DNA from: Tricholomella constricta
Lineage: Eukaryota; Basidiomycota; Agaricomycetes; Agaricales; Lyophyllaceae
DNA: 64,000 nt
Assembly (NCBI GenBank): GCA_013368375.1
Contig: JAACJP010000017.1
Coordinates: 783,768 to 847,767 of the forward strand
Direction: 5' to 3'
Of this stretch, positions 1 through 64,000 are shown piece by piece (position 1 is the stretch's first letter; each line of letters starts with the position of its first letter). The position numbers and the translations under genes are program-made. The notes beneath the pieces are model-generated. The model saw only the letters and a program-made list of their open reading frames with translations, did no database searches and had not been told where the DNA came from.

Positions 1-210
1 GGCGCCGTCTAGGACCATTGTCCAGGGTTTCTCGAAGTCGCGCCTTTGGTTGGGGCGGCTCCTGGCTACAGGCCTGGATATGGAGAGTTTCTGGTCGTCG
101 CTCCCGATACCTAGGGATCGAAGGAAATTCACGATGTCCGTGTTGAGGTGAGGATGGTCTCGGAAAAGGCGGTTTCCCGCTCCGAAGGGGACAATCGCTA
201 TGTAGTTGTC
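1..210 (-). CDS. Partial hypothetical ORF running off the left edge
   Basis: A minus-strand frame is open from about 210 to the window edge, preceded by an in-frame TGA at 211-213 and a possible AG acceptor, so it may be an internal exon. The readable peptide includes FGAGNRLFRDHP, NFLRSLGIGSDD and FEKPWTMVLDGA. I believe similar peptides occur in repetitive, gag-like basidiomycete proteins, but this is from memory and no domain can be assigned. The start is missing, and the rest lies outside the window. Confidence 0.3.
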
Positions 211-252
211 TCATAAAGGCCACCATATAACCTCTACCACCCATAGACCTAA

Positions 253-804
253 ATGCCCCAAATCAACAGCACCCTAAACGCAGCCCCCCACACCAACCGT
301 ATAACCGGGGACAGCGACTCGAGTAGACCGGCGAAACGCTCGCGCAAAGACAACGGTAACCCAGAGATAACCAGGTCAGACCACGAAGTGCGTCCCCCAC
401 CACCCCTCACTCGTACCCCACTAATACCCCCGACCTAGGCGTCTAGATCAGAGGAGTACGATCTCCAAGAAGAAGAGGAAGACACCATCGACGACCTAGA
501 CTCCCGTCCAAAACGCCCGGAACCGCGTCGCAAGATGGCAGATACCTTTGTCTTTCCAAACGCTTTCGACATGAAGGACCTCCCCACCCTCAGTGACCAG
601 AACCCTGCCATCCAACAATCTTGCCAGGGCCCTCTTCCCTTCACCCCCGCGCCTACGGCCATCGCCTTCACCCGCGCAGCCCTTCCACGCAGCGTCATCC
701 CCATGACCACCCTCCTTAACAACCTCCACCTCACCATCTCCGAGGAAGTCGAAAAGGCCTCCGGCTTTCTTCTTCTGTCGCCTGCTTATTCCGCTCATAA
801 GTAA
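253..804 (+). pseudogene. Hypothetical ORF interrupted by an in-frame stop
   Basis: A plus-strand frame starts at ATG 253 and stops at TAG 436-438. It then stays open in the same frame to a stop at 802-804. The first part is basic and proline-rich, with PAKRSRKD resembling a nuclear localisation signal. The second part has an acidic run (EEEED) and a leucine-rich C-terminus. No domain was recognised. The simplest reading is a single hypothetical protein with one nonsense mutation. A short intron covering the TAG cannot be excluded. Confidence 0.3.
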
Positions 805-1342
805 CTCTCCAAGTGTCCTTCTAGCCTCATAAATGATGTCCAATCGCTGGAAATATCAGTCGCGCTTCACGCCTCTTATATGTTTTATGCGCCCCTGTGC
901 GCCCTAGGCTCTCATGTGCCAAACTAGACTTGAACGCACCGGGTTGATCGCTTCGGTATCTTGCACGCCCCTCCGGAAGCTCGCGCCTCTTTCCCGGCCT
1001 TTATCTCATCTTCAAGCAACTTGTCAAGCAACGACCTTACTTAGATGCAAATGGCGCCTTCGACTAACCCAGGTTTGGCGAGAACACTGCCTAGCGCCCG
1101 TCGCCCAAATCTAGTTTCGGCTCCTAGATATTAGCCCCAAACGGCTCAGTCTACTATAAGAGGGTTCAGTTGATTGACTCGTCGAAGTTAGGTCGATCAG
1201 ATGCGCACATCCTTGTACGAGTAGGTCACCTGCCAGGGGTATTTCGCAGTCTCGCGACTCGCAACTTGGTCAACAACAATTAATATTCACATTATTTGCC
1301 AGACAAGTGCAGTGTTCGTAGCTTTATAGAATAAGTACATCA
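805..1342. other. Intergenic stretch, nothing recognised
   Basis: Only short, mutually inconsistent open frames occur here. I see no domain, repeat or RNA gene. The right part is the 3' flank of the minus-strand membrane-protein gene ending at 1343. Confidence 0.5.
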
Positions 1343-3283
1343 TCAACTCTCCAGATATGGAGGAGGATTTGTATATCCCAATCCGAAATTACTCTGGGAC
1401 TCCTCTCTGGTCAGCTCTGCAATCCTTCCTCGTAGGTCTGCCACGGACGGGCTACTTTCTCCAGTTTCTACAAGCTGCCTGTTGAGCGCGGTTACCAGTT
1501 CCTCGAGCCTCTGCATACGATTGCGCAACGCTTCCCCTCCGACCATGGCTGCTCCGCTGCCACCGTCGTGGCCTTGGGGATGCGAAACTGGAACGAAATC
1601 GGAGAGCCGCTGGTGGTTCACGGCGAGCCCAGAGCTTAGTTCGTGCTTTCTCTCCGAAAGTATTGACTTGTGCTGTCCTGTGAAACTACCTGAAAAGTCG
1701 GGACTTGGGGCCAAGGATGTGAAGGGTCGGACGGTGAAGGGTTCAGACACTGCACGATTGCGATGAGTTGCCATATGACCGAGACATGCGAAAAATATAA
1801 TCACCTGTATCTCCAGCAGGTGGATCTGCCTCCGTCTTGTCGGTTGTGTGCTTGAAGAGTCTTTTTCGGTACAGAACTATAATAATCAACAGGATGAGTA
1901 TCACAATGCCACCGACAATGCCACCCGCGATGGGTCCCGCTGCGCTTGGTTTAGAGGTAGAACTGGAGTCCGAGTTGTCGGAAGGAAGGAGTGTAGGGTC
2001 AATTGGGTCTGAACTTGTTGTCGAGCTGGGCAAGATGGTGTCCTGCGTGACACTAGGGTTGTTGATTCCCACTTTGTCGGAACCTGTCGAGATCTCTGCT
2101 GTTGGCGAAGATTGCGAGGGTGATGTCGCTGGTGAAGAAGAAGATGTAATGTCCGAACTCGTCGAGGGTGAAGGCGACGATGGTAAAGGGGAAGAGGTGG
2201 GCGAGGGTAGGTTCACTGTGGTGACTACAGTGGGCAATTTGACGTAGTTGAGCCAGGGGCCTGTGCCATTTCCAGCAAATCCAACGGCAGAACCCCAGGC
2301 GGAATCATCGAACGTTGGAGTTTCGAAGTTTACAGGGACAATTTTTGTGGCGCGCCAGCCCTTGTCCGAGACGAGCGTAACCGTCGATCCATCAGAATGG
2401 GCAATTTGGATCGCGACGAGAAGGCCCGCAGTACTGTCCTCTCCCTCAACGTTAAGGTTGTTGCTCGTGTGGATTGCGAAGACGTTGGTCCCTGAATAAA
2501 GAGAGACATGGTACCTCTGCGCTGTCAGCCAATCAGCGTGAGATCCAATCAAGTGACCGTTGATGTAGAGCGTAAATCCGTTGTCGGCAGTTATGAGGAT
2601 GTCTGCAGATATAGCGGATACCCCGGATGGCGGCGCATACGTCCTGCGGAAGGCGCGATCCTCTGCGGGAGCATAGGGAAGGTTATGCTCCAATGTCCAC
2701 ACCCACTGCGACGTGATTCGAAAAGTGCGCGCGAGCGCATCGTCAGTCTGGCGCTTGGCGAGTGTCGAATCTATTGTTGGGTCTGTGAAAGAGAAAACGC
2801 CCGTGTCGAACTCCGAAGAGGCAGAGACTGATCCAGCGTCTGTTTCGATACGAACCTGCCAGAAATAACGAGTGTGTGATGAAAGGGTTGGACCAGTATA
2901 ATTAATCAAACGTCGCCCGTTGTGACGAACCACCCCACTGTTCCATATGTCGCTTGCGCCTGCGTGGTGTCTTGAGATAACGAGTTGGTAAGAAGTCTGC
3001 TTAACATCAGGCACTGAAGACGACAATGTCCAGGAAAAATAAGGGCTTGATTCTAAATGATCAGGTGGACCTCGAAGATTCAATAGGTTGAGCTGGGCGG
3101 CTTGCGAGCATATGAGGAAGAGTATTTATCACATCACATCTGGGACAGGACGTACCGGCACCAAAGGCTTCGCACTGGCTCGTGTACGTCGTCAGTGTGA
3201 AGATTATAGCGCTACTATACGCTACCACTGACATATAGTTGAGCATATCTTGACGGAGACTCAGATAAAGACTCACCTCGCAT
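1343..3283 (-). CDS. Single-pass membrane protein with rhamnosidase-type N-terminal ectodomain
   Basis: Four exons (3277-3283, 3156-3227, 1805-3100, 1343-1749) separated by 49-, 55- and 55-nt GT-AG introns give 593 codons with consistent phases. The first two exons encode a signal peptide (VVAYSSAIIFTLTTY). The ectodomain starts LNLLNLRGPPDHLESSPYF and includes SSHTRYFWQVRIETDAG and ADNGFTLYINGHLIGS. These resemble the Ig-like and lectin-like N-terminal domains of GH78 alpha-L-rhamnosidases. The catalytic (alpha/alpha)6 barrel is absent. A Ser/Thr/Pro-rich stalk follows, then a transmembrane helix (AGGIVGGIVILILLIIIVLY) with a basic stop-transfer RKRLFKH. The cytoplasmic tail has a short coiled coil (MQRLEELVTALNRQL) and ends near NPPPYLES, a possible WW-domain ligand. 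The layout is sensor-like, and a role in sugar or cell-wall sensing is inference only. No hydrolase activity is expected. Confidence 0.75.
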
Positions 3284-3862
3284 CGTGGGCGTAAACTAAG
3301 ATATCGACATTTCGAGCTGTCCTGGTCAATGATCAGCGCTTCCGGTTTTCAACGTCCGATGTGATGAAAACAAGGGCTATCATGAAAATCATTGATGGAC
3401 CCCGCAAGGTCCATATACATTTTGAACGATTGTCTCCAAAATCGTTTTTTTGGAGTCTGGTACCGAGACTACCCGCAAGGGTCGAAATATTAGATCTAGA
3501 ATTTGGGTATGATTTTTGCTCGCGCTTGACCGTACAGAAAGTGTCAAGGCCAAATCATGAAGAGTTGAGCGCGTTCAAAGCCACTTGGGAATTCAAGAGA
3601 AGCCGCTTCAGAAGTCCAATGATAAAAGCGTCACAGGAAAAAGAAGTCAGAGGCTCAAACATGCGAATAGCGGAGGATCTTCGGGATTTGGCACATAAGG
3701 TGATCATAGAAGTCGTCAGCGGTGCGTCAGCGCTCTGAAATATCTCAGCTGCTTCCAGGAGAACTTACATTTGTTGTACATATGCGGGCGAGTATTTATA
3801 CACGGAGATAGTACAATGGCTCAACTCAATAGAATAACCGCGCGGGATAGGCAAGGCCCCAA
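3284..3862. other. Intergenic stretch between two minus-strand genes
   Basis: This contains the likely promoter of the membrane-protein gene (left) and the 3' flank of the glutathione transferase gene (right). A 125-codon plus-strand frame at 3361-3738 has no recognisable domain and no neighbouring exon. I do not call it a gene. Confidence 0.45.
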
Positions 3863-5254
3863 CTATAAGGGCATAATATGGGGAAGTGGGCCGACAGGGA
3901 CAACCCTGTGTGGGTTCAGCTGAAACGACAGCATTATTTCCTTCATCTTAATGGCTGGTAAAACAGTAAGGTGCTTACGAATGGATTGGACCAATAATAA
4001 AGGGCCTTGATGTGATCGAAGTCAGTGGTAGACTTGAACGCGTCGTTGTTCCAGTATAGTTGTCGCATCCACCTGTAACATCGCATGATTAAATTTGGAA
4101 CTGGAGGACAACATCATGCTGCACCTGTGGATTGCAGGATAGCCATCCCGGATAGTTCTGAGGTTACATTTGAAATGCCCAACATATGCGACATCAAAGC
4201 GAATCTAAGCGAAATATTAAGATGACAAACCGTGTGAGGATGGGATAGAGACATACAGTGGTCACAAAGAGCCTAATGTCTGCCTCGGTAAGCTGGTTTC
4301 CGACAAGGAAGTCTTTGCCGTCAAGTAATTTCTCAACCTTATCAAGCGCCTCGAAAACGTCTGCGACGCCTTTTACGTACGCAGTCTGCGTGGTAGCAAG
4401 TCCGGCACGATAAACACCATCTGATAAATGGAGACGTCATTTCCAGAAATAGATGTAACGAGATGAGAACAATGTACTGTTGATATTTTCAAAGATCCAT
4501 CCGTTGACTTCGTCGATATCGGTGCGAAGGTTTTCCGGGTAGAAGTTCAATGATGCTTTATCCGTAGGGAGAAAATCGTTAAAGGCAGTGTTTAAGATAC
4601 GAATAATCTCGGAGCTTTCGTTGTTGACAATCGTATGCGCCTTCTTATCCCAGAGGATAGGGACGGTGAACCTGGAAGAGTTTGCGTCATTTCAAGGAGA
4701 TGTGTAACCATGGTATGGACAGGACGAACCTGCCTTGGTAATCTGGGTCAACCTTGAAGTACAGATCCTTGACATGTTCGGAATTGTAAAGGGTATCGAT
4801 ATCTGCACCCGCAAAGTTGTCGACATTGGCAAATGGCCATCCCAAAGTGCCCATGCGGGGAGAGACCACGGTGACAGCTTGGAAGATCGTCAACACTCGG
4901 AGAATCTCAAAACATTGAGATCAGCTCACAAATGACGTTTTCGAGCCCTTTCAGCTTCCTTAGAATCAAAGTCCTTGAGGCCCAAGCTATAATCAATGGA
5001 AGGCCGTCCTTAGCACATCATTTCAAGGCTATGTCGAGGAGTGCTCACGGCAAGCAAATGACACGTAAAGATGATATCGGTCTAGCGTATATTTCCTTGT
5101 AAGAAGACTCATTGCCTTGAAAATGAAACTGCTCACCAGCTTCTGGCTCAAACTTTCCACCTTTCTCGATTGAACTGCGAAACACGGTTTCCGGGTGCTT
5201 GTAGCTTCCATCCTTCTCAATTTTGACTGGTGCTAGTGGGCCGATGAACGGCAT
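3863..5254 (-). CDS. S-glutathionyl-(chloro)hydroquinone reductase, Xi-class GST
   Basis: Nine exons can be joined in frame: 5137-5254, 5049-5081, 4930-4986, 4730-4877, 4478-4671, 4257-4420, 4125-4204, 3979-4072 and 3863-3919. The introns are 52-62 nt and the product is 314 aa. The enzyme family reduces glutathionyl-hydroquinones to free hydroquinones in the cytosol, part of quinone and aromatic-compound metabolism. The N-terminal thioredoxin fold carries [17 protein letters not shown], with the catalytic Cys near residue 50 in the CPWA motif. The segments [29 protein letters not shown] and [13 protein letters not shown] are typical of the family, as is the helical C-terminal half ([17 protein letters not shown]). 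The end [12 protein letters not shown] is also diagnostic. CPWAS replaces the more usual CPWAH. An in-frame TGA precedes the ATG, so the start is well bounded. The ATG lies only 27 bp downstream of the Helitron helicase stop codon on the same strand. Confidence 0.88.
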
Positions 5255-5281
5255 ATCCGAGTTCTGCAGTCCGGGAGCGGG

Positions 5282-7731
5282 TCAGGTGATGTTGGGAAGT
5301 TGGAGAGCATACACAGCAACGATCGGAGCACGATTGTCCAGATCATCAAGAGAAATGTCGGTGATGTTCCCTTCATAAGTCATTGAGCCCCCCGCGACTA
5401 AACCATCGTGCTTCCAAACGGACCCAAGGGGTGAAATCACTCGACAGGTGAAATGATACCTTCCATGGTATATGATGCCAGATAATGTGTATTCCGCAGT
5501 TAGTTGAGCTTCCCGCGTTGATATAGGTACAATCAAATTCAACACAAGTTTCAAATTTCCGCTTGCTGAGTCAAACGCCAAAAGAGGCGGCGCCTGCACA
5601 AAGGTGTGCACTCTGATAAGATTCCTTCGACAAGTGCGACATCGGGAGCTTGTTTGGATGCGAAAGCGTCGGACGTAGTCTTGTATAGATGTGTTTGTAT
5701 TGACACGCAATACAGGGACAAGTGAACTCGAGATCGAAGACTGCATGGGACCAACGACATGACCTCTGGTACAGATCCTGACAGATGACATCACTTGCTC
5801 AGAAGCGGACAAGAGCCTATCCAATATTTCGTGGACGCTTGAGTATCTACCCCAGGGGAAGGTAGCTCCAGAAAGAGAGAACAACTCATAACGCAAGTCA
5901 TCACGGACATTTTCAAGAGAAATGGCCTGTGACCTGGCATGTTCATTGAAGCCTGCAATAAGCGGACGAAGATGCTCAGTATTAAAGTTGCTCAGCAAGA
6001 CTGTCATAACATCAGGGTTCTGTCTCCAAATGTTATGCAAGACGGCCATTGTTGCATCGTAGGCGCAACTATTATCTCTCCAGGGTGTACCACTTGGGGA
6101 CTCTTCGTCATGATTATGATTCAGGGCAGGCAATCCCGTATCCCCCAACAATTTCTTTCTTTTACGGTTAGGCATATCATTTAGCAGATCATCAGGGGCT
6201 ACATTGTCAAACCTCAGTTTGCGCTTCTGGTCTTGGAATCCCTGCGGCTCAATATTAGAGTGCTGTTGCTTGCGAGAATCTGGATTTGTGCCTCTTGCTG
6301 GGACATACACGCTTTTTGGCTGCAATGAAGCCTTTTTACTTGGCTTTGTGAGTATGCTCCAATCTACGTCTTCAAGAACCCAGCTCAAGAATGGATCGGA
6401 TTTACTCCAGCGGATGGCGGGATTGATGGTAGGAGGCATGTAATCTATGCCTTTACAAGCACGGAAGGAGTCAATCAATGTGTTTCGCCGGTCTGCGTCA
6501 TGCATGCCTTCAGGCAGTTTACCTTCAAATCTCATACAGGTGATGTTGTCCAGCAATTCTAATTCACGGAATTCCTGACGCAGCTGTCCCGATGCACCGC
6601 CTGTAATTTTGTCACTGTTGAACCCTTGTAACGTAATGGTACCCCTTGCTGAGACACCACGCGAGAGGGATGTATACATTGCCTGGTGAGAGATGCAATT
6701 CTGTATGTGAACGACATTGAAGTCCCTAGTCTTGCCTTGGGAAGAATATTCCGTCATCGCAAAATTTGGCAAGACTTCAACCTGCGTACGAGAGACGTTT
6801 AGAGGTGAATCGTTTCGAAGATAACAGACGGTGGCAACAGTGCTTTTTGTCAGTGGCACAACATTTTCAGGTAAGCCCGGAACTTTAACTGACATAGGAG
6901 CATCTTTCAAGCGAACAAATAGTGTGTCGAGAATCCTTTGGCCATATGACCCTGGTACAGATATCCAGGAGTGGACATAGGCCTCTTGACCACGCGTTAT
7001 ACATAGCTCTGTTGCCAAATTTTGGCGAATCATAACAGGCAAGCCGACACACAGAGACAATTTGCCTGGAATCAGCTTCTTATTTGAGCAGTGAGGGGAG
7101 TCCCACAAATCTTTCTGCACCTTCTCTGAGACCTTTTGCTTTTCAACTCGCGTTCTATTACCTGCAGCCTTTCTCTTTGCGCGATCACCAGCATCTTCCG
7201 GTGGTGCGACAAGATCTTCTGAATAGAAATCGGTCAGGGTTTGGTGAGTCTCAAGTGCAAAACACTGTGAGCCAACCAGGTTGATTGCATCCTTGTCAGC
7301 ATTAAAAGAGGTGATGATCGAAACATTTCTAAACTGTTTCTCAGTGATGCTTTGATAGCCCGGGGACTTGCTCGATTTCAGAGACCGCAAGAAGATAAGG
7401 TCTTCTGGGGTGCAACGCTTGTAGCGCATGTTTTCCAGGGCCTTCCTCAATTTTTTGTCCTCTGGTGTGTTGTGCGTCTGTCGCATGTTCTTACGAAGAA
7501 TGACCACCGTAGTTACTTGCTGCCACAATGCCTTCCCGATAGCCTCTTCCTGATGTACCAGTGTGGCCCCTTTAGTCCCAACGGTTCGGCTATACAATGC
7601 AACTCCTTCCCCACCCATGGCGGGAGGCAGTTGTGCAAAGTCACCTGCAAAAATCATGTTCATTCCGCCAAACGGTGTGTCGGCGTTTCCCAGCACCTGC
7701 GCCAGCCTGGCACTAATCTTATAAAGATCCC
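5282..7731 (-). pseudogene. Helitron helicase, C-terminal half with fused cysteine-protease-like domain
   Basis: This continues the PIF1-type helicase after element A1. It starts LYKISARLAQVLG and contains the superfamily 1 motif NMIFAGDFAQLPP and late motifs including MTEYSSQGKTRDF and YTSLSRGVSARGT. After a linker, about the last 230 residues form a separate domain. It has a Cys box (WRDNSCAYDATMAVL) and a His box (GIIYHGRYHFTCR, then VWKHDGL), which together resemble ubiquitin-specific or papain-like cysteine proteases. The frame stays open to the stop at 5282. The first codons of the ATG-initiated frame (MIALHCKGCP) come from the A1 LTR and are not Helitron sequence. Because the N-terminal half is cut off by A1, this piece cannot make a full helicase. 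Processing or deubiquitination by the fused domain is inference. Confidence 0.8.
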
Positions 7732-8175
7732 TGTTAGGGCAACCCTTACAGTGGAGCGCTATCACACTGGCAAGGGGGAATCCGAAGTTATATTGATGTA
7801 CAGTAACGAAGGTAAGTAAGGCTTACCTGGCAAGGGGGAATTCGAAGAGAATAGTGTAAAGGATTCCCAAATGCCAGGGGGCCGACTATATACGAGTGTA
7901 GGACGTGAGGGCCGGTCCTCCAGAGTGTACTGTACATGTAATAATAACGAATGGTGTGCGGCGCGTGTATGGACACGTTCCCGACGCTGTCCGATCCTCG
8001 TGGCCCAGGGTACGCGCGGGGAGTGAGGGGAAGCGACAGGAAGTGAGTAAGTATGTACACCGACGCTTGAGTCGGAGCGTCGGGTCGGGATCGCGATCGG
8101 TCGGTCGGGGGCGAACGCGTGAGTCGGAGAACGATCTGTGAGCGTCAGAGAGCGTGAACGAGAGTTCCCCTGACA
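7732..8175 (-). repeat. A1 3' LTR (444 bp)
   Basis: The LTR is bounded by TGTTAGGGCA on the left and CCCCTGACA on the right. It lacks a 60-bp segment present in the other A1 LTR near its GGGTACG sequence. It directly follows the polypurine tract and stop codon of the integrase frame. Confidence 0.92.
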
Positions 8176-10113
8176 TCACCCCCCCTTTTGAATCGCAATG
8201 GCTCGGTGCGGGGTGACGGTGGCGAAGACGGCGGGGGATAGAGTGAAGATGCCACGGATATGGCGCGCAGCATCAGGATTGTCGCGGTGGAACTTGCGAA
8301 CCAGGTCGGGTGCGGCGACGTTCTCCCGGGGCTCCCACGAAGCTTCTTCATAGCCGTAGCCTTTCCACAAGATTTTGTACTGAAGTTTCTTGCGGAAGAT
8401 GCGACTGTCGAGGAATTTGTGGACTTCGTAGTGGGGTTCGTCATCGATGATGTCTGGCGGCGGCGGAGGGTCGGACTGTCGACCTTCAATCGGGTCAGCG
8501 ACGGCGGGGACAAGCTTTATGACGTGGAAGACTGGGTGGATGCGCTTCATGGACTGAGGCAGCAGGAGGCGGTATGCGAGCGGGCCGACTCGCCTTTGCA
8601 CGACGAAAGGGCCAAGGTAGCGATGCGATAATTTCTTAGACGGTCGGGTCGTAGAAATGTCGGTCGCGTCCAAGTACACCTTGTCACCCGGCTGGTAGTC
8701 GGGTGTCGGGGCGTGTCGCTGATTGTAATACCGCTCCATGTCGTCTTTGGCTTTTGAAAGCGCCGCCTTGGCTTCCTCCTGCGCTTCCTTCATGCGCTCC
8801 ACGAACTCGTCGGCCGACTCGTTCTTGGAAGCGCCCCGACGAGGCTCGAAGCCCATGCGCGGATGCCGACCAGTGTCGAGCAAGAAAGGGGTCTGCTGTG
8901 TCGCCGAATGTACATGGTTGTTGTAACTGAATTCGGCGTCGGGCAGAAGGTCCTCCCAGTCGTTCTGGCGCTCGTTGCAGAAGACCCGCAAGAACTGTTC
9001 CAGCTCCTGGTTGACGCGCTCAGTCTGCCCGTCGGTCTGAGGGTGGTAGGCCGTCGAGGCCGACAGCTTGATACCCAGGAGCCGGTACAGTTCGCGCGTG
9101 AACTCGGCAACAAACTGTGGACCTCGATCGGAGACGAATGCGTCGGGGAGACCGTGGAGCTTCCAGACGTGGCGACGGTAGAGATTCGCAGCTCCCAAGG
9201 CCGAACAGGTCGTGTGCGACGCGATGAAATGCGCGCGTTTTCTGACTGAATCCACGACATTCATGATCGCGTCATGGCCGTTGGACTCTGGGAGTTCGGT
9301 GATGAAGTCAACCGAAACGACATTCCATCGGCCTTCGGGAATTGGGAGCGGCTGCAGCTGTCCGACGGGGAGTTGGCGGCGGGGTTTCGTGCGCAAGCAC
9401 ATGTCGCAGGTGCTGGTGTATGAACCGATGAAGCGCGACATCTGGGGCCACCAGTAGTTGCGCGACACCAGCTCGAGCGTCTTCCAGCGACCTGGGTGAC
9501 CGGCGACCTTGGAGTCATGATGCTGCTCCACAATGCGTCGGCGGAGGTCAGGAACGTTCGGGACATAGATCCGTCCACGGAACGTGAGCAGACCACCTTC
9601 CTCCCCCCACTCGCCGAAGCGTAGGGAGCGACCGGCAGTCTTGGATGCCTTGACCAGTTGCACCGCTTTCGCGACCGCGTCCTCCTGTGCGCTGTCGCGA
9701 TTGCCCTTGCGGATCGCTTTCAGCACATCGTCTTCTTCTCCGACCAGTGCCAGACCCTCGGTCGCGCGAATCGCGAAGAACTCGGGTTTGAGGAGCACAA
9801 TGTCGGCATTGTCGCCACTTCCGTCGCCATGATCAGCGCGACGCGACAGGGCGTCGGGTTTGCCCATGCTGCGTCCCGGACGGTGGTGGAGGGTGAAGTC
9901 GAAGTTGGCAAGGTAGAGCGACCAGCGGGCTTGCCGCCGATTGAGTTTCTTCGCAATGAGGAAGTACTCAAGGTTCTTGTGGTCGGTCAAGATCTCCACC
10001 TTGTGCTTTGCGCCTTCCACAAAATGTCGCCACTCCTCCAGAGACCGGATGATCGCCAGCATCTCCTTGTCGTGGCGTTCAAGCTCTTCGAGTAGAACGC
10101 GACCGGGTGCCAC
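8176..10113 (-). pseudogene. A1 pol, RNase H to chromodomain
   Basis: The segment encodes the C-terminal RNase H part, then an integrase zinc-binding domain (HHDSKVAGHPGRWKT with CDMC). The DDE core motifs are VSVDFITELPE, FVSDRGPQFVAEF and TAYHPQTDGQTERVNQELEQ. A chromodomain lies near the C-terminus (KILWKGYGYEEASWEP). It is out of frame with the upstream reverse transcriptase. A deletion of about 22 nt relative to A2, near 10085, removes the RNase H segment that reads NYEIHDKE in A2. The stop codon directly abuts the 3' LTR. Confidence 0.85.
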
Positions 10114-12170
10114 TTGCCATCGGACGGCGACTCTTGCGACAGGACCGCGCCCGTCGCGAAGTCGGACGAGTCAGCTTCGATGCGGTACGGTCGGTCGTCG
10201 TCGGGGAATGCAAGCACCGGTCGCGACGTGATCGCAGACTTCAGGAGGTCAAAGGCCGACTGCTCCGATGCTTCCCAGCGCCAGGCAGCGTCCTTGCCCG
10301 TCAAATCAAACCGGGGTCGGGCGTGGTGCGAGAAATCCTGGATGAACCGTCGGTAGAAATTGGTGAAGCCCAAGAACGCTTGCACCTCCTTCTTGTTCCT
10401 CGGCACCGGCCACTCCGACACTCCAGCGACCTTGACCGGATCCATTTCCGCTTGCCCGTGCGAGATGATCAGCCCAAGATACTCGACCTTGGTCTGTTCA
10501 AACTCGCATTTCTCGGGTTTTAAGAACAACTTATGTTCGCGGAGTCGGTCCAGCACAAGTCGCGCGACCCGACGGTGTTCCTCGAGAGTCTTGGTGTAAA
10601 TCAAGATATCGTCGCAAACAACACCCTCGGCGATCAGATCGTGGAAGATGTCATTCATCATGGTCTGGAATGTGGCGGGGCTGTTCGTGAGGCCGAAGAA
10701 CATGACGAGCGGCTCGAAGAGACCGCGGTTCGTCCGAAACACTGCCTTCCACTCATCCCCTTCCTTGATCCGAACGTTGTTGTACCCCCATCGGACGTCC
10801 AGCTTGGTGAAGTACCGCGCGCCGCGGAGGTTGTTCACCAGTTCGCTAATGAGCGGCAGTGGGTACTGGTTCTTCACCGTAAGCGCGTTGAGCGTCCGAT
10901 AGTCCTGCACCAGCCGGAGCGCACCATCCTTCTTCTTGATGAAGAACACTGGCGAAGCCATGGGCGACTTCGACGTACGGATTCGACCCGACTCGAGGTT
11001 CTCCTTGAGGAACGCATCGAGCTCGACTTGCTCCGCTGGCGACAGTGGGTAGACTTTGGTGCCGGACGGCGAAGCGCCCGGCTCCAACTCAATCGCGTGA
11101 TCCCACTGTTTGCGATCGGGGAGTTCGTCGAACGCGACCTTGGAGAAAACATCCTCAAAGTCGTGGAGGTGGGTTGGAACGGCGTCGCGGAACGACTTAG
11201 GCGCAGAGTTCGCGGCGTGCGCCTCTGCGAGTCGCTGCGATGTCGTTTGACTGGCGCGAATGTGCATTTCGGTTGGAGGGGGGTGGATCGCAGTCGCAAA
11301 GATGCGATCGCCGTTCAGGAAGGTCTCCACCAGGAAGTCATCCGACTCTGGATCGGGTTCCTCCATGATCGGAGTGTAGGGGAGGAACTCGTCGGTGTCG
11401 GAGTCGTCTTCGACGTAGAGGCAGGTCGGGGCTCGCCGGTCGGGCTCGACTGTCGGGATTCCTTCCGCCCGACAAGCCCGAATGGCGGCTCGCAGCTTGG
11501 TGCGTGAACGACGCTCCTCCTTGACCTCAACCTTGCAGGTGTCGCAACGTGTCGGCGCTCGACTCATTTTCACCTTTCCCGTCGCCCAATCAATGTCGGG
11601 GTTGTGGTCTCGGAGCCAGGTGAATCCGAGAATGAGATCCTGCTTCCCAATACCCGCGACCGCGAACAGAACGCGCTCGGAGTGACCGTCGTAACGTAAG
11701 ACTGCGTCCACGACGTATTCAATGGCGCCCGCCTCATTAGGGGTTCCGTCAACATTGTAGGCACGTGTCGGGCGATTCAGCCGTCGCGTCTTCAGCTTGT
11801 GCTTTTCAACGAAGGCAGTGTTGATGAAGCAGGCCGATGCCCCGCTGTCAACGAGGGCAGCGAGCGAATGCGTCTCTTGGGTGTCGGTGGTCTCGAGCTC
11901 GACCTTGAGTGACAGGGATAAGGAGTCGGGGGAGGCGGCAATCACGAAGCGACGGGGCAGTCGCTTTTCCCAGCGCGGTAGTCCGCGACACGACGGTACA
12001 GTCGGCTCGGTCAGAGCGACCGAAGGAGATGGTGTTTGGTCAGGAGAGGATTGTACGTCTTCGTCGATTGGTTCACCCGTAGAAGTAGCAGCAATATTAA
12101 GTATATTGGGGTACTTTACAGATAGGGGGGCGAACCGATTACGACTAGACAACGGGGGCGTACTTTTCAC
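9987..12170 (-). pseudogene. A1 pol, protease and reverse transcriptase with damaged YLDD box
   Basis: The retropepsin motif is ALVDSGASACFINTAF. The RT finger and palm motifs (FFIKKKDGALRLVQDYR and TKLDVRWGYNNVRI) are present. The catalytic box reads GVVCDDILIY where A2 has GVVCVYLDDILIY. A 9-nt in-frame deletion near 10612 thus removes Val-Tyr-Leu from the YLDD motif, which should inactivate the polymerase. The C-terminal residues after SLNA are out of frame because of the RNase H deletion. Pol is in a different frame from gag, as expected for frameshift expression. Confidence 0.85.
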
Positions 12171-12181
12171 CCGTTGTGCGA

Positions 12182-13402
12182 CTAAAAATCCTCTTCCGTG
12201 GCCAAGGCGGTCGGGTCGGCCGACTCGGGAGTCGGGTCAGCTGGGATCGCATCCTTGCGCGCCAGTAGCTGCATGATCAGCTCATCCAGTTCCTCTGGCA
12301 TGATGTGGCGCAGGTCAAAGCGCTTTGGGCAGTCGCGCCAGAAGTGCCCCGGCTGCTTGCATTGACGACAGGCGTCGTCCTGAACAGGACGTCCACGGAG
12401 CCGGTTGATGTCCATAGGGACACCTGGGGGAAGAGACGGCGTCACGGGCGTGCTGAGAAAGTGCGCCGGTGCCGACACACGAACGGGAGCGGTCGGTGGG
12501 GCAGTGGGTCGCCATCGGAGCATAGGCGCGACCACAGGCGTCGGAATGGGGGCAGTCGGGCGACTCGCAGTCGGAACTGTCGGAGCCGATCGACAGTGGA
12601 AGTCCTCCTCGGTCCTCATGATGAAGTCCTGGGAGCAGGCGATCGCTAGCCAGTCCTCGATCTTGGAGTCGTCGGGCCGACCCGTGGTGATGCTCCCAAG
12701 CCTCCTTGAGAGCTTCGGGTCCATGCCCCGACGGAATTTGAGGACCAGATGGCGGCCGTCTGGGTAATCGGCCTTGATCCACAGCGCCTTGAACGAGTCG
12801 ATGTACTCGTCGATGGTGCGCCCATTCTGAAAGTACGCTGTTGACTCAAGGGTGAGCGCAGCGTCGGCGACTTCGTCGAACAGGAAGAACTCCTTTTCGA
12901 AGTTCGACGCGAAGTCCTTCCAGGTCGGGAATGCGCGCTTTACCGACCCATACTGAAAGACCCGACCGACGAAGTCGGCGGCGCGACCGTGTTGCATGTA
13001 CGACAACACCCAGCTGATTCGGGCGTGGTCGTCGGCGAACTGTCCGACGCTCAGGGAGAAGTAGAGCTGGCACGTGTTCCAGAAGGCGTGGCCGCCCGAT
13101 CGAGCGCCGTCGTACACAGGAGGGGGCGACGGCCGAATGTGCGATCCCGATCGCGGAAGGGGAGGGGACGTCGGCAGGGGCTGCGCCGGCGTCGCGGGGG
13201 TCGTAGGTGCTGCTGGGGGGGCAGCGGAGGGGTTCCCCAAAACGATGGTATCTAAAAGAGCGGCGATGCGGTCCATGGTGGCCGAGTTGGTGGTGTTGGA
13301 TTGCGAGAGAGCCGACATTGCGGTTTCAAGGCTCACCAGTCGTTCCTCTGGCGTGAGCGCAGCAGGAGACGGAGGCGTGTCAAATTCACCGAAGTCGGAC
13401 AT
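12182..13402 (-). CDS. A1 gag with CCHC zinc knuckle
   Basis: A 406-codon frame starts at ATG 13400-13402 (MSDFGEF). It has a leucine/serine N-terminus, a proline-rich linker and a capsid-like helical region (WVLSYMQHGRAADFVGRVF, AYFQNGRTIDEYIDSFKAL). One nucleocapsid zinc knuckle, CRQCKQPGHFWRDC (CX2CX4HX4C), precedes an acidic tail. The protein would form the particle shell and bind genomic RNA. The frame appears intact although pol is broken. Confidence 0.85.
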   Translation of the reverse strand: MSDFGEFDTPPSPAALTPEERLVSLETAMSALSQSNTTNSATMDRIAALLDTIVLGNPSAAPPAAPTTPATPAQPLPTSPPLPRSGSHIRPSPPPVYDGARSGGHAFWNTCQLYFSLSVGQFADDHARISWVLSYMQHGRAADFVGRVFQYGSVKRAFPTWKDFASNFEKEFFLFDEVADAALTLESTAYFQNGRTIDEYIDSFKALWIKADYPDGRHLVLKFRRGMDPKLSRRLGSITTGRPDDSKIEDWLAIACSQDFIMRTEEDFHCRSAPTVPTASRPTAPIPTPVVAPMLRWRPTAPPTAPVRVSAPAHFLSTPVTPSLPPGVPMDINRLRGRPVQDDACRQCKQPGHFWRDCPKRFDLRHIMPEELDELIMQLLARKDAIPADPTPESADPTALATEEDF

Positions 13403-13513
13403 CTCGAGACGGGACTGGGCGACGATCGGAGCAGGCGCGCGCTGGACGGGTTGCGTGTAGCAGACACGTGTTTCGGCGTGGAGGCTGATCGGTCGGCTTC
13501 GTCGGGTCTCCGG

Positions 13514-13526
13514 TTTACACTATTCT
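13514..13526 (-). other. A1 presumed self-primer binding site
   Basis: This lies 2 nt inside the element from the 5' LTR. In RNA sense it reads AGAATAGTGTAAA, which is the perfect complement of the LTR segment at 13645-13657. It does not begin with TGG as a tRNA-primed site would. Confidence 0.7.
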
Positions 13527-13528
13527 GC

Positions 13529-14032
13529 TGTTAGGGCAACCCTTACAGTGGAGCGCTATCACACTGGCAAGGGGGAATCCGAAGTTATATTGATGTACAG
13601 TAACGAAGGTAAGTAAGGCTTACCTGGCAAGGGGGAATCCGAAGAGAATAGTGTAAAGGATTCCCAAATGCCAGGGGGCCGACTATATACGAGTGTAGGA
13701 CGTGAGGGCTGGTCCTCCAGAGTGTACTGTACATGTAATAATAACGAATGGTGTGCGGCGCGTGTATGGACACGTTCCCGACGCTGTCCGATCCTCGTGG
13801 CCCAGGGTACGGGCACGAGGCGGGGCAGCCGACATCGGGATGTCGGGCGGTCAGGATCAGCATCGGGCGCGTGCGGGGAGTGAGGGGAAGCAACAGGAAG
13901 TGAGTAAGTATGTACACCGACGCTTGGGTCGGAGCGTCGGGTCGGGATCGCGATCGGTCGGTCAGGGGCGAACGCGTGAGTCGGGGAACGATCTGTGAGC
14001 GTCGGAGAGCGTGAACGAGAGTTCCCCTGACA
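13529..14032 (-). repeat. A1 5' LTR (504 bp)
   Basis: The LTR starts TGTTAGGGCA and ends CCCCTGACA on the plus strand, and in element sense it is the promoter LTR. On the element strand a TATATAG box lies about 27 nt upstream of a segment (plus strand 13645-13657) that is complementary, over 13 nt, to the presumed primer-binding site at 13514-13526. Confidence 0.92.
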
Positions 14033-15921
14033 ATCCCGGCACGATAGCATAGAAACCTCATCAAAGAAAACATAGTTCACCCCAGTGAGTCGGGACTTCA
14101 CCTGTGCAAGCTGGGTGGTAGTTTGCTCCAACATGTCGTATATCCCAAAAATTGAATGGTACGTCGAGCCTCTCAAAAGCGCAGCGGCGGTTCCAGTTGG
14201 AGCCACTGCTACAAACCGATGCGACTCCTTCCTTGTTTCAAAATATTTAATAACTGCCTTCAAGACCTGCGACTTTCCTGTGCCACCCATACCAGCAATA
14301 TACATTTTCAGAGGTTCAGAATTTGGGTTGGCAACATGGGCTGCAATGATTGAGAAAGCTCTTTGCTGCTCCTTGTTTAATTTAAAGTCAAGGACAATGC
14401 CTTTAATGGTTGCTTTCCATTTCCCCGTCTGGCATTTTTTGGTGAGGTATGATCTATCTACAATTTCAACAACGTTTGGATCTGCACCCTTGTGGAAATT
14501 GGAGCCAGCATTTTCAGGCATGTTCTTTGTCCTCTGTTCAAGGATTGCTGCCCTTTCCTTTGCTACCGATGCCTTCCACTGACTGCCAGGAATATTGAAT
14601 TCAGGGGGCTCTGGTGCCAGATCCGTATCATCAGGAAGCAAGTTACTTTCTGGATTATGCAATTCGGACCCTTTTATGATTCCGCACATCTCCCGCATGG
14701 TCTCCTCTTTACCAAATCGCATCTTTCCAAGTTCTGAAGAATACCCTAGCTCATCGTCATCCTGGGTCCTAGTCTCATCAAAGGTGAAGTCATCAATCCG
14801 CTGCTCTTGCTGGAATTCTGACATGAAAGAGCTCTGTGCATTGATCCAGCTTGGTAGCAAAGTGTTTCCCTTCTTCATCTGAGCATGAAAGTTGTCTTGA
14901 GCATCCATGCATTCATACTGAATGTTAAAGTTTTTCATTAGCGTTTGATGCCTGGGAATGAATTTAGCATCTGCAAAGGTATCATCCCAGGTTTTTCCCC
15001 TCTTTCTTGAGATCAAGGCCTGATCTCCACGGCATAAACAAGGTAAGCATTGTGGCGCAGTAAAATTCCCGATCACCTCTATCGTAACGTGGCAGCGCTT
15101 GACCAGTAAAGTTGGGTACAACCCCGTTGCAAGGATCTAGACATCTAATGCGGTGAGTCAATGCCAAGGGATGGCCCTCCAAAAAACTATGGATGGTAGA
15201 CTCCGTTCTCTTTCTCATGCCTCCTTTACCGCCGCCCTCTGGCAGGCCTTCCTCCTGTCCTGGATATATTAGACTGTCGTCTTTTTTGCAGAAGTCACGC
15301 TCCTGCTTAATATTGAGGTCAAGCTCAACATCTTCCTCAATAACTTCAACATCTTCAGCATCACCCTTGAAGCGCGTACACCTTGACACCCAATCATACA
15401 GAGACATTGATTCAAGTTCTGGTGCACAATAAATATAATCATATACAGGAGACAGACCCACAACTCTACCATTAGTACGTTGAAGTAACATTACCTTCTC
15501 CGGCAAACGATTGGTGATGCCTTCTTGGTCTGGCCAAGCAGCCAACATTTCCATTACATAGGTTCGCCAATAAAAAGCTTTATATTTGTGACTTGTGTAG
15601 TGATCCGGGTTACCAAGAAGATACAGACATATTAACGGTGATCCTAGTTCCATTTTTACTGTAAGTGTATTTACAATCTTTGTCATGAGCTGTCTTGCCT
15701 TCTCCTGGCGAGGTGCGCTCCCACCTAATACTTCAGTGTTTTTCTGAAAAACAGAGCGCACCGTGTCAAAAATTACATGAGTCTTGAGCGATGTTTTTGT
15801 GACATACTTGGTAACATAGTACATGACGCCCTTTATTGCAGTCCCTGACCACAAACTCGTAACATCAGTATTGCACCGAAAAAGATAAGACACGGCTGCT
15901 GATACTGTGTTAATCCAGGCT
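14033..15921 (-). pseudogene. Helitron Rep C-terminus and helicase N-terminal half, two frameshifts
   Basis: The upper part begins just after a frameshift with the third Rep motif, AIKGVMYYVTKYVTK, which contains the catalytic tyrosines. The helicase follows with Walker A GMGGTGKSQ, near 14270-14295, and Walker B VFFDEVSML. It ends at SCRD where A1 inserted. Two single-base lesions break the frame. One is a missing base near 15917, which should join KKLEP to the next segment. The other is an extra A in an A-run near 15002, between LDLKK and KTWDDTFADAKF. Together with A1 these make the Helitron non-autonomous. Confidence 0.78.
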
Positions 15922-18900
15922 CCAGTTTTTTGATATTAAGCGATCCAGTGGCAGGATCAACTTCAGTCTGCTTGAAAAGTGGCCGAGGGAAGCGGCCGCG
16001 ACAAGTACCCCAAGCATTGTCTAAACAGCCTTGATATTGTCTGCTCTTGTTTTGTGAGCCGTCCTTATTAATATTAGACCTGCACGTATGTATATTTGAC
16101 TTAAACAGGATATCATCAACAGTGAAGGAAAATCGGGTCCACCACGATTTCAATTCTTTACAGCGATCACAGGCAGTGCATTTTTCTAAACATGCATCTG
16201 GAGGTGGCTCGGGTAGTGTCATTATTGGACTTTGATATCCCGGTACCTGAGACGCAGCAGAAACTGCCTCTCGAACCTCATCTAGAGTTCCAGTGGTAAA
16301 TTCACCTTGATGGACTGCCTCCAAATATTGAACAAGTTCACGCTGAAATGGAGATGTTGGGTCCATAATTGCTTTACGCGCCTCATCAGGCGTTAAACCA
16401 TTTCTGATCCAAAGTAAAAGATGGAGGTGGAGAGTCAACCGGCCCTGCTGCTCCACAGTACCATAGTACGCTGATGTCTCACCGTACAGGCCTGGATGAT
16501 CTGAACCGAATCCAAGAACATGTTTGATGAACAGCTTGACCATGAAATCAAAGAAGCGGGCAGCCGCAACGGGATTTTGTGCAATTAGACGGAACCGCTG
16601 GTCATCAGTCCTTAAAATGGGCTTGAACTTCTCATCTGAATCAGCAAAATACAGACATATGGGGTGACATACGTCGGCAGGTGAGAGTGTAATGTACCAT
16701 GAAGGAGCACCTTGATTTGCGACAAGGGACCATATTTCATTCCGCATGAACTTCTTGCTGGTAACAGAACCATTCACCTTTCCCCCGACATGGTCCAAAT
16801 CTCTAATTACCTGGAAACAACATTTTTCCTCTTCTGTTTCAGGCTTCACTACGTCGCCACGTTCCATCCTTTTTGCTATGTCTGCAAGAACATTTTGATC
16901 GACGTCAAGTAAGCGATCGGTAATTTCTTGGAAATTCGCCTTATCTGCTAGCAAGTATCCCCCTGTGGCACTAGCCTTCACCTGCTGATGACTAAAGGCA
17001 GCAAACGGAAAGGCCAAGTCTTTCTGGAAGCGTTTATCGTGATACATTAGCAACTGCTTCTTGTGCGCTGAATCAGAAAGAGACGTTGAGCCTATGCCGC
17101 CTAGACCATAAGGAAACAACCAGGGAAACATCTGAGGGTACAAATCAGGATTGTTATATATCGACTCCATTTTTCCAGAATGTCCTACCCGAAGCGCCTT
17201 GCCGCCAGAATTCCAGTGCTTCAAGGCAATTCCTTTCAATGATTCCACTGACTTTGTACCCAGCTGATCGCCCATCAAGCCATGTACTATGAAAGGAACT
17301 TCACCGGAGTCTATGCCTTCCTCATCACCATTATCATGAACACTCATTGCCTCAGCAATCTTGTTAGTGTCGCTTTGCTTGTACACCACGGAGACCGGAG
17401 GAGAATCTTCAGGGTATTTTGAGAGATTCTCATCCGATATCGCAACGTCTGAATAGTCGAAGTGGTTCAAAATTAGCCATTCCAGAGCATCTCTAACAGC
17501 ACGCCTTCTCACCAAGACAGGCGCACGTTGGTAATCTTCATCTGTCGGTCTGCATGGACCTGTGAATAAGATAGCAAGTACATCATCAAGGTCTTCCACG
17601 GGAGGAGGTAGTGCATCATATATTTTTGGGACTAGTGATTCAAAAGCTACAAGATGTGCCCTCATCTTATGACGGCCAGAGGATGCTACGCGGAGAAAGT
17701 TGCAGTTGTGGCGCACCCGTGCAATTAACAGCCTCTCCATAAAAGTCAAAGAAGAAAGAACTTCTGGGACTTTCCCGAGCCAAAGGCCATTTGCTAAAGC
17801 ACGCGGAGGGACGTTCCCCTTTCTTATATGCACCCTGCAAGTATTACAGACTCTGTTGCATGAATAGTCCAGCACAGGACCTGTATAGCTTTTGATTGGT
17901 TTGGTATCGGATTTCCTCTCTACCCTTGTAACGCCAGGTGCCTCCAGGACATGAAGCATGCATTTAATATGTTTCAAAGGGCTCAAAGAGTGAACAGGGA
18001 CCAACGTACCACACACGGCACAACCTGCTTCTTCTAGAATGTTGGGCACTGACTCAGCGCAAAAATCCTTTATAATTTCATGAGAAAGCTCAGGCGTTAG
18101 AGGAGGAGGGGGAAAGGGTGTGCGATCAAACACTTCGTGGGCGTCCAAGTCGACAACCTTTGCTGCGGCATATCTTTCCTTTTGCGCAGTGTTATACTTA
18201 GCCTTACGAGAGGGGTTGATGGAGAATACAGTAGACAACAAGTTACAAGACAAGCAAGCGTGGCCATCAAAAGCACTTAGCAAATCTGCTTCGTAAGGTC
18301 GACTTGGTAGAGAAACATGGTGAAGCCGTGCCACCTTTTTGACACTGGTCATTGACATGTGTTTTGGAAGCTCATGTACGGGTATTTTTGCATGCACAAA
18401 GCCCTCTCCGGGTGGGTAATTCAAAAGGCCAATGCTGTCAACATGGTCAATAAACTTCAAAGTGTAATCCTCAGAGGACCCTACGAAGTCGCTTGTTATA
18501 AACGGCTTGACATCATCGACAGTGAAAAAGTGGTTTTTTCTCTTCACAGACTTTCCTCCGCCTGTCGGATGAGAATAATGCGGCTTAGAAGGCAAGGTGG
18601 AAATTGCGGTGAATGAATCGCTGGGAGCAAGCGACCAAAATAATGATGAGAAATCATATGCGTGGAAAGCATGGCCAATGCTTGGAAAGAAATCCAAAAC
18701 AGATAAACAGTCCCCAAGCAATATGAAATACGGTAAATGCTTGTCAGAAGTGCAGTCAAGGACAGAACCTGAGGCACACCCAACGCTGAGACGACAGCCG
18801 TGAGTTTCACATGCATGGTGTTGCTCTAATCCAGCTGCAAAATCGTGTTTATACATAAATCCACGCTGCATAAGCCACTTAACAAGAGCGCATGTTCTTT

Positions 18901-19386
18901 TGACATCTGTCCGTGAATCGCTACGTGAAAAAATGCACCAGTTTACAAATCCACGGTGATGCAAAATCATCGTGTGGCAGGTACGGCTACGGAACCAGGC
19001 TTTGAGTGCATCATACAGATATATCCAAGTGTTACGTGATGCTTGGAGATTACGGAGGAAGCAGGGCAACACAGAAGTAGGGTAGGCGTAAAGCGCATAA
19101 CAAGATGGACCAACAGAGAATTGTAGAGAAGTAAAATAGGTACGAGATATATATGGGATGGATGTCGAGGAGTGCAGGATACGGTAGAAAGGCCCGTAGG
19201 GAATGCAGTAAGCCAAAGGCTCATGAAATCGATGGTAAGCCAGAGGCTCATGGACATGGTAAGCCAAAGGCTCATTGTGGTGCATGATGCATATTTTGTA
19301 CCCCAAGTGGGCAGGGATGATTTGGTTTGGCACCGAACTTGAAGCGTTCCGGACATCTGCAATCTGAAGAAAAACACGTTGGTCAA
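15922..19386 (-). pseudogene. Helitron Rep N-terminal part (DUF6570-like plus Helitron_like_N)
   Basis: A long frame carries Cys-pair zinc-finger-like segments (GHACLSC, GCAVCG and NRVCNTCRVH). A DUF6570-like segment follows (ANGLWLGKVPEVLSSLTF). The Helitron_like_N endonuclease domain has WYITLSPADVCHP and the HUH-type metal motif LHLHLLLW at about 16408-16432. Helitrons use this endonuclease to nick and transfer one strand during rolling-circle transposition. The most N-terminal 150 or so residues are low-complexity and may include non-coding sequence. The open frame continues for 34 codons into the 5' LTR of B1, and those codons are not native. The 3' end is lost by the frameshift near 15917. 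Confidence 0.78.
19209..19277. repeat. Short tandem repeat encoding HEPLAY units
   Basis: Three imperfect copies of a segment of about 20 bp, reading GTAAGCCAAAGGCTCAT on the plus strand, lie in the presumed N-terminal Rep region. On the minus strand they translate to repeated HEPLAY peptides. Confidence 0.6.
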
Positions 19387-19743
19387 TGTCACGAACGTCC
19401 CTAACGACCACCCCTAAAGTCACACCCACTACGCTTTCCCACGCACGTCCGCCGTACATATATGACACCACTTCCTTTTCGGACACCTTACCTCGATATT
19501 ACCAATTGTTACGACTAGTCTCTGTTCTCGTTCTTGTTCTCTCTCACTTTCTTGAATCTATTCTGCTTCACTCTCGTATCGCTTAAGCTCATTCGTTCGA
19601 ACAAGCTCTTGCGAACGTCCTTGTCGACGCTCACGACCTCCGAACAACTCTTCGGAGCTCGTCTTCCTCGACAACGTCAGGCCTGTCCGCCTCGGTGGTC
19701 CCGGAATAACTCCGTAACCAGCGTGCTACATCAGGTCCTAACA
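19387..19743 (+). repeat. B1 5' LTR (357 bp)
   Basis: The LTR begins TGTCACGAAC and ends GGTCCTAACA. A TATA-like CATATATG at 19457-19464 lies about 30 bp before the segment 19490-19501, which is the exact complement of the adjacent primer site. Confidence 0.95.
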
Positions 19744-19755
19744 TAATATCGAGGT
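19744..19755 (+). other. B1 presumed self-primer binding site
   Basis: TAATATCGAGGT directly follows the LTR and is the perfect 12-nt complement of LTR bases 19490-19501. This arrangement fits self-priming from the 5' end of the element's own RNA. Confidence 0.7.
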
Positions 19756-19772
19756 CCTCCCACCCACCGGAC

Positions 19773-22636
19773 ATGTCCTCGACGATAGTGGAGCCTAACA
19801 CAACCATCCGCTATCAAAACTTCGAAGGTCCCTCCTTCACTCAAAGGAGACCTTCACCACCACCCTTCGAAACCTCCCCTGCCTCAACAGGACCTCCGAT
19901 GCAAGGGACTTTCGGATCCAACAGGTCCAGGTTGGAACACCAGATCTTCCAACCTGGCCAACATGAGGGGGATTTTTCCTCAGTCAGTCAGGACCCACGA
20001 CGACCCCTACCCCGAACCCCCTCAAACGTATTCAACCCCTCTTACCAACTCGCCACCCCCAACTATCCCCCCTTACCACCATCCGCAACGACCTCCAGAC
20101 CTCCGCTTTCAAGTAACCAGACTCCCGGATCGTACTACGAAAGGTTGAGGCACCCGGAGATGTTCCAGAGGAGGGATAGGGCACGAGAGGAGGGACAGGG
20201 ACAGTTTGCTCGTCAACAAAACCCCTTTCTACACGGTTCAGACCACGAAAGGATACTCTACGAACTCCGCATGACGCGAGAAGAGTTTTCACGACAAGCG
20301 CACGAGCTCCTAGTCGAAACCATGGGGATGGATCATCAACCCCGAACACCGGAACAATGGGCCAACCTCGTGTTGTCGACCATGCAACTGCACGAAGCCC
20401 ATCGATTACCCCCACAACTGACGGTGTTGCTACAAATGGGGGGAAACGAAAGAAGGTTACGCGCTCTGGCTGGAGAAATCCAGATGTCCAACGAGGGAAG
20501 AAGATTCTCCGACCCCCAAAGCGCGGGACGTTCCTTCCACATGCCAATTCAGGAGCCCGTTCCCTCCAGAATCGAAACTAGATTCGAAGAACCTCCACGG
20601 CGACAAGCACGGTCAATACGCAGACAGCTTCGGCTCTACTCAGGAGGATGAACCAAGGGAACGCTCCCCCCAGCCAAGAAGGGTTCGAACCCACCGTCAC
20701 ACCAGGGGCAGACGCTCGAAGAGCTCCGACGTTCGGGTTCTGGGGAGCCCACAACTTACAAAGAATCCCCGAAGAGAACCCCCCTGTCGAAGGACCGTTT
20801 TCCAGGCCAAATTCGGGTTTTCAGGGCCCACAGGGGACCTTCGCAAACCAAGAAGGAGTACCTCCGAGGGAACCTGAGAACATTCCCCTACCTCCGTCGG
20901 AACGGGGAATCCCAACGCCACTGTCGTACGCCCACAGCTACGAACTACGCGAAGAAAACTCGGAAAGAAGAGAGGGAGCACCCCCTAGGGCACGAGAAGA
21001 CTGGCGCCAAACACCACCTCATCTGGCAAGTCAGAACAGGAGGTCACCACAAGGCCCACGCCCAATCTCCCCAAGAGAACGACGTGGAATCGGAGCGGAC
21101 CCCGGCCCCGGTCAAAACGTAAACATCCTCGACGGAAGGCAAGGGACCCAACAACAATTCCCCCAGTTCGAACAATACAGAACTGGATACAACCCCGGAC
21201 CAGCCCCACCCATACCCGGCGGACGACCGAACCCCCAGTACAACGGACCACCTCCACAGCCCCAACCACCTCCGGGATCTTCGGGACCACCTACCCCGAG
21301 AGGAACTCAATGGGGAAACGGCCCCGGAGGACCAGGAGGGGGAGGAGGAGGTTGTTGGGGAAACGGCCCCAGAAGAACAGGAGGTCCTGGAGGAGGGGGA
21401 GGTCACGGAGGATACGGACCACCACAAGGACCAGGAGGCCCGGGAGGCCCCGGAGGTCCCGGAGGGGGAGGAGGAGGCCACGGAGGAGGAGGAGGAGGAG
21501 GCCCACCCGGAAATCCGGGAGGAGGCCAATTCGCAAACCCTCAACGACCCCCACCTCCACCGCAACAGCTCTTAGGCCCAAACCAAAACCTGACCCCGGA
21601 ACAGTACCGACACCTCCTAAACCTGGAATCGAAAATCGACATCAGGAAACCGGACCCCTTCACTGGAAAAGAACCGAGGAGATGGAAAACCTTCGTCACG
21701 GAATGCCTAGTAACGTTTCAAGCCAAGGCGATCACCTACGAACAGGATCACCTGAAGGTGTCATTCGCGAGCTCCTACTTAAAGGACGGAGCTATGGACT
21801 ACTTTCGGCTGCAACTCACGTACAACCCCCAACACCCGATGTTCACGAATTGAGAAGGATTCGTACACGAATTAGGATCATGCTTCGGAATACCGAACTC
21901 GAGAGTGGAAGCCGAGAACAACATTTCGCGACTGAAAATGAAGGAATGGGAAAAGTTCACAGCATTCATCATCAAGTTCGAACAAGAAGCGTACGAAACA
22001 GGCTGGAACTGGGTAGCACTACAGTTCACACTCCGGAAAGCGCTCCCCCAACGAATCCTTAACGTCCTGGCCATCGCACCAAGCCCCGAAACCTACGAAG
22101 GTTACCGAGATCTGGTCACTCAAATCGATCGGAGGTACTGGGAACATCGCATAGAAAATCCAGAGTCCTACAAACCCCTCTGGGCGAATAACGCGAACAC
22201 CCCCAACACCTCCGCACGACCTCCGATGGGACCTTCGGCCGGACCCGCAAGCCGCACGACGCCGCAAACGGCTCAAGGGAACAGGAACGCACGCTTGAAC
22301 GCTGAAAGTCACGATCAGGACCCGGACTCAGGTAAGGAAGGTAAGGCGCAAGACCAAGAAATCGCATGGGATGACGAAGAGGCACTACAAGCCAACAACA
22401 TCGGGTTCAAGAAGTCAACGCGCCCCTGGGTGAAGATCGATGAAGACGTAAAGCAACAACGAATTCGAGACAAGGCCTGCATCCTATGCGGTGACCTGGA
22501 ACACTGGATGCGCGACTGCCCAACAGCAAACGCCATGGGCAGAGCCACCTACCTCATCGGCGACGACATCTTCGAATTCCATCACAAGACAGAAGAGGGA
22601 AACGCGGGGGCGATTCAGGACTTACCCGGGCTCTGA
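19773..22636 (+). pseudogene. B1 gag, one frameshift and an in-frame TGA
   Basis: Gag starts MSSTIVEPNT at 19773. It has a Pro/Arg-rich N-terminus, a helical segment (ILYELRMTREEFSRQAHELL), a strongly Gly/Pro-rich stretch at about 21300-21540, and a capsid-like region (KIDIRKPDPFTGKEPRRWKT; EAENNISRLKMKEWEKFTAF). The C-terminal zinc knuckle is CILCGDLEHWMRDC. A base missing near 20600 relative to B2 shifts the frame. An in-frame TGA at 21851-21853 follows MFTN and is also present in B2; the frame continues as EGFVHELGSCFG. A Trp codon is the likely ancestor. The zinc knuckle lies downstream of this stop, so no complete gag can be made without readthrough. Confidence 0.85.
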
Positions 22637-22638
22637 AT

Positions 22639-25600
22639 CGCGAAGACCTAAAACCGGACCTTGACACTAAACTACGCGCAACGGCATTATCGACAACGGA
22701 CACCCGCACAGTAACTCTCTCCTCCCATTCGTCACTGGCATTCCTAATATACCTCACGCCAAACGGAGGAGGAGAAGACCCCGAAAACACGCTCATCGAC
22801 AGCGGAGCTACCGACAACTTCATGGACTCCGTCATGGCGACATCACGTGGGCTCCACCTTGAGGAGCTCAACCCCCCAATAAACCTCTGCCTATTCGACG
22901 GAGAACTCTCCGCATCAGGCAAAATCACACACTATACCACCAACAAAGTCAAATTCAGTGACGGCACCACTCAGAGGATAAGATTCCTCATAACGAAACT
23001 CCACGAGACAGCGACGATAGTACTGGGACTATCATGGCTGAAGGAGGTCAATCCCCACATAAATTGGAAAGACCTCTGCATCACGCTACGACAGGGGTCA
23101 AACGGCAAAATCGAAGGATCACTACCGGACCTCCGAAGGAAAAAGGAAGTCGCTCCAACAACAACAGGCACAGGAGCTCAACGCTTACCCTCGTGGTCGG
23201 CTCGCTTCTTCACGATCGAAGTACAGTTGGAGGGATCTGCAACGCGTCTACGGGCACTTATTGATAGTGGGGCGGCGGGCAACTTCATAACAAAATCCTC
23301 GTGTACAAAGCCGGAACCTCTCGCCAACCCCATGACCCTACAACTGTTCGACGGAAACCCCAGCGGAGGCGGAGCCATTTCACACCATAGTCCCGAAACG
23401 ATCAAACTCGAGAACGGACTAGAGTATAAGGTCGACCTCCTCATAACACAGTTACATCCAGCCACACCATTAGTGCTCGGATTACCTTGGTTACGGGAAG
23501 CAAATCCGGACATCGACTGGCGGGAAATGTCCATGACCATGGAACAAGGAGCAGGACTAGCCGCGATATCGCTTTCCCAGAAGACGCAATGGGGAACCGT
23601 GACCCTTGAGGAGGAGGAAGACGTCGAAGCTCCGAAACCAGCCAACCCCCTTTCGGAAAAACAACCCCTCCTCAGGGACCTCCTGGACGACGACAATGAT
23701 CAGAACGACACCTCCAGCGACAACATGAAGGAGGAAGACACCCGCCCAAACACCAACGAACCCCAAGAGGAAGTACCAACACCGACAACCGAGTCGCCAG
23801 AGGAGGTAACGGGACGGAAACGCACCCGAAAACCACCTCCACCCAACTACTTCCCTCCAAACGTTCCGAGGTCCAAATTCAAACCCCACCCCAAACGGAA
23901 ACCCGCAACGTCCCCAACGACAGAAACACAGGAAGAAGAGGAAACCGACCCGGAAACGGAGGTCGAAGACGAAACCGGAGAGGGAGAAGAGGATGTCGAA
24001 ACACAAAGCATCCGCCTGATCGGAGCGGCGCCATTCGCGAACCTCATCAGGGACGGAGCCACAGCGTTTCAACTACACATCTCCCCCACCGAACAGGAAG
24101 AACAGCTCCATGCCAATAATACCTCCGACGACGAACCCAAGCAACCAAAGACAGAAAAGGAAATCTTTGAGGAAGTCGTACCTCCGGAGTACAGGGACTT
24201 CGAAGACGTATTCTCAGCGGGCGAAGCGAAAACCATCCCCCCACACCGACCTTACGATCACACAGTGGAACTCGACGAAAACACTACCCCTCCTTTCGGA
24301 AAGATATACAACATGTCCGAACTGGAGTTGAAAGCATTGAAGGATTACATCGACGAGATGCTCGGTAAAGGGTTCATCCGACCTTCGAGTTCGTCAGCGG
24401 GAGCTCCGGTACTGTTCGCAAAGAAGAAGGACGGATCACTCCGGCTATGCGTGGACTATAGAGGACTAAATCGGATCACCAAGAAGAACCGTTACCCTCT
24501 ACCCCTGATCGGAGACCTCATAGACCGACTTCAAAAAGCAAAAGTATACTCGAAGATCGACCTCCGAGTGGGCTACAACAACGTCCGCATAGCTCCGGGA
24601 CACGAATGGAAGACAGCCTTCCGCACTCGCTATGGACTTTTCGAATACCTGGTAATGCCCTTCGGCATGACAAACTCACCCGCGACGTTCCAACACTTCA
24701 TGAACGACATCTTTCACGACATGAATGACGTGTTCGTAGTGATCTATCTCGACGACATTCTGGTTTTCTCGGAGACCTTAGAGGAACATCACGGACACGT
24801 TCGGAAGGTCCTCGAGAGGCTCCGGAAACACAACCTTCATGCGAAACCGGAGAAATGTACGTTTCACACTGCGGAGATCGAATATCTAGGCGTCATCGTA
24901 TCCCCCGGCGGAGTAAAGATGGATCCAGGAAAAGTCGACGCGATCCGGAAGTGGCCTAGACCGACGAAGGTCAAAGAACTCCAATCCTTCCTAGGCTTTG
25001 CAAACTTCTATCGGCGGTTTATCGACAATTACTCGGGCATAACGAAGAGGTTAAATAAACTCACGCAAAAGGACACAATCTGGAAATGGGATTCCGAATG
25101 CGAAGGAGTCTTCGAGCTATTGAAGAAAGCATTCTCCTCCGCACCCATCCTACGACACTTCGATCCTCAACTACAGGTGATACTAGAGTGCGATGCCTCC
25201 GACTTCGCCATAGCGGGGATCATCTCCCAATTTGACGAGACATCACAAGACTTACGTCCGGTCGCCTTCTACGCGAGAACTATGATAGACGCGGAGCTCA
25301 ACTACGACATCTATGACAAGGAGCTCCTAGCAATCGTGGAAGCGTTTAAACAATGGAGGGCCTACCTAGAGGGATCTCCCCACCGCATTCAAGTGTACTC
25401 CGACCACAACAACCTACAGTACTTCTCCACGACCAAACAACTCAGTCGCAGACAAGCACGATGGTCGGAATGCCTGGCGAACTTCGACTTCCAGATAAAC
25501 TATCGACCCGGAAGACTGGGAGCGAAGCCAGATGCCCTTACGCGAAGAGCGGACGTGTATCCAAAGAAGGGTTTCGAGCAGGATCACAACTCCTTCAACA

Positions 25601-27102
25601 ACCGCATCATCATACCCCCCGAACGATTGAACGCGGCCCTAATACTGAACGAGGAGCTCCTACTAAACAATGTCCGGAACGCACCCCGAGACGATTTCTT
25701 CGAAAGGCATGCACCCAAACCCGGAGAAGAGACCTCCGCATTCTCCCTATCCGATGATCACAAACTACTCCTTCGCGACGGAAGAATCTATGTACCAGAC
25801 CATTCCAGATTACGACTCGACATCCTACAGCAACACCACGATCACAAACTGCGCGGACATCCAGGGATCAGAAAGACCACACAACTCATCATGAGGACTT
25901 ATTTCTGGCCCGGATTACGGAAGGAGGTCACTCGATACGTCCGAAGCTGTCATACCTGTAAAAGAGCGAAGGTCCCACGCCATAGCCCATACAGATTATT
26001 GAAACCACTCCAGATTGGGCGAAGGGCGTGGGCCTCCATATCCATGGACCACATCGTAGAATTACCGGAATCGGATGGGTACGACGCCATACTGGTCGTA
26101 GTATGCCGCCTCACCAAGCAAGGCATCTTCATACCCTGTCACACAACGGACACAGCAAAGGCACTTGCTCAGCTATTCTTGGAACATGTCTTCTCCAAGC
26201 ACGGACTGCCCGATGACATCATCTCCGACAGAGGCACCCTCTTCGTCTCCCGTTTCTGGAGCTCGCTATGTAAAGCCCTGGACATCAAATCGAACCTTTC
26301 GACCGCGTATCACCCGGAGACCGACGGCCAGACGGAACGAGTAAATCAGACACTGGAACAATACCTCCGGATGTACGTGAACTATCTCCAGACCAACTGG
26401 CGAACCCAGCTCCCTCTGGCGGAATTCACGTATAACAATACGACCCATTCGACCACGGGAGTTTCCCCTTTCTTTGCGAACAAGGGTTATCACCCCCGCT
26501 TGACAATCTCTATAAAAGATATACCGGCGAAAGAAGCCCAGGAGGTAGCCGTAGACCTCCGGACCCTCCAGGACTACCTCCGCAAAGAAATAGAGATCGC
26601 AAACGAAGCCTACAAACGATTCGCGGACAAGAAGCGGGACCCTACACCAGACTGGGCTGTAGGAACGGAGGTATGGCTCGACTGCCGGAACATCAAAACG
26701 AAACGCCCCTCCAAAAAGCTAGACCACCGGAGACTGGGCCCCTTCAAAATCCTGCAGAAGATTTCCAGCCATGCGTATCGACTGGAACTACCTCCGACAC
26801 TGAAAGGGATTCACAACGTATTCCACGTCAAGTTACTCGAGAAGCACGAACACGAGAATTTCCCTGGACGATCAAAACCACCTCCGCAGATGATCAAAGT
26901 CGAGGGCGAAGAACACTACGAAGTGGGACAAATCCTAGATTCCCGAACACGAGGGAAACATGTCCTCTACTTGGTACGATGGGAAGGGTACGGCCCCGAA
27001 GACGATACCTGGGAACCAGCGGAGAATATGGAGGGAGCAAAAGACATGGCCCTCGAATTCCACCGACTTTTCCCAAGAAAGCCACGGGACCCCACGATTT
27101 AA
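22639..27102 (+). CDS. B1 pol with two tandem retropepsins, RT, RNase H, integrase and chromodomain
   Basis: Pol lies in the -1 frame relative to gag and overlaps its end. The first in-frame ATG is 22822, but the first protease starts upstream, so expression by frameshift is likely. Two retropepsin-like domains occur in tandem: LIDSGATDNFMD at about 22792 with IVLGLSWL, then LIDSGAAGNFIT at about 23257 with LVLGLPWL. An acidic linker follows. RT has KKKDGSLRLCVDYRGLNRI and the intact catalytic box VIYLDDILVF. RNase H has ECDASDFAIAGI, KELLAIVEAF and YSDHNNLQYF. Integrase has HHDHKLRGHPGIRKTT with CHTCKRAK, and DDE motifs MDHIVELPES, ISDRGTLFVSRF and TAYHPETDGQTERVNQ. A chromodomain (LYLVRWEGYGPEDDTWEP) ends the protein. 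The frame is open throughout and looks functional. Confidence 0.9.
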   Translation, partial: REDLKPDLDTKLRATALSTTDTRTVTLSSHSSLAFLIYLTPNGGGEDPENTLIDSGATDNFMDSVMATSRGLHLEELNPPINLCLFDGELSASGKITHYTTNKVKFSDGTTQRIRFLITKLHETATIVLGLSWLKEVNPHINWKDLCITLRQGSNGKIEGSLPDLRRKKEVAPTTTGTGAQRLPSWSARFFTIEVQLEGSATRLRALIDSGAAGNFITKSSCTKPEPLANPMTLQLFDGNPSGGGAISHHSPETIKLENGLEYKVDLLITQLHPATPLVLGLPWLREANPDIDWREMSMTMEQGAGLAAISLSQKTQWGTVTLEEEEDVEAPKPANPLSEKQPLLRDLLDDDNDQNDTSSDNMKEEDTRPNTNEPQEEVPTPTTESPEEVTGRKRTRKPPPPNYFPPNVPRSKFKPHPKRKPATSPTTETQEEEETDPETEVEDETGEGEEDVETQSIRLIGAAPFANLIRDGATAFQLHISPTEQEEQLHANNTSDDEPKQPKTEKEIFEEVVPPEYRDFEDVFSAGEAKTIPPHRPYDHTVELDENTTPPFGKIYNMSELELKALKDYIDEMLGKGFIRPSSSSAGAPVLFAKKKDGSLRLCVDYRGLNRITKKNRYPLPLIGDLIDRLQKAKVYSKIDLRVGYNNVRIAPGHEWKTAFRTRYGLFEYLVMPFGMTNSPATFQHFMNDIFHDMNDVFVVIYLDDILVFSETLEEHHGHVRKVLERLRKHNLHAKPEKCTFHTAEIEYLGVIVSPGGVKMDPGKVDAIRKWPRPTKVKELQSFLGFANFYRRFIDNYSGITKRLNKLTQKDTIWKWDSECEGVFELLKKAFSSAPILRHFDPQLQVILECDASDFAIAGIISQFDETSQDLRPVAFYARTMIDAELNYDIYDKELLAIVEAFKQWRAYLEGSPHRIQVYSDHNNLQYFSTTKQLSRRQARWSECLANFDFQINYRPGRLGAKPDALTRRADVYPKKGFEQDHNSFNNRIIIPPERLNAALILNEELLLNNVRNAPRDDFFERHAPKPGEETSAFSLSDDHKLLLRDGRIYVPDHSRLRLDILQQHHDHKLRGHPGIRKTTQLIMRTYFWPGLRKEVTRYVRSCHTCKRAKVPRHSPYRLLKPLQIGRRAWASISMDHIVELPESDGYDAILVVVCRLTKQGIFIPCHTTDTAKALAQLFLEHVFSKHGLPDDIISDRGTLFVSRFWSSLCKALDIKSNLSTAYHPETDGQTERVNQTLEQYLRMYVNYLQTNWRTQLPLAEFTYNNTTHSTTGVSPFFANKGYHPRLTISIKDIPAKEAQEVAVDLRTLQDYLRKEIEIANEAYKRFADKKRDPTPDWAVGTEVWLDCRNIKTKRPSKKLDHRRLGPFKILQKISSHAYRLELPPTLKGIHNVFHVKLLEKHEHENFPGRSKPPPQMIKVEGEEHYEVGQILDSRTRGKHVLYLVRWEGYGPEDDTWEPAENMEGAKDMALEFHRLFPRKPRDPTI

Positions 27103-27303
27103 AACGACTCGACGAACACTCATGCACATCGCGAAAAATTATAATCCATTTCAAGAAGACAAACTGTGTTATATGTATTCGTACCTCCTGGACAACAACA
27201 TTACGAAAGAGAAACGATACCAAGCAAAAAATAAACGAACTTCAGGTGTAAATATTTGGCAAAAGGAAATGAAGGAAGTCCAAGACACCGCGAAAAAGAC
27301 CGT

Positions 27304-29300
27304 CTACTCGATGCGACGACGCTTGGAGGGACCTGCACTGGCAGAGGAACCGTCCTCGCGCCCAACCCCCACCTCCCCAACCACCCCTACCTCCAGAGGA
27401 AGCATCGACGCGATGTCCTGCTCGTCGTCGGCGATCAATTGAGACTGAGACACGAACCCCGCAAGGGCGTCTTCACGAGTGAGAGATGGACGATGAAGAG
27501 CAAGGAAATGCTCGAAGGCGGGAAAAGGGGACTCGGGATCGACGGGAGGGCGAAAAAGCTCGCGGAGAGAATGCTGCTCAAGAATCTGGTGAGCGGCGTC
27601 GACGATACCCCGGACCGGCGACGCCTCCATCTCGACGAGGGCGCGACGCAGAGCGCCATCCGCAACAAACATATCGGATGCAAAAGCAACACGCGCAAGC
27701 TCAAGGGCTACAACAAATTCCGGAGGTGAAAAAAGAGAACGAAAGAAGACAAAAGAAAGACTCACCATCGGTGCGAACGCGAAGGTCCAAGGCGTGACCA
27801 CGCCAATAGTCCCGAACCTCCTGGAGATGGACGACGTGCCCCTTCAGACCCGCAACCTCATCCTCAAGACCCGCAACCTCCATCCGCAGATCCTCGACCT
27901 TGGCGTCACGATCAATGTCGACGACCTCCACGGCACTCGATGTCTGCGCCTGCAGATGAAGGAAACGTTCACGCTCGTCGGCGAGTTCGGCTAGGACTCC
28001 ACGAAAACGACCCTTGTTGCGTTCGCCCTCGGCCTGGAGACGCTCTACCTGGAGGGACAAAGCCTGCGCACGCGCGACCTCCTGGTCATAGAGGCGCCGA
28101 AGACGGAGGTGCTCCTCAGGCGAAGGAGCAAGAAGGGCAGGAGCAGCGGGGGGGGACGAAATCAACATAGCAGGAGGGGAAGCCTGGTGCAGAACCGGTG
28201 AGGGAGAGACCGATTCAGACGAACTCTTTAAAAAGAGAGGCTCCGAGGGCCCGACAATGGGAGAATCCGGAGAAGCGGCACGCATGGCGGCCCCAAGACG
28301 ACGAACAGGGAAAGGGGAAACCGAGCTATCGGAGGGGGGAGGAGAATAACCAGGCATAGGCGAAGGGCGCGCCTCCGGAGCAGACAAGCGCGCACCCCCA
28401 CGACCGACAGGCACAGACCTTCGTCCCTGACCTCGCGTACCACGGAAAATAGCACGAGGAGGGGGAGCAGGAGGAAGTGAAACGGCACCAGTCCCTACAA
28501 CGGACGAAGAGGCGGCGGGAAGAGGAGGCGGGATTGGCAAACGCAGGGCGCGACGGATGCTGGTAAAAGACATCGCAACGCCAGGGCGGGAGAAAGTAAA
28601 ACCCTCGGCGCGAGAGCGAAGCCACTCCAACGGAATTCCCAACTGCCTAGCTGCCACCTCTAGGCCCTGGTCCAACGAAAGCGAGCACAGGGAATGCGCC
28701 GCACGACACTCAACACAGGGCAGGGTCCCACGAAGACGAACCTCCTGAAATCGACAAGACAGCCGACGCGTCCGACACCGATCACACTAACGAAGACCCC
28801 GAAAAGGAATCAGCTGAAACGCTGGACTCGATCGCAGAAGAAGGGCGACATACCGGCTCATGCGCCTCACACCATGCCAAGGAGGGAGGAACCCGCACAG
28901 CGGTACGCAACACCTCCGCCAAAATTGCATCAGTGAAGAGGGGCCCCCACGACAACGAAGTCGCCGCCGGACGCGACACAGGGTCACTAGCAAACTCGAA
29001 GTCGGCCTCGGGAGTGGTGGAACGAGGGCGACGGATCTGTTGGGATCGAATGGGCAGGCGGATGATCAGACGAGGGACAGGAGGTGGGAGAGGAACGGGG
29101 GACGACTCGGGGACCGCCCCGTCACTCCCATCGAGAAGGGTGGCAATCCCAGGGAGAAAGGGCGCCGGGGAAACGGGTTGAGGCGCGTCTAAGGACGCGA
29201 CGCGCGACCGATCTTCGTCGATCAAAGGCGCCACGCCCGGATCTCGCAAAGCGGGGGCATTAGGAGGAGGAGACGCGACACGGGGCATAGGAGGCGACAT
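27304..29300 (-). CDS. Antisense spliced gene of element B1: Zn(II)2Cys6-type, coiled-coil, basic C-terminus
   Basis: On the strand opposite pol, three exons (28854-29300, 27766-28786, 27304-27707) join through 67- and 58-nt GT-AG introns to a 623-residue protein. Exon 1 is Pro/Ser-rich. The first splice creates CDRCRTRRLSC followed by PCVECRAAHSLC, a CX2CX6CX12CX2CX6C pattern at about residues 150-183. This fits the fungal Zn(II)2Cys6 binuclear-cluster consensus. A long Pro/Ser/Arg-rich region follows, then a heptad-rich segment (LRRLYDQEVARAQALSLQVE; VAGLEDEVAGLKGHVVHLQE). Exon 3 begins ALELARVAFASDMF and ends SKRRRIE, a probable nuclear localisation signal. The ATG lies about 220 bp inside the 3' LTR. 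Between them are two CACGTG boxes (29405-29410, 29416-29421) and a pyrimidine-rich tract. B2 carries the same gene with the same splice sites. A DNA-binding or regulatory role is inference. Confidence 0.72.
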
Positions 29301-29519
29301 GAGGTCGACAGAATTGAAACAGAAGAAGAAAAACGACCAAGTTCTTCTCCTTTTCGATCTCCGAGATCCTCAAAACACCCACAAGGACCCACAACTGAGG
29401 CCCTCACGTGCCCCTCACGTGACCGCGCGCGCGCACCAAAAAGGAAAAACAAACGCCACATTCCCCGTATCCGAACATTTTTCCGCGTCTCAGTGGCTCG
29501 ACGCTTGAGGAGGGGGTAA

Positions 29520-29876
29520 TGTCACGAACATCCCTAACGACCACCCCTAAAGTCACACCCACTACGCTTTCCCACGCACGTCCGCCGTACATATATGACA
29601 CCACTTCCTTTTCGGACACCTTACCTCGATATTACCAATTGTTACGACTAGTCTCTGTTCTCGTTCTTGTTCTCTCTCACTTTCTTGAATCTATTCTGCT
29701 TCACTCTCGTATCGCTTAAGCTCATTCGTTCGAACAAGCTCTTGCGAACGTCCTTGTCGACGCTCACGACCTCCGAACAACTCTTCGGAGCTCGTCTTCC
29801 TCGACAACGTCAGGCCTGTCTGCCTCGGTGGTCCCGGAATAACTCCGTAACCAGCGTGCTACATCAGGTCCTAACA
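29520..29876 (+). repeat. B1 3' LTR (357 bp)
   Basis: This is nearly identical to the 5' LTR; the differences I see are G/A near base 11 and C/T in GTCYGCC. It is preceded by the polypurine tract GAGGAGGGGGTAA and followed by the GTCAA duplication. Confidence 0.95.
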
Positions 29877-29881
29877 GTCAA

Positions 29882-30427
29882 GAAAGCTCTCCCAATTAAT
29901 AGTGAACATACCTTGACATCCTTGAAGATTGTTAGCTGGTGATGGAAAGGGAAGAGGTAGGCAGAGGCACGCGACTCAAAGCTGCCAGAACGTCAGGCTA
30001 TGAAAACCTATCAGAGAGAAGGACTGTCGAACGTACAACAATGACTTGTAGCACTGGGCACGTATAAGATATAGCTGCAAGACTAAGGCGCATAGGGTGG
30101 CGAAAACCCTCAGAGTAAGCATTGAAGGAGACATAGACTGTCGAGAAGAGCGCAAATTCCAAAGCCCAAAATGTTGGTTGTTCTTATCACATGACCGTGA
30201 AGCGCGTCAATACTGCATCAATACTTCCAGGTGAAGGCTTCATTGGCCATTAGTTCAAAGTAAAAGTAGCTATTAAAGGGTGCTACGTTACTACACATTA
30301 CATGGGAACTGTATGCGTGATCCCTATCCGGATCTTCATATGTATTTAGGAAGCTGAGAAATAAAAATATTCATTATTTCTAGAGGTTGAAAAAACGCAC
30401 AAAGATACGTAAAGATCGTAACGATCG
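29882..30427. other. Upstream Helitron remnant or intergenic DNA
   Basis: The minus strand next to B1 reads like an exon end (FHHQLTIFKDVK) followed by GTATGT at about 29912. With B1 removed, this would form a 53-nt intron ending TTCTTCAG just before IADVRNASSSVPNQ of the Rep frame. An ATG at 29908-29910 in the Rep frame (MFTINWESF) is the alternative. The remainder holds nothing I recognise and probably includes the 3' flank of the gene ending at 30428. Confidence 0.4.
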
Positions 30428-31695
30428 CTAAGTGCGAAACCTCGGGTCTCCGTGCAATACCTCAAAATCAGACTGCCTGACCCATCGAGATCCACCCAAC
30501 TCAAGGAAATCCAGAACGTTCTTGCGCATGTAATGCGCCACGCAAACACGCTCGCCGCCCTCCCACTCCATCATTTGATGTCTGAGAATATTACCGCATA
30601 GATTCACGACGGTGCAGGGATGATACGACAGACGGAGGCCGATGTCAGGAAACTCAAGGCAAGCAGACGTGAAAGGGCCGACGCTGGCAAGAGAGTCATA
30701 CCAACAGGCATGGCTGAATCTATCCGTGTGGGGAACAGTGAGGCGATTGGCAATCACTGAAATCCCCGTATACACAGAAGGCCAGCAAGAAGCAATATCC
30801 TGAGTTTCGGGTAGCTCTCGGATCTTGGATAAGGCTGAAGAGGCATCGTCGTAGAGACGAGGGTGGGTGATGGAAAGGATGCTGTTGAGAATGATTTCTG
30901 CAGGCGCGATCTCTTGAAGCCACTCCTCAGCTGAAGCGAACTCTCTGAGGTTCAAGGATGGCTTTAGAGAGCTGGACTTTGACTATTGCGAAAAACACAT
31001 AAATGACAAGCGCATACTCTTTAAAACAGACGCACCGAATGGCCTGTTCCGTACCATCCTGATGAAAAATTCACGGCACCTGGCATGACAGTGGGTTCAG
31101 AAAGAGGAGGGTAACGGTAGCTATGCTCAGCCAAGCGCCAGCTGGACGATCGTGACTTTTTGACACTTGCATTCAAAAGATCGTTTAACAACGTGGAGGC
31201 ATCAAAAAGTTGACTCTTAGAGCAGAAATGATGAGCAGAAGATGGCAGGGACAATTCAGCACATACTTATACTCTCCTGGGCAATATATTTGGTAGATAC
31301 CAAATAACGATGATCCCCGACCGACGATCGTGGCAGGGGCATCAATGTGGCCAAGCTCACGATGATGGAACAATTGGGGTCTCGTCGCAGGTGATGTGGC
31401 TGCGTAGTGTTCAATGTCCCAGCTGAGATAGACTAAGTCATAGAGTGAGACAACGGAGAGATTGACGAATATCATACTCACTTGGATTTAGCAATGCCCG
31501 TGAGATGACTTGAAGCACTCGATGCTCACTATCTTGTTTATCGGAACGCCTTCTGATCCGATTTTTTGCTGAAACAGTTGATAAGTTCTGGAGGACAGCA
31601 TTGGCTATGGGATCAGCAGTAGCTTGAATGGGGGCAGAGAGACGAGAGGAAAGATGCTTGACAAAAGCGTTACGAAATCGAGCAACGTCATCCAT
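30428..31695 (-). CDS. 2OG-Fe(II) oxygenase-like protein, basidiomycete family
   Basis: Four exons (31482-31695, 31267-31432, 31036-31213, 30428-30982) with 49-, 53- and 53-nt introns give 370 aa. The first 60 residues are basic and helical. The C-terminal domain matches the double-stranded beta-helix pattern of 2-oxoglutarate- and iron-dependent oxygenases. The HxD metal motif is in LTVPHTDRF (about H271 and D273). A strand pair follows (CLEFPDIGLRLSYHPCTVVN), then a distal His in NILRHQMME (about H321) and Arg in GGERVCVAHYMRKN (about R331) for the 2OG carboxylate. From memory, this HTD, LRH and ERVCxAxYMR pattern recurs in a large agaricomycete family of unknown substrate. The frame is intact and all splice phases agree. 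A nucleic-acid or metabolite substrate cannot be told from sequence. Confidence 0.62.
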
Positions 31696-32239
31696 GTCAT
31701 GGCATTCAAGTAAGTGAGTGGTCCAAAGCTAAGCCCGAGTATCAGCCAAACAGGTGTAATCAGACTTGAACAGATCCAGCAAGTGTATCAAAACAAAAAA
31801 GCCTCATCTCAAGGTAGAACGATGCCATCATATTTAGTACTCGAGATTACATCTTCTATAAGATATTAGGGTGCAAGTATCCTCAGACGAAAGCGTATGC
31901 CCCTGCTGCACCACAGTCTCACTCGCCACCGTCAGCCAATCCCTCCCCCTCCTCCCATACCTTTCCCCGTCTGATCCCAGCTGGGGCCGCCCAGAGCTAC
32001 CGCCCAGAGCTACTGCTCCCACTCCTCACCAAACCAAACAAACACCCATCTCCCCTCCCTCCGCCTCCGCCTCCGCCTCCGCCTCCATCCTGCTGCCTCA
32101 CAATATCCGACTCGGGCGAATGCCAGCCCCGCCCCCCGCCTCCGTGGTCCACGGTGGATTCTGCAGTGTCAATTTCGGGGTGTAGGGTGTTGCTGTTGTT
32201 CACGAAGAATAGGACCGCTTGCAGGCCGCTGGAAAGTTG
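31696..32239. other. Intergenic stretch with a short CCTCCG repeat
   Basis: The left end is the likely promoter of the 2OG-oxygenase-like gene. A pyrimidine-rich stretch at about 31925-32095 contains a run of CCTCCG hexamers (about 32055-32085). A 104-codon plus-strand frame there is low-complexity and I do not call it. Confidence 0.5.
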
Positions 32240-33090
32240 TCAGTATGTTAGGTTGTATACATGGTTAGAAATTAATAGAATCGACGAATAGAAAGCACGT
32301 GGTGCGGAGCACGGGCGACTTGAGCCCAGTGCTGATGCGTAGAATGATGGGCGACGCGAATGTAGCGTCCATAACCGTCGATATAAGCTCGCCGCGAGGC
32401 CAGACTGCGCGATGTCCGCGGCCTCAACTACCTCTGTCAAAGAACACCTCATTACGACCTCATAGAATGTCGAAGTAGCACGACATACGTAGTTGCCCAT
32501 ATTCCCCAACACTTTTCCGCCAGTGACCCCTTCAAGTCCATCGGCGATTTCAGTGAGCTTCTTCAAGAACCATCGTAGATCTTGTGTTGGACGAAGATCC
32601 TCGATCCAGGACGACGAAAACAGTCACCCGCGCTAGAACTGGAACAAAAACCCGGGGTACCATCAGAAAACCGATGAAGGCTGGAGGCGTTGCAGGTTAC
32701 GCACAAGACTCCTGCATCGGCCACTTCGCCGCCGTCTCGAGATCCGCATCAGCCAAGACGATGTTGGGACTCTTCCCGCCTGGCTCGAGCATGACGGGTT
32801 TGAGATTGCACTCGCCCGATGCTCGCATGATGGTGCGCCCGACCGCTGTGCTGTCCAGGAAAACTTTTTTGCAAAATCTGCGTGTAAAGCCATAGCGGCG
32901 CCGACTGTATTGCCTGTGACGCGAAAGAGTTAGCCACGAAAGGGGGTGTAGGACGAGGTGCACTGACCAAAGCCTTTGACAATGTTGACAACGCCGGCAG
33001 GGAAACCTGCCACCTGAATTCTGCGAGCTTGAGCGTCGTGAGTGGAGTCGTCGATCAACGTCTTGCGTAGTTCTGCCTGCTGGACGTTTT
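32240..33090 (-). pseudogene. Aldehyde dehydrogenase pseudogene
   Basis: Minus-strand pieces in different frames match the NAD(P)-dependent aldehyde dehydrogenase family. These are FPAGVVNIVKGFG, then after a probable 49-nt intron NTVGAAMALHADFAKK. Then come STAVGRTIMRASGECNLKP, LEPGGKSPNIVLADADLE and RIFVQHKIYDG, and finally LKKLTEIADGLEGVTGG. The catalytic loop normally written GQxC is not readable. At least two single-base frameshifts (near 32862 and near 32570) break the frame. The C-terminal part after EVVEAADIAQSGLAASLY lacks the usual ending. The N-terminal NAD-binding region cannot be traced with confidence. It is a decayed host gene. Confidence 0.7.
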
Positions 33091-34300
33091 TCAATCAGTA
33101 AATGAGGAGAACGGTGGGGGGAAGCACGTACGAGGCGCCTCGTGGGGGAGCTCTGTCTCGGAAGCGTGTAATCCGCGTCTGAGGTGGGGTTCACTGAACT
33201 CACGGACGTCGTTGGGGGCAGGGCGACGGGGATGTCTGGTCGTTCGGGTGGGCTGAGTGATTCTCATTTTGGGAGGGATGGGGGAACGAAGAGGGGGGGG
33301 ACACACCGAGCTTTGAAGGTACCCAATTTACGAGCTGGAATTTCTTCGCGTGCACGACCAACACCTCCGGGAAGGACGCAAACTTTGTCTGTCTGGATAC
33401 GACACCATCAGAAGACAGCGCGCGAAAAGGAAAGTGAAGGAGCGCTGACCTGAGCGCATGCACTCCTTTTGCACACGAGGGACGCACGTACTCCAGAGCT
33501 TCGTCTAAGTTTCCACAGAACATTAGGCAGGTGGGATAGGAAAGTGGGAAAGAATGCTTACCAGCGCTTCCCTCAGGCGTGATCGCTCCCAGCTTGACAC
33601 TGCCGCCATGCCCCGTTGACTAGATATGTGCCAAACCGTGCCCGTTGCCACCCAGCCCACCAAATTGCTGACGCCCACATCGAAGAGAAGCACAGGTCAA
33701 GCACAGCCAGAGGTTTTCCTTGGATCGCACGACGAGCAATGGGCGAGACCCAAAACTCAATCCGGTGGCAGGGAAGAGGCCGAGGAGGCCAACGAATGTG
33801 AAGGCGCCCATGAAGGCGGCTTGGGTGCTGACGCTGCTTGTTATGGACGAGGTCGGTGTTGATGTAATGGTAAAGCTATCGCAACGTTCGGATAATACTT
33901 GTATACTCAAGAATCTTGTAACTCACCTTGCACTGTAGGTCAAAGCAAATTAGTACGTGAATGGATGGGGGTTCGGCTCAGACATACGGCGTTTTCTACA
34001 AGTAACACTGGAAATTCCTTGTGAAGGGCTACAACTTACAGTGTTGATCAACAATGTCACTGTGTGACCGTGAAACGGTCACGTGATGTGGTGTTCTGAA
34101 GGCGAGGGACTCAAAGTTCAACTTCCTACCCATGACCACGATGTTGCAGCACAGAGAAACGGTGGCCGTGCCTAGCAGCGCCTTGCGAGTCCAACTCTCG
34201 TAGGGAGCCACCGTCTTGCTTAGACTCTGACCCCCCCCTTCTTTGACATCCACTCAGTCGTTATTCCTCCCCCACTTCATTATCCAGTTCTCAGCAAGAC
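33091..34300 (-). other. Degenerate region with possible membrane-protein exons
   Basis: Two minus-strand segments look like transmembrane exons: LLGTATVSLCCNIVVMGRKL at about 34110-34190 and AAFMGAFTFVGLLGLFPATG at about 33740-33830. They are separated by sequence with possible splice sites. I could not assemble a convincing gene or name a family. The part from 33100 to 33600 may include the lost N-terminus of the aldehyde dehydrogenase. Confidence 0.25.
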
Positions 34301-34503
34301 TGGAGTAGGATGGACCTCGGGACGGCGCCTCGGGAGGGGGCTGAAATTACGCCATCAAGTTTCGGCACGCGCGCCTTCATTATCGGTGTGGCTTGGGTCC
34401 GAAAGGTGTGTTTCAAGCAACTGCCACGTCATGGGCTGATACCCAAGGTTACAGATCTTATACCTAAACTACTGAAGAAGCGCGTACATGGACTACATCC
34501 AAC

Positions 34504-34953
34504 GTAAGTTCTTGCGTTCTGACGCGCAATTTACTAATGCTTTTCTTTTGAGCCATGGTCACCCGACGTACTACCCATGCCCTTATATTTGTGAAGCAAG
34601 TCTTCGCGTTCTGACGTGCCGCTTACTGACGTTGTTGCTGTCAGCCGAGGTTGTTGTTGCTCATGCGACATACCTGCGCCCATGCCATTATATCTTTAGC
34701 ATAAGTATTTGTCTTCGGCCGCGCCGTTACTGACCCTATTTCTGCCAGCCATAGTCATCATCACGAATGCGGCGCGCACCCGTGCGCTTAGGTTTTCAAG
34801 GTAAGTCTTTGCATTCTGGTGTGCCGTTTACTCATGTTGTTTCTATTAGCCACGGTTGCCGTTGCGTACGCAATGTACGGTCGCCCGCGGCCTTAGTTTT
34901 CAATGTAAGCCTTCATCTTCCGCCGCACCGTTTGCTGACGCTGTTTATTTCAG
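34504..34953 (+). repeat. Tandem array of five intron-like segments of 48-49 nt
   Basis: Five similar segments lie at 34504-34552, 34596-34644, 34701-34748, 34801-34849 and 34905-34953. Each looks like a spliceosomal intron, with a GTAAGT-like start, a branch-like TTACTRA or TTGCTGAC, and a pyrimidine-rich end with AG. Segments 1, 4 and 5 have GT-AG ends, segment 2 has GC-AG and segment 3 has a mutated AT start. They are separated by 43-56-nt exon-like pieces that are also related to each other (peptides such as VVVAHATYLRP and VIVAYATYRRP). The unit of about 92-105 bp thus contains both an exon and an intron. Confidence 0.65.
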
Positions 34954-35138
34954 CCAAAGTTATCGTTGCTTATGCGACGTACAGGCGCCCAACTCTAGCA
35001 GCGTGCATGGAGTATGAAAACTGCTGGTGGATCCTGCCCAGTCGACCTGCTCAACTATGCCGCCCTGGAGTCGGCGTCTTGACCCATACTCCTAGCTTCA
35101 GGGGTTGGGCATATGGAGCCGGATATGGCTCCTGTCCA

Positions 35139-35790
35139 AGATCGCGCGCCTAGTTTGGGGCTGCGATCTTCAGAGTCAGTTTGGGCTCTGCTACCATGCA
35201 CCTCACCCATGCCCCTAGTTTGGGGGGCGTGGTGTATCGAGCCAGTTTGGGCTCGTGTCGAGGACGCCTACCACGATCGCGCGCCTAGTTTGGGGCCGTG
35301 ATCTTCAGAGCCAGTTTGGGCTCTGTTTCCATGCACCTCACCCATGCCCCTAGTTTGGGGGGCATGGTGTATCGAGCCAGTTAGGGCTTGTGTCAAGGAC
35401 GCCTACCACGATCGCGCGCCTAGTTTGGGGCCGTGATCTTCAGAGCCAGTGTGGGCTCTGTTACCGTGCACCTCACCCATGCCCCTAGTTTGGGGGGCAT
35501 GGTGTATCGAGCCAGTTTGGGCTCGTGTCGAGGACGCCTACCGGGATTACATGCCTAGTTTGGGGCCGTGATCTTCAGAGCCAGTTTGGGCTCTGTTACC
35601 GTGCACCTCTCCCATGCCCCTAGTTTGGGGGGCGTGGTGTATCGAGCCAGTTAGGGCTTGTGTCGAGGACGCCTGCCACGATTGTGCGCCCAGTCTGTGG
35701 CCGTGATCTCCAGAGCCAGTTAGGGTCTTGTTCCCCTACACCTCACCTGTGCCCTTAGTTTGAGGGTGTGAGCAACTCTGGCTCCTTTTA
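35139..35790. repeat. 135-bp minisatellite, about 4.7 copies, with a half-unit substructure
   Basis: The landmark ATCGCGCGCC recurs, with variants, at 35141, 35276, 35411, 35546 and 35681, exactly 135 bp apart. Each unit holds two related halves of about 67 bp. Each half contains CCTAGTTTGGGG followed by GAGCCAGTTTGGGCTC. The last copy is the most diverged. Confidence 0.93.
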
Positions 35791-36196
35791 TCATTAGTTC
35801 AATTCATTTCAATTTCAATTTCAATCTATCTCTTTTCTACATTGCTGTGGGGCGCCAAGGCGTCTCAGAGGCATCCGCACACCTTGTGGTTGCTCTCATA
35901 TGACGCGCGTACGCCACCTCAAAATCAGCGCACAGACCATCTTACTACTATGCTATTCTATCGTTGGCTTCTGCACTTTGAACACTAGACCGGTTTTCAA
36001 AGGACATTGCCCAGACCTTTTGCTATTTTATTTCCAATATATTGCTTCAAAGGCACACTAGGCTACTAGTGTCATGGACCAATGTGCGTGACCATCGCCT
36101 GGCAAAACGCGATCACGTGATCTGTCACTTAAATAATGATATGCCAGCTCATGAAGCAGCGGACTCCGTTGCTTTTGCCTCTGCCTTTCCTCATAC
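35791..36196. other. Upstream region of the PHD-like gene
   Basis: This is AT-richer sequence with a TTCAATTTCAATTTCAAT run near 35805. No coding support was found apart from a frame overlapping the next gene that I reject. Confidence 0.4.
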
Positions 36197-37889
36197 ATGC
36201 CTCGGACAAAGCTATCAGCTGATAAAGCGACAGGTGAACCGGCTCCTCGCATGCCGCTGGTGGCACCCAAAAAGCGCAAGGCAGCCATCGAAGCACCGCA
36301 GCCGGGAAACAGGCATTCAGGCAGGATCGAGAGCCTTAAGAAAAAGGCCAAGACCATGGATGAAGCAGCCAACCCACCACCTGACAAGAATGGCGCGGCA
36401 ACAGAGCCTATGGAAGTCGATGGTGAGAAAGAAAGCAATCAGGTGCGTCCCGTTAGAGGTACGCAAGTCTGAAACGCGTGGCTCACCATCGTCGAAGTTC
36501 TGCGCCGGCTGCCGAAACGGAGGCACGCTCGTCGAATGCAGAGAGTGCCCGAAAGTTGTGTGCAACAGATGTGTAACTTTTCCTGAAGTCATGGATCCAG
36601 ACGAGACATTTATATGCCCACCCTGCCACTTCCAACCGGGCGGCAAGAAAAGTGAACCCGTCATTAAGCCATACTACGTGCGTGTAAATCTACATTGCTA
36701 TATGTAATGTTCTAACTGCAGCGTGTACAGGGATTCTCGAAGGCGACAAAGCCAACATTGCTACTCGGAGGACCCACTACGCATGAGGTGTTTGCACTGT
36801 GCTCCACGCCTACTGTTGTTGTCATATCTCTTCGTCTGGCATTAGTTGATCCTGACGGGGACTCGGCGAGGACTGTCTTTCACAACATCGCGCCGTACCT
36901 TCCTAAGCGGGTCAAATTCATAGACCTGCCATGGGATCTTGGTAGCGATAAAATGTTCAAAGAATACTTGAAGAACGTCGACGTGCTGGTCAATCGCCTC
37001 AAGAACGGCGATCTCAAAGAGTAAGTGTTCATTCCGGGTATCTAAACGTAAGTTTACTTCATCCTGACCCCAGCTATCGCACATTCGCGGTATACCTCAC
37101 CGACCACAGCGACCCCAGCAGAGGGGATTTGCACTTTACGGTAAATGGGCAAGGCGTGGCAACGGTCGCTCAGGTCAGTACCCCGCTCCACACAGACGCT
37201 TGTAACCTCTGACTCGCAAGGTCAGGTCATGAAGAATCTTTTTCCAGCCTCACTGACGGACATCTTAAGGGAGGGAAGCCGGAACACGCTCACAATGCTT
37301 GTATGCGGAGCCATCATATCCGTCAAGGATGCCTACGTCGACATCAAAGCATTTGCGGATCGGTGAGATATAATTACTTTCTGGAAAGGCACTGCTAACT
37401 TTTGAAACGTTCAGAGGTTTATTTTCATGGGTGATGGCCTTCGGTCAGGCTCACATGCAGCCGTGCCTCACGAACCCTCTATTGCAATCCGCATCGGTTT
37501 CCTGGTTCATACACGAACGCCCATGGCACGCTGTCCTCGATGACTTTCAGGCCGTCGGCGCCCACACCGACGTGTACATGCTGCAGCAAGGGGAGAAAAC
37601 GGTGCGGTATGTATGGGCGCATCCCTCTTCAAAACCATTTGGGGAGCCTGCCCCATACTCCTGCCCCGGATGCTGCAGCTACAAGGCGTGGGGTAAGCCG
37701 GTTGATATCCAGTGGGAGAAGTCGAAGAAGAAGAAGAAGATACAGGCTACTGCCATCACTCATAGGTGCGGCCATTGCCAGCGGCAGCTGGTGTACCGCC
37801 TCAAACAGTCTTTTGTCAAACACTCGAAAGGCCGAACGGATTTCTCAGGACGAGGTGAATGGTATTCAGAGGATAAGGCGGAGAATTGA
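36197..37889 (+). CDS. PHD/RING-like zinc-finger protein, agaricomycete family
   Basis: Six exons (36197-36422, 36457-36677, 36722-37020, 37074-37173, 37226-37362, 37415-37889) give 485 aa with consistent phases. The N-terminus is basic (VAPKKRKAA, SLKKKAKTM) and probably nuclear. A zinc-binding finger follows at about residues 91-135 with four Cys pairs: CAGC, CREC, CNRC and CPPC. The conserved C-terminal region reads LTMLVCGAIISVKDAYVDIK, then WHAVLDDFQAVGAHTDVYML, WAHPSSKPFGEPAP and CPGCCSYKAWGKP. It has a second Cys set (RCGHCQRQL) and a lysine run. From memory this architecture recurs in agaricomycetes without known function. The first intron would be only 34 nt, unusually short, so a one-base lesion there is the alternative. 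Confidence 0.65.
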
Positions 37890-38245
37890 ACCAGATGCCT
37901 AGGCTTCGTACATCCACTATGCTTTTTTTGTTGATCAATCATGTTAATGCACGTAGTTTTGAGCTTTTGAGGGCGTATTTGGTCTGACATTGATAGCGCA
38001 AAAACGTGCATTGCAAGAGGGAACATACGGAGTAAAGACAGATGTATATAAGATGGAGACGCAGCACATGTAAAGACAGATGATCATGGGGAAAGACGAA
38101 GCATGAGGGGTAGGTAATGGACGACGTGACAAGAGGTGCGAAAACTGAGGAAGGCAATGCAAAGGTAAGTTAGGCGGAGCGGTGAACTGCAGCAGGATAC
38201 GAACTAACCATTCAGCAACCAACTCAAAGAAGGGCCGCCAATGCC

Positions 38246-40980
38246 CTACGCAGCGTCGTTGAGGGCGTACCTTGGAGTGCCCAAAACTATGACAAACTGC
38301 ACATTAGTTGACAGGTAGCGAGTGCCAGAATTGTTGGAGGCAGCATAGGTGCCAAGGCTGTAGCCAACAGCCACCAGGTAATCGTTTGGTATGTCATATT
38401 TGTTCCCCTTGTAGCGTGGCCAGGTTGGCAGGGCCTTGAAGTCAGCAGGTCTGAAGAGAAATCTTTACCAAGGCCAACGCGACCATCGTACATGGGGACT
38501 GGCAAGTAATGTCAACGCTCTGGGCGAAATGGAAGATGCGGGACATGCACCGGTGCGGTCAAAGGATATCGGATTACCCAGTGCTGAAGTCCCGTGCGCC
38601 ATGGGAGATTTGACCGTCACAGCGTAGGAGGAACCCTTTTTGGGGGTAGATGGTCCAGCCGATGCTGATGAGGAGCAGGAAAAACATAAACAGCCGTCGA
38701 CGTAATGAGATTGAAAACATCTTACACGCCTTAGAGTCGCGATTGCGCGCCCCCCTTCCTTCCCCGAGTGTGGAGAAGCTGAAGCCATCCTTTGAAGTTG
38801 GTCCGATGATGACGTCGAATTCATAAAGGACACCCCGCATCGACTGTTCTCTGCGCATTTCCTGGGGAGCAGGGGCAATGGTTATGCGATGGGTGTTGAC
38901 CTGCTGGTAGCCAAACTTTACGGAACTGATAAGCGCGCAGTCAGTCACTAGGCCTAGCATGATCCCGATAGCGGGCCTTTTGGTGTCGGTGGTCTTGATG
39001 CGGCCATACTCCAAGGTTAGGTCCAACATATCCACCCTTGCCATGTTGACATAGCCGTCGTAGCGCATGAAAGTAAGGCCGGCCAAGAGCGCGCTATGAA
39101 CAACATGAGGCAAAGAAAGCAAACAAAGATCATATTAAACGTATGGAACCTCCTCTTCGCGGATGGCAGCTACCATGCGCTCAACCGGAGTATGTTTGGT
39201 GGTGAGGTCGTCTGGGTCGCCACCCCCTGGAGGGATGTGTGGAGCTACCTCACAGACTTGCCTAAAATCAAGAGTCAGACCGGAGTTTTCAACGATAAAA
39301 TAGCACATACGGAATTTTGCAGAGACCGCGGTAGATGTTCTTGAGGGGCCCGTACTGCATAGATGACTGCATTACATCGTTGGGGTCCTCTTCAACATCC
39401 CTGACACATGCAATCAAGCGAGTCAGAGGTGGGCAGAAATAGAGACGTTCACGAAATGTCCTCGGCAACGTCACCGTCTGACATGTTCCCTTGCTTGTCA
39501 GATACAGGCTTGCCCTCGGAGGAGGCCGCGTCGGATGCTGCATCTTTTTTGTCCTCTCCGTCCTCAGACGGCAAGGTATCACCTGATGCATCAGATGCAT
39601 CAGCTTCGTCATCGATGAACGGGTTTCTTTAACAGATGATGATGTTGAGGTTACTGCTGCAACAATAGAAGAAGGTGAAACATACTTTTTAGCAGGACCA
39701 CCGGGTGAGGCGATCTCTTCTTCATCAGCTTTGTCCTCTGAGATTGGTGGCTTGACACCCCCGGAGCGGCGAGGGACCACCGACCGGATTAGGCTGCAAA
39801 TCAAATGTCTTAGTAACGGGTGGGCAACAAGCAGAGGAAAAGGCATACCTAGCGACATCAGGCAGGGTGTCATCGTCAGAGCTGGCAGCGGACGCTGACC
39901 CAAGTTCGGGGAGATCGGGGATGGTTGAGGTTTTGCTTTTCTAAAGGCAAGGTAAAATAAGTGCAAATTACATCGCAAAGACTAACCCCTTTAAACCATC
40001 GCGCACAGCTGCGGCCTCTTCGCGAACCTTCAGCAAGGACTTGCGAGAACCTTTTCTAGAGAGAAGACATCAAAGGAGGACTAGATACGGTGTTCAAAAG
40101 AGAAACATACAACTTCAGTGCGGCTGCCTCAGTTTCGCGAGCCTTCGCGGTCATCACCTTCTGTCGACTGTAACAAGGAAGGGATGAGAAATGTGGGGAA
40201 TAACAGTTCACATGACTTACACTGGACGGCCAGTAGGGCTAGAGAATAATGCGCTCAAAATGTGATACAGCTCAGTAAAGGAATTCCACGCACATAGCAG
40301 CAGGAACAGCGCTGGGAGTATCCACAGGAGATGCCTTGAGGGCGTCGAGAGCCGCGCTGAAGGAACCAGTGTAAAAACAGACCGCCTATTTGGAAAAGGA
40401 AACTCACAGGATGGCTGACGCAGTTTTTCCGTCGTCCAGCTTTGGAGCGGCGGCAGCATCAGGAACAGGAACCTTACGCTTTTTTTTCATTGGCGAAGAA
40501 GCAATTGGACTGTCCAGGATTTCGCTGAGACGGTAGATCAGCAGAGGTGACAGGCTGACAAGGAATAAGGGAGCTTACATGTCAGAATCCTCAGTAGTCT
40601 TGCGTTTCGGTTCGCGGCGAATATTGATAGCGCTAAGGGTGCATGAGCCTAATGTGACGAAGAGGTATGGATATTTTACCTTTGGGGCCCGTTGTCCAGG
40701 GCTTTGCGCACAATCCTGGAGCAAAATAAGATCAGGCAGAAAACTGTTGATAAAGAAAAGGCGACATACTCAGGGATATCTTCCTCCGGGCTATGGGTGG
40801 AGTTGAACAAAAACGGTGCATAGGATAGATGGCACCACGTACATGAGGACCTTCTTAGAAACACGACCTTTAGGCTTACTGTGTAGGGCATGAAATGAGT
40901 CAGTGTCGAGCGAGAGGATGAGAACACAAATAAGGGGCGCACATGACCAGCTTGGCATCGGCATTTTTTTTGGGAGGCAT
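38246..40980 (-). pseudogene. Many-exon nuclear-type hypothetical gene with late frameshift
   Basis: From ATG 40978-40980 (MPPKKNADAKLV) at least twelve small exons can be read to TAG at 38246-38248, with introns of about 45-65 nt. The first half is charged and low-complexity. It includes a classical basic nuclear localisation signal (SSPMKKKRKVPVPD) and acidic/serine stretches (NPFIDDEADASDASGD). The second half looks globular (DVEEDPNDVMQSSMQYGP; GLTFMRYDGYVNMARVDML; YEFDVIIGPTSKDGFSFST; YDIPNDYLVAVGYSLGTYA). One base appears to be missing near 38458, between VGLGKDF and RPADFKALP, which replaces the last 70 or so residues. The splice near 39085-39125 also could not be made phase-consistent. 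I do not recognise the family. It may be a recent pseudogene or contain sequencing errors. Confidence 0.5.
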
Positions 40981-41929
40981 GGCAGATGTGAAGCGAGGCT
41001 GGAAAGAAAGGGCCGAGTGGTTTCAGGCATGCATCCAGGACGGGTTTTATAGGCATGGGTGCGGTGATTCGTTCAAAATAAGTTCTGGCGGTGCTGTAGT
41101 TCTCTTTGAAGACGATGAGAAGCACAAAGAAGACCTGCCAATTGGTGAGCAAACACGAACAACAAGAAGGCCAGAGTAATGATGTCAGAGGTCGGACTTG
41201 GGGCGGGGAGTGCCTTTCAGGGCGTAGAACAGAAAAAACGCGCAACAACGGTGCGACCGACACCGGCGCCAGATCTGCCTGGACAAAAACGCGTGTACCA
41301 AGATGCATTCGATCAGGGCGAAGCCAATGCTGAAAGATGACTTTTTTGGCACCAAAAAACACTTTTTAGGACGCAGAAGGGGGAAAGGCGCAGCAATCAT
41401 GTGATCAGCACGCACTGCAATCACCAGGACAAAGATGTGATGTCCTGTGGGAAACGCAGGACCAGACTGAAGGAAAGTCGGCGATAACCCGCTGTAACAG
41501 CATGGTACGAGCCGTAGATAGCACTGGAGTACGCATCAACGAGGACAAGGGTTACAATATTCCGACAGCGATGAAGCTACAAAAGAAGACTTGGCAAGGC
41601 AACCCAGAATTTCCCCCGAGAAGTGAGCGGAATAGGGATGCATATATGCAAAAGCAAAGGAGGGAGATAGTGCGAAGCAGGGGAGGCGAATTAAACGAAG
41701 AATCTTCAAGATGGTGTTGCGAACCCCTGATGCACTGTTCAAGACCAGGCTGCGAGCATGCCGACAGGCAGGAAGAAAGCCAAAGCACACAAAAAGAAGG
41801 AAGTCAAGTGCTGCGAGAATGACGCACCTATTTGGGAAGTCCATATAATCTAAAGGGCGTGACCATACCTTGTCAGAGAATCGCAGAGGCCAGACAACCA
41901 TCCAACCATTGGCGACGAGCATATCTACA
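40981..41929. other. Intergenic stretch, nothing recognised
   Basis: This is the promoter side of the minus-strand gene to the left and the upstream side of a small plus-strand gene to the right. Several short frames occur on both strands without domains. Confidence 0.45.
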
Positions 41930-42576
41930 ATGGCTGCAACAAATCCGCGTACACCTGGTATGTCCGATGAAATTGAGGTTGTGTATCAAATGGCCCTAAA
42001 ACATTGCAGCGGAGGTTCTTGAACAGTCTGCCCGTGTGGCAGGGCCAGGGACAGACAGACGTCTGTCGTTAATTGTTTCGGTAATATTGAACCTTCATCA
42101 GCATTTAAGAACTTACCCTATTACACACAGACGCCTGAGTGGATGGAAGCAATAAAGGTTCAAGCGATGGAGCAGCCAAAAACGTGGAGGCTGGTGTGTG
42201 CTGGGGCAGGCAGCGAGAACGAAGAGGTCGTGTTCTCGGTTCAGGGTAGCATCCTCCAGAAGGATCTCCCGCCGTTCCTAGGGAAACCACCGTAAGTGAA
42301 ACGACAATCTCATTAGGAAGAGGCTAAAGAAACCTACATAGGAGCGTGCGCTCGAAAATCAAGTACCTTCGCCAGAACATAACATTATCGGGGCTTGGAA
42401 CACCAACTTTCCGCGATGCAGTACTTTCCACTGCGGAGATCTTTGGCCTTTTCGATCGCCAATTCAACGAGGGATTCCTTCAGCCATGGGTCGCCACTAT
42501 CGACCAGAGTGCTGGATACGACCTTTTCGAGGCATCGAACCGGTACCTCACACCCCAGAGGGAGCGGAAACTTTAA
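41930..42576 (+). CDS. Small hypothetical protein
   Basis: Four exons (41930-41957, 42010-42080, 42110-42291, 42342-42576) give 171 aa starting MAATNPRTP. The middle reads WMEAIKVQAMEQPKTWRLV and the end reads FNEGFLQPWVATIDQS. No domain was recognised. Introns 1 and 3 are 52 and 50 nt and look normal. Intron 2 would be only 29 nt, below the usual spliceosomal minimum. A one-base lesion or a later start at ATG 42136 is therefore possible. Confidence 0.42.
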
Positions 42577-43351
42577 GCAAGTGAGTTTAATCCTGTTCAC
42601 AGAAACAACGTGACAAGAGTACGAGGCTCACGTTGCGTCAGGTTAAAGCAAAACCAGTATTACCAGCGCTTACGGTGCTCAAGCGCAAAGTTGTGTACGA
42701 CGATGTGGAAGTAGGAGAGGGCAGCAGGACCAGGACCAGAATGGAGGTGGATTCAACGCTGAACCAGTGAACCTGTGAGCGCTTGATGTAGTTACTGTCG
42801 AAATTAGTGAAAATGAATGGTAAAATTGTCTGTGACAAGACAGAATGTGAGTGCGGCGACCTGATGGGCAGGCTGAATACGAGTCGGGCCATACCTATAT
42901 CAGGAGAAGTTTGGGGCGCGGTTCAATATATAAGTAAGGGTCCTCACCTGTGTCGGATAATTGTGTGAATGGTGCGCAAAATCACATAGCATGTTTGCGA
43001 GAGTAAAGAAATAATTTCTTAATATGTGAAGGCAGTCAGATGTATACTGCGACATGTGAGGCTGGAATGATCTGGTAGCCTGCTGACGACGTCTCGTAAG
43101 GATATAAAACCAGGGTGAGAAGTAAAACGCCAAACCAGAATTTCAAGGATTTCGTGATGAACTAGCAAGGCCAATCGTTGCACAACGGCAACAACTGTTT
43201 CATGATTGGTAGTAGAGTCATTGTGATAATACCACACCATTGATGCACCTGCTGCCGAAAATCCCGCCTGACGGGCTGCACAAACCCAGATAAGTGTACG
43301 AAGGCAGGGCGAAAATCATTAAACGCACTGAGCAATAAATGGAACCCCAAA
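42577..43351. other. Intergenic stretch, nothing recognised
   Basis: Only short unsupported frames occur. The right end (from about 43335) may already belong to the RNase H relic, since its frame is open upstream as NKWNPKVNQ. Confidence 0.4.
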
Positions 43352-43747
43352 GTGAACCAAGAACCCCTTACTACACAAGGCGTAGAACAGGAAGCGGATG
43401 AACACAGAGAGAATGACGCCGATGACCCCATAGTCTTCGACCATAACTACACAACCTCAGGAGGCCTGACAAATGGTCTACGAGTATTCGTGAACAAAGA
43501 AACGAAAACCAACGCACCGGCAACCCAAACCCAAGATGACATGGAAGAAGACCAAATCATAAAAGTTTGGACAGATGGCTCATGCATGGCAAACGGTGAT
43601 GAAGATGCACGAGCAGGTAGCGGCCTATGGTACGGGGAGAACGACGAACGGAACCTAGCCATCAGATTGCCTCCCGATATGGAGCAGTCGATATTCTATG
43701 TACTATGTATGCTGGTTACCAACAATCAAAAAGCTATCCCTGTGTAG
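43352..43747 (+). pseudogene. RNase H relic of a LINE-like retroelement
   Basis: The frame reads DQIIKVWTDGSCMANGDEDA then RAGSGLWYGENDERNLAIRL and MEQS. This matches the N-terminal half of an RNase H domain: the first catalytic Asp in WTDGSC, then the GxGxWYGE strand. The upstream linker style is that of basidiomycete non-LTR retrotransposon proteins. After MEQS the reading changes (IFYVLCMLV) and stops, so the Glu- and Asp-bearing later motifs are missing. It is a truncated remnant. Confidence 0.6.
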
Positions 43748-44012
43748 CGCCCTACTTATTCCTGCGGTGCCTCCTTGCCCTATCCTCATAGTCTTCCGCA
43801 GCCTTGTCGGTACCTTTTTTTTCTGTGCTTGGCCCGGCCCCTCGTCGTCGCTGTCGTTCCTCGTACGCCTTGTCGTCGTCCTTCATATGCGCCTCGAATA
43901 GCATCTGCGCATCATCAATTGTAATCCTGGTCCGGTAGCCATCTTTGCTCCGCGCCTCTAGCTCCTTCTTGGGAATCTGATTCAATACGAAGGTGCTGCA
44001 TGTCACGGTGTC

Positions 44013-44546
44013 TGTTAGGGCAACCTTACAGTGGAGCGCTATCACACTGACAAGGGGGAATCCGAAGCTATATTATGTACAGTAAGGAATGTAGTAAAGG
44101 CAGGCCTACCTGACAAGGGGGAATCCGAAGAGAATAGACTAAAGGATTCCCAGATGTCAGGGGAACGACTATATATGACGTATGTACGTGAGGGCAGGTC
44201 CTCTAAGGTATACTGTACATGTAATGACAGGGAAGGGTCAGTGGCGCGTGTATGTACATGTCCCCGACACTGTCCGACCCTCGTGACTCAGGGTGCAGGC
44301 ACGAGGTTGGGCGCGTGATCATCTGAGGAGTGATCGGTCACGTGCTCATCCGAGGAATCGGATGGTCACGTGATCGCAGTCAGGGGACGGTTGGTGATTA
44401 AATGAGTGTATGGGTATGTAGGAGTATGTACACGACGCTGGGGGCAGAGCGTCGGGGATGCGATCGGGATCGGGACGAGAGCGATCGTGCGCAGTCGGGG
44501 GACGACCAGAGAGCGTCGGAGGGCGTGAACGGGAGTTCCCCTGACA
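44013..44546 (-). repeat. A2 3' LTR (534 bp)
   Basis: The LTR starts TGTTAGGGCA and ends CCCCTGACA. It contains two CACGTG boxes (44339-44344 and 44367-44372) that the A1 LTRs lack. The stop codon of the polyprotein is immediately adjacent. Confidence 0.95.
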
Positions 44547-47500
44547 TCACCCCCCCTTTTGAATCGCAACGACTCGGTGCGGGGTGATGCTGGCGAAGAC
44601 AGCAGGGGACAACGTGAAGATTCCGCGAATGTGGCGTGCGGCGTCGGGGTGGTCGCGATGGAACTTGCGTACCAGGTCGGGGGCGGAGACATGCTCGCGA
44701 GGCTCCCAGGAGGCTTCCTCATAGCCGTATCCTTTCCACAGAACTTTGTACTGAAGTTTCTTGCGGAAGATACGGCTGTCGAGGATTTTGTCAACCTCGT
44801 AATGGGGTTCATCGTCGATGATGTCGGGGGGCGGTGGTGGATCGGCTCGCCGACCTTGGATCGGGTCGGCAACGGCGGGGACGAGCTTCACGACGTGGAA
44901 GACCGGGTGGATGCGCTTCATGGACTGAGGCAGCAGAAGACGATATGCGAGCGGGCCGACTCGCCTTTGCACGACGAACGGACCAAGGTAGCGATGCGAC
45001 AATTTCTTGGACGGTCGGGTCGTAGAAATGTCGGTCGCATCCAAGTACACCTTGTCGCCGGGCTGGTAGTCGGGCGCTGGGGCATGTCGCTGGTTGTAAT
45101 ACCGTTCCATGTCGTCTTTCGCCTTTGAAAGCGCCGCCTTGGCTTCCTCCTGTGCTTCCTTCATGCGCTCCACGAACTCGTCGGCTGACTCGTTCTTGGA
45201 AGCGCCCCGACGCGGCTCGAAGCCCATGCGCGGATGCCGACCAGTGTCGAGCAGGAAGGGGGTCTGCTGCGTCGCCGAATGTACGTGGTTGTTGTAACTG
45301 AATTCGGCGTCGGGCAGGAGATCCTCCCAGTCGTTCTGGCGCTCGTTGCAGAAGACCCGCAAGAACTGTTCCAGCTCCTGATTCACGCGCTCGGTCTGTC
45401 CGTCGGTCTGCGGGTGGTACGCCGTCGAAGCCGACAGCTTGATACCCAGGAGTCGGTACAGTTCGCGCGTGAATTCGGCGACGAACTGTGGACCTCGATC
45501 GGAGATGAAGGCGTCTGGGAGACCGTGGAGCTTCCAGACGTGGCGACGGTAGAGGTTCGCAGCCCCCAAAGCCGAACAAGTCGTGTGCGACGCGATGAAG
45601 TGCGCGCGCTTTCCGACCGAATCCACGATGTTCATGATCGCGTCGTGGCCATTGGACTCGGGGAGTTCGGTGATGAAGTCGACCGACACGACGTTCCATC
45701 GGCCTTCAGGGATTGGGAGCGGCTGCAGCTGTCCAACAGGGAGTTGGCGGCGGGGTTTCGTGCGCAAGCACATGTCACAGGTGCTGGTGTAGGACCCGAT
45801 GAAACGCGACATCTGGGGCCACCAGTAGTTGCGCGACACCAGCTCTAACGTCTTCCAGCGACCTGGGTGACCAGCGACCTTGGAGTCGTGGTGGTGCTCC
45901 ACGATGCGTCGGCGGAGGTCAGGAACGTTCGGGACGTAGATCCGTCCACGGAACGTGAGCAGACCGCCTTCCTCTCCCCACTCGCCGAAGCGAAGAGAGC
46001 GACCGGCGATCTTGGATGCCTTGACCAGTTGCGCCGCTTTCGCGACCGCATCCTCCTGTGCACCGTCACGGTTGCCCTTGCGAATTGCCTTCAGTACGTC
46101 ATCCTCTTCTCCGACCAGTACGAGACCTTCAGTCGCGCGAACCGCGAAGAACTCGGGCTTGAGCAGCACAATGTCGGCATTGTCGGCACTCCCGTCGCCG
46201 TGGTCGGCTCGACGCGACAAGGCGTCGGGTTTGCCCATGCTGCGACCAGGGCGATGGTGGAGAGCGAAGTCGAAGTTGGCGAGATAGAGCGACCACCGAG
46301 CTTGATGCCGATTGAGTTTCTTCGCGGTGAGGAAGTACTCGAGGTTTTTGTGGTCGGTCCAGATCTCCACCTTGTGCTTCGCACCTTCTACGAAATGTCG
46401 CCACTCCTCTAGAGACCGAATGATCGCCAGCATCTCCTTGTCGTGGATCTCGTAGTTCCGCTCGACCGCATTCAAACTCTTCGAGTAGAACGCGACCGGG
46501 TGCCACTTGCCGTCGGTCGGCGACTCCTGCGAGAGGACCGCGCCCGTTGCGAAGTCGGACGAGTCGGCTTCGATGCGATACTGTCGGTCGTCGTCGGGGA
46601 ACATGAGGACTGGCCCCGACGTGATCGCCTCCTTCAGGAGTTGGAAAGCCGACTGCTCCGACTCTTCCCAGCGCCAGGCGACGTCCTTGCCTGTCAGATC
46701 GAACAGGGGTCGGGCGTGGTGCGAGAAGTCCTGGATGAACCGTCGGTAGAAATTGGTGAAGCCTAAGAACGCTTGCACCTCTTTCTTGTTCCTAGGCGCC
46801 GGCCATTCCGACACTCCAGCGACCTTGACTGGGTCCATTTCCGCTTGCCCGTGCGAGATGATTAGCCCAAGATACTCGATCTTGGTCTGTTCGAACTCGC
46901 ATTTCTCGGGTTTTAAGAACAACTGATGTTCGCGGAGTCGGTCCAATACGAGTCGCGCGACCCGACGGTGCTCCTCGAGAGTCTTGGTGTAAATCAAGAT
47001 ATCGTCGAGGTACACGCAAACAACACCCTCGGCGATCAGATCGCGGAAGATGTCGTTCATCATGGTCTGGAATGTCGCTGGGCTGTTCGTGAGGCCGAAG
47101 AACATGACAAGCGGCTCAAAGAGACCGCGGTTCGTCCGAAACGCTGCCTTCCACTCGTCGCCTTCCTTGATCCGAACGTTGTTGTACCCCCATCGGACGT
47201 CTAGTTTGGTGAAGTACCGCGCGCCGCGAAGGTTGTTCACCAGTTCGCTAATGAGGGGCAGCGGGTACCGATTCTTCACCGTAAGCGCGTTGAGCGTCCG
47301 ATAGTCCTGTACCAGTCGGAGCGACCCGTCCTTCTTCTTGATGAAGAAGACCGGCGACGCCATGGGCGACTTGGACGGTCGGATGCGACCTGTCTCGAGG
47401 TTCTCTTTAAGGAACGCGTCGAGTTCGACCTGTTCTGCCGGTGACAGCGGGTAGACCTTCGTGCCGGTTGGCGACGCGCCCGGCTCCAGTTCGATGGCGT

Positions 47501-49574
47501 GGTCCCATTGCTTGCGCTCTGGGAGCTCGTCGAACGCGACTTTGGAGAAGACATCTTCAAAGTCATGGAGGTGGGTCGGTACGGCGTCGCGGAACGTTTT
47601 GGGCACGGAGTTAGCAGCGTGCGCTTCCGCAAGTCGCTGCGATGTCGTTTGGCTGGCCCGAATATGTTCAGCGGTCGGGGTCGGGTGGATCGCGGTCGCA
47701 AAGATGCGATCGCCGTTCAGGAAGGTTTCCACCAGGAAGTCGTCGGACTCTGGGTCGGGTTCCTCCAGGATCGGAGTGTAGGGGAGGAACTCGTCGCCAT
47801 CCGAGTCGTCCTCGACGTAGGGACTGGTCGGGGCACGCAGGTCGGGCTCAACTGTCGGAATGCCGTCGGCCCGACAAGCGTGAATTGCTGCGCGCACCTT
47901 GGTGCGTGCGCGTCGATCAGCCTTGACCTCGTCCTTGCAGGTGTCGCAGTGTGTCGGACAGCGGCTCATCTTTACCTCCTTGGTTGCCCAGTCGATCTCG
48001 GGGTTGTGGTTTTTAAGCCAATTGAACCCGAGGATCATGTCTTGTTTGCCTAACTGGGTGACCCCGAAGATAGCGCGCTCGGTGTGACCGTCGTACCGTA
48101 GCACTGCCTCCACAATACACGAGACAGAGCCAGCCTCGTTGAGGGTTCCGTCGACATTGTACACCGGGGACGACCGACTGAGCGCCTTCGTTGTGAGCTT
48201 ATGCTTTTCAACAAAGGCCGCATTGATGAAGCTGCCGGTCGCCCCGCTATCCACTAGTGCAGTGATCGCGTGCGACTCCTGAGTGTCGGTGGTCTCCAAT
48301 TTGACGTCCAACCACAGGGATCTGGGGCAAGGGATGGCGGCGACCACAAGGCGACGTGGTAGGCGCTTCTCCCAGCGTGGTAGCCCACGGCGCGACCTAA
48401 TGATCGGGTCGGGCGTTGGGTCGACCGACGGAGTCTGTGGGGCTGCTGTCTCCTCCAGAACGTCCATGGGTTCGACAGAGAGGGGGGCGAAACGGTTCCG
48501 ACTGGTTGTGGGGAGTGGGCGACTGGTCTGCGATCCGACCGACAGCATGGGCTGAGGTGCGATGGTGCTAGGCAAGGTCGGAACGGGCAGTACGACGGGG
48601 GTCGGTGTCGTGTCAGCCGTGGTCATCTCCTGGCGGACCTGTCGGTGCATGATTAACCGATCCAAAGTCTGCTCCAAGTGGCGACAAGTGTCGTCGGCGG
48701 TTGGCGCTCTGACCGAAACCTCCGTCGGTGGAGTCAGTGCGGGGTCGGCATAACCGAGGAACTCCTCCTCTGTTCGCATGATGAAGTCCTGCGAGCGCGC
48801 CATTGCTAGCCACTCCTCGATCTTCTCGTCATGAGGTCGCCCAGTAGTGATGGTGCCCAGGCGTTGACAGAGCTGGGGGTCCATTCCACGACGAAACTTC
48901 ATGACGAGGTGTCGCCCGTCGGGGTACCGAGCCTTGTGGCGCAGGGAACGGAACGAATCGATGTACTCATCGATGGTCCGACCATTCTGAAAATAGGCCG
49001 ATGACTCGAGCGCAAGTGCGGCGTTGGCGACCTCGTTCATTGGGCAGAACTCGGTGGTGAAGGTCGCCTGGAAGTCGTCCCAGGTCGGGAAGGCTTCCTG
49101 GATTGTGGCGCATTGGAAAACCCGCTCCACGAAGTCAGCAGCACGACCATGCTGCATGAACGAAAGCACCCAGGCAACGCGGGCATGCTCATTGGGAAAG
49201 TGTCTCGGGCACAGGAGCATGTACAGTTTGCACGCGTTGAGGAACGCGCGACCGCCCGACCGAGATCCGTCGAAAATGGGCGGGAGCGACATCGGGGGCG
49301 ACGCCGCTACGTCGCGCGACATCGATCGGTGTTCGTCGGGTGTCGGGGTTACCCCCAACTGCGACTCCGACGAGCCGTTTGCTGCTATAGAGGCAGCGGG
49401 TGGGTTCCGTGTGAGGAGTGATTCGAAAAGAACGAACAGACGGTCCATACTAGCCGAGTTGGAGGTGTGGTGGGTGGTGAGAGCCGATACCATGGTTTCC
49501 AGACCCTCTAGTCGTTGCTCCGGCGTGAGCACGGGAGCTTGCGATGAGAGTGTTGTAGTTCCACGATCCGACAT
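44547..49574 (-). CDS. A2 single-frame Gag-Pol polyprotein
   Basis: The frame starts at ATG 49572-49574 (MSDRGTTTL), aligned with the A1 gag start, and runs 1675 aa. Upstream in-frame codons give an alternative non-ATG start. A capsid-like region (WVLSFMQHGRAADFVERVF; AYFQNGRTIDEYIDSFRSL) comes first. No CCHC zinc knuckle is present, unlike A1. Retropepsin follows (LVDSGATGSFINAAF), then RT with the intact VCVYLDDILIYT box. RNase H follows (EADSSDFATGAVL; NYEIHDKEMLAIIRSL). Integrase has an HHCC zinc domain and DDE motifs (SVDFITELPES, ISDRGPQFVAEF, TAYHPQTDGQTERVNQE). The chromodomain (YKVLWKGYGYEEASWEP) would target heterochromatin. The last codons lie in the polypurine tract, and the TGA abuts the LTR. 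Fusion of gag and pol removes the need for a frameshift. Confidence 0.93.
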   Translation of the reverse strand: MSDRGTTTLSSQAPVLTPEQRLEGLETMVSALTTHHTSNSASMDRLFVLFESLLTRNPPAASIAANGSSESQLGVTPTPDEHRSMSRDVAASPPMSLPPIFDGSRSGGRAFLNACKLYMLLCPRHFPNEHARVAWVLSFMQHGRAADFVERVFQCATIQEAFPTWDDFQATFTTEFCPMNEVANAALALESSAYFQNGRTIDEYIDSFRSLRHKARYPDGRHLVMKFRRGMDPQLCQRLGTITTGRPHDEKIEEWLAMARSQDFIMRTEEEFLGYADPALTPPTEVSVRAPTADDTCRHLEQTLDRLIMHRQVRQEMTTADTTPTPVVLPVPTLPSTIAPQPMLSVGSQTSRPLPTTSRNRFAPLSVEPMDVLEETAAPQTPSVDPTPDPIIRSRRGLPRWEKRLPRRLVVAAIPCPRSLWLDVKLETTDTQESHAITALVDSGATGSFINAAFVEKHKLTTKALSRSSPVYNVDGTLNEAGSVSCIVEAVLRYDGHTERAIFGVTQLGKQDMILGFNWLKNHNPEIDWATKEVKMSRCPTHCDTCKDEVKADRRARTKVRAAIHACRADGIPTVEPDLRAPTSPYVEDDSDGDEFLPYTPILEEPDPESDDFLVETFLNGDRIFATAIHPTPTAEHIRASQTTSQRLAEAHAANSVPKTFRDAVPTHLHDFEDVFSKVAFDELPERKQWDHAIELEPGASPTGTKVYPLSPAEQVELDAFLKENLETGRIRPSKSPMASPVFFIKKKDGSLRLVQDYRTLNALTVKNRYPLPLISELVNNLRGARYFTKLDVRWGYNNVRIKEGDEWKAAFRTNRGLFEPLVMFFGLTNSPATFQTMMNDIFRDLIAEGVVCVYLDDILIYTKTLEEHRRVARLVLDRLREHQLFLKPEKCEFEQTKIEYLGLIISHGQAEMDPVKVAGVSEWPAPRNKKEVQAFLGFTNFYRRFIQDFSHHARPLFDLTGKDVAWRWEESEQSAFQLLKEAITSGPVLMFPDDDRQYRIEADSSDFATGAVLSQESPTDGKWHPVAFYSKSLNAVERNYEIHDKEMLAIIRSLEEWRHFVEGAKHKVEIWTDHKNLEYFLTAKKLNRHQARWSLYLANFDFALHHRPGRSMGKPDALSRRADHGDGSADNADIVLLKPEFFAVRATEGLVLVGEEDDVLKAIRKGNRDGAQEDAVAKAAQLVKASKIAGRSLRFGEWGEEGGLLTFRGRIYVPNVPDLRRRIVEHHHDSKVAGHPGRWKTLELVSRNYWWPQMSRFIGSYTSTCDMCLRTKPRRQLPVGQLQPLPIPEGRWNVVSVDFITELPESNGHDAIMNIVDSVGKRAHFIASHTTCSALGAANLYRRHVWKLHGLPDAFISDRGPQFVAEFTRELYRLLGIKLSASTAYHPQTDGQTERVNQELEQFLRVFCNERQNDWEDLLPDAEFSYNNHVHSATQQTPFLLDTGRHPRMGFEPRRGASKNESADEFVERMKEAQEEAKAALSKAKDDMERYYNQRHAPAPDYQPGDKVYLDATDISTTRPSKKLSHRYLGPFVVQRRVGPLAYRLLLPQSMKRIHPVFHVVKLVPAVADPIQGRRADPPPPPDIIDDEPHYEVDKILDSRIFRKKLQYKVLWKGYGYEEASWEPREHVSAPDLVRKFHRDHPDAARHIRGIFTLSPAVFASITPHRVVAIQKGG

Positions 49575-49691
49575 CTCGAGACGGGACTTAGCGACGGTCG
49601 AAGCGAACGGGCGTCTGACAATGCTGCGCGCGGCGAACACGTGTTTCGGCGCGAGGGCTTGACTCGTCAACCTTGTCGGGTCTCTGGGATG

Positions 49692-49701
49692 AGTCTATTC
49701 T
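49692..49701 (-). other. A2 presumed self-primer binding site
   Basis: This lies 2 nt inside the 5' LTR. In RNA sense it reads AGAATAGACT, the exact complement of the LTR segment at 49822-49831. The corresponding A1 sequence differs (AGAATAGTGTAAA), and the A1 LTR differs in the matching way. Confidence 0.7.
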
Positions 49702-49703
49702 GC

Positions 49704-50237
49704 TGTTAGGGCAACCTTACAGTGGAGCGCTATCACACTGACAAGGGGGAATCCGAAGCTATATTATGTACAGTAAGGAATGTAGTAAAGGCAGGCCTAC
49801 CTGACAAGGGGGAATCCGAAGAGAATAGACTAAAGGATTCCCAGATGTCAGGGGAACGACTATATATGACATATGTACGTGAGGGCAGGTCCTCTAAGGT
49901 ATACTGTACATGTAATGACAGGGAAGGGTCAGTGGCGCGTGTATGTACATGTCCCCGACACTGTCCGACCCTCGTGACTCAGGGTGCAGGCACGAGGTTG
50001 GGCGCGTGATCATCTGAGGAGTGATCGGTCACGTGCTCATCCGAGGAATCGGATGGTCACGTGATCGCAGTCAGGGGACGGTTGGTGATTAAATGAGTGT
50101 ATGGGTATGTAGGAGTATGTACACGACGCTGGGGGCAGAGCGTCGGGGATGCGATCGGGATCGGGACGAGAGCGATCGTGCGCAGTCGGGGGACGACCAG
50201 AGAGCGTCGGAGGGCGTGAACGGGAGTTCCCCTGACA
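49704..50237 (-). repeat. A2 5' LTR (534 bp)
   Basis: This is the same LTR as 44013-44546 with one G/A difference seen near the TATATATGAC sequence. On the element strand a TATATAG box lies about 26 nt upstream of the self-complementary segment (plus strand 49822-49831). Confidence 0.95.
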
Positions 50238-51201
50238 GTGTCCTTGATGTTCGGAAATTGTTCAACGTCGTGGACGTTGATTAACAGTCGGAAAGCCCAT
50301 AGTGTGTCGTGGGGCATGCTGGGATCATCGTTTTTGTAGAGTTCATTGACTTTCTTCTCCAAGGCGTCCATTTTTGCGCTTAGTAATGTGAGGTATGGGT
50401 TGGTTCGGTCGATGATGTCGCACCTCAGGAATTTTAGCTCGTGATAACTCGAAGCCGGCTTTCCAGCGGTCTTGCTAGTAACTAAGACCCTTAGCACGCC
50501 TCGTGATGTAGTGAGATGTTCGATGAATCGCGGGAGGCCAGTGTTCATGTGCGCCAGCACACTGTACATTCCCGCAAGGTCCCAGGCGTATTGTTGGTCC
50601 CATCGAAGTAACATGTCTTCCACGGGCGTGCTGGATTCTCCCCGAACATCTTTGCATTCAGCGGCATGTGCACTCCAGTGTTTTTTTTGACAGTCCTTGT
50701 CCTACAGGAAACATGTGAGATGGTTAACACTCAGCAGGTCTAACACGACCGTCACTGACACAGTATCCCATGGCTCGACAGTTGTTACACCACTGAGTGT
50801 TGCGGAGACTGTTCGCCTTTCCGCATCCGGCACAATGTTCTTTTGCTAGCTGAGCAAATTGTGGTGAGCATTTAGCATGGGTGTTTCGTCATTTTGTAAA
50901 TGCACCATTCCCCAAATCTCCTTATCTGTCAATCCTTTCTTCTCTCTCAAGACCATGCATGCAGTTTTGGTGCATTGGCCTGCCTTCGATGTCTGCAACC
51001 ATTCTTCAAGGTTAATTTGCGTGGGTGCTGGGGCGATGACGTGGAACATTGTAAAGGTTTGGGCTGCACTTTGGCTGCAGTGAGATGACCTTTTATGTAT
51101 CTTTTCCCATGCCTCGCTCTGTTACATACTATTTGGTCAATTGCATTGTGTGTGGTCTGCACCCACCTGCTTTTCTTTGCTGCACAACTTGCTTGCGGGC
51201 C

Positions 51202-51558
51202 TGTTAGGACCTTGCGTAGCACGCTGGTTGCGGAGTTATTCCGAGACCACCGAAGCGGACAGGCCTGACGTCGTCAAGGAAGACGGGCTCCGATAGGGTA
51301 ATCGGAGGTCGTGAGCGTTGACGAGGATGTTCACCGGAGCTTATTCGAACGAATGAGCACAAGTGATACAATTGCGGAGCTGAGTAAACCGAGAGAGTAA
51401 GAGAGAATAAGAAACGGGAACGGGAACTAGTCGTAACAAATGGTAATATCGAGGTAAGGTGTCCGAAAAGAAAGTGGTGTCATATATGTACGGCGGACGT
51501 GCATGGGAAAGCGTAGTGGGTGTGACTTTAGGGGTGGTCGTTAGGGACGTTCGTGACA
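51202..51558 (-). repeat. B2 3' LTR (357 bp)
   Basis: The LTR starts TGTTAGGACC and ends TTCGTGACA on the plus strand. It is followed by the polypurine tract (TTACCCCCTCCTC on the plus strand). Confidence 0.93.
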
Positions 51559-51777
51559 TTACCCCCTCCTCAAGCGTCGAGCCACTGAGACGCGGAAAAA
51601 TGTTCGGATACGGGGAATGTGGCGTTTGTTTTTCCTTTTTGGTGCGCGCGCGCGGTCACGTGAGGGGCACGTGAGGGCCTCAGTTGTGGGTCCTTGTGGG
51701 TGTTTTGAGGATCTCGGAGATCGAAAAGGAGAAGAACTTGGTCGTTTTTCTTCTTCTGTTTCAATTCTGTCGACCTC

Positions 51778-53774
51778 ATGTCGCCTCCTATGCCCCGTGT
51801 CGCGTCTCCTCCTCCTAATGCCCCCGCTTTGCGAGATCCGGGCGTGGCGCCTTTGATCGACGAAGATCGGTCGCGCGTCGCGTCCTTAGACGCGCCTCAA
51901 CCCGTTTCCCCGGCGCCCTTTCTCCCTGGGATTGCCACCCTTCTCGATGGGAGTGACGGGGCGGTCCCCGAGTCGTCCCCCGTTCCTCTCCCACCTCCTG
52001 TCCCTCGTCTGATCATCCGCCTGCCCATTCGATCCCAACAGATCCGTCGCCCTCGTTCCACCACTCCCGAGGCCGACTTCGAGTTTGCTAGTGACCCTGT
52101 GTCGCGTCCGGCGGCGACTTCGTTGTCGTGGGGGCCCCTCTTCACTGATGCAATTTTGGCGGAGGTGTTGCGTACCGCTGTGCGGGTTCCTCCCTCCTTG
52201 GCATGGTGTGAGGCGCATGAGCCGGTATGTCGCCCTTCTTCTGCGATCGAGTCCAGCGTTTCAGCTGATTCCTTTTCGGGGTCTTCGTTAGTGTGATCGG
52301 TGTCGGACGCGTCGGCTGTCTTGTCGATTTCAGGAGGTTCGTCTTCGTGGGACCCTGCCCTGTGTTGAGTGTCGTGCGGCGCATTCCCTGTGCTCGCTTT
52401 CGTTGGACCAGGGCCTAGAGGTGGCAGCTAGGCAGTTGGGAATTCCGTTGGAGTGGCTTCGCTCTCGCGCCGAGGGTTTTACTTTCTCCCGCCCTGGCGT
52501 TGCGATGTCTTTTACCAGCATCCGTCGCGCCCTGCGTTTGCCAATCCCGCCTCCTCTTCCCGCCGCCTCTTCGTCCGTTGTAGGGACTGGTGCCGTTTCA
52601 CTTCCTCCTGCTCCCCCTCCTCGTGCTATTTTCCGTGGTACGCGAGGTCAGGGACGAAGGTCTGTGCCTGTCGGTCGTGGGGGTGCGCGCTTGTCTGCTC
52701 CGGAGGCGCGCCCTTCGCCTATGCCTGGTTATTCTCCTCCCCCCTCCGATAGCTCGGTTTCCCCTTTCCCTGTTCGTCGTCTTGGGGCCGCCATGCGTGC
52801 CGCTTCTCCGGATTCTCCCATTGTCGGGCCCTCGGAGCCTCTCTTTTTAAAGAGTTCGTCTGAATCGGTCTCTCCCTCACCGGTTCTGCACCAGGCTTCC
52901 CCTCCTGCTATGTTGATTTCGTCCCCCCCCGCTGCTCCTGCCCTTCTTGCTCCTTCGCCTGAGGAGCACCTCCGTCTTCGGCGCCTCTATGACCAGGAGG
53001 TCGCGCGTGCGCAGGCTTTGTCCCTCCAGGTAGAGCGTCTCCAGGCCGAGGGCGAACGCAACAAGGGTCGTTTTCGTGGAGTCCTAGCCGAACTCGCCGA
53101 CGAGCGTGAACGTTTCCTTCATCTGCAGGCGCAGACATCGAGTGCCGTGGAGGTCGTCGACATTGATCGTGACGCCAAGGTCGAGGATCTGCGGATGGAG
53201 GTTGCGGGTCTTGAGGATGAGGTTGCGGGTCTGAAGGGGCACGTCGTCCATCTCCAGGAGGTTCGGGACTATTGGCGTGGTCACGCCTTGGACCTTCGCG
53301 TTCGCACCGATGGTGAGTCTTTCTTTTGTCTTCTTTCGTTCTCTTTTTTCACCTCCGGAATTTGTTGTAGCCCTTGAGCTTGCGCGTGTTGCTTTTGCAT
53401 CCGATATGTTTGTTGCGGATGGCGCTCTGCGTCGCGCCCTCGTCGAGATGGAGGCGTCGCCGGTCCGGGGTATCGTCGACGCCGCTCACCAGATTCTTGA
53501 GCAGCATTCTCTCCGCGAGCTTTTTCGCCCTCCCATCGATCCCGAGTCCCCTTTTCCCGCCTTCGAGCATTTCCTTGCTCTTCATCGTCCATCTCTCACT
53601 CGTGAAGATGCCCTTGCGGGGTTCGTGTCTCAGTCTCAATTGATCGCCGACGACGAGCAGGACATCGCGTCGATGCTTCCTCTGGAGGTAGGGGTGGTTG
53701 GGGAGGTGGGGGTTGGGCGCGAGGACGGTTCCTCTGCCAGTGCAGGTCCCTCCAAGCGTCGTCGCGTCGAGTAG
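51778..53774 (+). CDS. Antisense spliced gene of element B2: Zn(II)2Cys6-type, coiled-coil, basic C-terminus
   Basis: The exons are 51778-52224, 52292-53312 and 53371-53774, with introns of 67 and 58 nt. The introns start GTATGT and GTGAGT and end TTAG and GTAG. The 623-residue product is the counterpart of the B1 antisense protein, with changes such as PPVDP to PPIDP and KRRRIE to KRRRVE. The binuclear-cluster cysteines, created by the first splice, are all conserved. Two CACGTG boxes lie at 51657-51662 and 51668-51673. A CT-rich tract precedes the ATG. The frame is open although gag in this copy carries two frameshifts plus the shared TGA. This protein may act on LTRs or host promoters, but that is inference. 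An alternative is that it is a host gene captured in reverse orientation by an ancestral element. Confidence 0.72.
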
Positions 53775-53978
53775 ACGGTCTTTTTCACGGTGTCTTGGAC
53801 TTCCTTCATTTCCTTTTGCCAAATATTTACACTTGAAGTTCGTTTATTTTTTTCTTGGTATCGTTTCTCTTTCGTAATGTTGTTGTCCAGGAGGTACAAA
53901 TACATATAACACAGTTTGTCTTCTTGAAATGGATTTGCATAATTTTTTGTGATGTGCATGAGTGTTCGTCGAGTCGTT

Positions 53979-56900
53979 TTAAATCGTGGGGTCCCGTGGC
54001 TTTCTTGGGAAAAGTCGGTGGAATTCGAGGGCCATGTCTTTTGCTCCCTCTATATTCTCCGCTGGTTCCCAGGTATCGTCTTCGGGGCCGTACCCTTCCC
54101 ATCGTACCAAGTAGAGGACGTGTTTCCCTCGTGTTGGGGAATCTAGGATTTGTCCCACTTCGTAGTGTTCTTCGCCCTCGACTTCGATCGTCTGCGGAGG
54201 TGGTTTTGATCGTCCGGGGAAATTCTCGTGTTCGTGCTTCTCGAATAACTTGACGTGGAATACGTTGTGAATCCCTTTCAGTGTCGGAGGTAGTTCCAGT
54301 CGATACGCATGGCTGGAAATCTTCTGCAGGATTTTGAAGGGGCCCAGTCTCCGGTGGTCTAGCTTTTTGGAGGGGCGTTTCGTTTTGATGTTCCGGCAGT
54401 CGAGCCATACCTCCGTTCCTACAGCCCAGTCTGGTGTAGGGTCCCGCTTCTTGTCCGCGAATCGTTTGTAGGCTTCGTTTGCGATCTCTATTTCTTTGCG
54501 GAGGTAGTCCTGGAGGGTCCGGAGGTCTACGGCTACCTCCTGGGCTTCTTTCGCCGGTATATCTTTTATAGAGATTGTCAAGCGGGGGTGATAACCCTTG
54601 TTCGCAAAGAAAGGGGAAACTCCCGTGGTCGAATGGGTCGTATTGTTATACGTGAATTCCGCCAGAGGGAGCTGGGTTCGCCAGTTGGTCTGGAGATAGT
54701 TCACGTACATCCGGAGGTATTGTTCCAGTGTCTGATTTACTCGTTCCGTCTGGCCGTCGGTCTCCGGGTGATACGCGGTCGAAAGGTTCGATTTGATGTC
54801 CAGGGCTTTACATAGCGAGCTCCAGAAACGGGAGACGAAGAGGGTGCCTCTGTCGGAGATGATGTCATCGGGCAGTCCGTGCTTGGAGAAGACATGTTCC
54901 AAGAATAGCTGAGCAAGTTCCTTTGCTGTGTCCGTTGTGTGACAGGGTATGAAGATGCCTTGCTTGGTGGGGCGGCATACTACGACCAGTATGGCGTCGT
55001 ACCCATCCGATTCCGGTAATTCTACGATGTGGTCCATGGATATGGAGGCCCACGCCCTTCGCCCAATCTGGAGTGGTTTCAATAATCTGTATGGGCTATG
55101 GCGTGGGACCTTCGCTCTTTTACAGGTATGACAGCTTCGGACATATCGAGTGACCTCCTTCCGTAATCCGGGCCAGAAATAAGTCCTCATGATGAGTTGT
55201 GTGGTCTTTCTGATCCCTGGATGTCCGCGCAGTTTGTGATCGTGGTGTTGCTGTAGGATGTCGAGTCGTAATCTGGAATGGTCTGGTACATAGATTCTTC
55301 CGTCGCGAAGGAGTAGTTTGTGATCATCGGATAGGGAGAATGCGGAGGTCTCTTCTCCGGGTTTGGGTGCATGCCTTTCGAAGAAATCGTCTCGGGGTGC
55401 GTTCCGGACATTGTTTAGTAGGAGCTCCTCGTTCAGTATTAGGGCCGCGTTCAATCGTTCGGGGGGTATGATGATGCGGTTGTTGAAGGAGTTGTGATCC
55501 TGCTCGAAACCCTTCTTTGGATACACGTCCGCTCTTCGCGTAAGGGCATCTGGCTTCGCTCCCAGTCTTCCGGGTCGATAGTTTACCTGGAAGTCGAAGT
55601 TCGCCAGGCATTCCGACCATCGTGCTTGTCTGCGACTGAGTTGTTTGGTCGTGGAGAAGTACTGTAGGTTGTTGTGGTCGGAGTACACTTGAATGCGGTG
55701 GGGAGATCCCTCTAGGTAGGCCCTCCATTGCTTAAACGCTTCCACGATTGCTAGGAGCTCCTTGTCATAGATGTCGTAGTTGAGCTCCGCGTCTATCATA
55801 GTTCTCGCGTAGAAGGCGACCGGACGTAAGTCTTGTGATGTCTCGTCAAATTGGGAGATGATCCCCGCTATGGCGAAGTCGGAGGCATCGCACTCTAGTA
55901 TCACCGGTAGTTGAGGATCGAAGTGTCGTAGGATGGGTGCGGAGGAGAATGCTTTCTTCAATAGCTCGAAGACTCCTTCGCATTCGGAATCCCATTTCCA
56001 GATTGTGTCCTTTTGCGTGAGTTTGTTTAACCTCTTCGTTATGCCCGAGTAATTGTCGATAAACCGCCGATAGAAGTTTGCAAAGCCTAGGAAGGATTGG
56101 AGTTCTTTGACCTTCGTCGGTCTAGGCCACTTCCGGATTGCGTCGACTTTTCCTGGATCCATCTTTACTCCGCCGGGGGATACGATGACGCCTAGATATT
56201 CGATCTCCGTAGTGTGAAACGTACATTTCTCCGGTTTCGCATGAACGTTGTGTTTCCGGAGCCTCTCGAGGACCTTCCGAACGTGTCCGTGATGTTCCTC
56301 TAAGGTCTCCGAGAAAACCAGAATGTCGTCGAGATAGATCACTACGAACACGTCGTTCATGTCGTGAAAGATGTCGTTCATGAAGTGTTGGAACGTCGCG
56401 GGTGAGTTTGTCATGCCGAAGGGCATTACCAGGTATTCGAAAAGTCCATAGCGAGTGCGGAAGGCTGTCTTCCATTCATGTCCCGGAGCTATGCGGACGT
56501 TGTTGTAGCCCACTCGGAGGTCGATCTTCGAGTATACTTTTGCTTTTTGAAGTCGGTCTATGAGGTCTCTGATCAGGGGTAGAGGGTAACGGTTCTTCTT
56601 GGTGATCCGATTTAGTCCTCTATAGTCCACGCATAGCCGGAGTGATCCGTCCTTCTTCTTTGCGAACAGTACCGGAGCTCCCGCTGACGAACTCGAAGGT
56701 CGGATGAACCCTTTACCGAGCATCTCGTCGATGTAATCCTTCAATGCTTTCAACTCCAGTTCGGACATGTTGTATATCTTTCCGAAAGGAGGGGTAGTGT
56801 TTTCGTCGAGTTCCACTGTGTGATCGTAAGGTCGGTGTGGGGGGATGGTTTTCGCTTCGCCCACTGAGAATACGTCTTCGAAGTCCCTGTACTCCGGAGG

Positions 56901-58442
56901 TACGACTTCCTCAAAGATTTCCTTTTCTGTCTTTGGTTGCTTGGGTTCGTCGTCGGAGGTATTATTGGCATGGAGCTGTTCTTCCTGTTCGGTGGGGGAG
57001 ATGTGTAGTTGAAACGCTGTGGCTCCGTCCCTGATGAGGTTCGCGAATGGCGCCGCTCCGATCAGGCGGATGCTTTGTGTTTCGACATCCTCTTCTCCCT
57101 CTCCGGTTTCGTCTTCGACCTCCGTTTCCGGGTCGGTTTCCTCTTCTTCCTGTGTTTCTGTCGTTGGGGACGTTGCGGGTTTCCGTTTGGGGTGGGGTTT
57201 GAATTTGGACCTCGGAACGTTTGGAGGGAAGTAGTTGGGTGGAGGTGGTTTTCGGGTGCGTTTCCGTCCCGTTACCTCCTCTGGCGACTCGGTTGTCGGT
57301 GTTGGTACTTCCTCTTGGGGTTCGTTGGTGTTTGGGCGGGTGTCTTCCTCCTTCATGTTGTCGCTGGAGGTGTCGTTCTGATCATTGTCGTCGTCCAGGA
57401 GGTCCCTGAGGAGGGGTTGTTTTTCCGAAAGGGGGTTGGCTGGTTTCGGAGCTTCGACGTCTGCCTCCTCCTCAAGGGTCACGGTTCCCCATTGCGTCTT
57501 CTGGGAAAGCGATATCGCGGCTAGTCCTGCTCCTTGTTCCATGGTCATGGACATTTCCCGCCAGTCGATGTCCGGATTTGCTTCCCGTAACCAAGGTAAT
57601 CCGAGCACTAATGGTGTGGCTGGATGTAACTGTGTTATGAGGAGGTCGACCTTATACTCTAGTCCGTTCTCGAGTTTGATCGTTTCGGGACTATGGTGTG
57701 AAATGGCTCCGCCTCCGCTGGGGTTTCCGTCGAACAGTTGTAGGGTCATGGGGTTGGCGAGAGGTTCCGGCTTTGTACATGAGGATTTTGTTATGAAGTT
57801 GCCCGCCGCCCCACTATCAATAAGTGCCCGTAGACGCGTTGCAGATCCCTCCAACTGTACTTCGATCGTGAAGAAGCGAGCCGACCACGAGGGTAAGCGT
57901 TGAGCTCCTGTGCCTGTTGTTGTTGGAGCGACTTCCTTTTTCCTTCGGAGGTCCGGTAGTGATCCTTCGATTTTGCCGTTTGACCCCTGTCGTAGCGTGA
58001 TGCAGAGGTCTTTCCAATTTATGTGGGGATTGACCTCCTTCAGCCATGATAGTCCCAGTACTATCGTCGCTGTCTCGTGGAGTTTTGTTATGAGGAATCT
58101 TATCCTCTGAGTGGTGCCGTCACTGAATTTGACTTTGTTGGTGGTATAGTGTGTGATTTTGCCTGATGCGGAGAGTTCTCCGTCGAATAGGCAGAGGTTT
58201 ATTGGGGGGTTGAGCTCCTCAAGGTGGAGCCCACGTGATGTCGCCATGACGGAGTCCATGAAGTTGTCGGTAGCTCCGCTGTCGATGAGCGTGTTTTCGG
58301 GGTCTTCTCCTCCTCCGTTTGGCGTGAGGTATATTAGGAATGCCAGTGACGAATGGGAGGAGAGAGTTACTGTGCGGGTGTCCGTTGTCGATAATGCCGT
58401 TGCGCGTAGTTTAGTGTCAAGGTCCGGTTTTAGGTCTTCGCG
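53979..58442 (-). CDS. B2 pol with two tandem retropepsins, RT, RNase H, integrase and chromodomain
   Basis: This is the same architecture as B1 pol. It has two DSGA proteases, an acidic linker, an RT with the YLDD box and RNase H. The integrase has HHCC and DDE motifs, and a chromodomain ends the protein. The first ATG is at 58259, inside the first protease, so the frame must be entered upstream, probably by frameshift from gag. Substitutions relative to B1 include EEADVEAP for EEEDVEAP and LIRDLIDR for LIGDLIDR. The frame is open throughout. Confidence 0.9.
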   Translation of the reverse strand, partial: REDLKPDLDTKLRATALSTTDTRTVTLSSHSSLAFLIYLTPNGGGEDPENTLIDSGATDNFMDSVMATSRGLHLEELNPPINLCLFDGELSASGKITHYTTNKVKFSDGTTQRIRFLITKLHETATIVLGLSWLKEVNPHINWKDLCITLRQGSNGKIEGSLPDLRRKKEVAPTTTGTGAQRLPSWSARFFTIEVQLEGSATRLRALIDSGAAGNFITKSSCTKPEPLANPMTLQLFDGNPSGGGAISHHSPETIKLENGLEYKVDLLITQLHPATPLVLGLPWLREANPDIDWREMSMTMEQGAGLAAISLSQKTQWGTVTLEEEADVEAPKPANPLSEKQPLLRDLLDDDNDQNDTSSDNMKEEDTRPNTNEPQEEVPTPTTESPEEVTGRKRTRKPPPPNYFPPNVPRSKFKPHPKRKPATSPTTETQEEEETDPETEVEDETGEGEEDVETQSIRLIGAAPFANLIRDGATAFQLHISPTEQEEQLHANNTSDDEPKQPKTEKEIFEEVVPPEYRDFEDVFSVGEAKTIPPHRPYDHTVELDENTTPPFGKIYNMSELELKALKDYIDEMLGKGFIRPSSSSAGAPVLFAKKKDGSLRLCVDYRGLNRITKKNRYPLPLIRDLIDRLQKAKVYSKIDLRVGYNNVRIAPGHEWKTAFRTRYGLFEYLVMPFGMTNSPATFQHFMNDIFHDMNDVFVVIYLDDILVFSETLEEHHGHVRKVLERLRKHNVHAKPEKCTFHTTEIEYLGVIVSPGGVKMDPGKVDAIRKWPRPTKVKELQSFLGFANFYRRFIDNYSGITKRLNKLTQKDTIWKWDSECEGVFELLKKAFSSAPILRHFDPQLPVILECDASDFAIAGIISQFDETSQDLRPVAFYARTMIDAELNYDIYDKELLAIVEAFKQWRAYLEGSPHRIQVYSDHNNLQYFSTTKQLSRRQARWSECLANFDFQVNYRPGRLGAKPDALTRRADVYPKKGFEQDHNSFNNRIIIPPERLNAALILNEELLLNNVRNAPRDDFFERHAPKPGEETSAFSLSDDHKLLLRDGRIYVPDHSRLRLDILQQHHDHKLRGHPGIRKTTQLIMRTYFWPGLRKEVTRYVRSCHTCKRAKVPRHSPYRLLKPLQIGRRAWASISMDHIVELPESDGYDAILVVVCRPTKQGIFIPCHTTDTAKELAQLFLEHVFSKHGLPDDIISDRGTLFVSRFWSSLCKALDIKSNLSTAYHPETDGQTERVNQTLEQYLRMYVNYLQTNWRTQLPLAEFTYNNTTHSTTGVSPFFANKGYHPRLTISIKDIPAKEAQEVAVDLRTLQDYLRKEIEIANEAYKRFADKKRDPTPDWAVGTEVWLDCRNIKTKRPSKKLDHRRLGPFKILQKISSHAYRLELPPTLKGIHNVFHVKLFEKHEHENFPGRSKPPPQTIEVEGEEHYEVGQILDSPTRGKHVLYLVRWEGYGPEDDTWEPAENIEGAKDMALEFHRLFPRKPRDPTI

Positions 58443-58444
58443 AT

Positions 58445-61333
58445 TCAGAGCCCGGGTAAGTCCTGAATCGCCCCCGCGTTTCCCTCTTCTGTCTTGTGAT
58501 GGAATTCGAAGATGTCGTCGCCGATGAGGTAGGTGGCTCTGCCCATGGCGTTTGCTGTTGGGCAGTCGCGCATCCAGTGTTCCAGGTCACCGCATAGGAT
58601 GCAGGCCTTGTCTCGAATTCGTTGTTGCTTTACGTCTTCATCGATCTTCACCCAGGGGCGCGTTGACTTCTTGAACCCGATGTTGTTGGCTTGTAGTGCC
58701 TCTTCGTCATCCCATGCGATTTCTTGGTCTTGCGCCTTACCTTCCTTACCTGAGTCCGGGTCCTGATCGTGACTTTCAGCGTTCAAGCGTGCGTTCCTGT
58801 TCCCTTGAGCCGTTTGCGGCGTCGTGCGGCTTGCGGGTCCGGCCGAAGGTCCCATCGGAGGTCGTGCGGAGGTGTTGGGGGTGTTCGCGTTATTCGCCCA
58901 GAGGGGTTTGTAGGACTCTGGATTTTCTATGCGATGTTCCCAGTACCTCCGATCGATTTGAGTGACCAGATCTCGGTAACCTTCGTAGGTTTCGGGGCTT
59001 GGTGCGATGGCCAGGACGTTAAGGATTCGTTGGGGGAGCGCTTTCCGGAGTGTGAACTGTAGTGCTACCCAGTTCCAGCCTGTTTCGTACGCTTCTTGTT
59101 CGAACTTGATGATGAATGCTGTGAACTTTTCCCATTCCTTCATTTTCAGTCGCGAAATGTTGTTCTCGGCTTCCACTCTCGAGTTCGGTATTCCGAAGCA
59201 TGATCCTAATTCGTGTACGAATCCTTCTCAATTCGTGAACATCGGGTGTTGGGGGTTGTACGTGAGTTGCAGCCGAAAGTAGTCCATAGCTCCGTCCTTT
59301 AAGTAGGAGCTCGCGAATGACACCTTCAGGTGATCCTGTTCGTAGGTGATCGCCTTGGCTTGAAACGTTACTAGGCATTCCGTGACGAAGGTTTTCCATC
59401 TCCTCGGTTCTTTTCCAGTGAAGGGGTCCGGTTTCCTGATGTCGATTTTCGATTCCAGGTTTAGGAGGTGTCGGTACTGTTCCGGGGTCAGGTTTTGGTT
59501 TGGGCCTAAGAGCTGTTGCGGTGGAGGTGGGGGTCGTTGAGGGTTTGTGAATTGGCCCCCTCCCGGATTTCCGGGTGGGCCTCCTCCTCCTCCTCCTCCT
59601 TGGCCTCCTCCTCCCCCTCCTCCGTGGCCTCCTCCTCCCCCTCCGGGACCTCCGTGGCCTCCTGGGCCTCCTGGTCCTTGTGGTGGTCCGTATCCTCCGT
59701 GACCTCCCCCTCCTCCAGGACCTCCTGTTCTTCTGGGGCCGTTTCCCCAACAACCTCCTCCTCCCCCTCCTGGTCCTCCGGGGCCGTTTCCCCATTGAGT
59801 TCCTCTCGGGGTAGGTGGTCCCGAAGATCCCGGAGGTGGTTGGGGCTGTGGAGGTGGTCCGTTGTACTGGGGGTTCGGTCGTCCGCCGGGTATGGGTGGG
59901 GCTGGTCCGGGGTTGTAGCCAGTTCTGTATTGTTCGAACTGGGGGAATTGTTGTTGGGTCCCTTGCCTTCCGTCGAGGATGTTTACGTTTTGACCGGGGC
60001 CGGGGTCCGCTCCGATTCCACGTCGTTCTCTTGGGGAGATTGGGCGTGGGCCTTGCGGTGACCTCCTGTTCTGATTTGCCAGATGAGGTGGTGTTTGGCG
60101 CCAGTCTTCTCGTGCCCTAGGGGGTGCTCCCTCTCTTCTTTCCGAGTTTTCTTCGCGTAGTTCGTAGCTGTGGGCGTACGACAGTGGCGTTGGGATTCCC
60201 CGTTCCGATGGAGGTAGGGGAATGTTCTCAGGTTCCCTCGGAGGTACTCCTTCTTGGTTTGCAAAGGTCCTCTGTGGGCCCTGAAAACCCGAATTTGGCC
60301 TGGAAAACGGTCCTTCGACAGGGGGGTTCTCTTCGGGGATTCTTTGTAAGTTGTGGGCTCCCCAGAACCCGAACGTCGGAGCTCTTCGAGCGTCTGTCCC
60401 TGGTGTGACGGTGGGTTCGAACCCTTCTTGGCTGGGGGGTGCGTTCCCTTGGTTCATCCTCCTGAGTAGAGCCGAAGCTGTCTGCGTATTGACCGTGCTT
60501 GTCGCTCGTGGAGGTTCTTCGAATCTAGTTTCGATTCTGGAGGGAACGGGCTCCTGAATTGGCATGAGGAAGGAACGTCCCGCGCTTTGGGGGTCGGAGA
60601 ATCTTCTTCCCTCGTTGGACGTCTGGATTTCTCCAGCCAGAGCGCGTAACCTTCTTTCGTTTCCCCCCATTTGTAGCAACACCGTCAGTTGTGGGGGTAA
60701 TCGATGGGCTTCGTGCAGTTGCATGGTCGACAACACGAGGTTGGCCCATTGTTCCGGTGTTCGGGTTGATGATCCATCCCCATGGTTTCGACTAGGAGCT
60801 CGTGCGCTTGTCGTGAAAACTCTTCTCGCGTCATGCGGAGTTCGTAGAGTATCCTTTCGTGGTCTGAACCGTGTAGAAAGGGGTTTTGTTGACGAGCGAA
60901 CTGTCCCTGTCCCTCCTCTCGAGCCCTATCCCTCCTCTGGAACATCTCCGGGTGCCTCAACCTTTCGTAGTACGACCCGGGAGTGTGGTTACTTGAAAGC
61001 GGAGGTCCGGAGGTCGTTGCGGATGGTGGTAAGGGGGGATAGTTGGGGGTGGCGAGTTGGTAAGAGGGGTTGAATACGTTTGAGGGGGTTCGGGGTAGGG
61101 GTCGTCGTGGGTCCTGACTGACTGAGGAAAAATCCCCCTCATGTTGGCCAGGTTGGAAAGATCTGGTGTTCCAACCTGGACCTGTTGGATCCGAAAGTCC
61201 CTTGCATCGGAGGTCCTGTTGAGGCAGGGGAGGTTTCGAAGGGTGGTGGTGAAGGTCTCCTTTGAGTGAAGGAGGGACCTTCGAAGTTTTGATAGCGGAT
61301 GGTTGTGTTAGGCTCCACTATTGTCGAGGACAT
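58445..61333 (-). pseudogene. B2 gag, frameshifts plus the shared in-frame TGA
   Basis: The gag start is MSSTIVEPNT at 61333. An extra T near 61162 and a missing C near 60774 shift the frame in the N-terminal third. The region that is frameshifted in B1 is intact here (EEPPRATSTVNTQTASALL). The Gly-rich stretch is about 24 bp longer than in B1. The in-frame TGA after MFTN is present as in B1. The zinc knuckle CILCGDLEHWMRDC lies in the part after the stop. Confidence 0.85.
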
Positions 61334-61362
61334 GTCCGGTGGGTGGGAGGACCTCGATATTA

Positions 61363-61720
61363 TGTTAGGACCTTGCGTAGCATGCTGGTTGCGGAGTTAT
61401 TCCGAGACCACCGAAGCGGACAGGCCTGACGTCGTCAAGGAAGACGGGCTCCGATAGGGTAATCGGAGGTCGTGAGCGTTGACGAGGATGTTCACCGGAG
61501 CTTGTTCGAACGAATGAGCACAAGTGATACAATTGCGGAGCTGAGTAAACCGAGAGAGTAAGAGAGAATAAGAAACGGGAACGGGAACTAGTCGTAACAA
61601 ATGGTAATATCGAGGTAAGGTGTCCGAAAAGAAAGTGGTGTCATATATGTACGGCGGACGTGCGTGGGAAAGCGTAGTGGGGTGTGACTTTAGGGGTGGT
61701 CGTTAGGGACGTTCGTGACA
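61363..61720 (-). repeat. B2 5' LTR (358 bp)
   Basis: This differs from the other B2 LTR at about four positions, including one extra G in GTGGGGTGTGAC. The primer-site complement pair seen in B1 is conserved: ACCTCGATATTA (plus strand) directly next to the LTR and its partner inside it. Confidence 0.93.
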
Positions 61721-62534
61721 CCGCCGCACAGGAACAGTATAAGGAAAAGGTCAGTGTAGTGAGTGGAGAGAAGACTAGGGTGCCTCGCTTACAGGGATTG
61801 TCTGAAGGTGGCGCAAGTTGACGATTGTTCAGAACTCAGAGTTATATGATGTGAGGGGACTTACGGTGTTAAGGGCCAGGTTGGCGATAGTAAGAACAGT
61901 GACCATACTATATTATAACAGCTCAAGGCAAGAATAAAGCGCAGTGTTTAAGGCTCACCAGAAAATATAGGATACCTATCAAGGTCAGTGAGAAACATAT
62001 ATGGAAATCCATGTTGTTATAAGGCGTATTCTGCTCGCATACGTGCAGCCCAAACAACCTCGTTAGACGGCTCTTCTGACTCGCCTTCGAGCACGATATG
62101 CACTGACGACGGCTGCTCTACCGATGACGCTGAGGGCCACTACTGATGCGTGTTCTGCATGGCATCCGTAATACGACCGTCAAAACATATAGGACAAAGA
62201 AAGCGCAATGCCGCGGGGCCCACCCAGCTTGCGGCGGAGACCGAAAAGCTGAACTGGACAATGGATGCCATTCAAGCCATAGCACACACGCGCAGAGACC
62301 TCTCCGGCCCCTGAGATCAACATATATCGTTGGCGTGTAACCACTCGCGCGATCCAACGAGTAAATCCAGTCGTGCAGGCTGCGTTAAGCTTGCGCCCTC
62401 TGCAGATCATGTTAGACACATTGTTATACAGCGATCCTTGTAGTTTCTGTAATACATAGGCCAGGAGTACTCGATGGGACTTCGAGCATCATTTAGTCAT
62501 AACTTGTATAGCGTCAACCTTGCCAAGGTAACAG
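61721..62534. other. Intergenic stretch, nothing recognised
   Basis: This is right-hand flank of B2. Short frames on both strands show no domains. The sequence gives no clear continuation of the MYND gene left of B2. Confidence 0.4.
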
Positions 62535-63440
62535 TTAGAGTACCGAGCTCATGGGAATTTTTGAACTGTGTTGGATGGTGCCACCGGCCTTTCGCATATT
62601 AATCAACATCCGATTGCAAGCCGTCGTCGGTATCACAACGGACCATGTCGCAGCTAAAGGATAGAGGGTGGCTGGGCCGACCTCCCACATCATTGTATTG
62701 ATCAAACGAGGCACGGTGAAGATGCTATGGAAAAGGTAAGTCAAGCGTGCAGAGAATGGAGATAAGAGGCTATAAGCGATGTCGTACCTCAGGAAATAGA
62801 GCAAAGAGTCCGAAGAAGAACGGAAACAATTCGGGAAGTGGACCACGATGTACCTTGAAGTCCTCGATAGTGTAGGATACCTTTGAATAATACCAGGCAC
62901 AGTAGAATGAATTCGAATCCCATGAGAGGTATTCTGTGCAACATTATGAGTGTTACCGAGAAAGTCCCGCAGGAATACGAGAATTACTAACTGGAAGGCA
63001 AAGAGATACGACCATGCATCGGTTGAATTTGGGCAGAACGGTGTACCCAGAATTGGGACTGCTGGTGCTTCTTGCACTAGAAAGGGTGTCAGATTGTGCT
63101 TTCGAGAAACGGTATCGGACGTACAGCGCACATGTGTGTATAATCCTCCAATGATGCACATACTCCCCACCTCTACTATAAACAAAGCAGATACCACGAA
63201 AAAGACGATCTTGTCTGTGGCAGATAATTAGAACCCTGTGCTGAACAACTTGGAAGAGACTCGTCGCCACTTTGGTTGTAGAGGGCATGTACACGAAATT
63301 GAAGAATGACTGTGACGGCCGCCATTATTGATTTGCTGTGGCTCTAAGGTTGAAGACACAAGAAAGAGACCGTACTCTCTACAATGCTTGAAAGGAGTAT
63401 TCCTGAAGATTTTTAAGGGATGGTTGAAATGTGCCACCAA
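62535..63440 (-). pseudogene. Fungal multi-pass membrane protein (DUF6533/6534-like), frameshifted
   Basis: Minus-strand exons read MAAVTVILQFRVHALYNQ (about 63280-63340). After a probable intron come IVFFVVSALFIVEVGSMCII and then FCPNSTDAWSYLFAFQ. After an intron starting GTTAGT comes IPLMGFEFILLCLVLFKGIL then HYRGLQ. The next exon has SLLYFL, followed by an intron and FTVPRLINTMMWEVG. This helix order is typical of a large basidiomycete family of seven-helix membrane proteins of unknown function. A missing base near 62808, inside LLRDSLLYFL, shifts the frame. I could not find the first exon, although part may lie between 63350 and 63600. Confidence 0.55.
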
Positions 63441-63829
63441 CACACTTACCTGACAGATGCCAAATTGAGTCCAAAATGCACCTAATTGAATTGCGCTTGA
63501 CTATCAGTCGCAGTTTTCGTAGCGTATAAGCAACGCACATCTGATAAATAAGTCAGTCAGAAAGAACTTTCTCCCACAGATAAGTATACGCATACGTGAA
63601 TTTGGTTGCTTGTGGTTGCACTTCGACTGTAAGGACCATAGACTGTCTCAACAGTGGAAAGGAGAGACAAACAAAGATGCATACACGCCGCATTAACGAT
63701 TGCCAACTGCCATGGCGAGGTAACGGTTCTGTAGATGCTCGGAGGTCAACAATGTCCTTGGTTCACGAAGGAAATGCTTACGATGAGAAAGAGGACTTTA
63801 ATTGGCGTAAAGCGGGATTTCTGGCCAAT

Positions 63830-63830
<1 letters not shown>
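63441..63830. other. Upstream flank of the membrane-protein pseudogene
   Basis: No assembled gene. A 112-codon plus-strand frame runs into the T-tract and is probably spurious. Confidence 0.35.
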
Positions 63831-63831
<1 letters not shown>

Positions 63832-63874
<43 letters not shown>

Positions 63875-64000
63875 TGTGGTGCGTTCTTGGGTCGTAACCC
63901 ACAGCTTACAGGCAACTCACAAAGTCAGCCCTGATAGCCCGCTGAAGACGGACGGGAATTTCACCCGCCGAGGAGGTGAATCCGTTTCTCGGACGAACAA
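63832..64000 (-). mobile_element. 3' end of a poly(A)-tailed (LINE-like) retroelement, cut by the window edge
   Basis: A run of 42 T bases at 63832-63873 is, on the minus strand, a long poly(A) tail. It follows GC-rich sequence that continues to the window edge. The abrupt change from AT-richer flank to GC-rich sequence at the tract is what a non-LTR retrotransposon 3' junction looks like. No coding sequence is visible before the edge, so the family is unknown. Confidence 0.5.

Follow-up and report, generated by a model that had tools for sequence, protein, structure and literature searches.

Family B, a chromodomain Ty3/gypsy retrotransposon of Tricholomella constricta, carries a spliced protein-coding gene between pol and its 3′ LTR, on the opposite strand, and purifying selection has conserved the spliced frame and both introns of this gene across subfamilies. 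In the elements compared, the gene and the U3 part of the LTR behave as one module, which recombination has joined to different gag-pol backbones. We regard it as close to certain that the spliced antisense gene is real. From this conserved gene and the features of its predicted product we infer a nuclear regulator of the element itself, a reading to which we give a probability of roughly 0.55.

Structure of the element and its antisense gene

Two copies of the element, B1 and B2, were compared in the 64-kb window, meaning the whole stretch of DNA that was analysed. B1 has the following parts:

19387..19743, plus strand: 5′ LTR (357 bp, 99.44% identical to the 3′ LTR)
21905..22636, plus strand: downstream piece of an interrupted gag, with a CCHC-like knuckle (17.2 bits, cut-off 20.8)
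22822..27102, plus strand: pol, with protease, RT, RNase H, integrase and chromodomain (Pfam)
29507..29516, plus strand: polypurine tract 5′ of the 3′ LTR, read from the sequence and lying in a conserved block
29520..29876, plus strand: 3′ LTR (357 bp), U3-like at ~29520-29655 and R-U5-like at ~29665-29876

The boundary between U3 and R was placed from the recombination pattern described below. B1 is flanked by the target duplication GTCAA (19382-19386 and 29877-29881). In the pol open reading frame, the Pfam chromodomain model scored 49.2 bits against a cut-off of 25.1, and the matches to the integrase core (27.6, cut-off 32.6) and to the protease (23.6, cut-off 28.2) were weak. The original prediction held that gag is shifted in both copies and that the antisense frame had outlasted it. 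Gag is indeed shifted in B1 and B2, but the short 260-aa gag frame is common to B1, B2 and one copy on contig C18; the lesion thus looks inherited, and the antisense frame therefore did not outlast gag independently in two copies. We rejected this argument as proof of selection. Many of the 126 gag matches in the genome lie in frames of at least 900 aa, and short frames occur in other copies too.

The antisense gene is laid out as follows:

28854..29300, minus strand: exon 1 (447 nt, 149 codons), its boundary kept in divergent subfamilies
28787..28853, minus strand: intron 1 (67 nt, GTATGT...CTGATT...TTAG), GT-AG kept, 58-83 nt in other copies
27766..28786, minus strand: exon 2 (1021 nt), with the six-Cys core, a Pro/Ser-rich linker and a predicted coiled coil (from translation, conservation and AlphaFold2)
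27708..27765, minus strand: intron 2 (58 nt, GTGAGT...GTAG), placed by splicing and kept across subfamilies
27304..27707, minus strand: exon 3 (404 nt), a conserved C-terminal region (residues 491-623) with the last residues SKRRRIE
51778..53774, plus strand: the same gene in B2, intact (exons 51778-52224, 52292-53312 and 53371-53774)

In the spliced translation of B1, the three exons (29300-28854, 28786-27766 and 27707-27304) together give one open frame of 623 codons followed by one stop. Both the coordinates and the splicing of the three antisense exons agree with what had been predicted, as does the claim that the first splice yields the pattern CX2CX6CX12CX2CX6C. If intron 1 were left unspliced, its acceptor TAG would be an in-frame stop immediately 5′ of the first cysteine of the cluster. 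The identical splice sites and open frame predicted for B2 were also borne out, with differences from B1 at 3 of 1872 coding bases and at two residues, and the predicted heptad-like stretch and basic C-terminus SKRRRIE are both present in the B1 protein. A T. constricta protein deposited at NCBI (P0001, hypothetical protein D9615_008569) is letter-identical to another spliced copy of the gene (L015, contig C28).

Conservation of the frame and introns across the genome

We searched the T. constricta genome (44 Mb in 118 contigs) for further copies. Of 46 DNA matches, the 23 that were full-length and ~97% identical or more were taken as the family-B set, and the other 23 (partial, interrupted or more diverged) were excluded. 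The spliced frame is open in 18 of the 23 full-length copies and broken in 5, and GT-AG is found at both introns in all 23. Intact relatives with roughly 60-80% protein identity keep both introns, and their exon lengths change by threes. Intron 1 reads GTAAGT...YTAG in 8/8 divergent copies and intron 2 reads GTGAGT...TAG in 7/8; the divergent copy L075 has an altered intron 2 acceptor. In the four intact copies of one subfamily at 80% identity (L029-L032), exon indels measure 6, 3, 3 and 9 nt, and intron indels measure 2, 11 and 5 nt, plus 1 nt in two copies. Single-base exon indels do occur in two degraded copies, L033 and L034a, which have 3 and 12 stops, respectively.

Searches with the zinc core (best 150 of 224 candidates scored) and with pol (best 150 of 636) yielded counts that are lower bounds. 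Exactly one stop, a TAG, was found at 105 of the 110 zinc-core places listed; four places have the TAG and another stop, and one begins downstream. These are counts of stops and not of their positions; in the divergent copies read, the TAG is the acceptor of intron 1. An opposite-strand B-type pol lies within 4 kb on the expected antisense side at 98 of the 110 listed places (median distance 1469 bp), a same-strand pol lies on that side at none of the 110, and 12 have no pol there. Conversely, 98 of the 108 listed B-type pol places (at least 58% identity) carry the opposite-strand gene, a count in which fragments of one pol may figure twice. Beside less related chromovirus pol (46-50% identity), an antisense gene of this family was found at 0 of the 42 listed places.

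B1, L031 on contig C21 and L072 on contig C6 are all recent insertions, and each has a different intact version of the gene. The LTRs of L031 are 100% alike and its flanks read CGCGC/CGCGC, and we therefore consider it a clean recent insertion. The LTRs of L072 are likewise 100% alike, with flanks GTTCT/GTTCT.

Selection on the antisense protein

To measure constraint, we compared five subfamily representatives (B1, L031, L072, L073 and L074), which were picked for intact frames. Among these intact representatives, dN/dS of the antisense frame was 0.196-0.316 in 10 of 10 pairs, and third-codon-position changes were about twice as numerous as first-position changes. By region, dN/dS was 0.06-0.33 in the zinc core, 0.05-0.18 for residues 80-142, 0.11-0.26 for residues 185-236, 0.13-0.35 in the coil and 0.10-0.17 for residues 491-623; constraint was loosest in the N-terminal 79 residues (0.32-0.65) and in the linker (0.31-0.59). 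Constraint on pol is tighter than on the antisense gene, with dN/dS of 0.02-0.08 in pairs that exclude the degraded L033 and have more than a handful of changes, and 0.19 in pairs that include L033. Too few differences made pol dN/dS unusable for the upstream part of B1/L031 and for B1/B2.

Within family B, singleton variants comprise 45 nonsynonymous (one of them a stop) and 22 synonymous changes, giving a pN/pS of 0.76; the ratio is 0.44 for two-copy variants and 0.66 for commoner ones. Such a pattern is what young copies of a few sources would show and is, alone, no evidence for selection. Selection is clear only between subfamilies, because pN/pS within family B is 0.44-0.66 for shared variants and 0.76 for singletons. 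The dN/dS check proposed with the original prediction thus came out in two ways: values of 0.20-0.32 between subfamilies are not near 1, but the signal within family B is weak (pN/pS 0.44-0.76, with 5 of 23 copies broken). A chance open frame is ruled out by the conservation, the splice sites and dN/dS.

The gene and U3 recombine as a module

L031 matches B1 at 99-100% up to ~26600 and at 94-95% to ~27000, and beyond ~27000 at 76-88% across the antisense gene and LTR. For this pair, dS is 0.003 in pol (442 codons upstream of 26600) versus 0.535 in the antisense gene. Similar discordance was found for C2/C30 (0.036 in 210 pol codons versus 0.441) and for B1/C30 (0.200 versus 0.775), and B1/C6 was far less discordant (0.458 versus 0.626). 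The antisense genes of L029 and L031 are almost alike (dS 0.032), whereas the pol distances of these two elements to B1 are 0.177 and 0.003, respectively. In L034, the change in identity falls inside the antisense gene, near 28200.

The two parts of the LTR follow different partners. U3 tracks the antisense gene (B1/B2 96%, L031/L029 94%, C6/L034b 98%). R-U5 can regroup, with B2/L029 at 99%, L031/C2 at 99% and B1/B2 at only 81%; C6 and L034b stay paired in R-U5 too, at 100%. This mosaic is what strand transfer (template switching) between two co-packaged RNAs would give. In strand transfer, U3 and its neighbour come from the 3′ end of one RNA and R-U5 from the 5′ end of the other. U3 follows the gene and R-U5 goes separately, as in strand transfer, and the antisense gene is therefore inherited together with the promoter-bearing U3. 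Because the gene and U3 lie ~220 bp apart, their linkage is physically expected, and linkage alone proves neither interaction nor function. The mosaic linkage of gene and U3 did not figure in the original prediction.

Features of the predicted protein

The following features were mapped in the B1 protein:

28685..28786, minus strand: zinc-cluster-like core CX2CX6CX12CX2CX6C (residues 149-182)
27941..28120, minus strand: predicted long helix, possible coiled coil part 1 (~residues 371-430; AlphaFold2 block pLDDT 69-81 over most of it)
27770..27922, minus strand: predicted long helix or coiled coil part 2 (~residues 437-487; AlphaFold2 block pLDDT 65-75)
27313..27324, minus strand: KRRR, a nuclear-localisation-like basic patch (residues 618-621)

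Among 16 distinct stop-free cores, which came from a search pattern that itself demanded the first Cys and FQEV, 15 have all six cysteines. The proposed HMM search against Zn_clus gave a divided answer. Zn_clus is the best Pfam family for the whole protein but stays below its curated cut-off of 21 (14.4 bits, E 0.041), whereas the isolated 60-aa core of B1 reaches 22.0 bits. Isolated cores of the four other subfamilies scored 17.3-19.6, leaving B1 as the only one of five to exceed the cut-off, and in 4 of 5 cores the first Cys triad was aligned with the latter half of the model. The UniRef name of the deposited copy starts with “Zn(2)-C6 fungal-type domain.” We consider the assignment of the protein to the Zn(II)2Cys6 class borderline on its sequence. 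AlphaFold2 on exon 2 (12 rows) gave a mean pLDDT of 54.3, with the zinc region at 39-67 by block, and on 95 residues a mean of 64.1, with the zinc region at 57-66 by block; the long helices were moderately confident and the zinc region low to middling. The heptad pattern is weak in part 1 of the coil, where 7 of ~17 a/d positions are L/I/V/M, and in its best register part 2 has 9 of ~15 such positions. KRRR is present in 4 of 5 subfamilies and reads KRCR in the fifth; a second basic patch, RRPR, lies at residue 90.

Variation within the core favours the first C-X6-C loop, with 4 of 6 positions variable there versus 3 of 22 elsewhere in the five intact subfamilies (Fisher p 0.021), and 6 of 6 versus 8 of 22 when 15 distinct cores are used (p 0.008). 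In Gal4-type proteins, this loop bears the DNA-contacting basic residues. The variability is only a hint of DNA recognition, because the rows are related and some of the codons may be CpG-containing arginines.

Presumed control region of the antisense gene

Nine rows were aligned from the antisense ATG to the LTR, and two features stand out in B1:

29356..29368, either strand: conserved palindrome GATCTCCGAGATC (GATCTCSGAGATC), a candidate operator
29405..29421, either strand: two CACGTG boxes within the presumed antisense promoter (first box kept in 9/9 rows, second in 8/9)

The palindrome GATCTCSGAGATC is exact in 7 of the 9 rows, with one base changed in two C6-type rows, and the alignment also contains a conserved CACCCACAAGGACCCACAA-like block. 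With one mismatch allowed, the 64-kb window holds only two palindrome sites, one per element. An operator role in the LTR is ruled out for the palindrome, which is absent from the LTR; it could serve the control of the antisense gene itself.

Relation to known elements and proteins

The brtn gene of Boty, in Botrytis cinerea, was reportedly described by Zhao et al. 2011. Genes placed antisense between pol and the 3′ LTR have already been described in the plant elements Grande and Retand and in Boty (PMC11963269, PMC7264820, PMC8365987, PMC4227169). Boty is a fungal gypsy element with brtn antisense between pol and the 3′ LTR (PMC7264820, PMC8365987), and its gag-pol carries a chromodomain (PMC4227169, PMC7264820, PMC8365987). 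The original prediction that the usual fungal chromovirus has only gag and pol thus runs into a fungal precedent in brtn (PMC8365987, PMC7264820). The likeness to brtn is one of position, strand and element type; BRTN was compared by its description. Retand-type antisense genes of plants resemble the family-B gene in position, in strand, in their presence in most copies and in being proposed to encode a nuclear or DNA-binding regulator (PMC11963269, PMC7264820). Retand belongs to a non-chromovirus lineage (PMC11963269), whereas family B is a chromovirus whose antisense gene has two conserved introns and encodes a zinc-cluster-like core. The main text of PMC11963269 contains no “intron,” “zinc” or “fung,” and its two matches to “splic” both lie in the reference list.

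Other comparisons concern the protein. HBZ of HTLV-1 is also an antisense gene with spliced and unspliced messages, and it encodes a leucine-zipper protein that opposes the viral transactivator Tax. HBZ is a bZIP protein of an animal retrovirus, unlike the zinc-cluster-like protein here, and the analogy is one of working only. Fungal Zn(II)2Cys6 factors share with the family-B protein the Cys spacing, the Pro before the fourth Cys, the basic first loop and, outside the core, a coiled coil (predicted in family B) and a basic patch; the family-B protein differs in a score that straddles the Zn_clus cut-off and in a match that covers mainly a part of the model. In Gal4-type proteins the coiled coil adjoins the zinc-cluster core, whereas in family B it lies ~190 residues C-terminal of it.

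Single-protein homologue searches (~8000 and 349 candidates scored) returned only two T. constricta proteins, and an alignment-based search (~8000 candidates scored) returned one; low-complexity words filled the lists of the ~8000-candidate searches. One scan of IMG/VR found no relative, a sequence comparison found none among solved structures, and Pfam gave no TRP28-type match in the antisense protein. No zinc-cluster gene in a retrotransposon appeared among the matches listed from the open PMC literature, taken as titles and abstract openings. Within the reach of these searches, three features of the antisense gene are new: its splicing is conserved, its product has a zinc-cluster-like core, and it recombines together with U3.

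Proposed function and alternative explanations

We propose that the host transcribes the antisense gene from a promoter that may lie either in the ~220 bp separating its ATG from the 3′ LTR or within that LTR. Reverse transcription would leave the introns in place, since on the sense genomic RNA they do not read as introns. The protein would then enter the nucleus and dimerise through its predicted coiled coil, and its zinc-cluster-like domain would bind DNA within the element that encodes it, with U3 or the adjacent conserved blocks as the likeliest sites. Such binding might set transcription of the element or protect it from silencing, and co-inheritance of gene and U3 in template-switching recombination would keep each regulator with its matching promoter. 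Direct binding to U3 or upstream sequence stands somewhat short of an even chance. The whole-protein Zn_clus score under its cut-off, the low-confidence AlphaFold2 zinc region and the location of the palindrome outside the LTR weigh against the regulator reading. We also considered a more specific and doubtful form of it, a swappable “regulator plus promoter” cassette, whose logic is analogous to phage immunity regions or to VANC/target pairs. Here, the zinc-cluster-like factor would recognise the control sequences of its own subfamily, gene and U3 would move as a unit between near-identical gag-pol backbones, and diversification, including that of the presumed DNA-recognition loop, would prevent cross-regulation of co-resident subfamilies.

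Several other explanations were weighed against a nuclear regulator. VANDAL elements are plant DNA transposons. VANC of Arabidopsis VANDAL is alike in idea: it is encoded by the transposon, binds DNA in a type-specific way and has diversified among related elements (PMC5735166). By analogy, the family-B protein might bind motifs of its own subfamily and remove or block host DNA methylation instead of acting directly on promoter strength. Consistent with this, very different versions of the gene occur in elements whose pol is near-identical, and VANC is described as a sequence-specific protein that counters silencing, with relatives that act on different spectra of targets (PMC5735166). VANC targets are often tandem repeats, however (PMC5735166), and no obvious array was seen by eye between the antisense ATG and the LTR. 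We consider the explanation unlikely. The coiled coil, the NLS-like end and a zinc domain that is only borderline for Zn_clus would also suit an accessory protein that works in the nucleus after transcription or at integration (RNA export, the preintegration complex or target choice). We find this still less probable, given that the gene module swaps together with U3 and that pol already has a targeting device in its chromodomain.

A host or foreign gene captured once and kept as a passenger through amplification of the lineage would fit the family-B pN/pS of 0.44-0.76, but it is largely refuted, and very unlikely, in view of dN/dS of 0.20-0.32 over hundreds of substitutions between subfamilies, the retention of the introns, the gene's presence at 98 of 108 listed B-type pol places and the three intact versions in recent insertions. 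If the functional product were the antisense RNA, acting through double-stranded RNA or transcriptional interference with the sense RNA, then protein-level constraint, triplet exon indels and conserved splice sites would be unnecessary; antisense transcripts of plant elements may give double-stranded RNA and siRNA (PMC7264820), and for family B we judge such a role highly improbable. 

Implications

The additional antisense genes of LTR elements have long been puzzling. Family B combines conserved introns, a recognisable if borderline DNA-binding-like motif and measurable selective constraint, and the conserved introns point indirectly to transcription and splicing of the antisense strand. Several natural types exist on similar backbones in one genome, and the idea that the antisense protein reads its own LTR is therefore testable by swaps of cognate and non-cognate promoters. 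As the antisense gene travels with the promoter of its element, it may be a built-in regulator.

Recombination in family B

B2, the second copy of the chromodomain Ty3/gypsy family B in the window (51202-61720), closely resembles the first copy, B1: pol is 99.4% identical between them, and the spliced, zinc-cluster-like antisense gene between pol and the 3' LTR is nearly identical. Despite this likeness, B2 is a recombinant: it lacks a matching target duplication (flanks GGGCC and CCGCC) and its R-U5 resembles that of subfamily L029 (99% alike).

Shared deletions or insertions were seen in the antisense gene of copies elsewhere in the genome. Two B copies, L035 on contig C55 and L036 on contig C34, have in common an internal deletion of about 347 bp (positions 1189-1535 of the antisense-gene query). 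The zinc core is lost with it, as is most of intron 1, yet the adjoining pol is open. In L024, L025 and L026, exon 3 carries a shared insertion of about 220 bp close to query positions 85-86.

Other elements and repeats in the window

A Helitron-like element was found at 5282-19486, and its PIF1-like helicase is apparently interrupted by the insertion of a chromovirus. In a second chromovirus family (44547-49670), gag-pol forms a single open frame of 1707 aa, flanked by identical repeats of 300 bases each (44012-44311 and 49703-50002).

Additional features of the window
15833-19486, minus strand: Helitron_like_N and DUF6570, part of the Helitron-like element
13559-15121 and 5282-7765: PIF1-like helicase of the Helitron-like element, apparently in two pieces
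8176-13402: chromovirus apparently inserted in the Helitron-like element; its gag-pol is spread over three ORFs that overlap or adjoin
29356-29368 and 51710-51722: perfect palindrome 5' of the antisense gene's ATG, kept between subfamilies
35136-35810: tandem-repeat array, 135-bp unit; three later copies 94%, 93% and 77% identical to the reference stretch

Gag of family B

B1, B2 and one copy on contig C18 share a short gag piece (window 20648-22636), and gag frames of at least 900 aa are common in copies elsewhere. These three copies with short gag may have been mobilised in trans.
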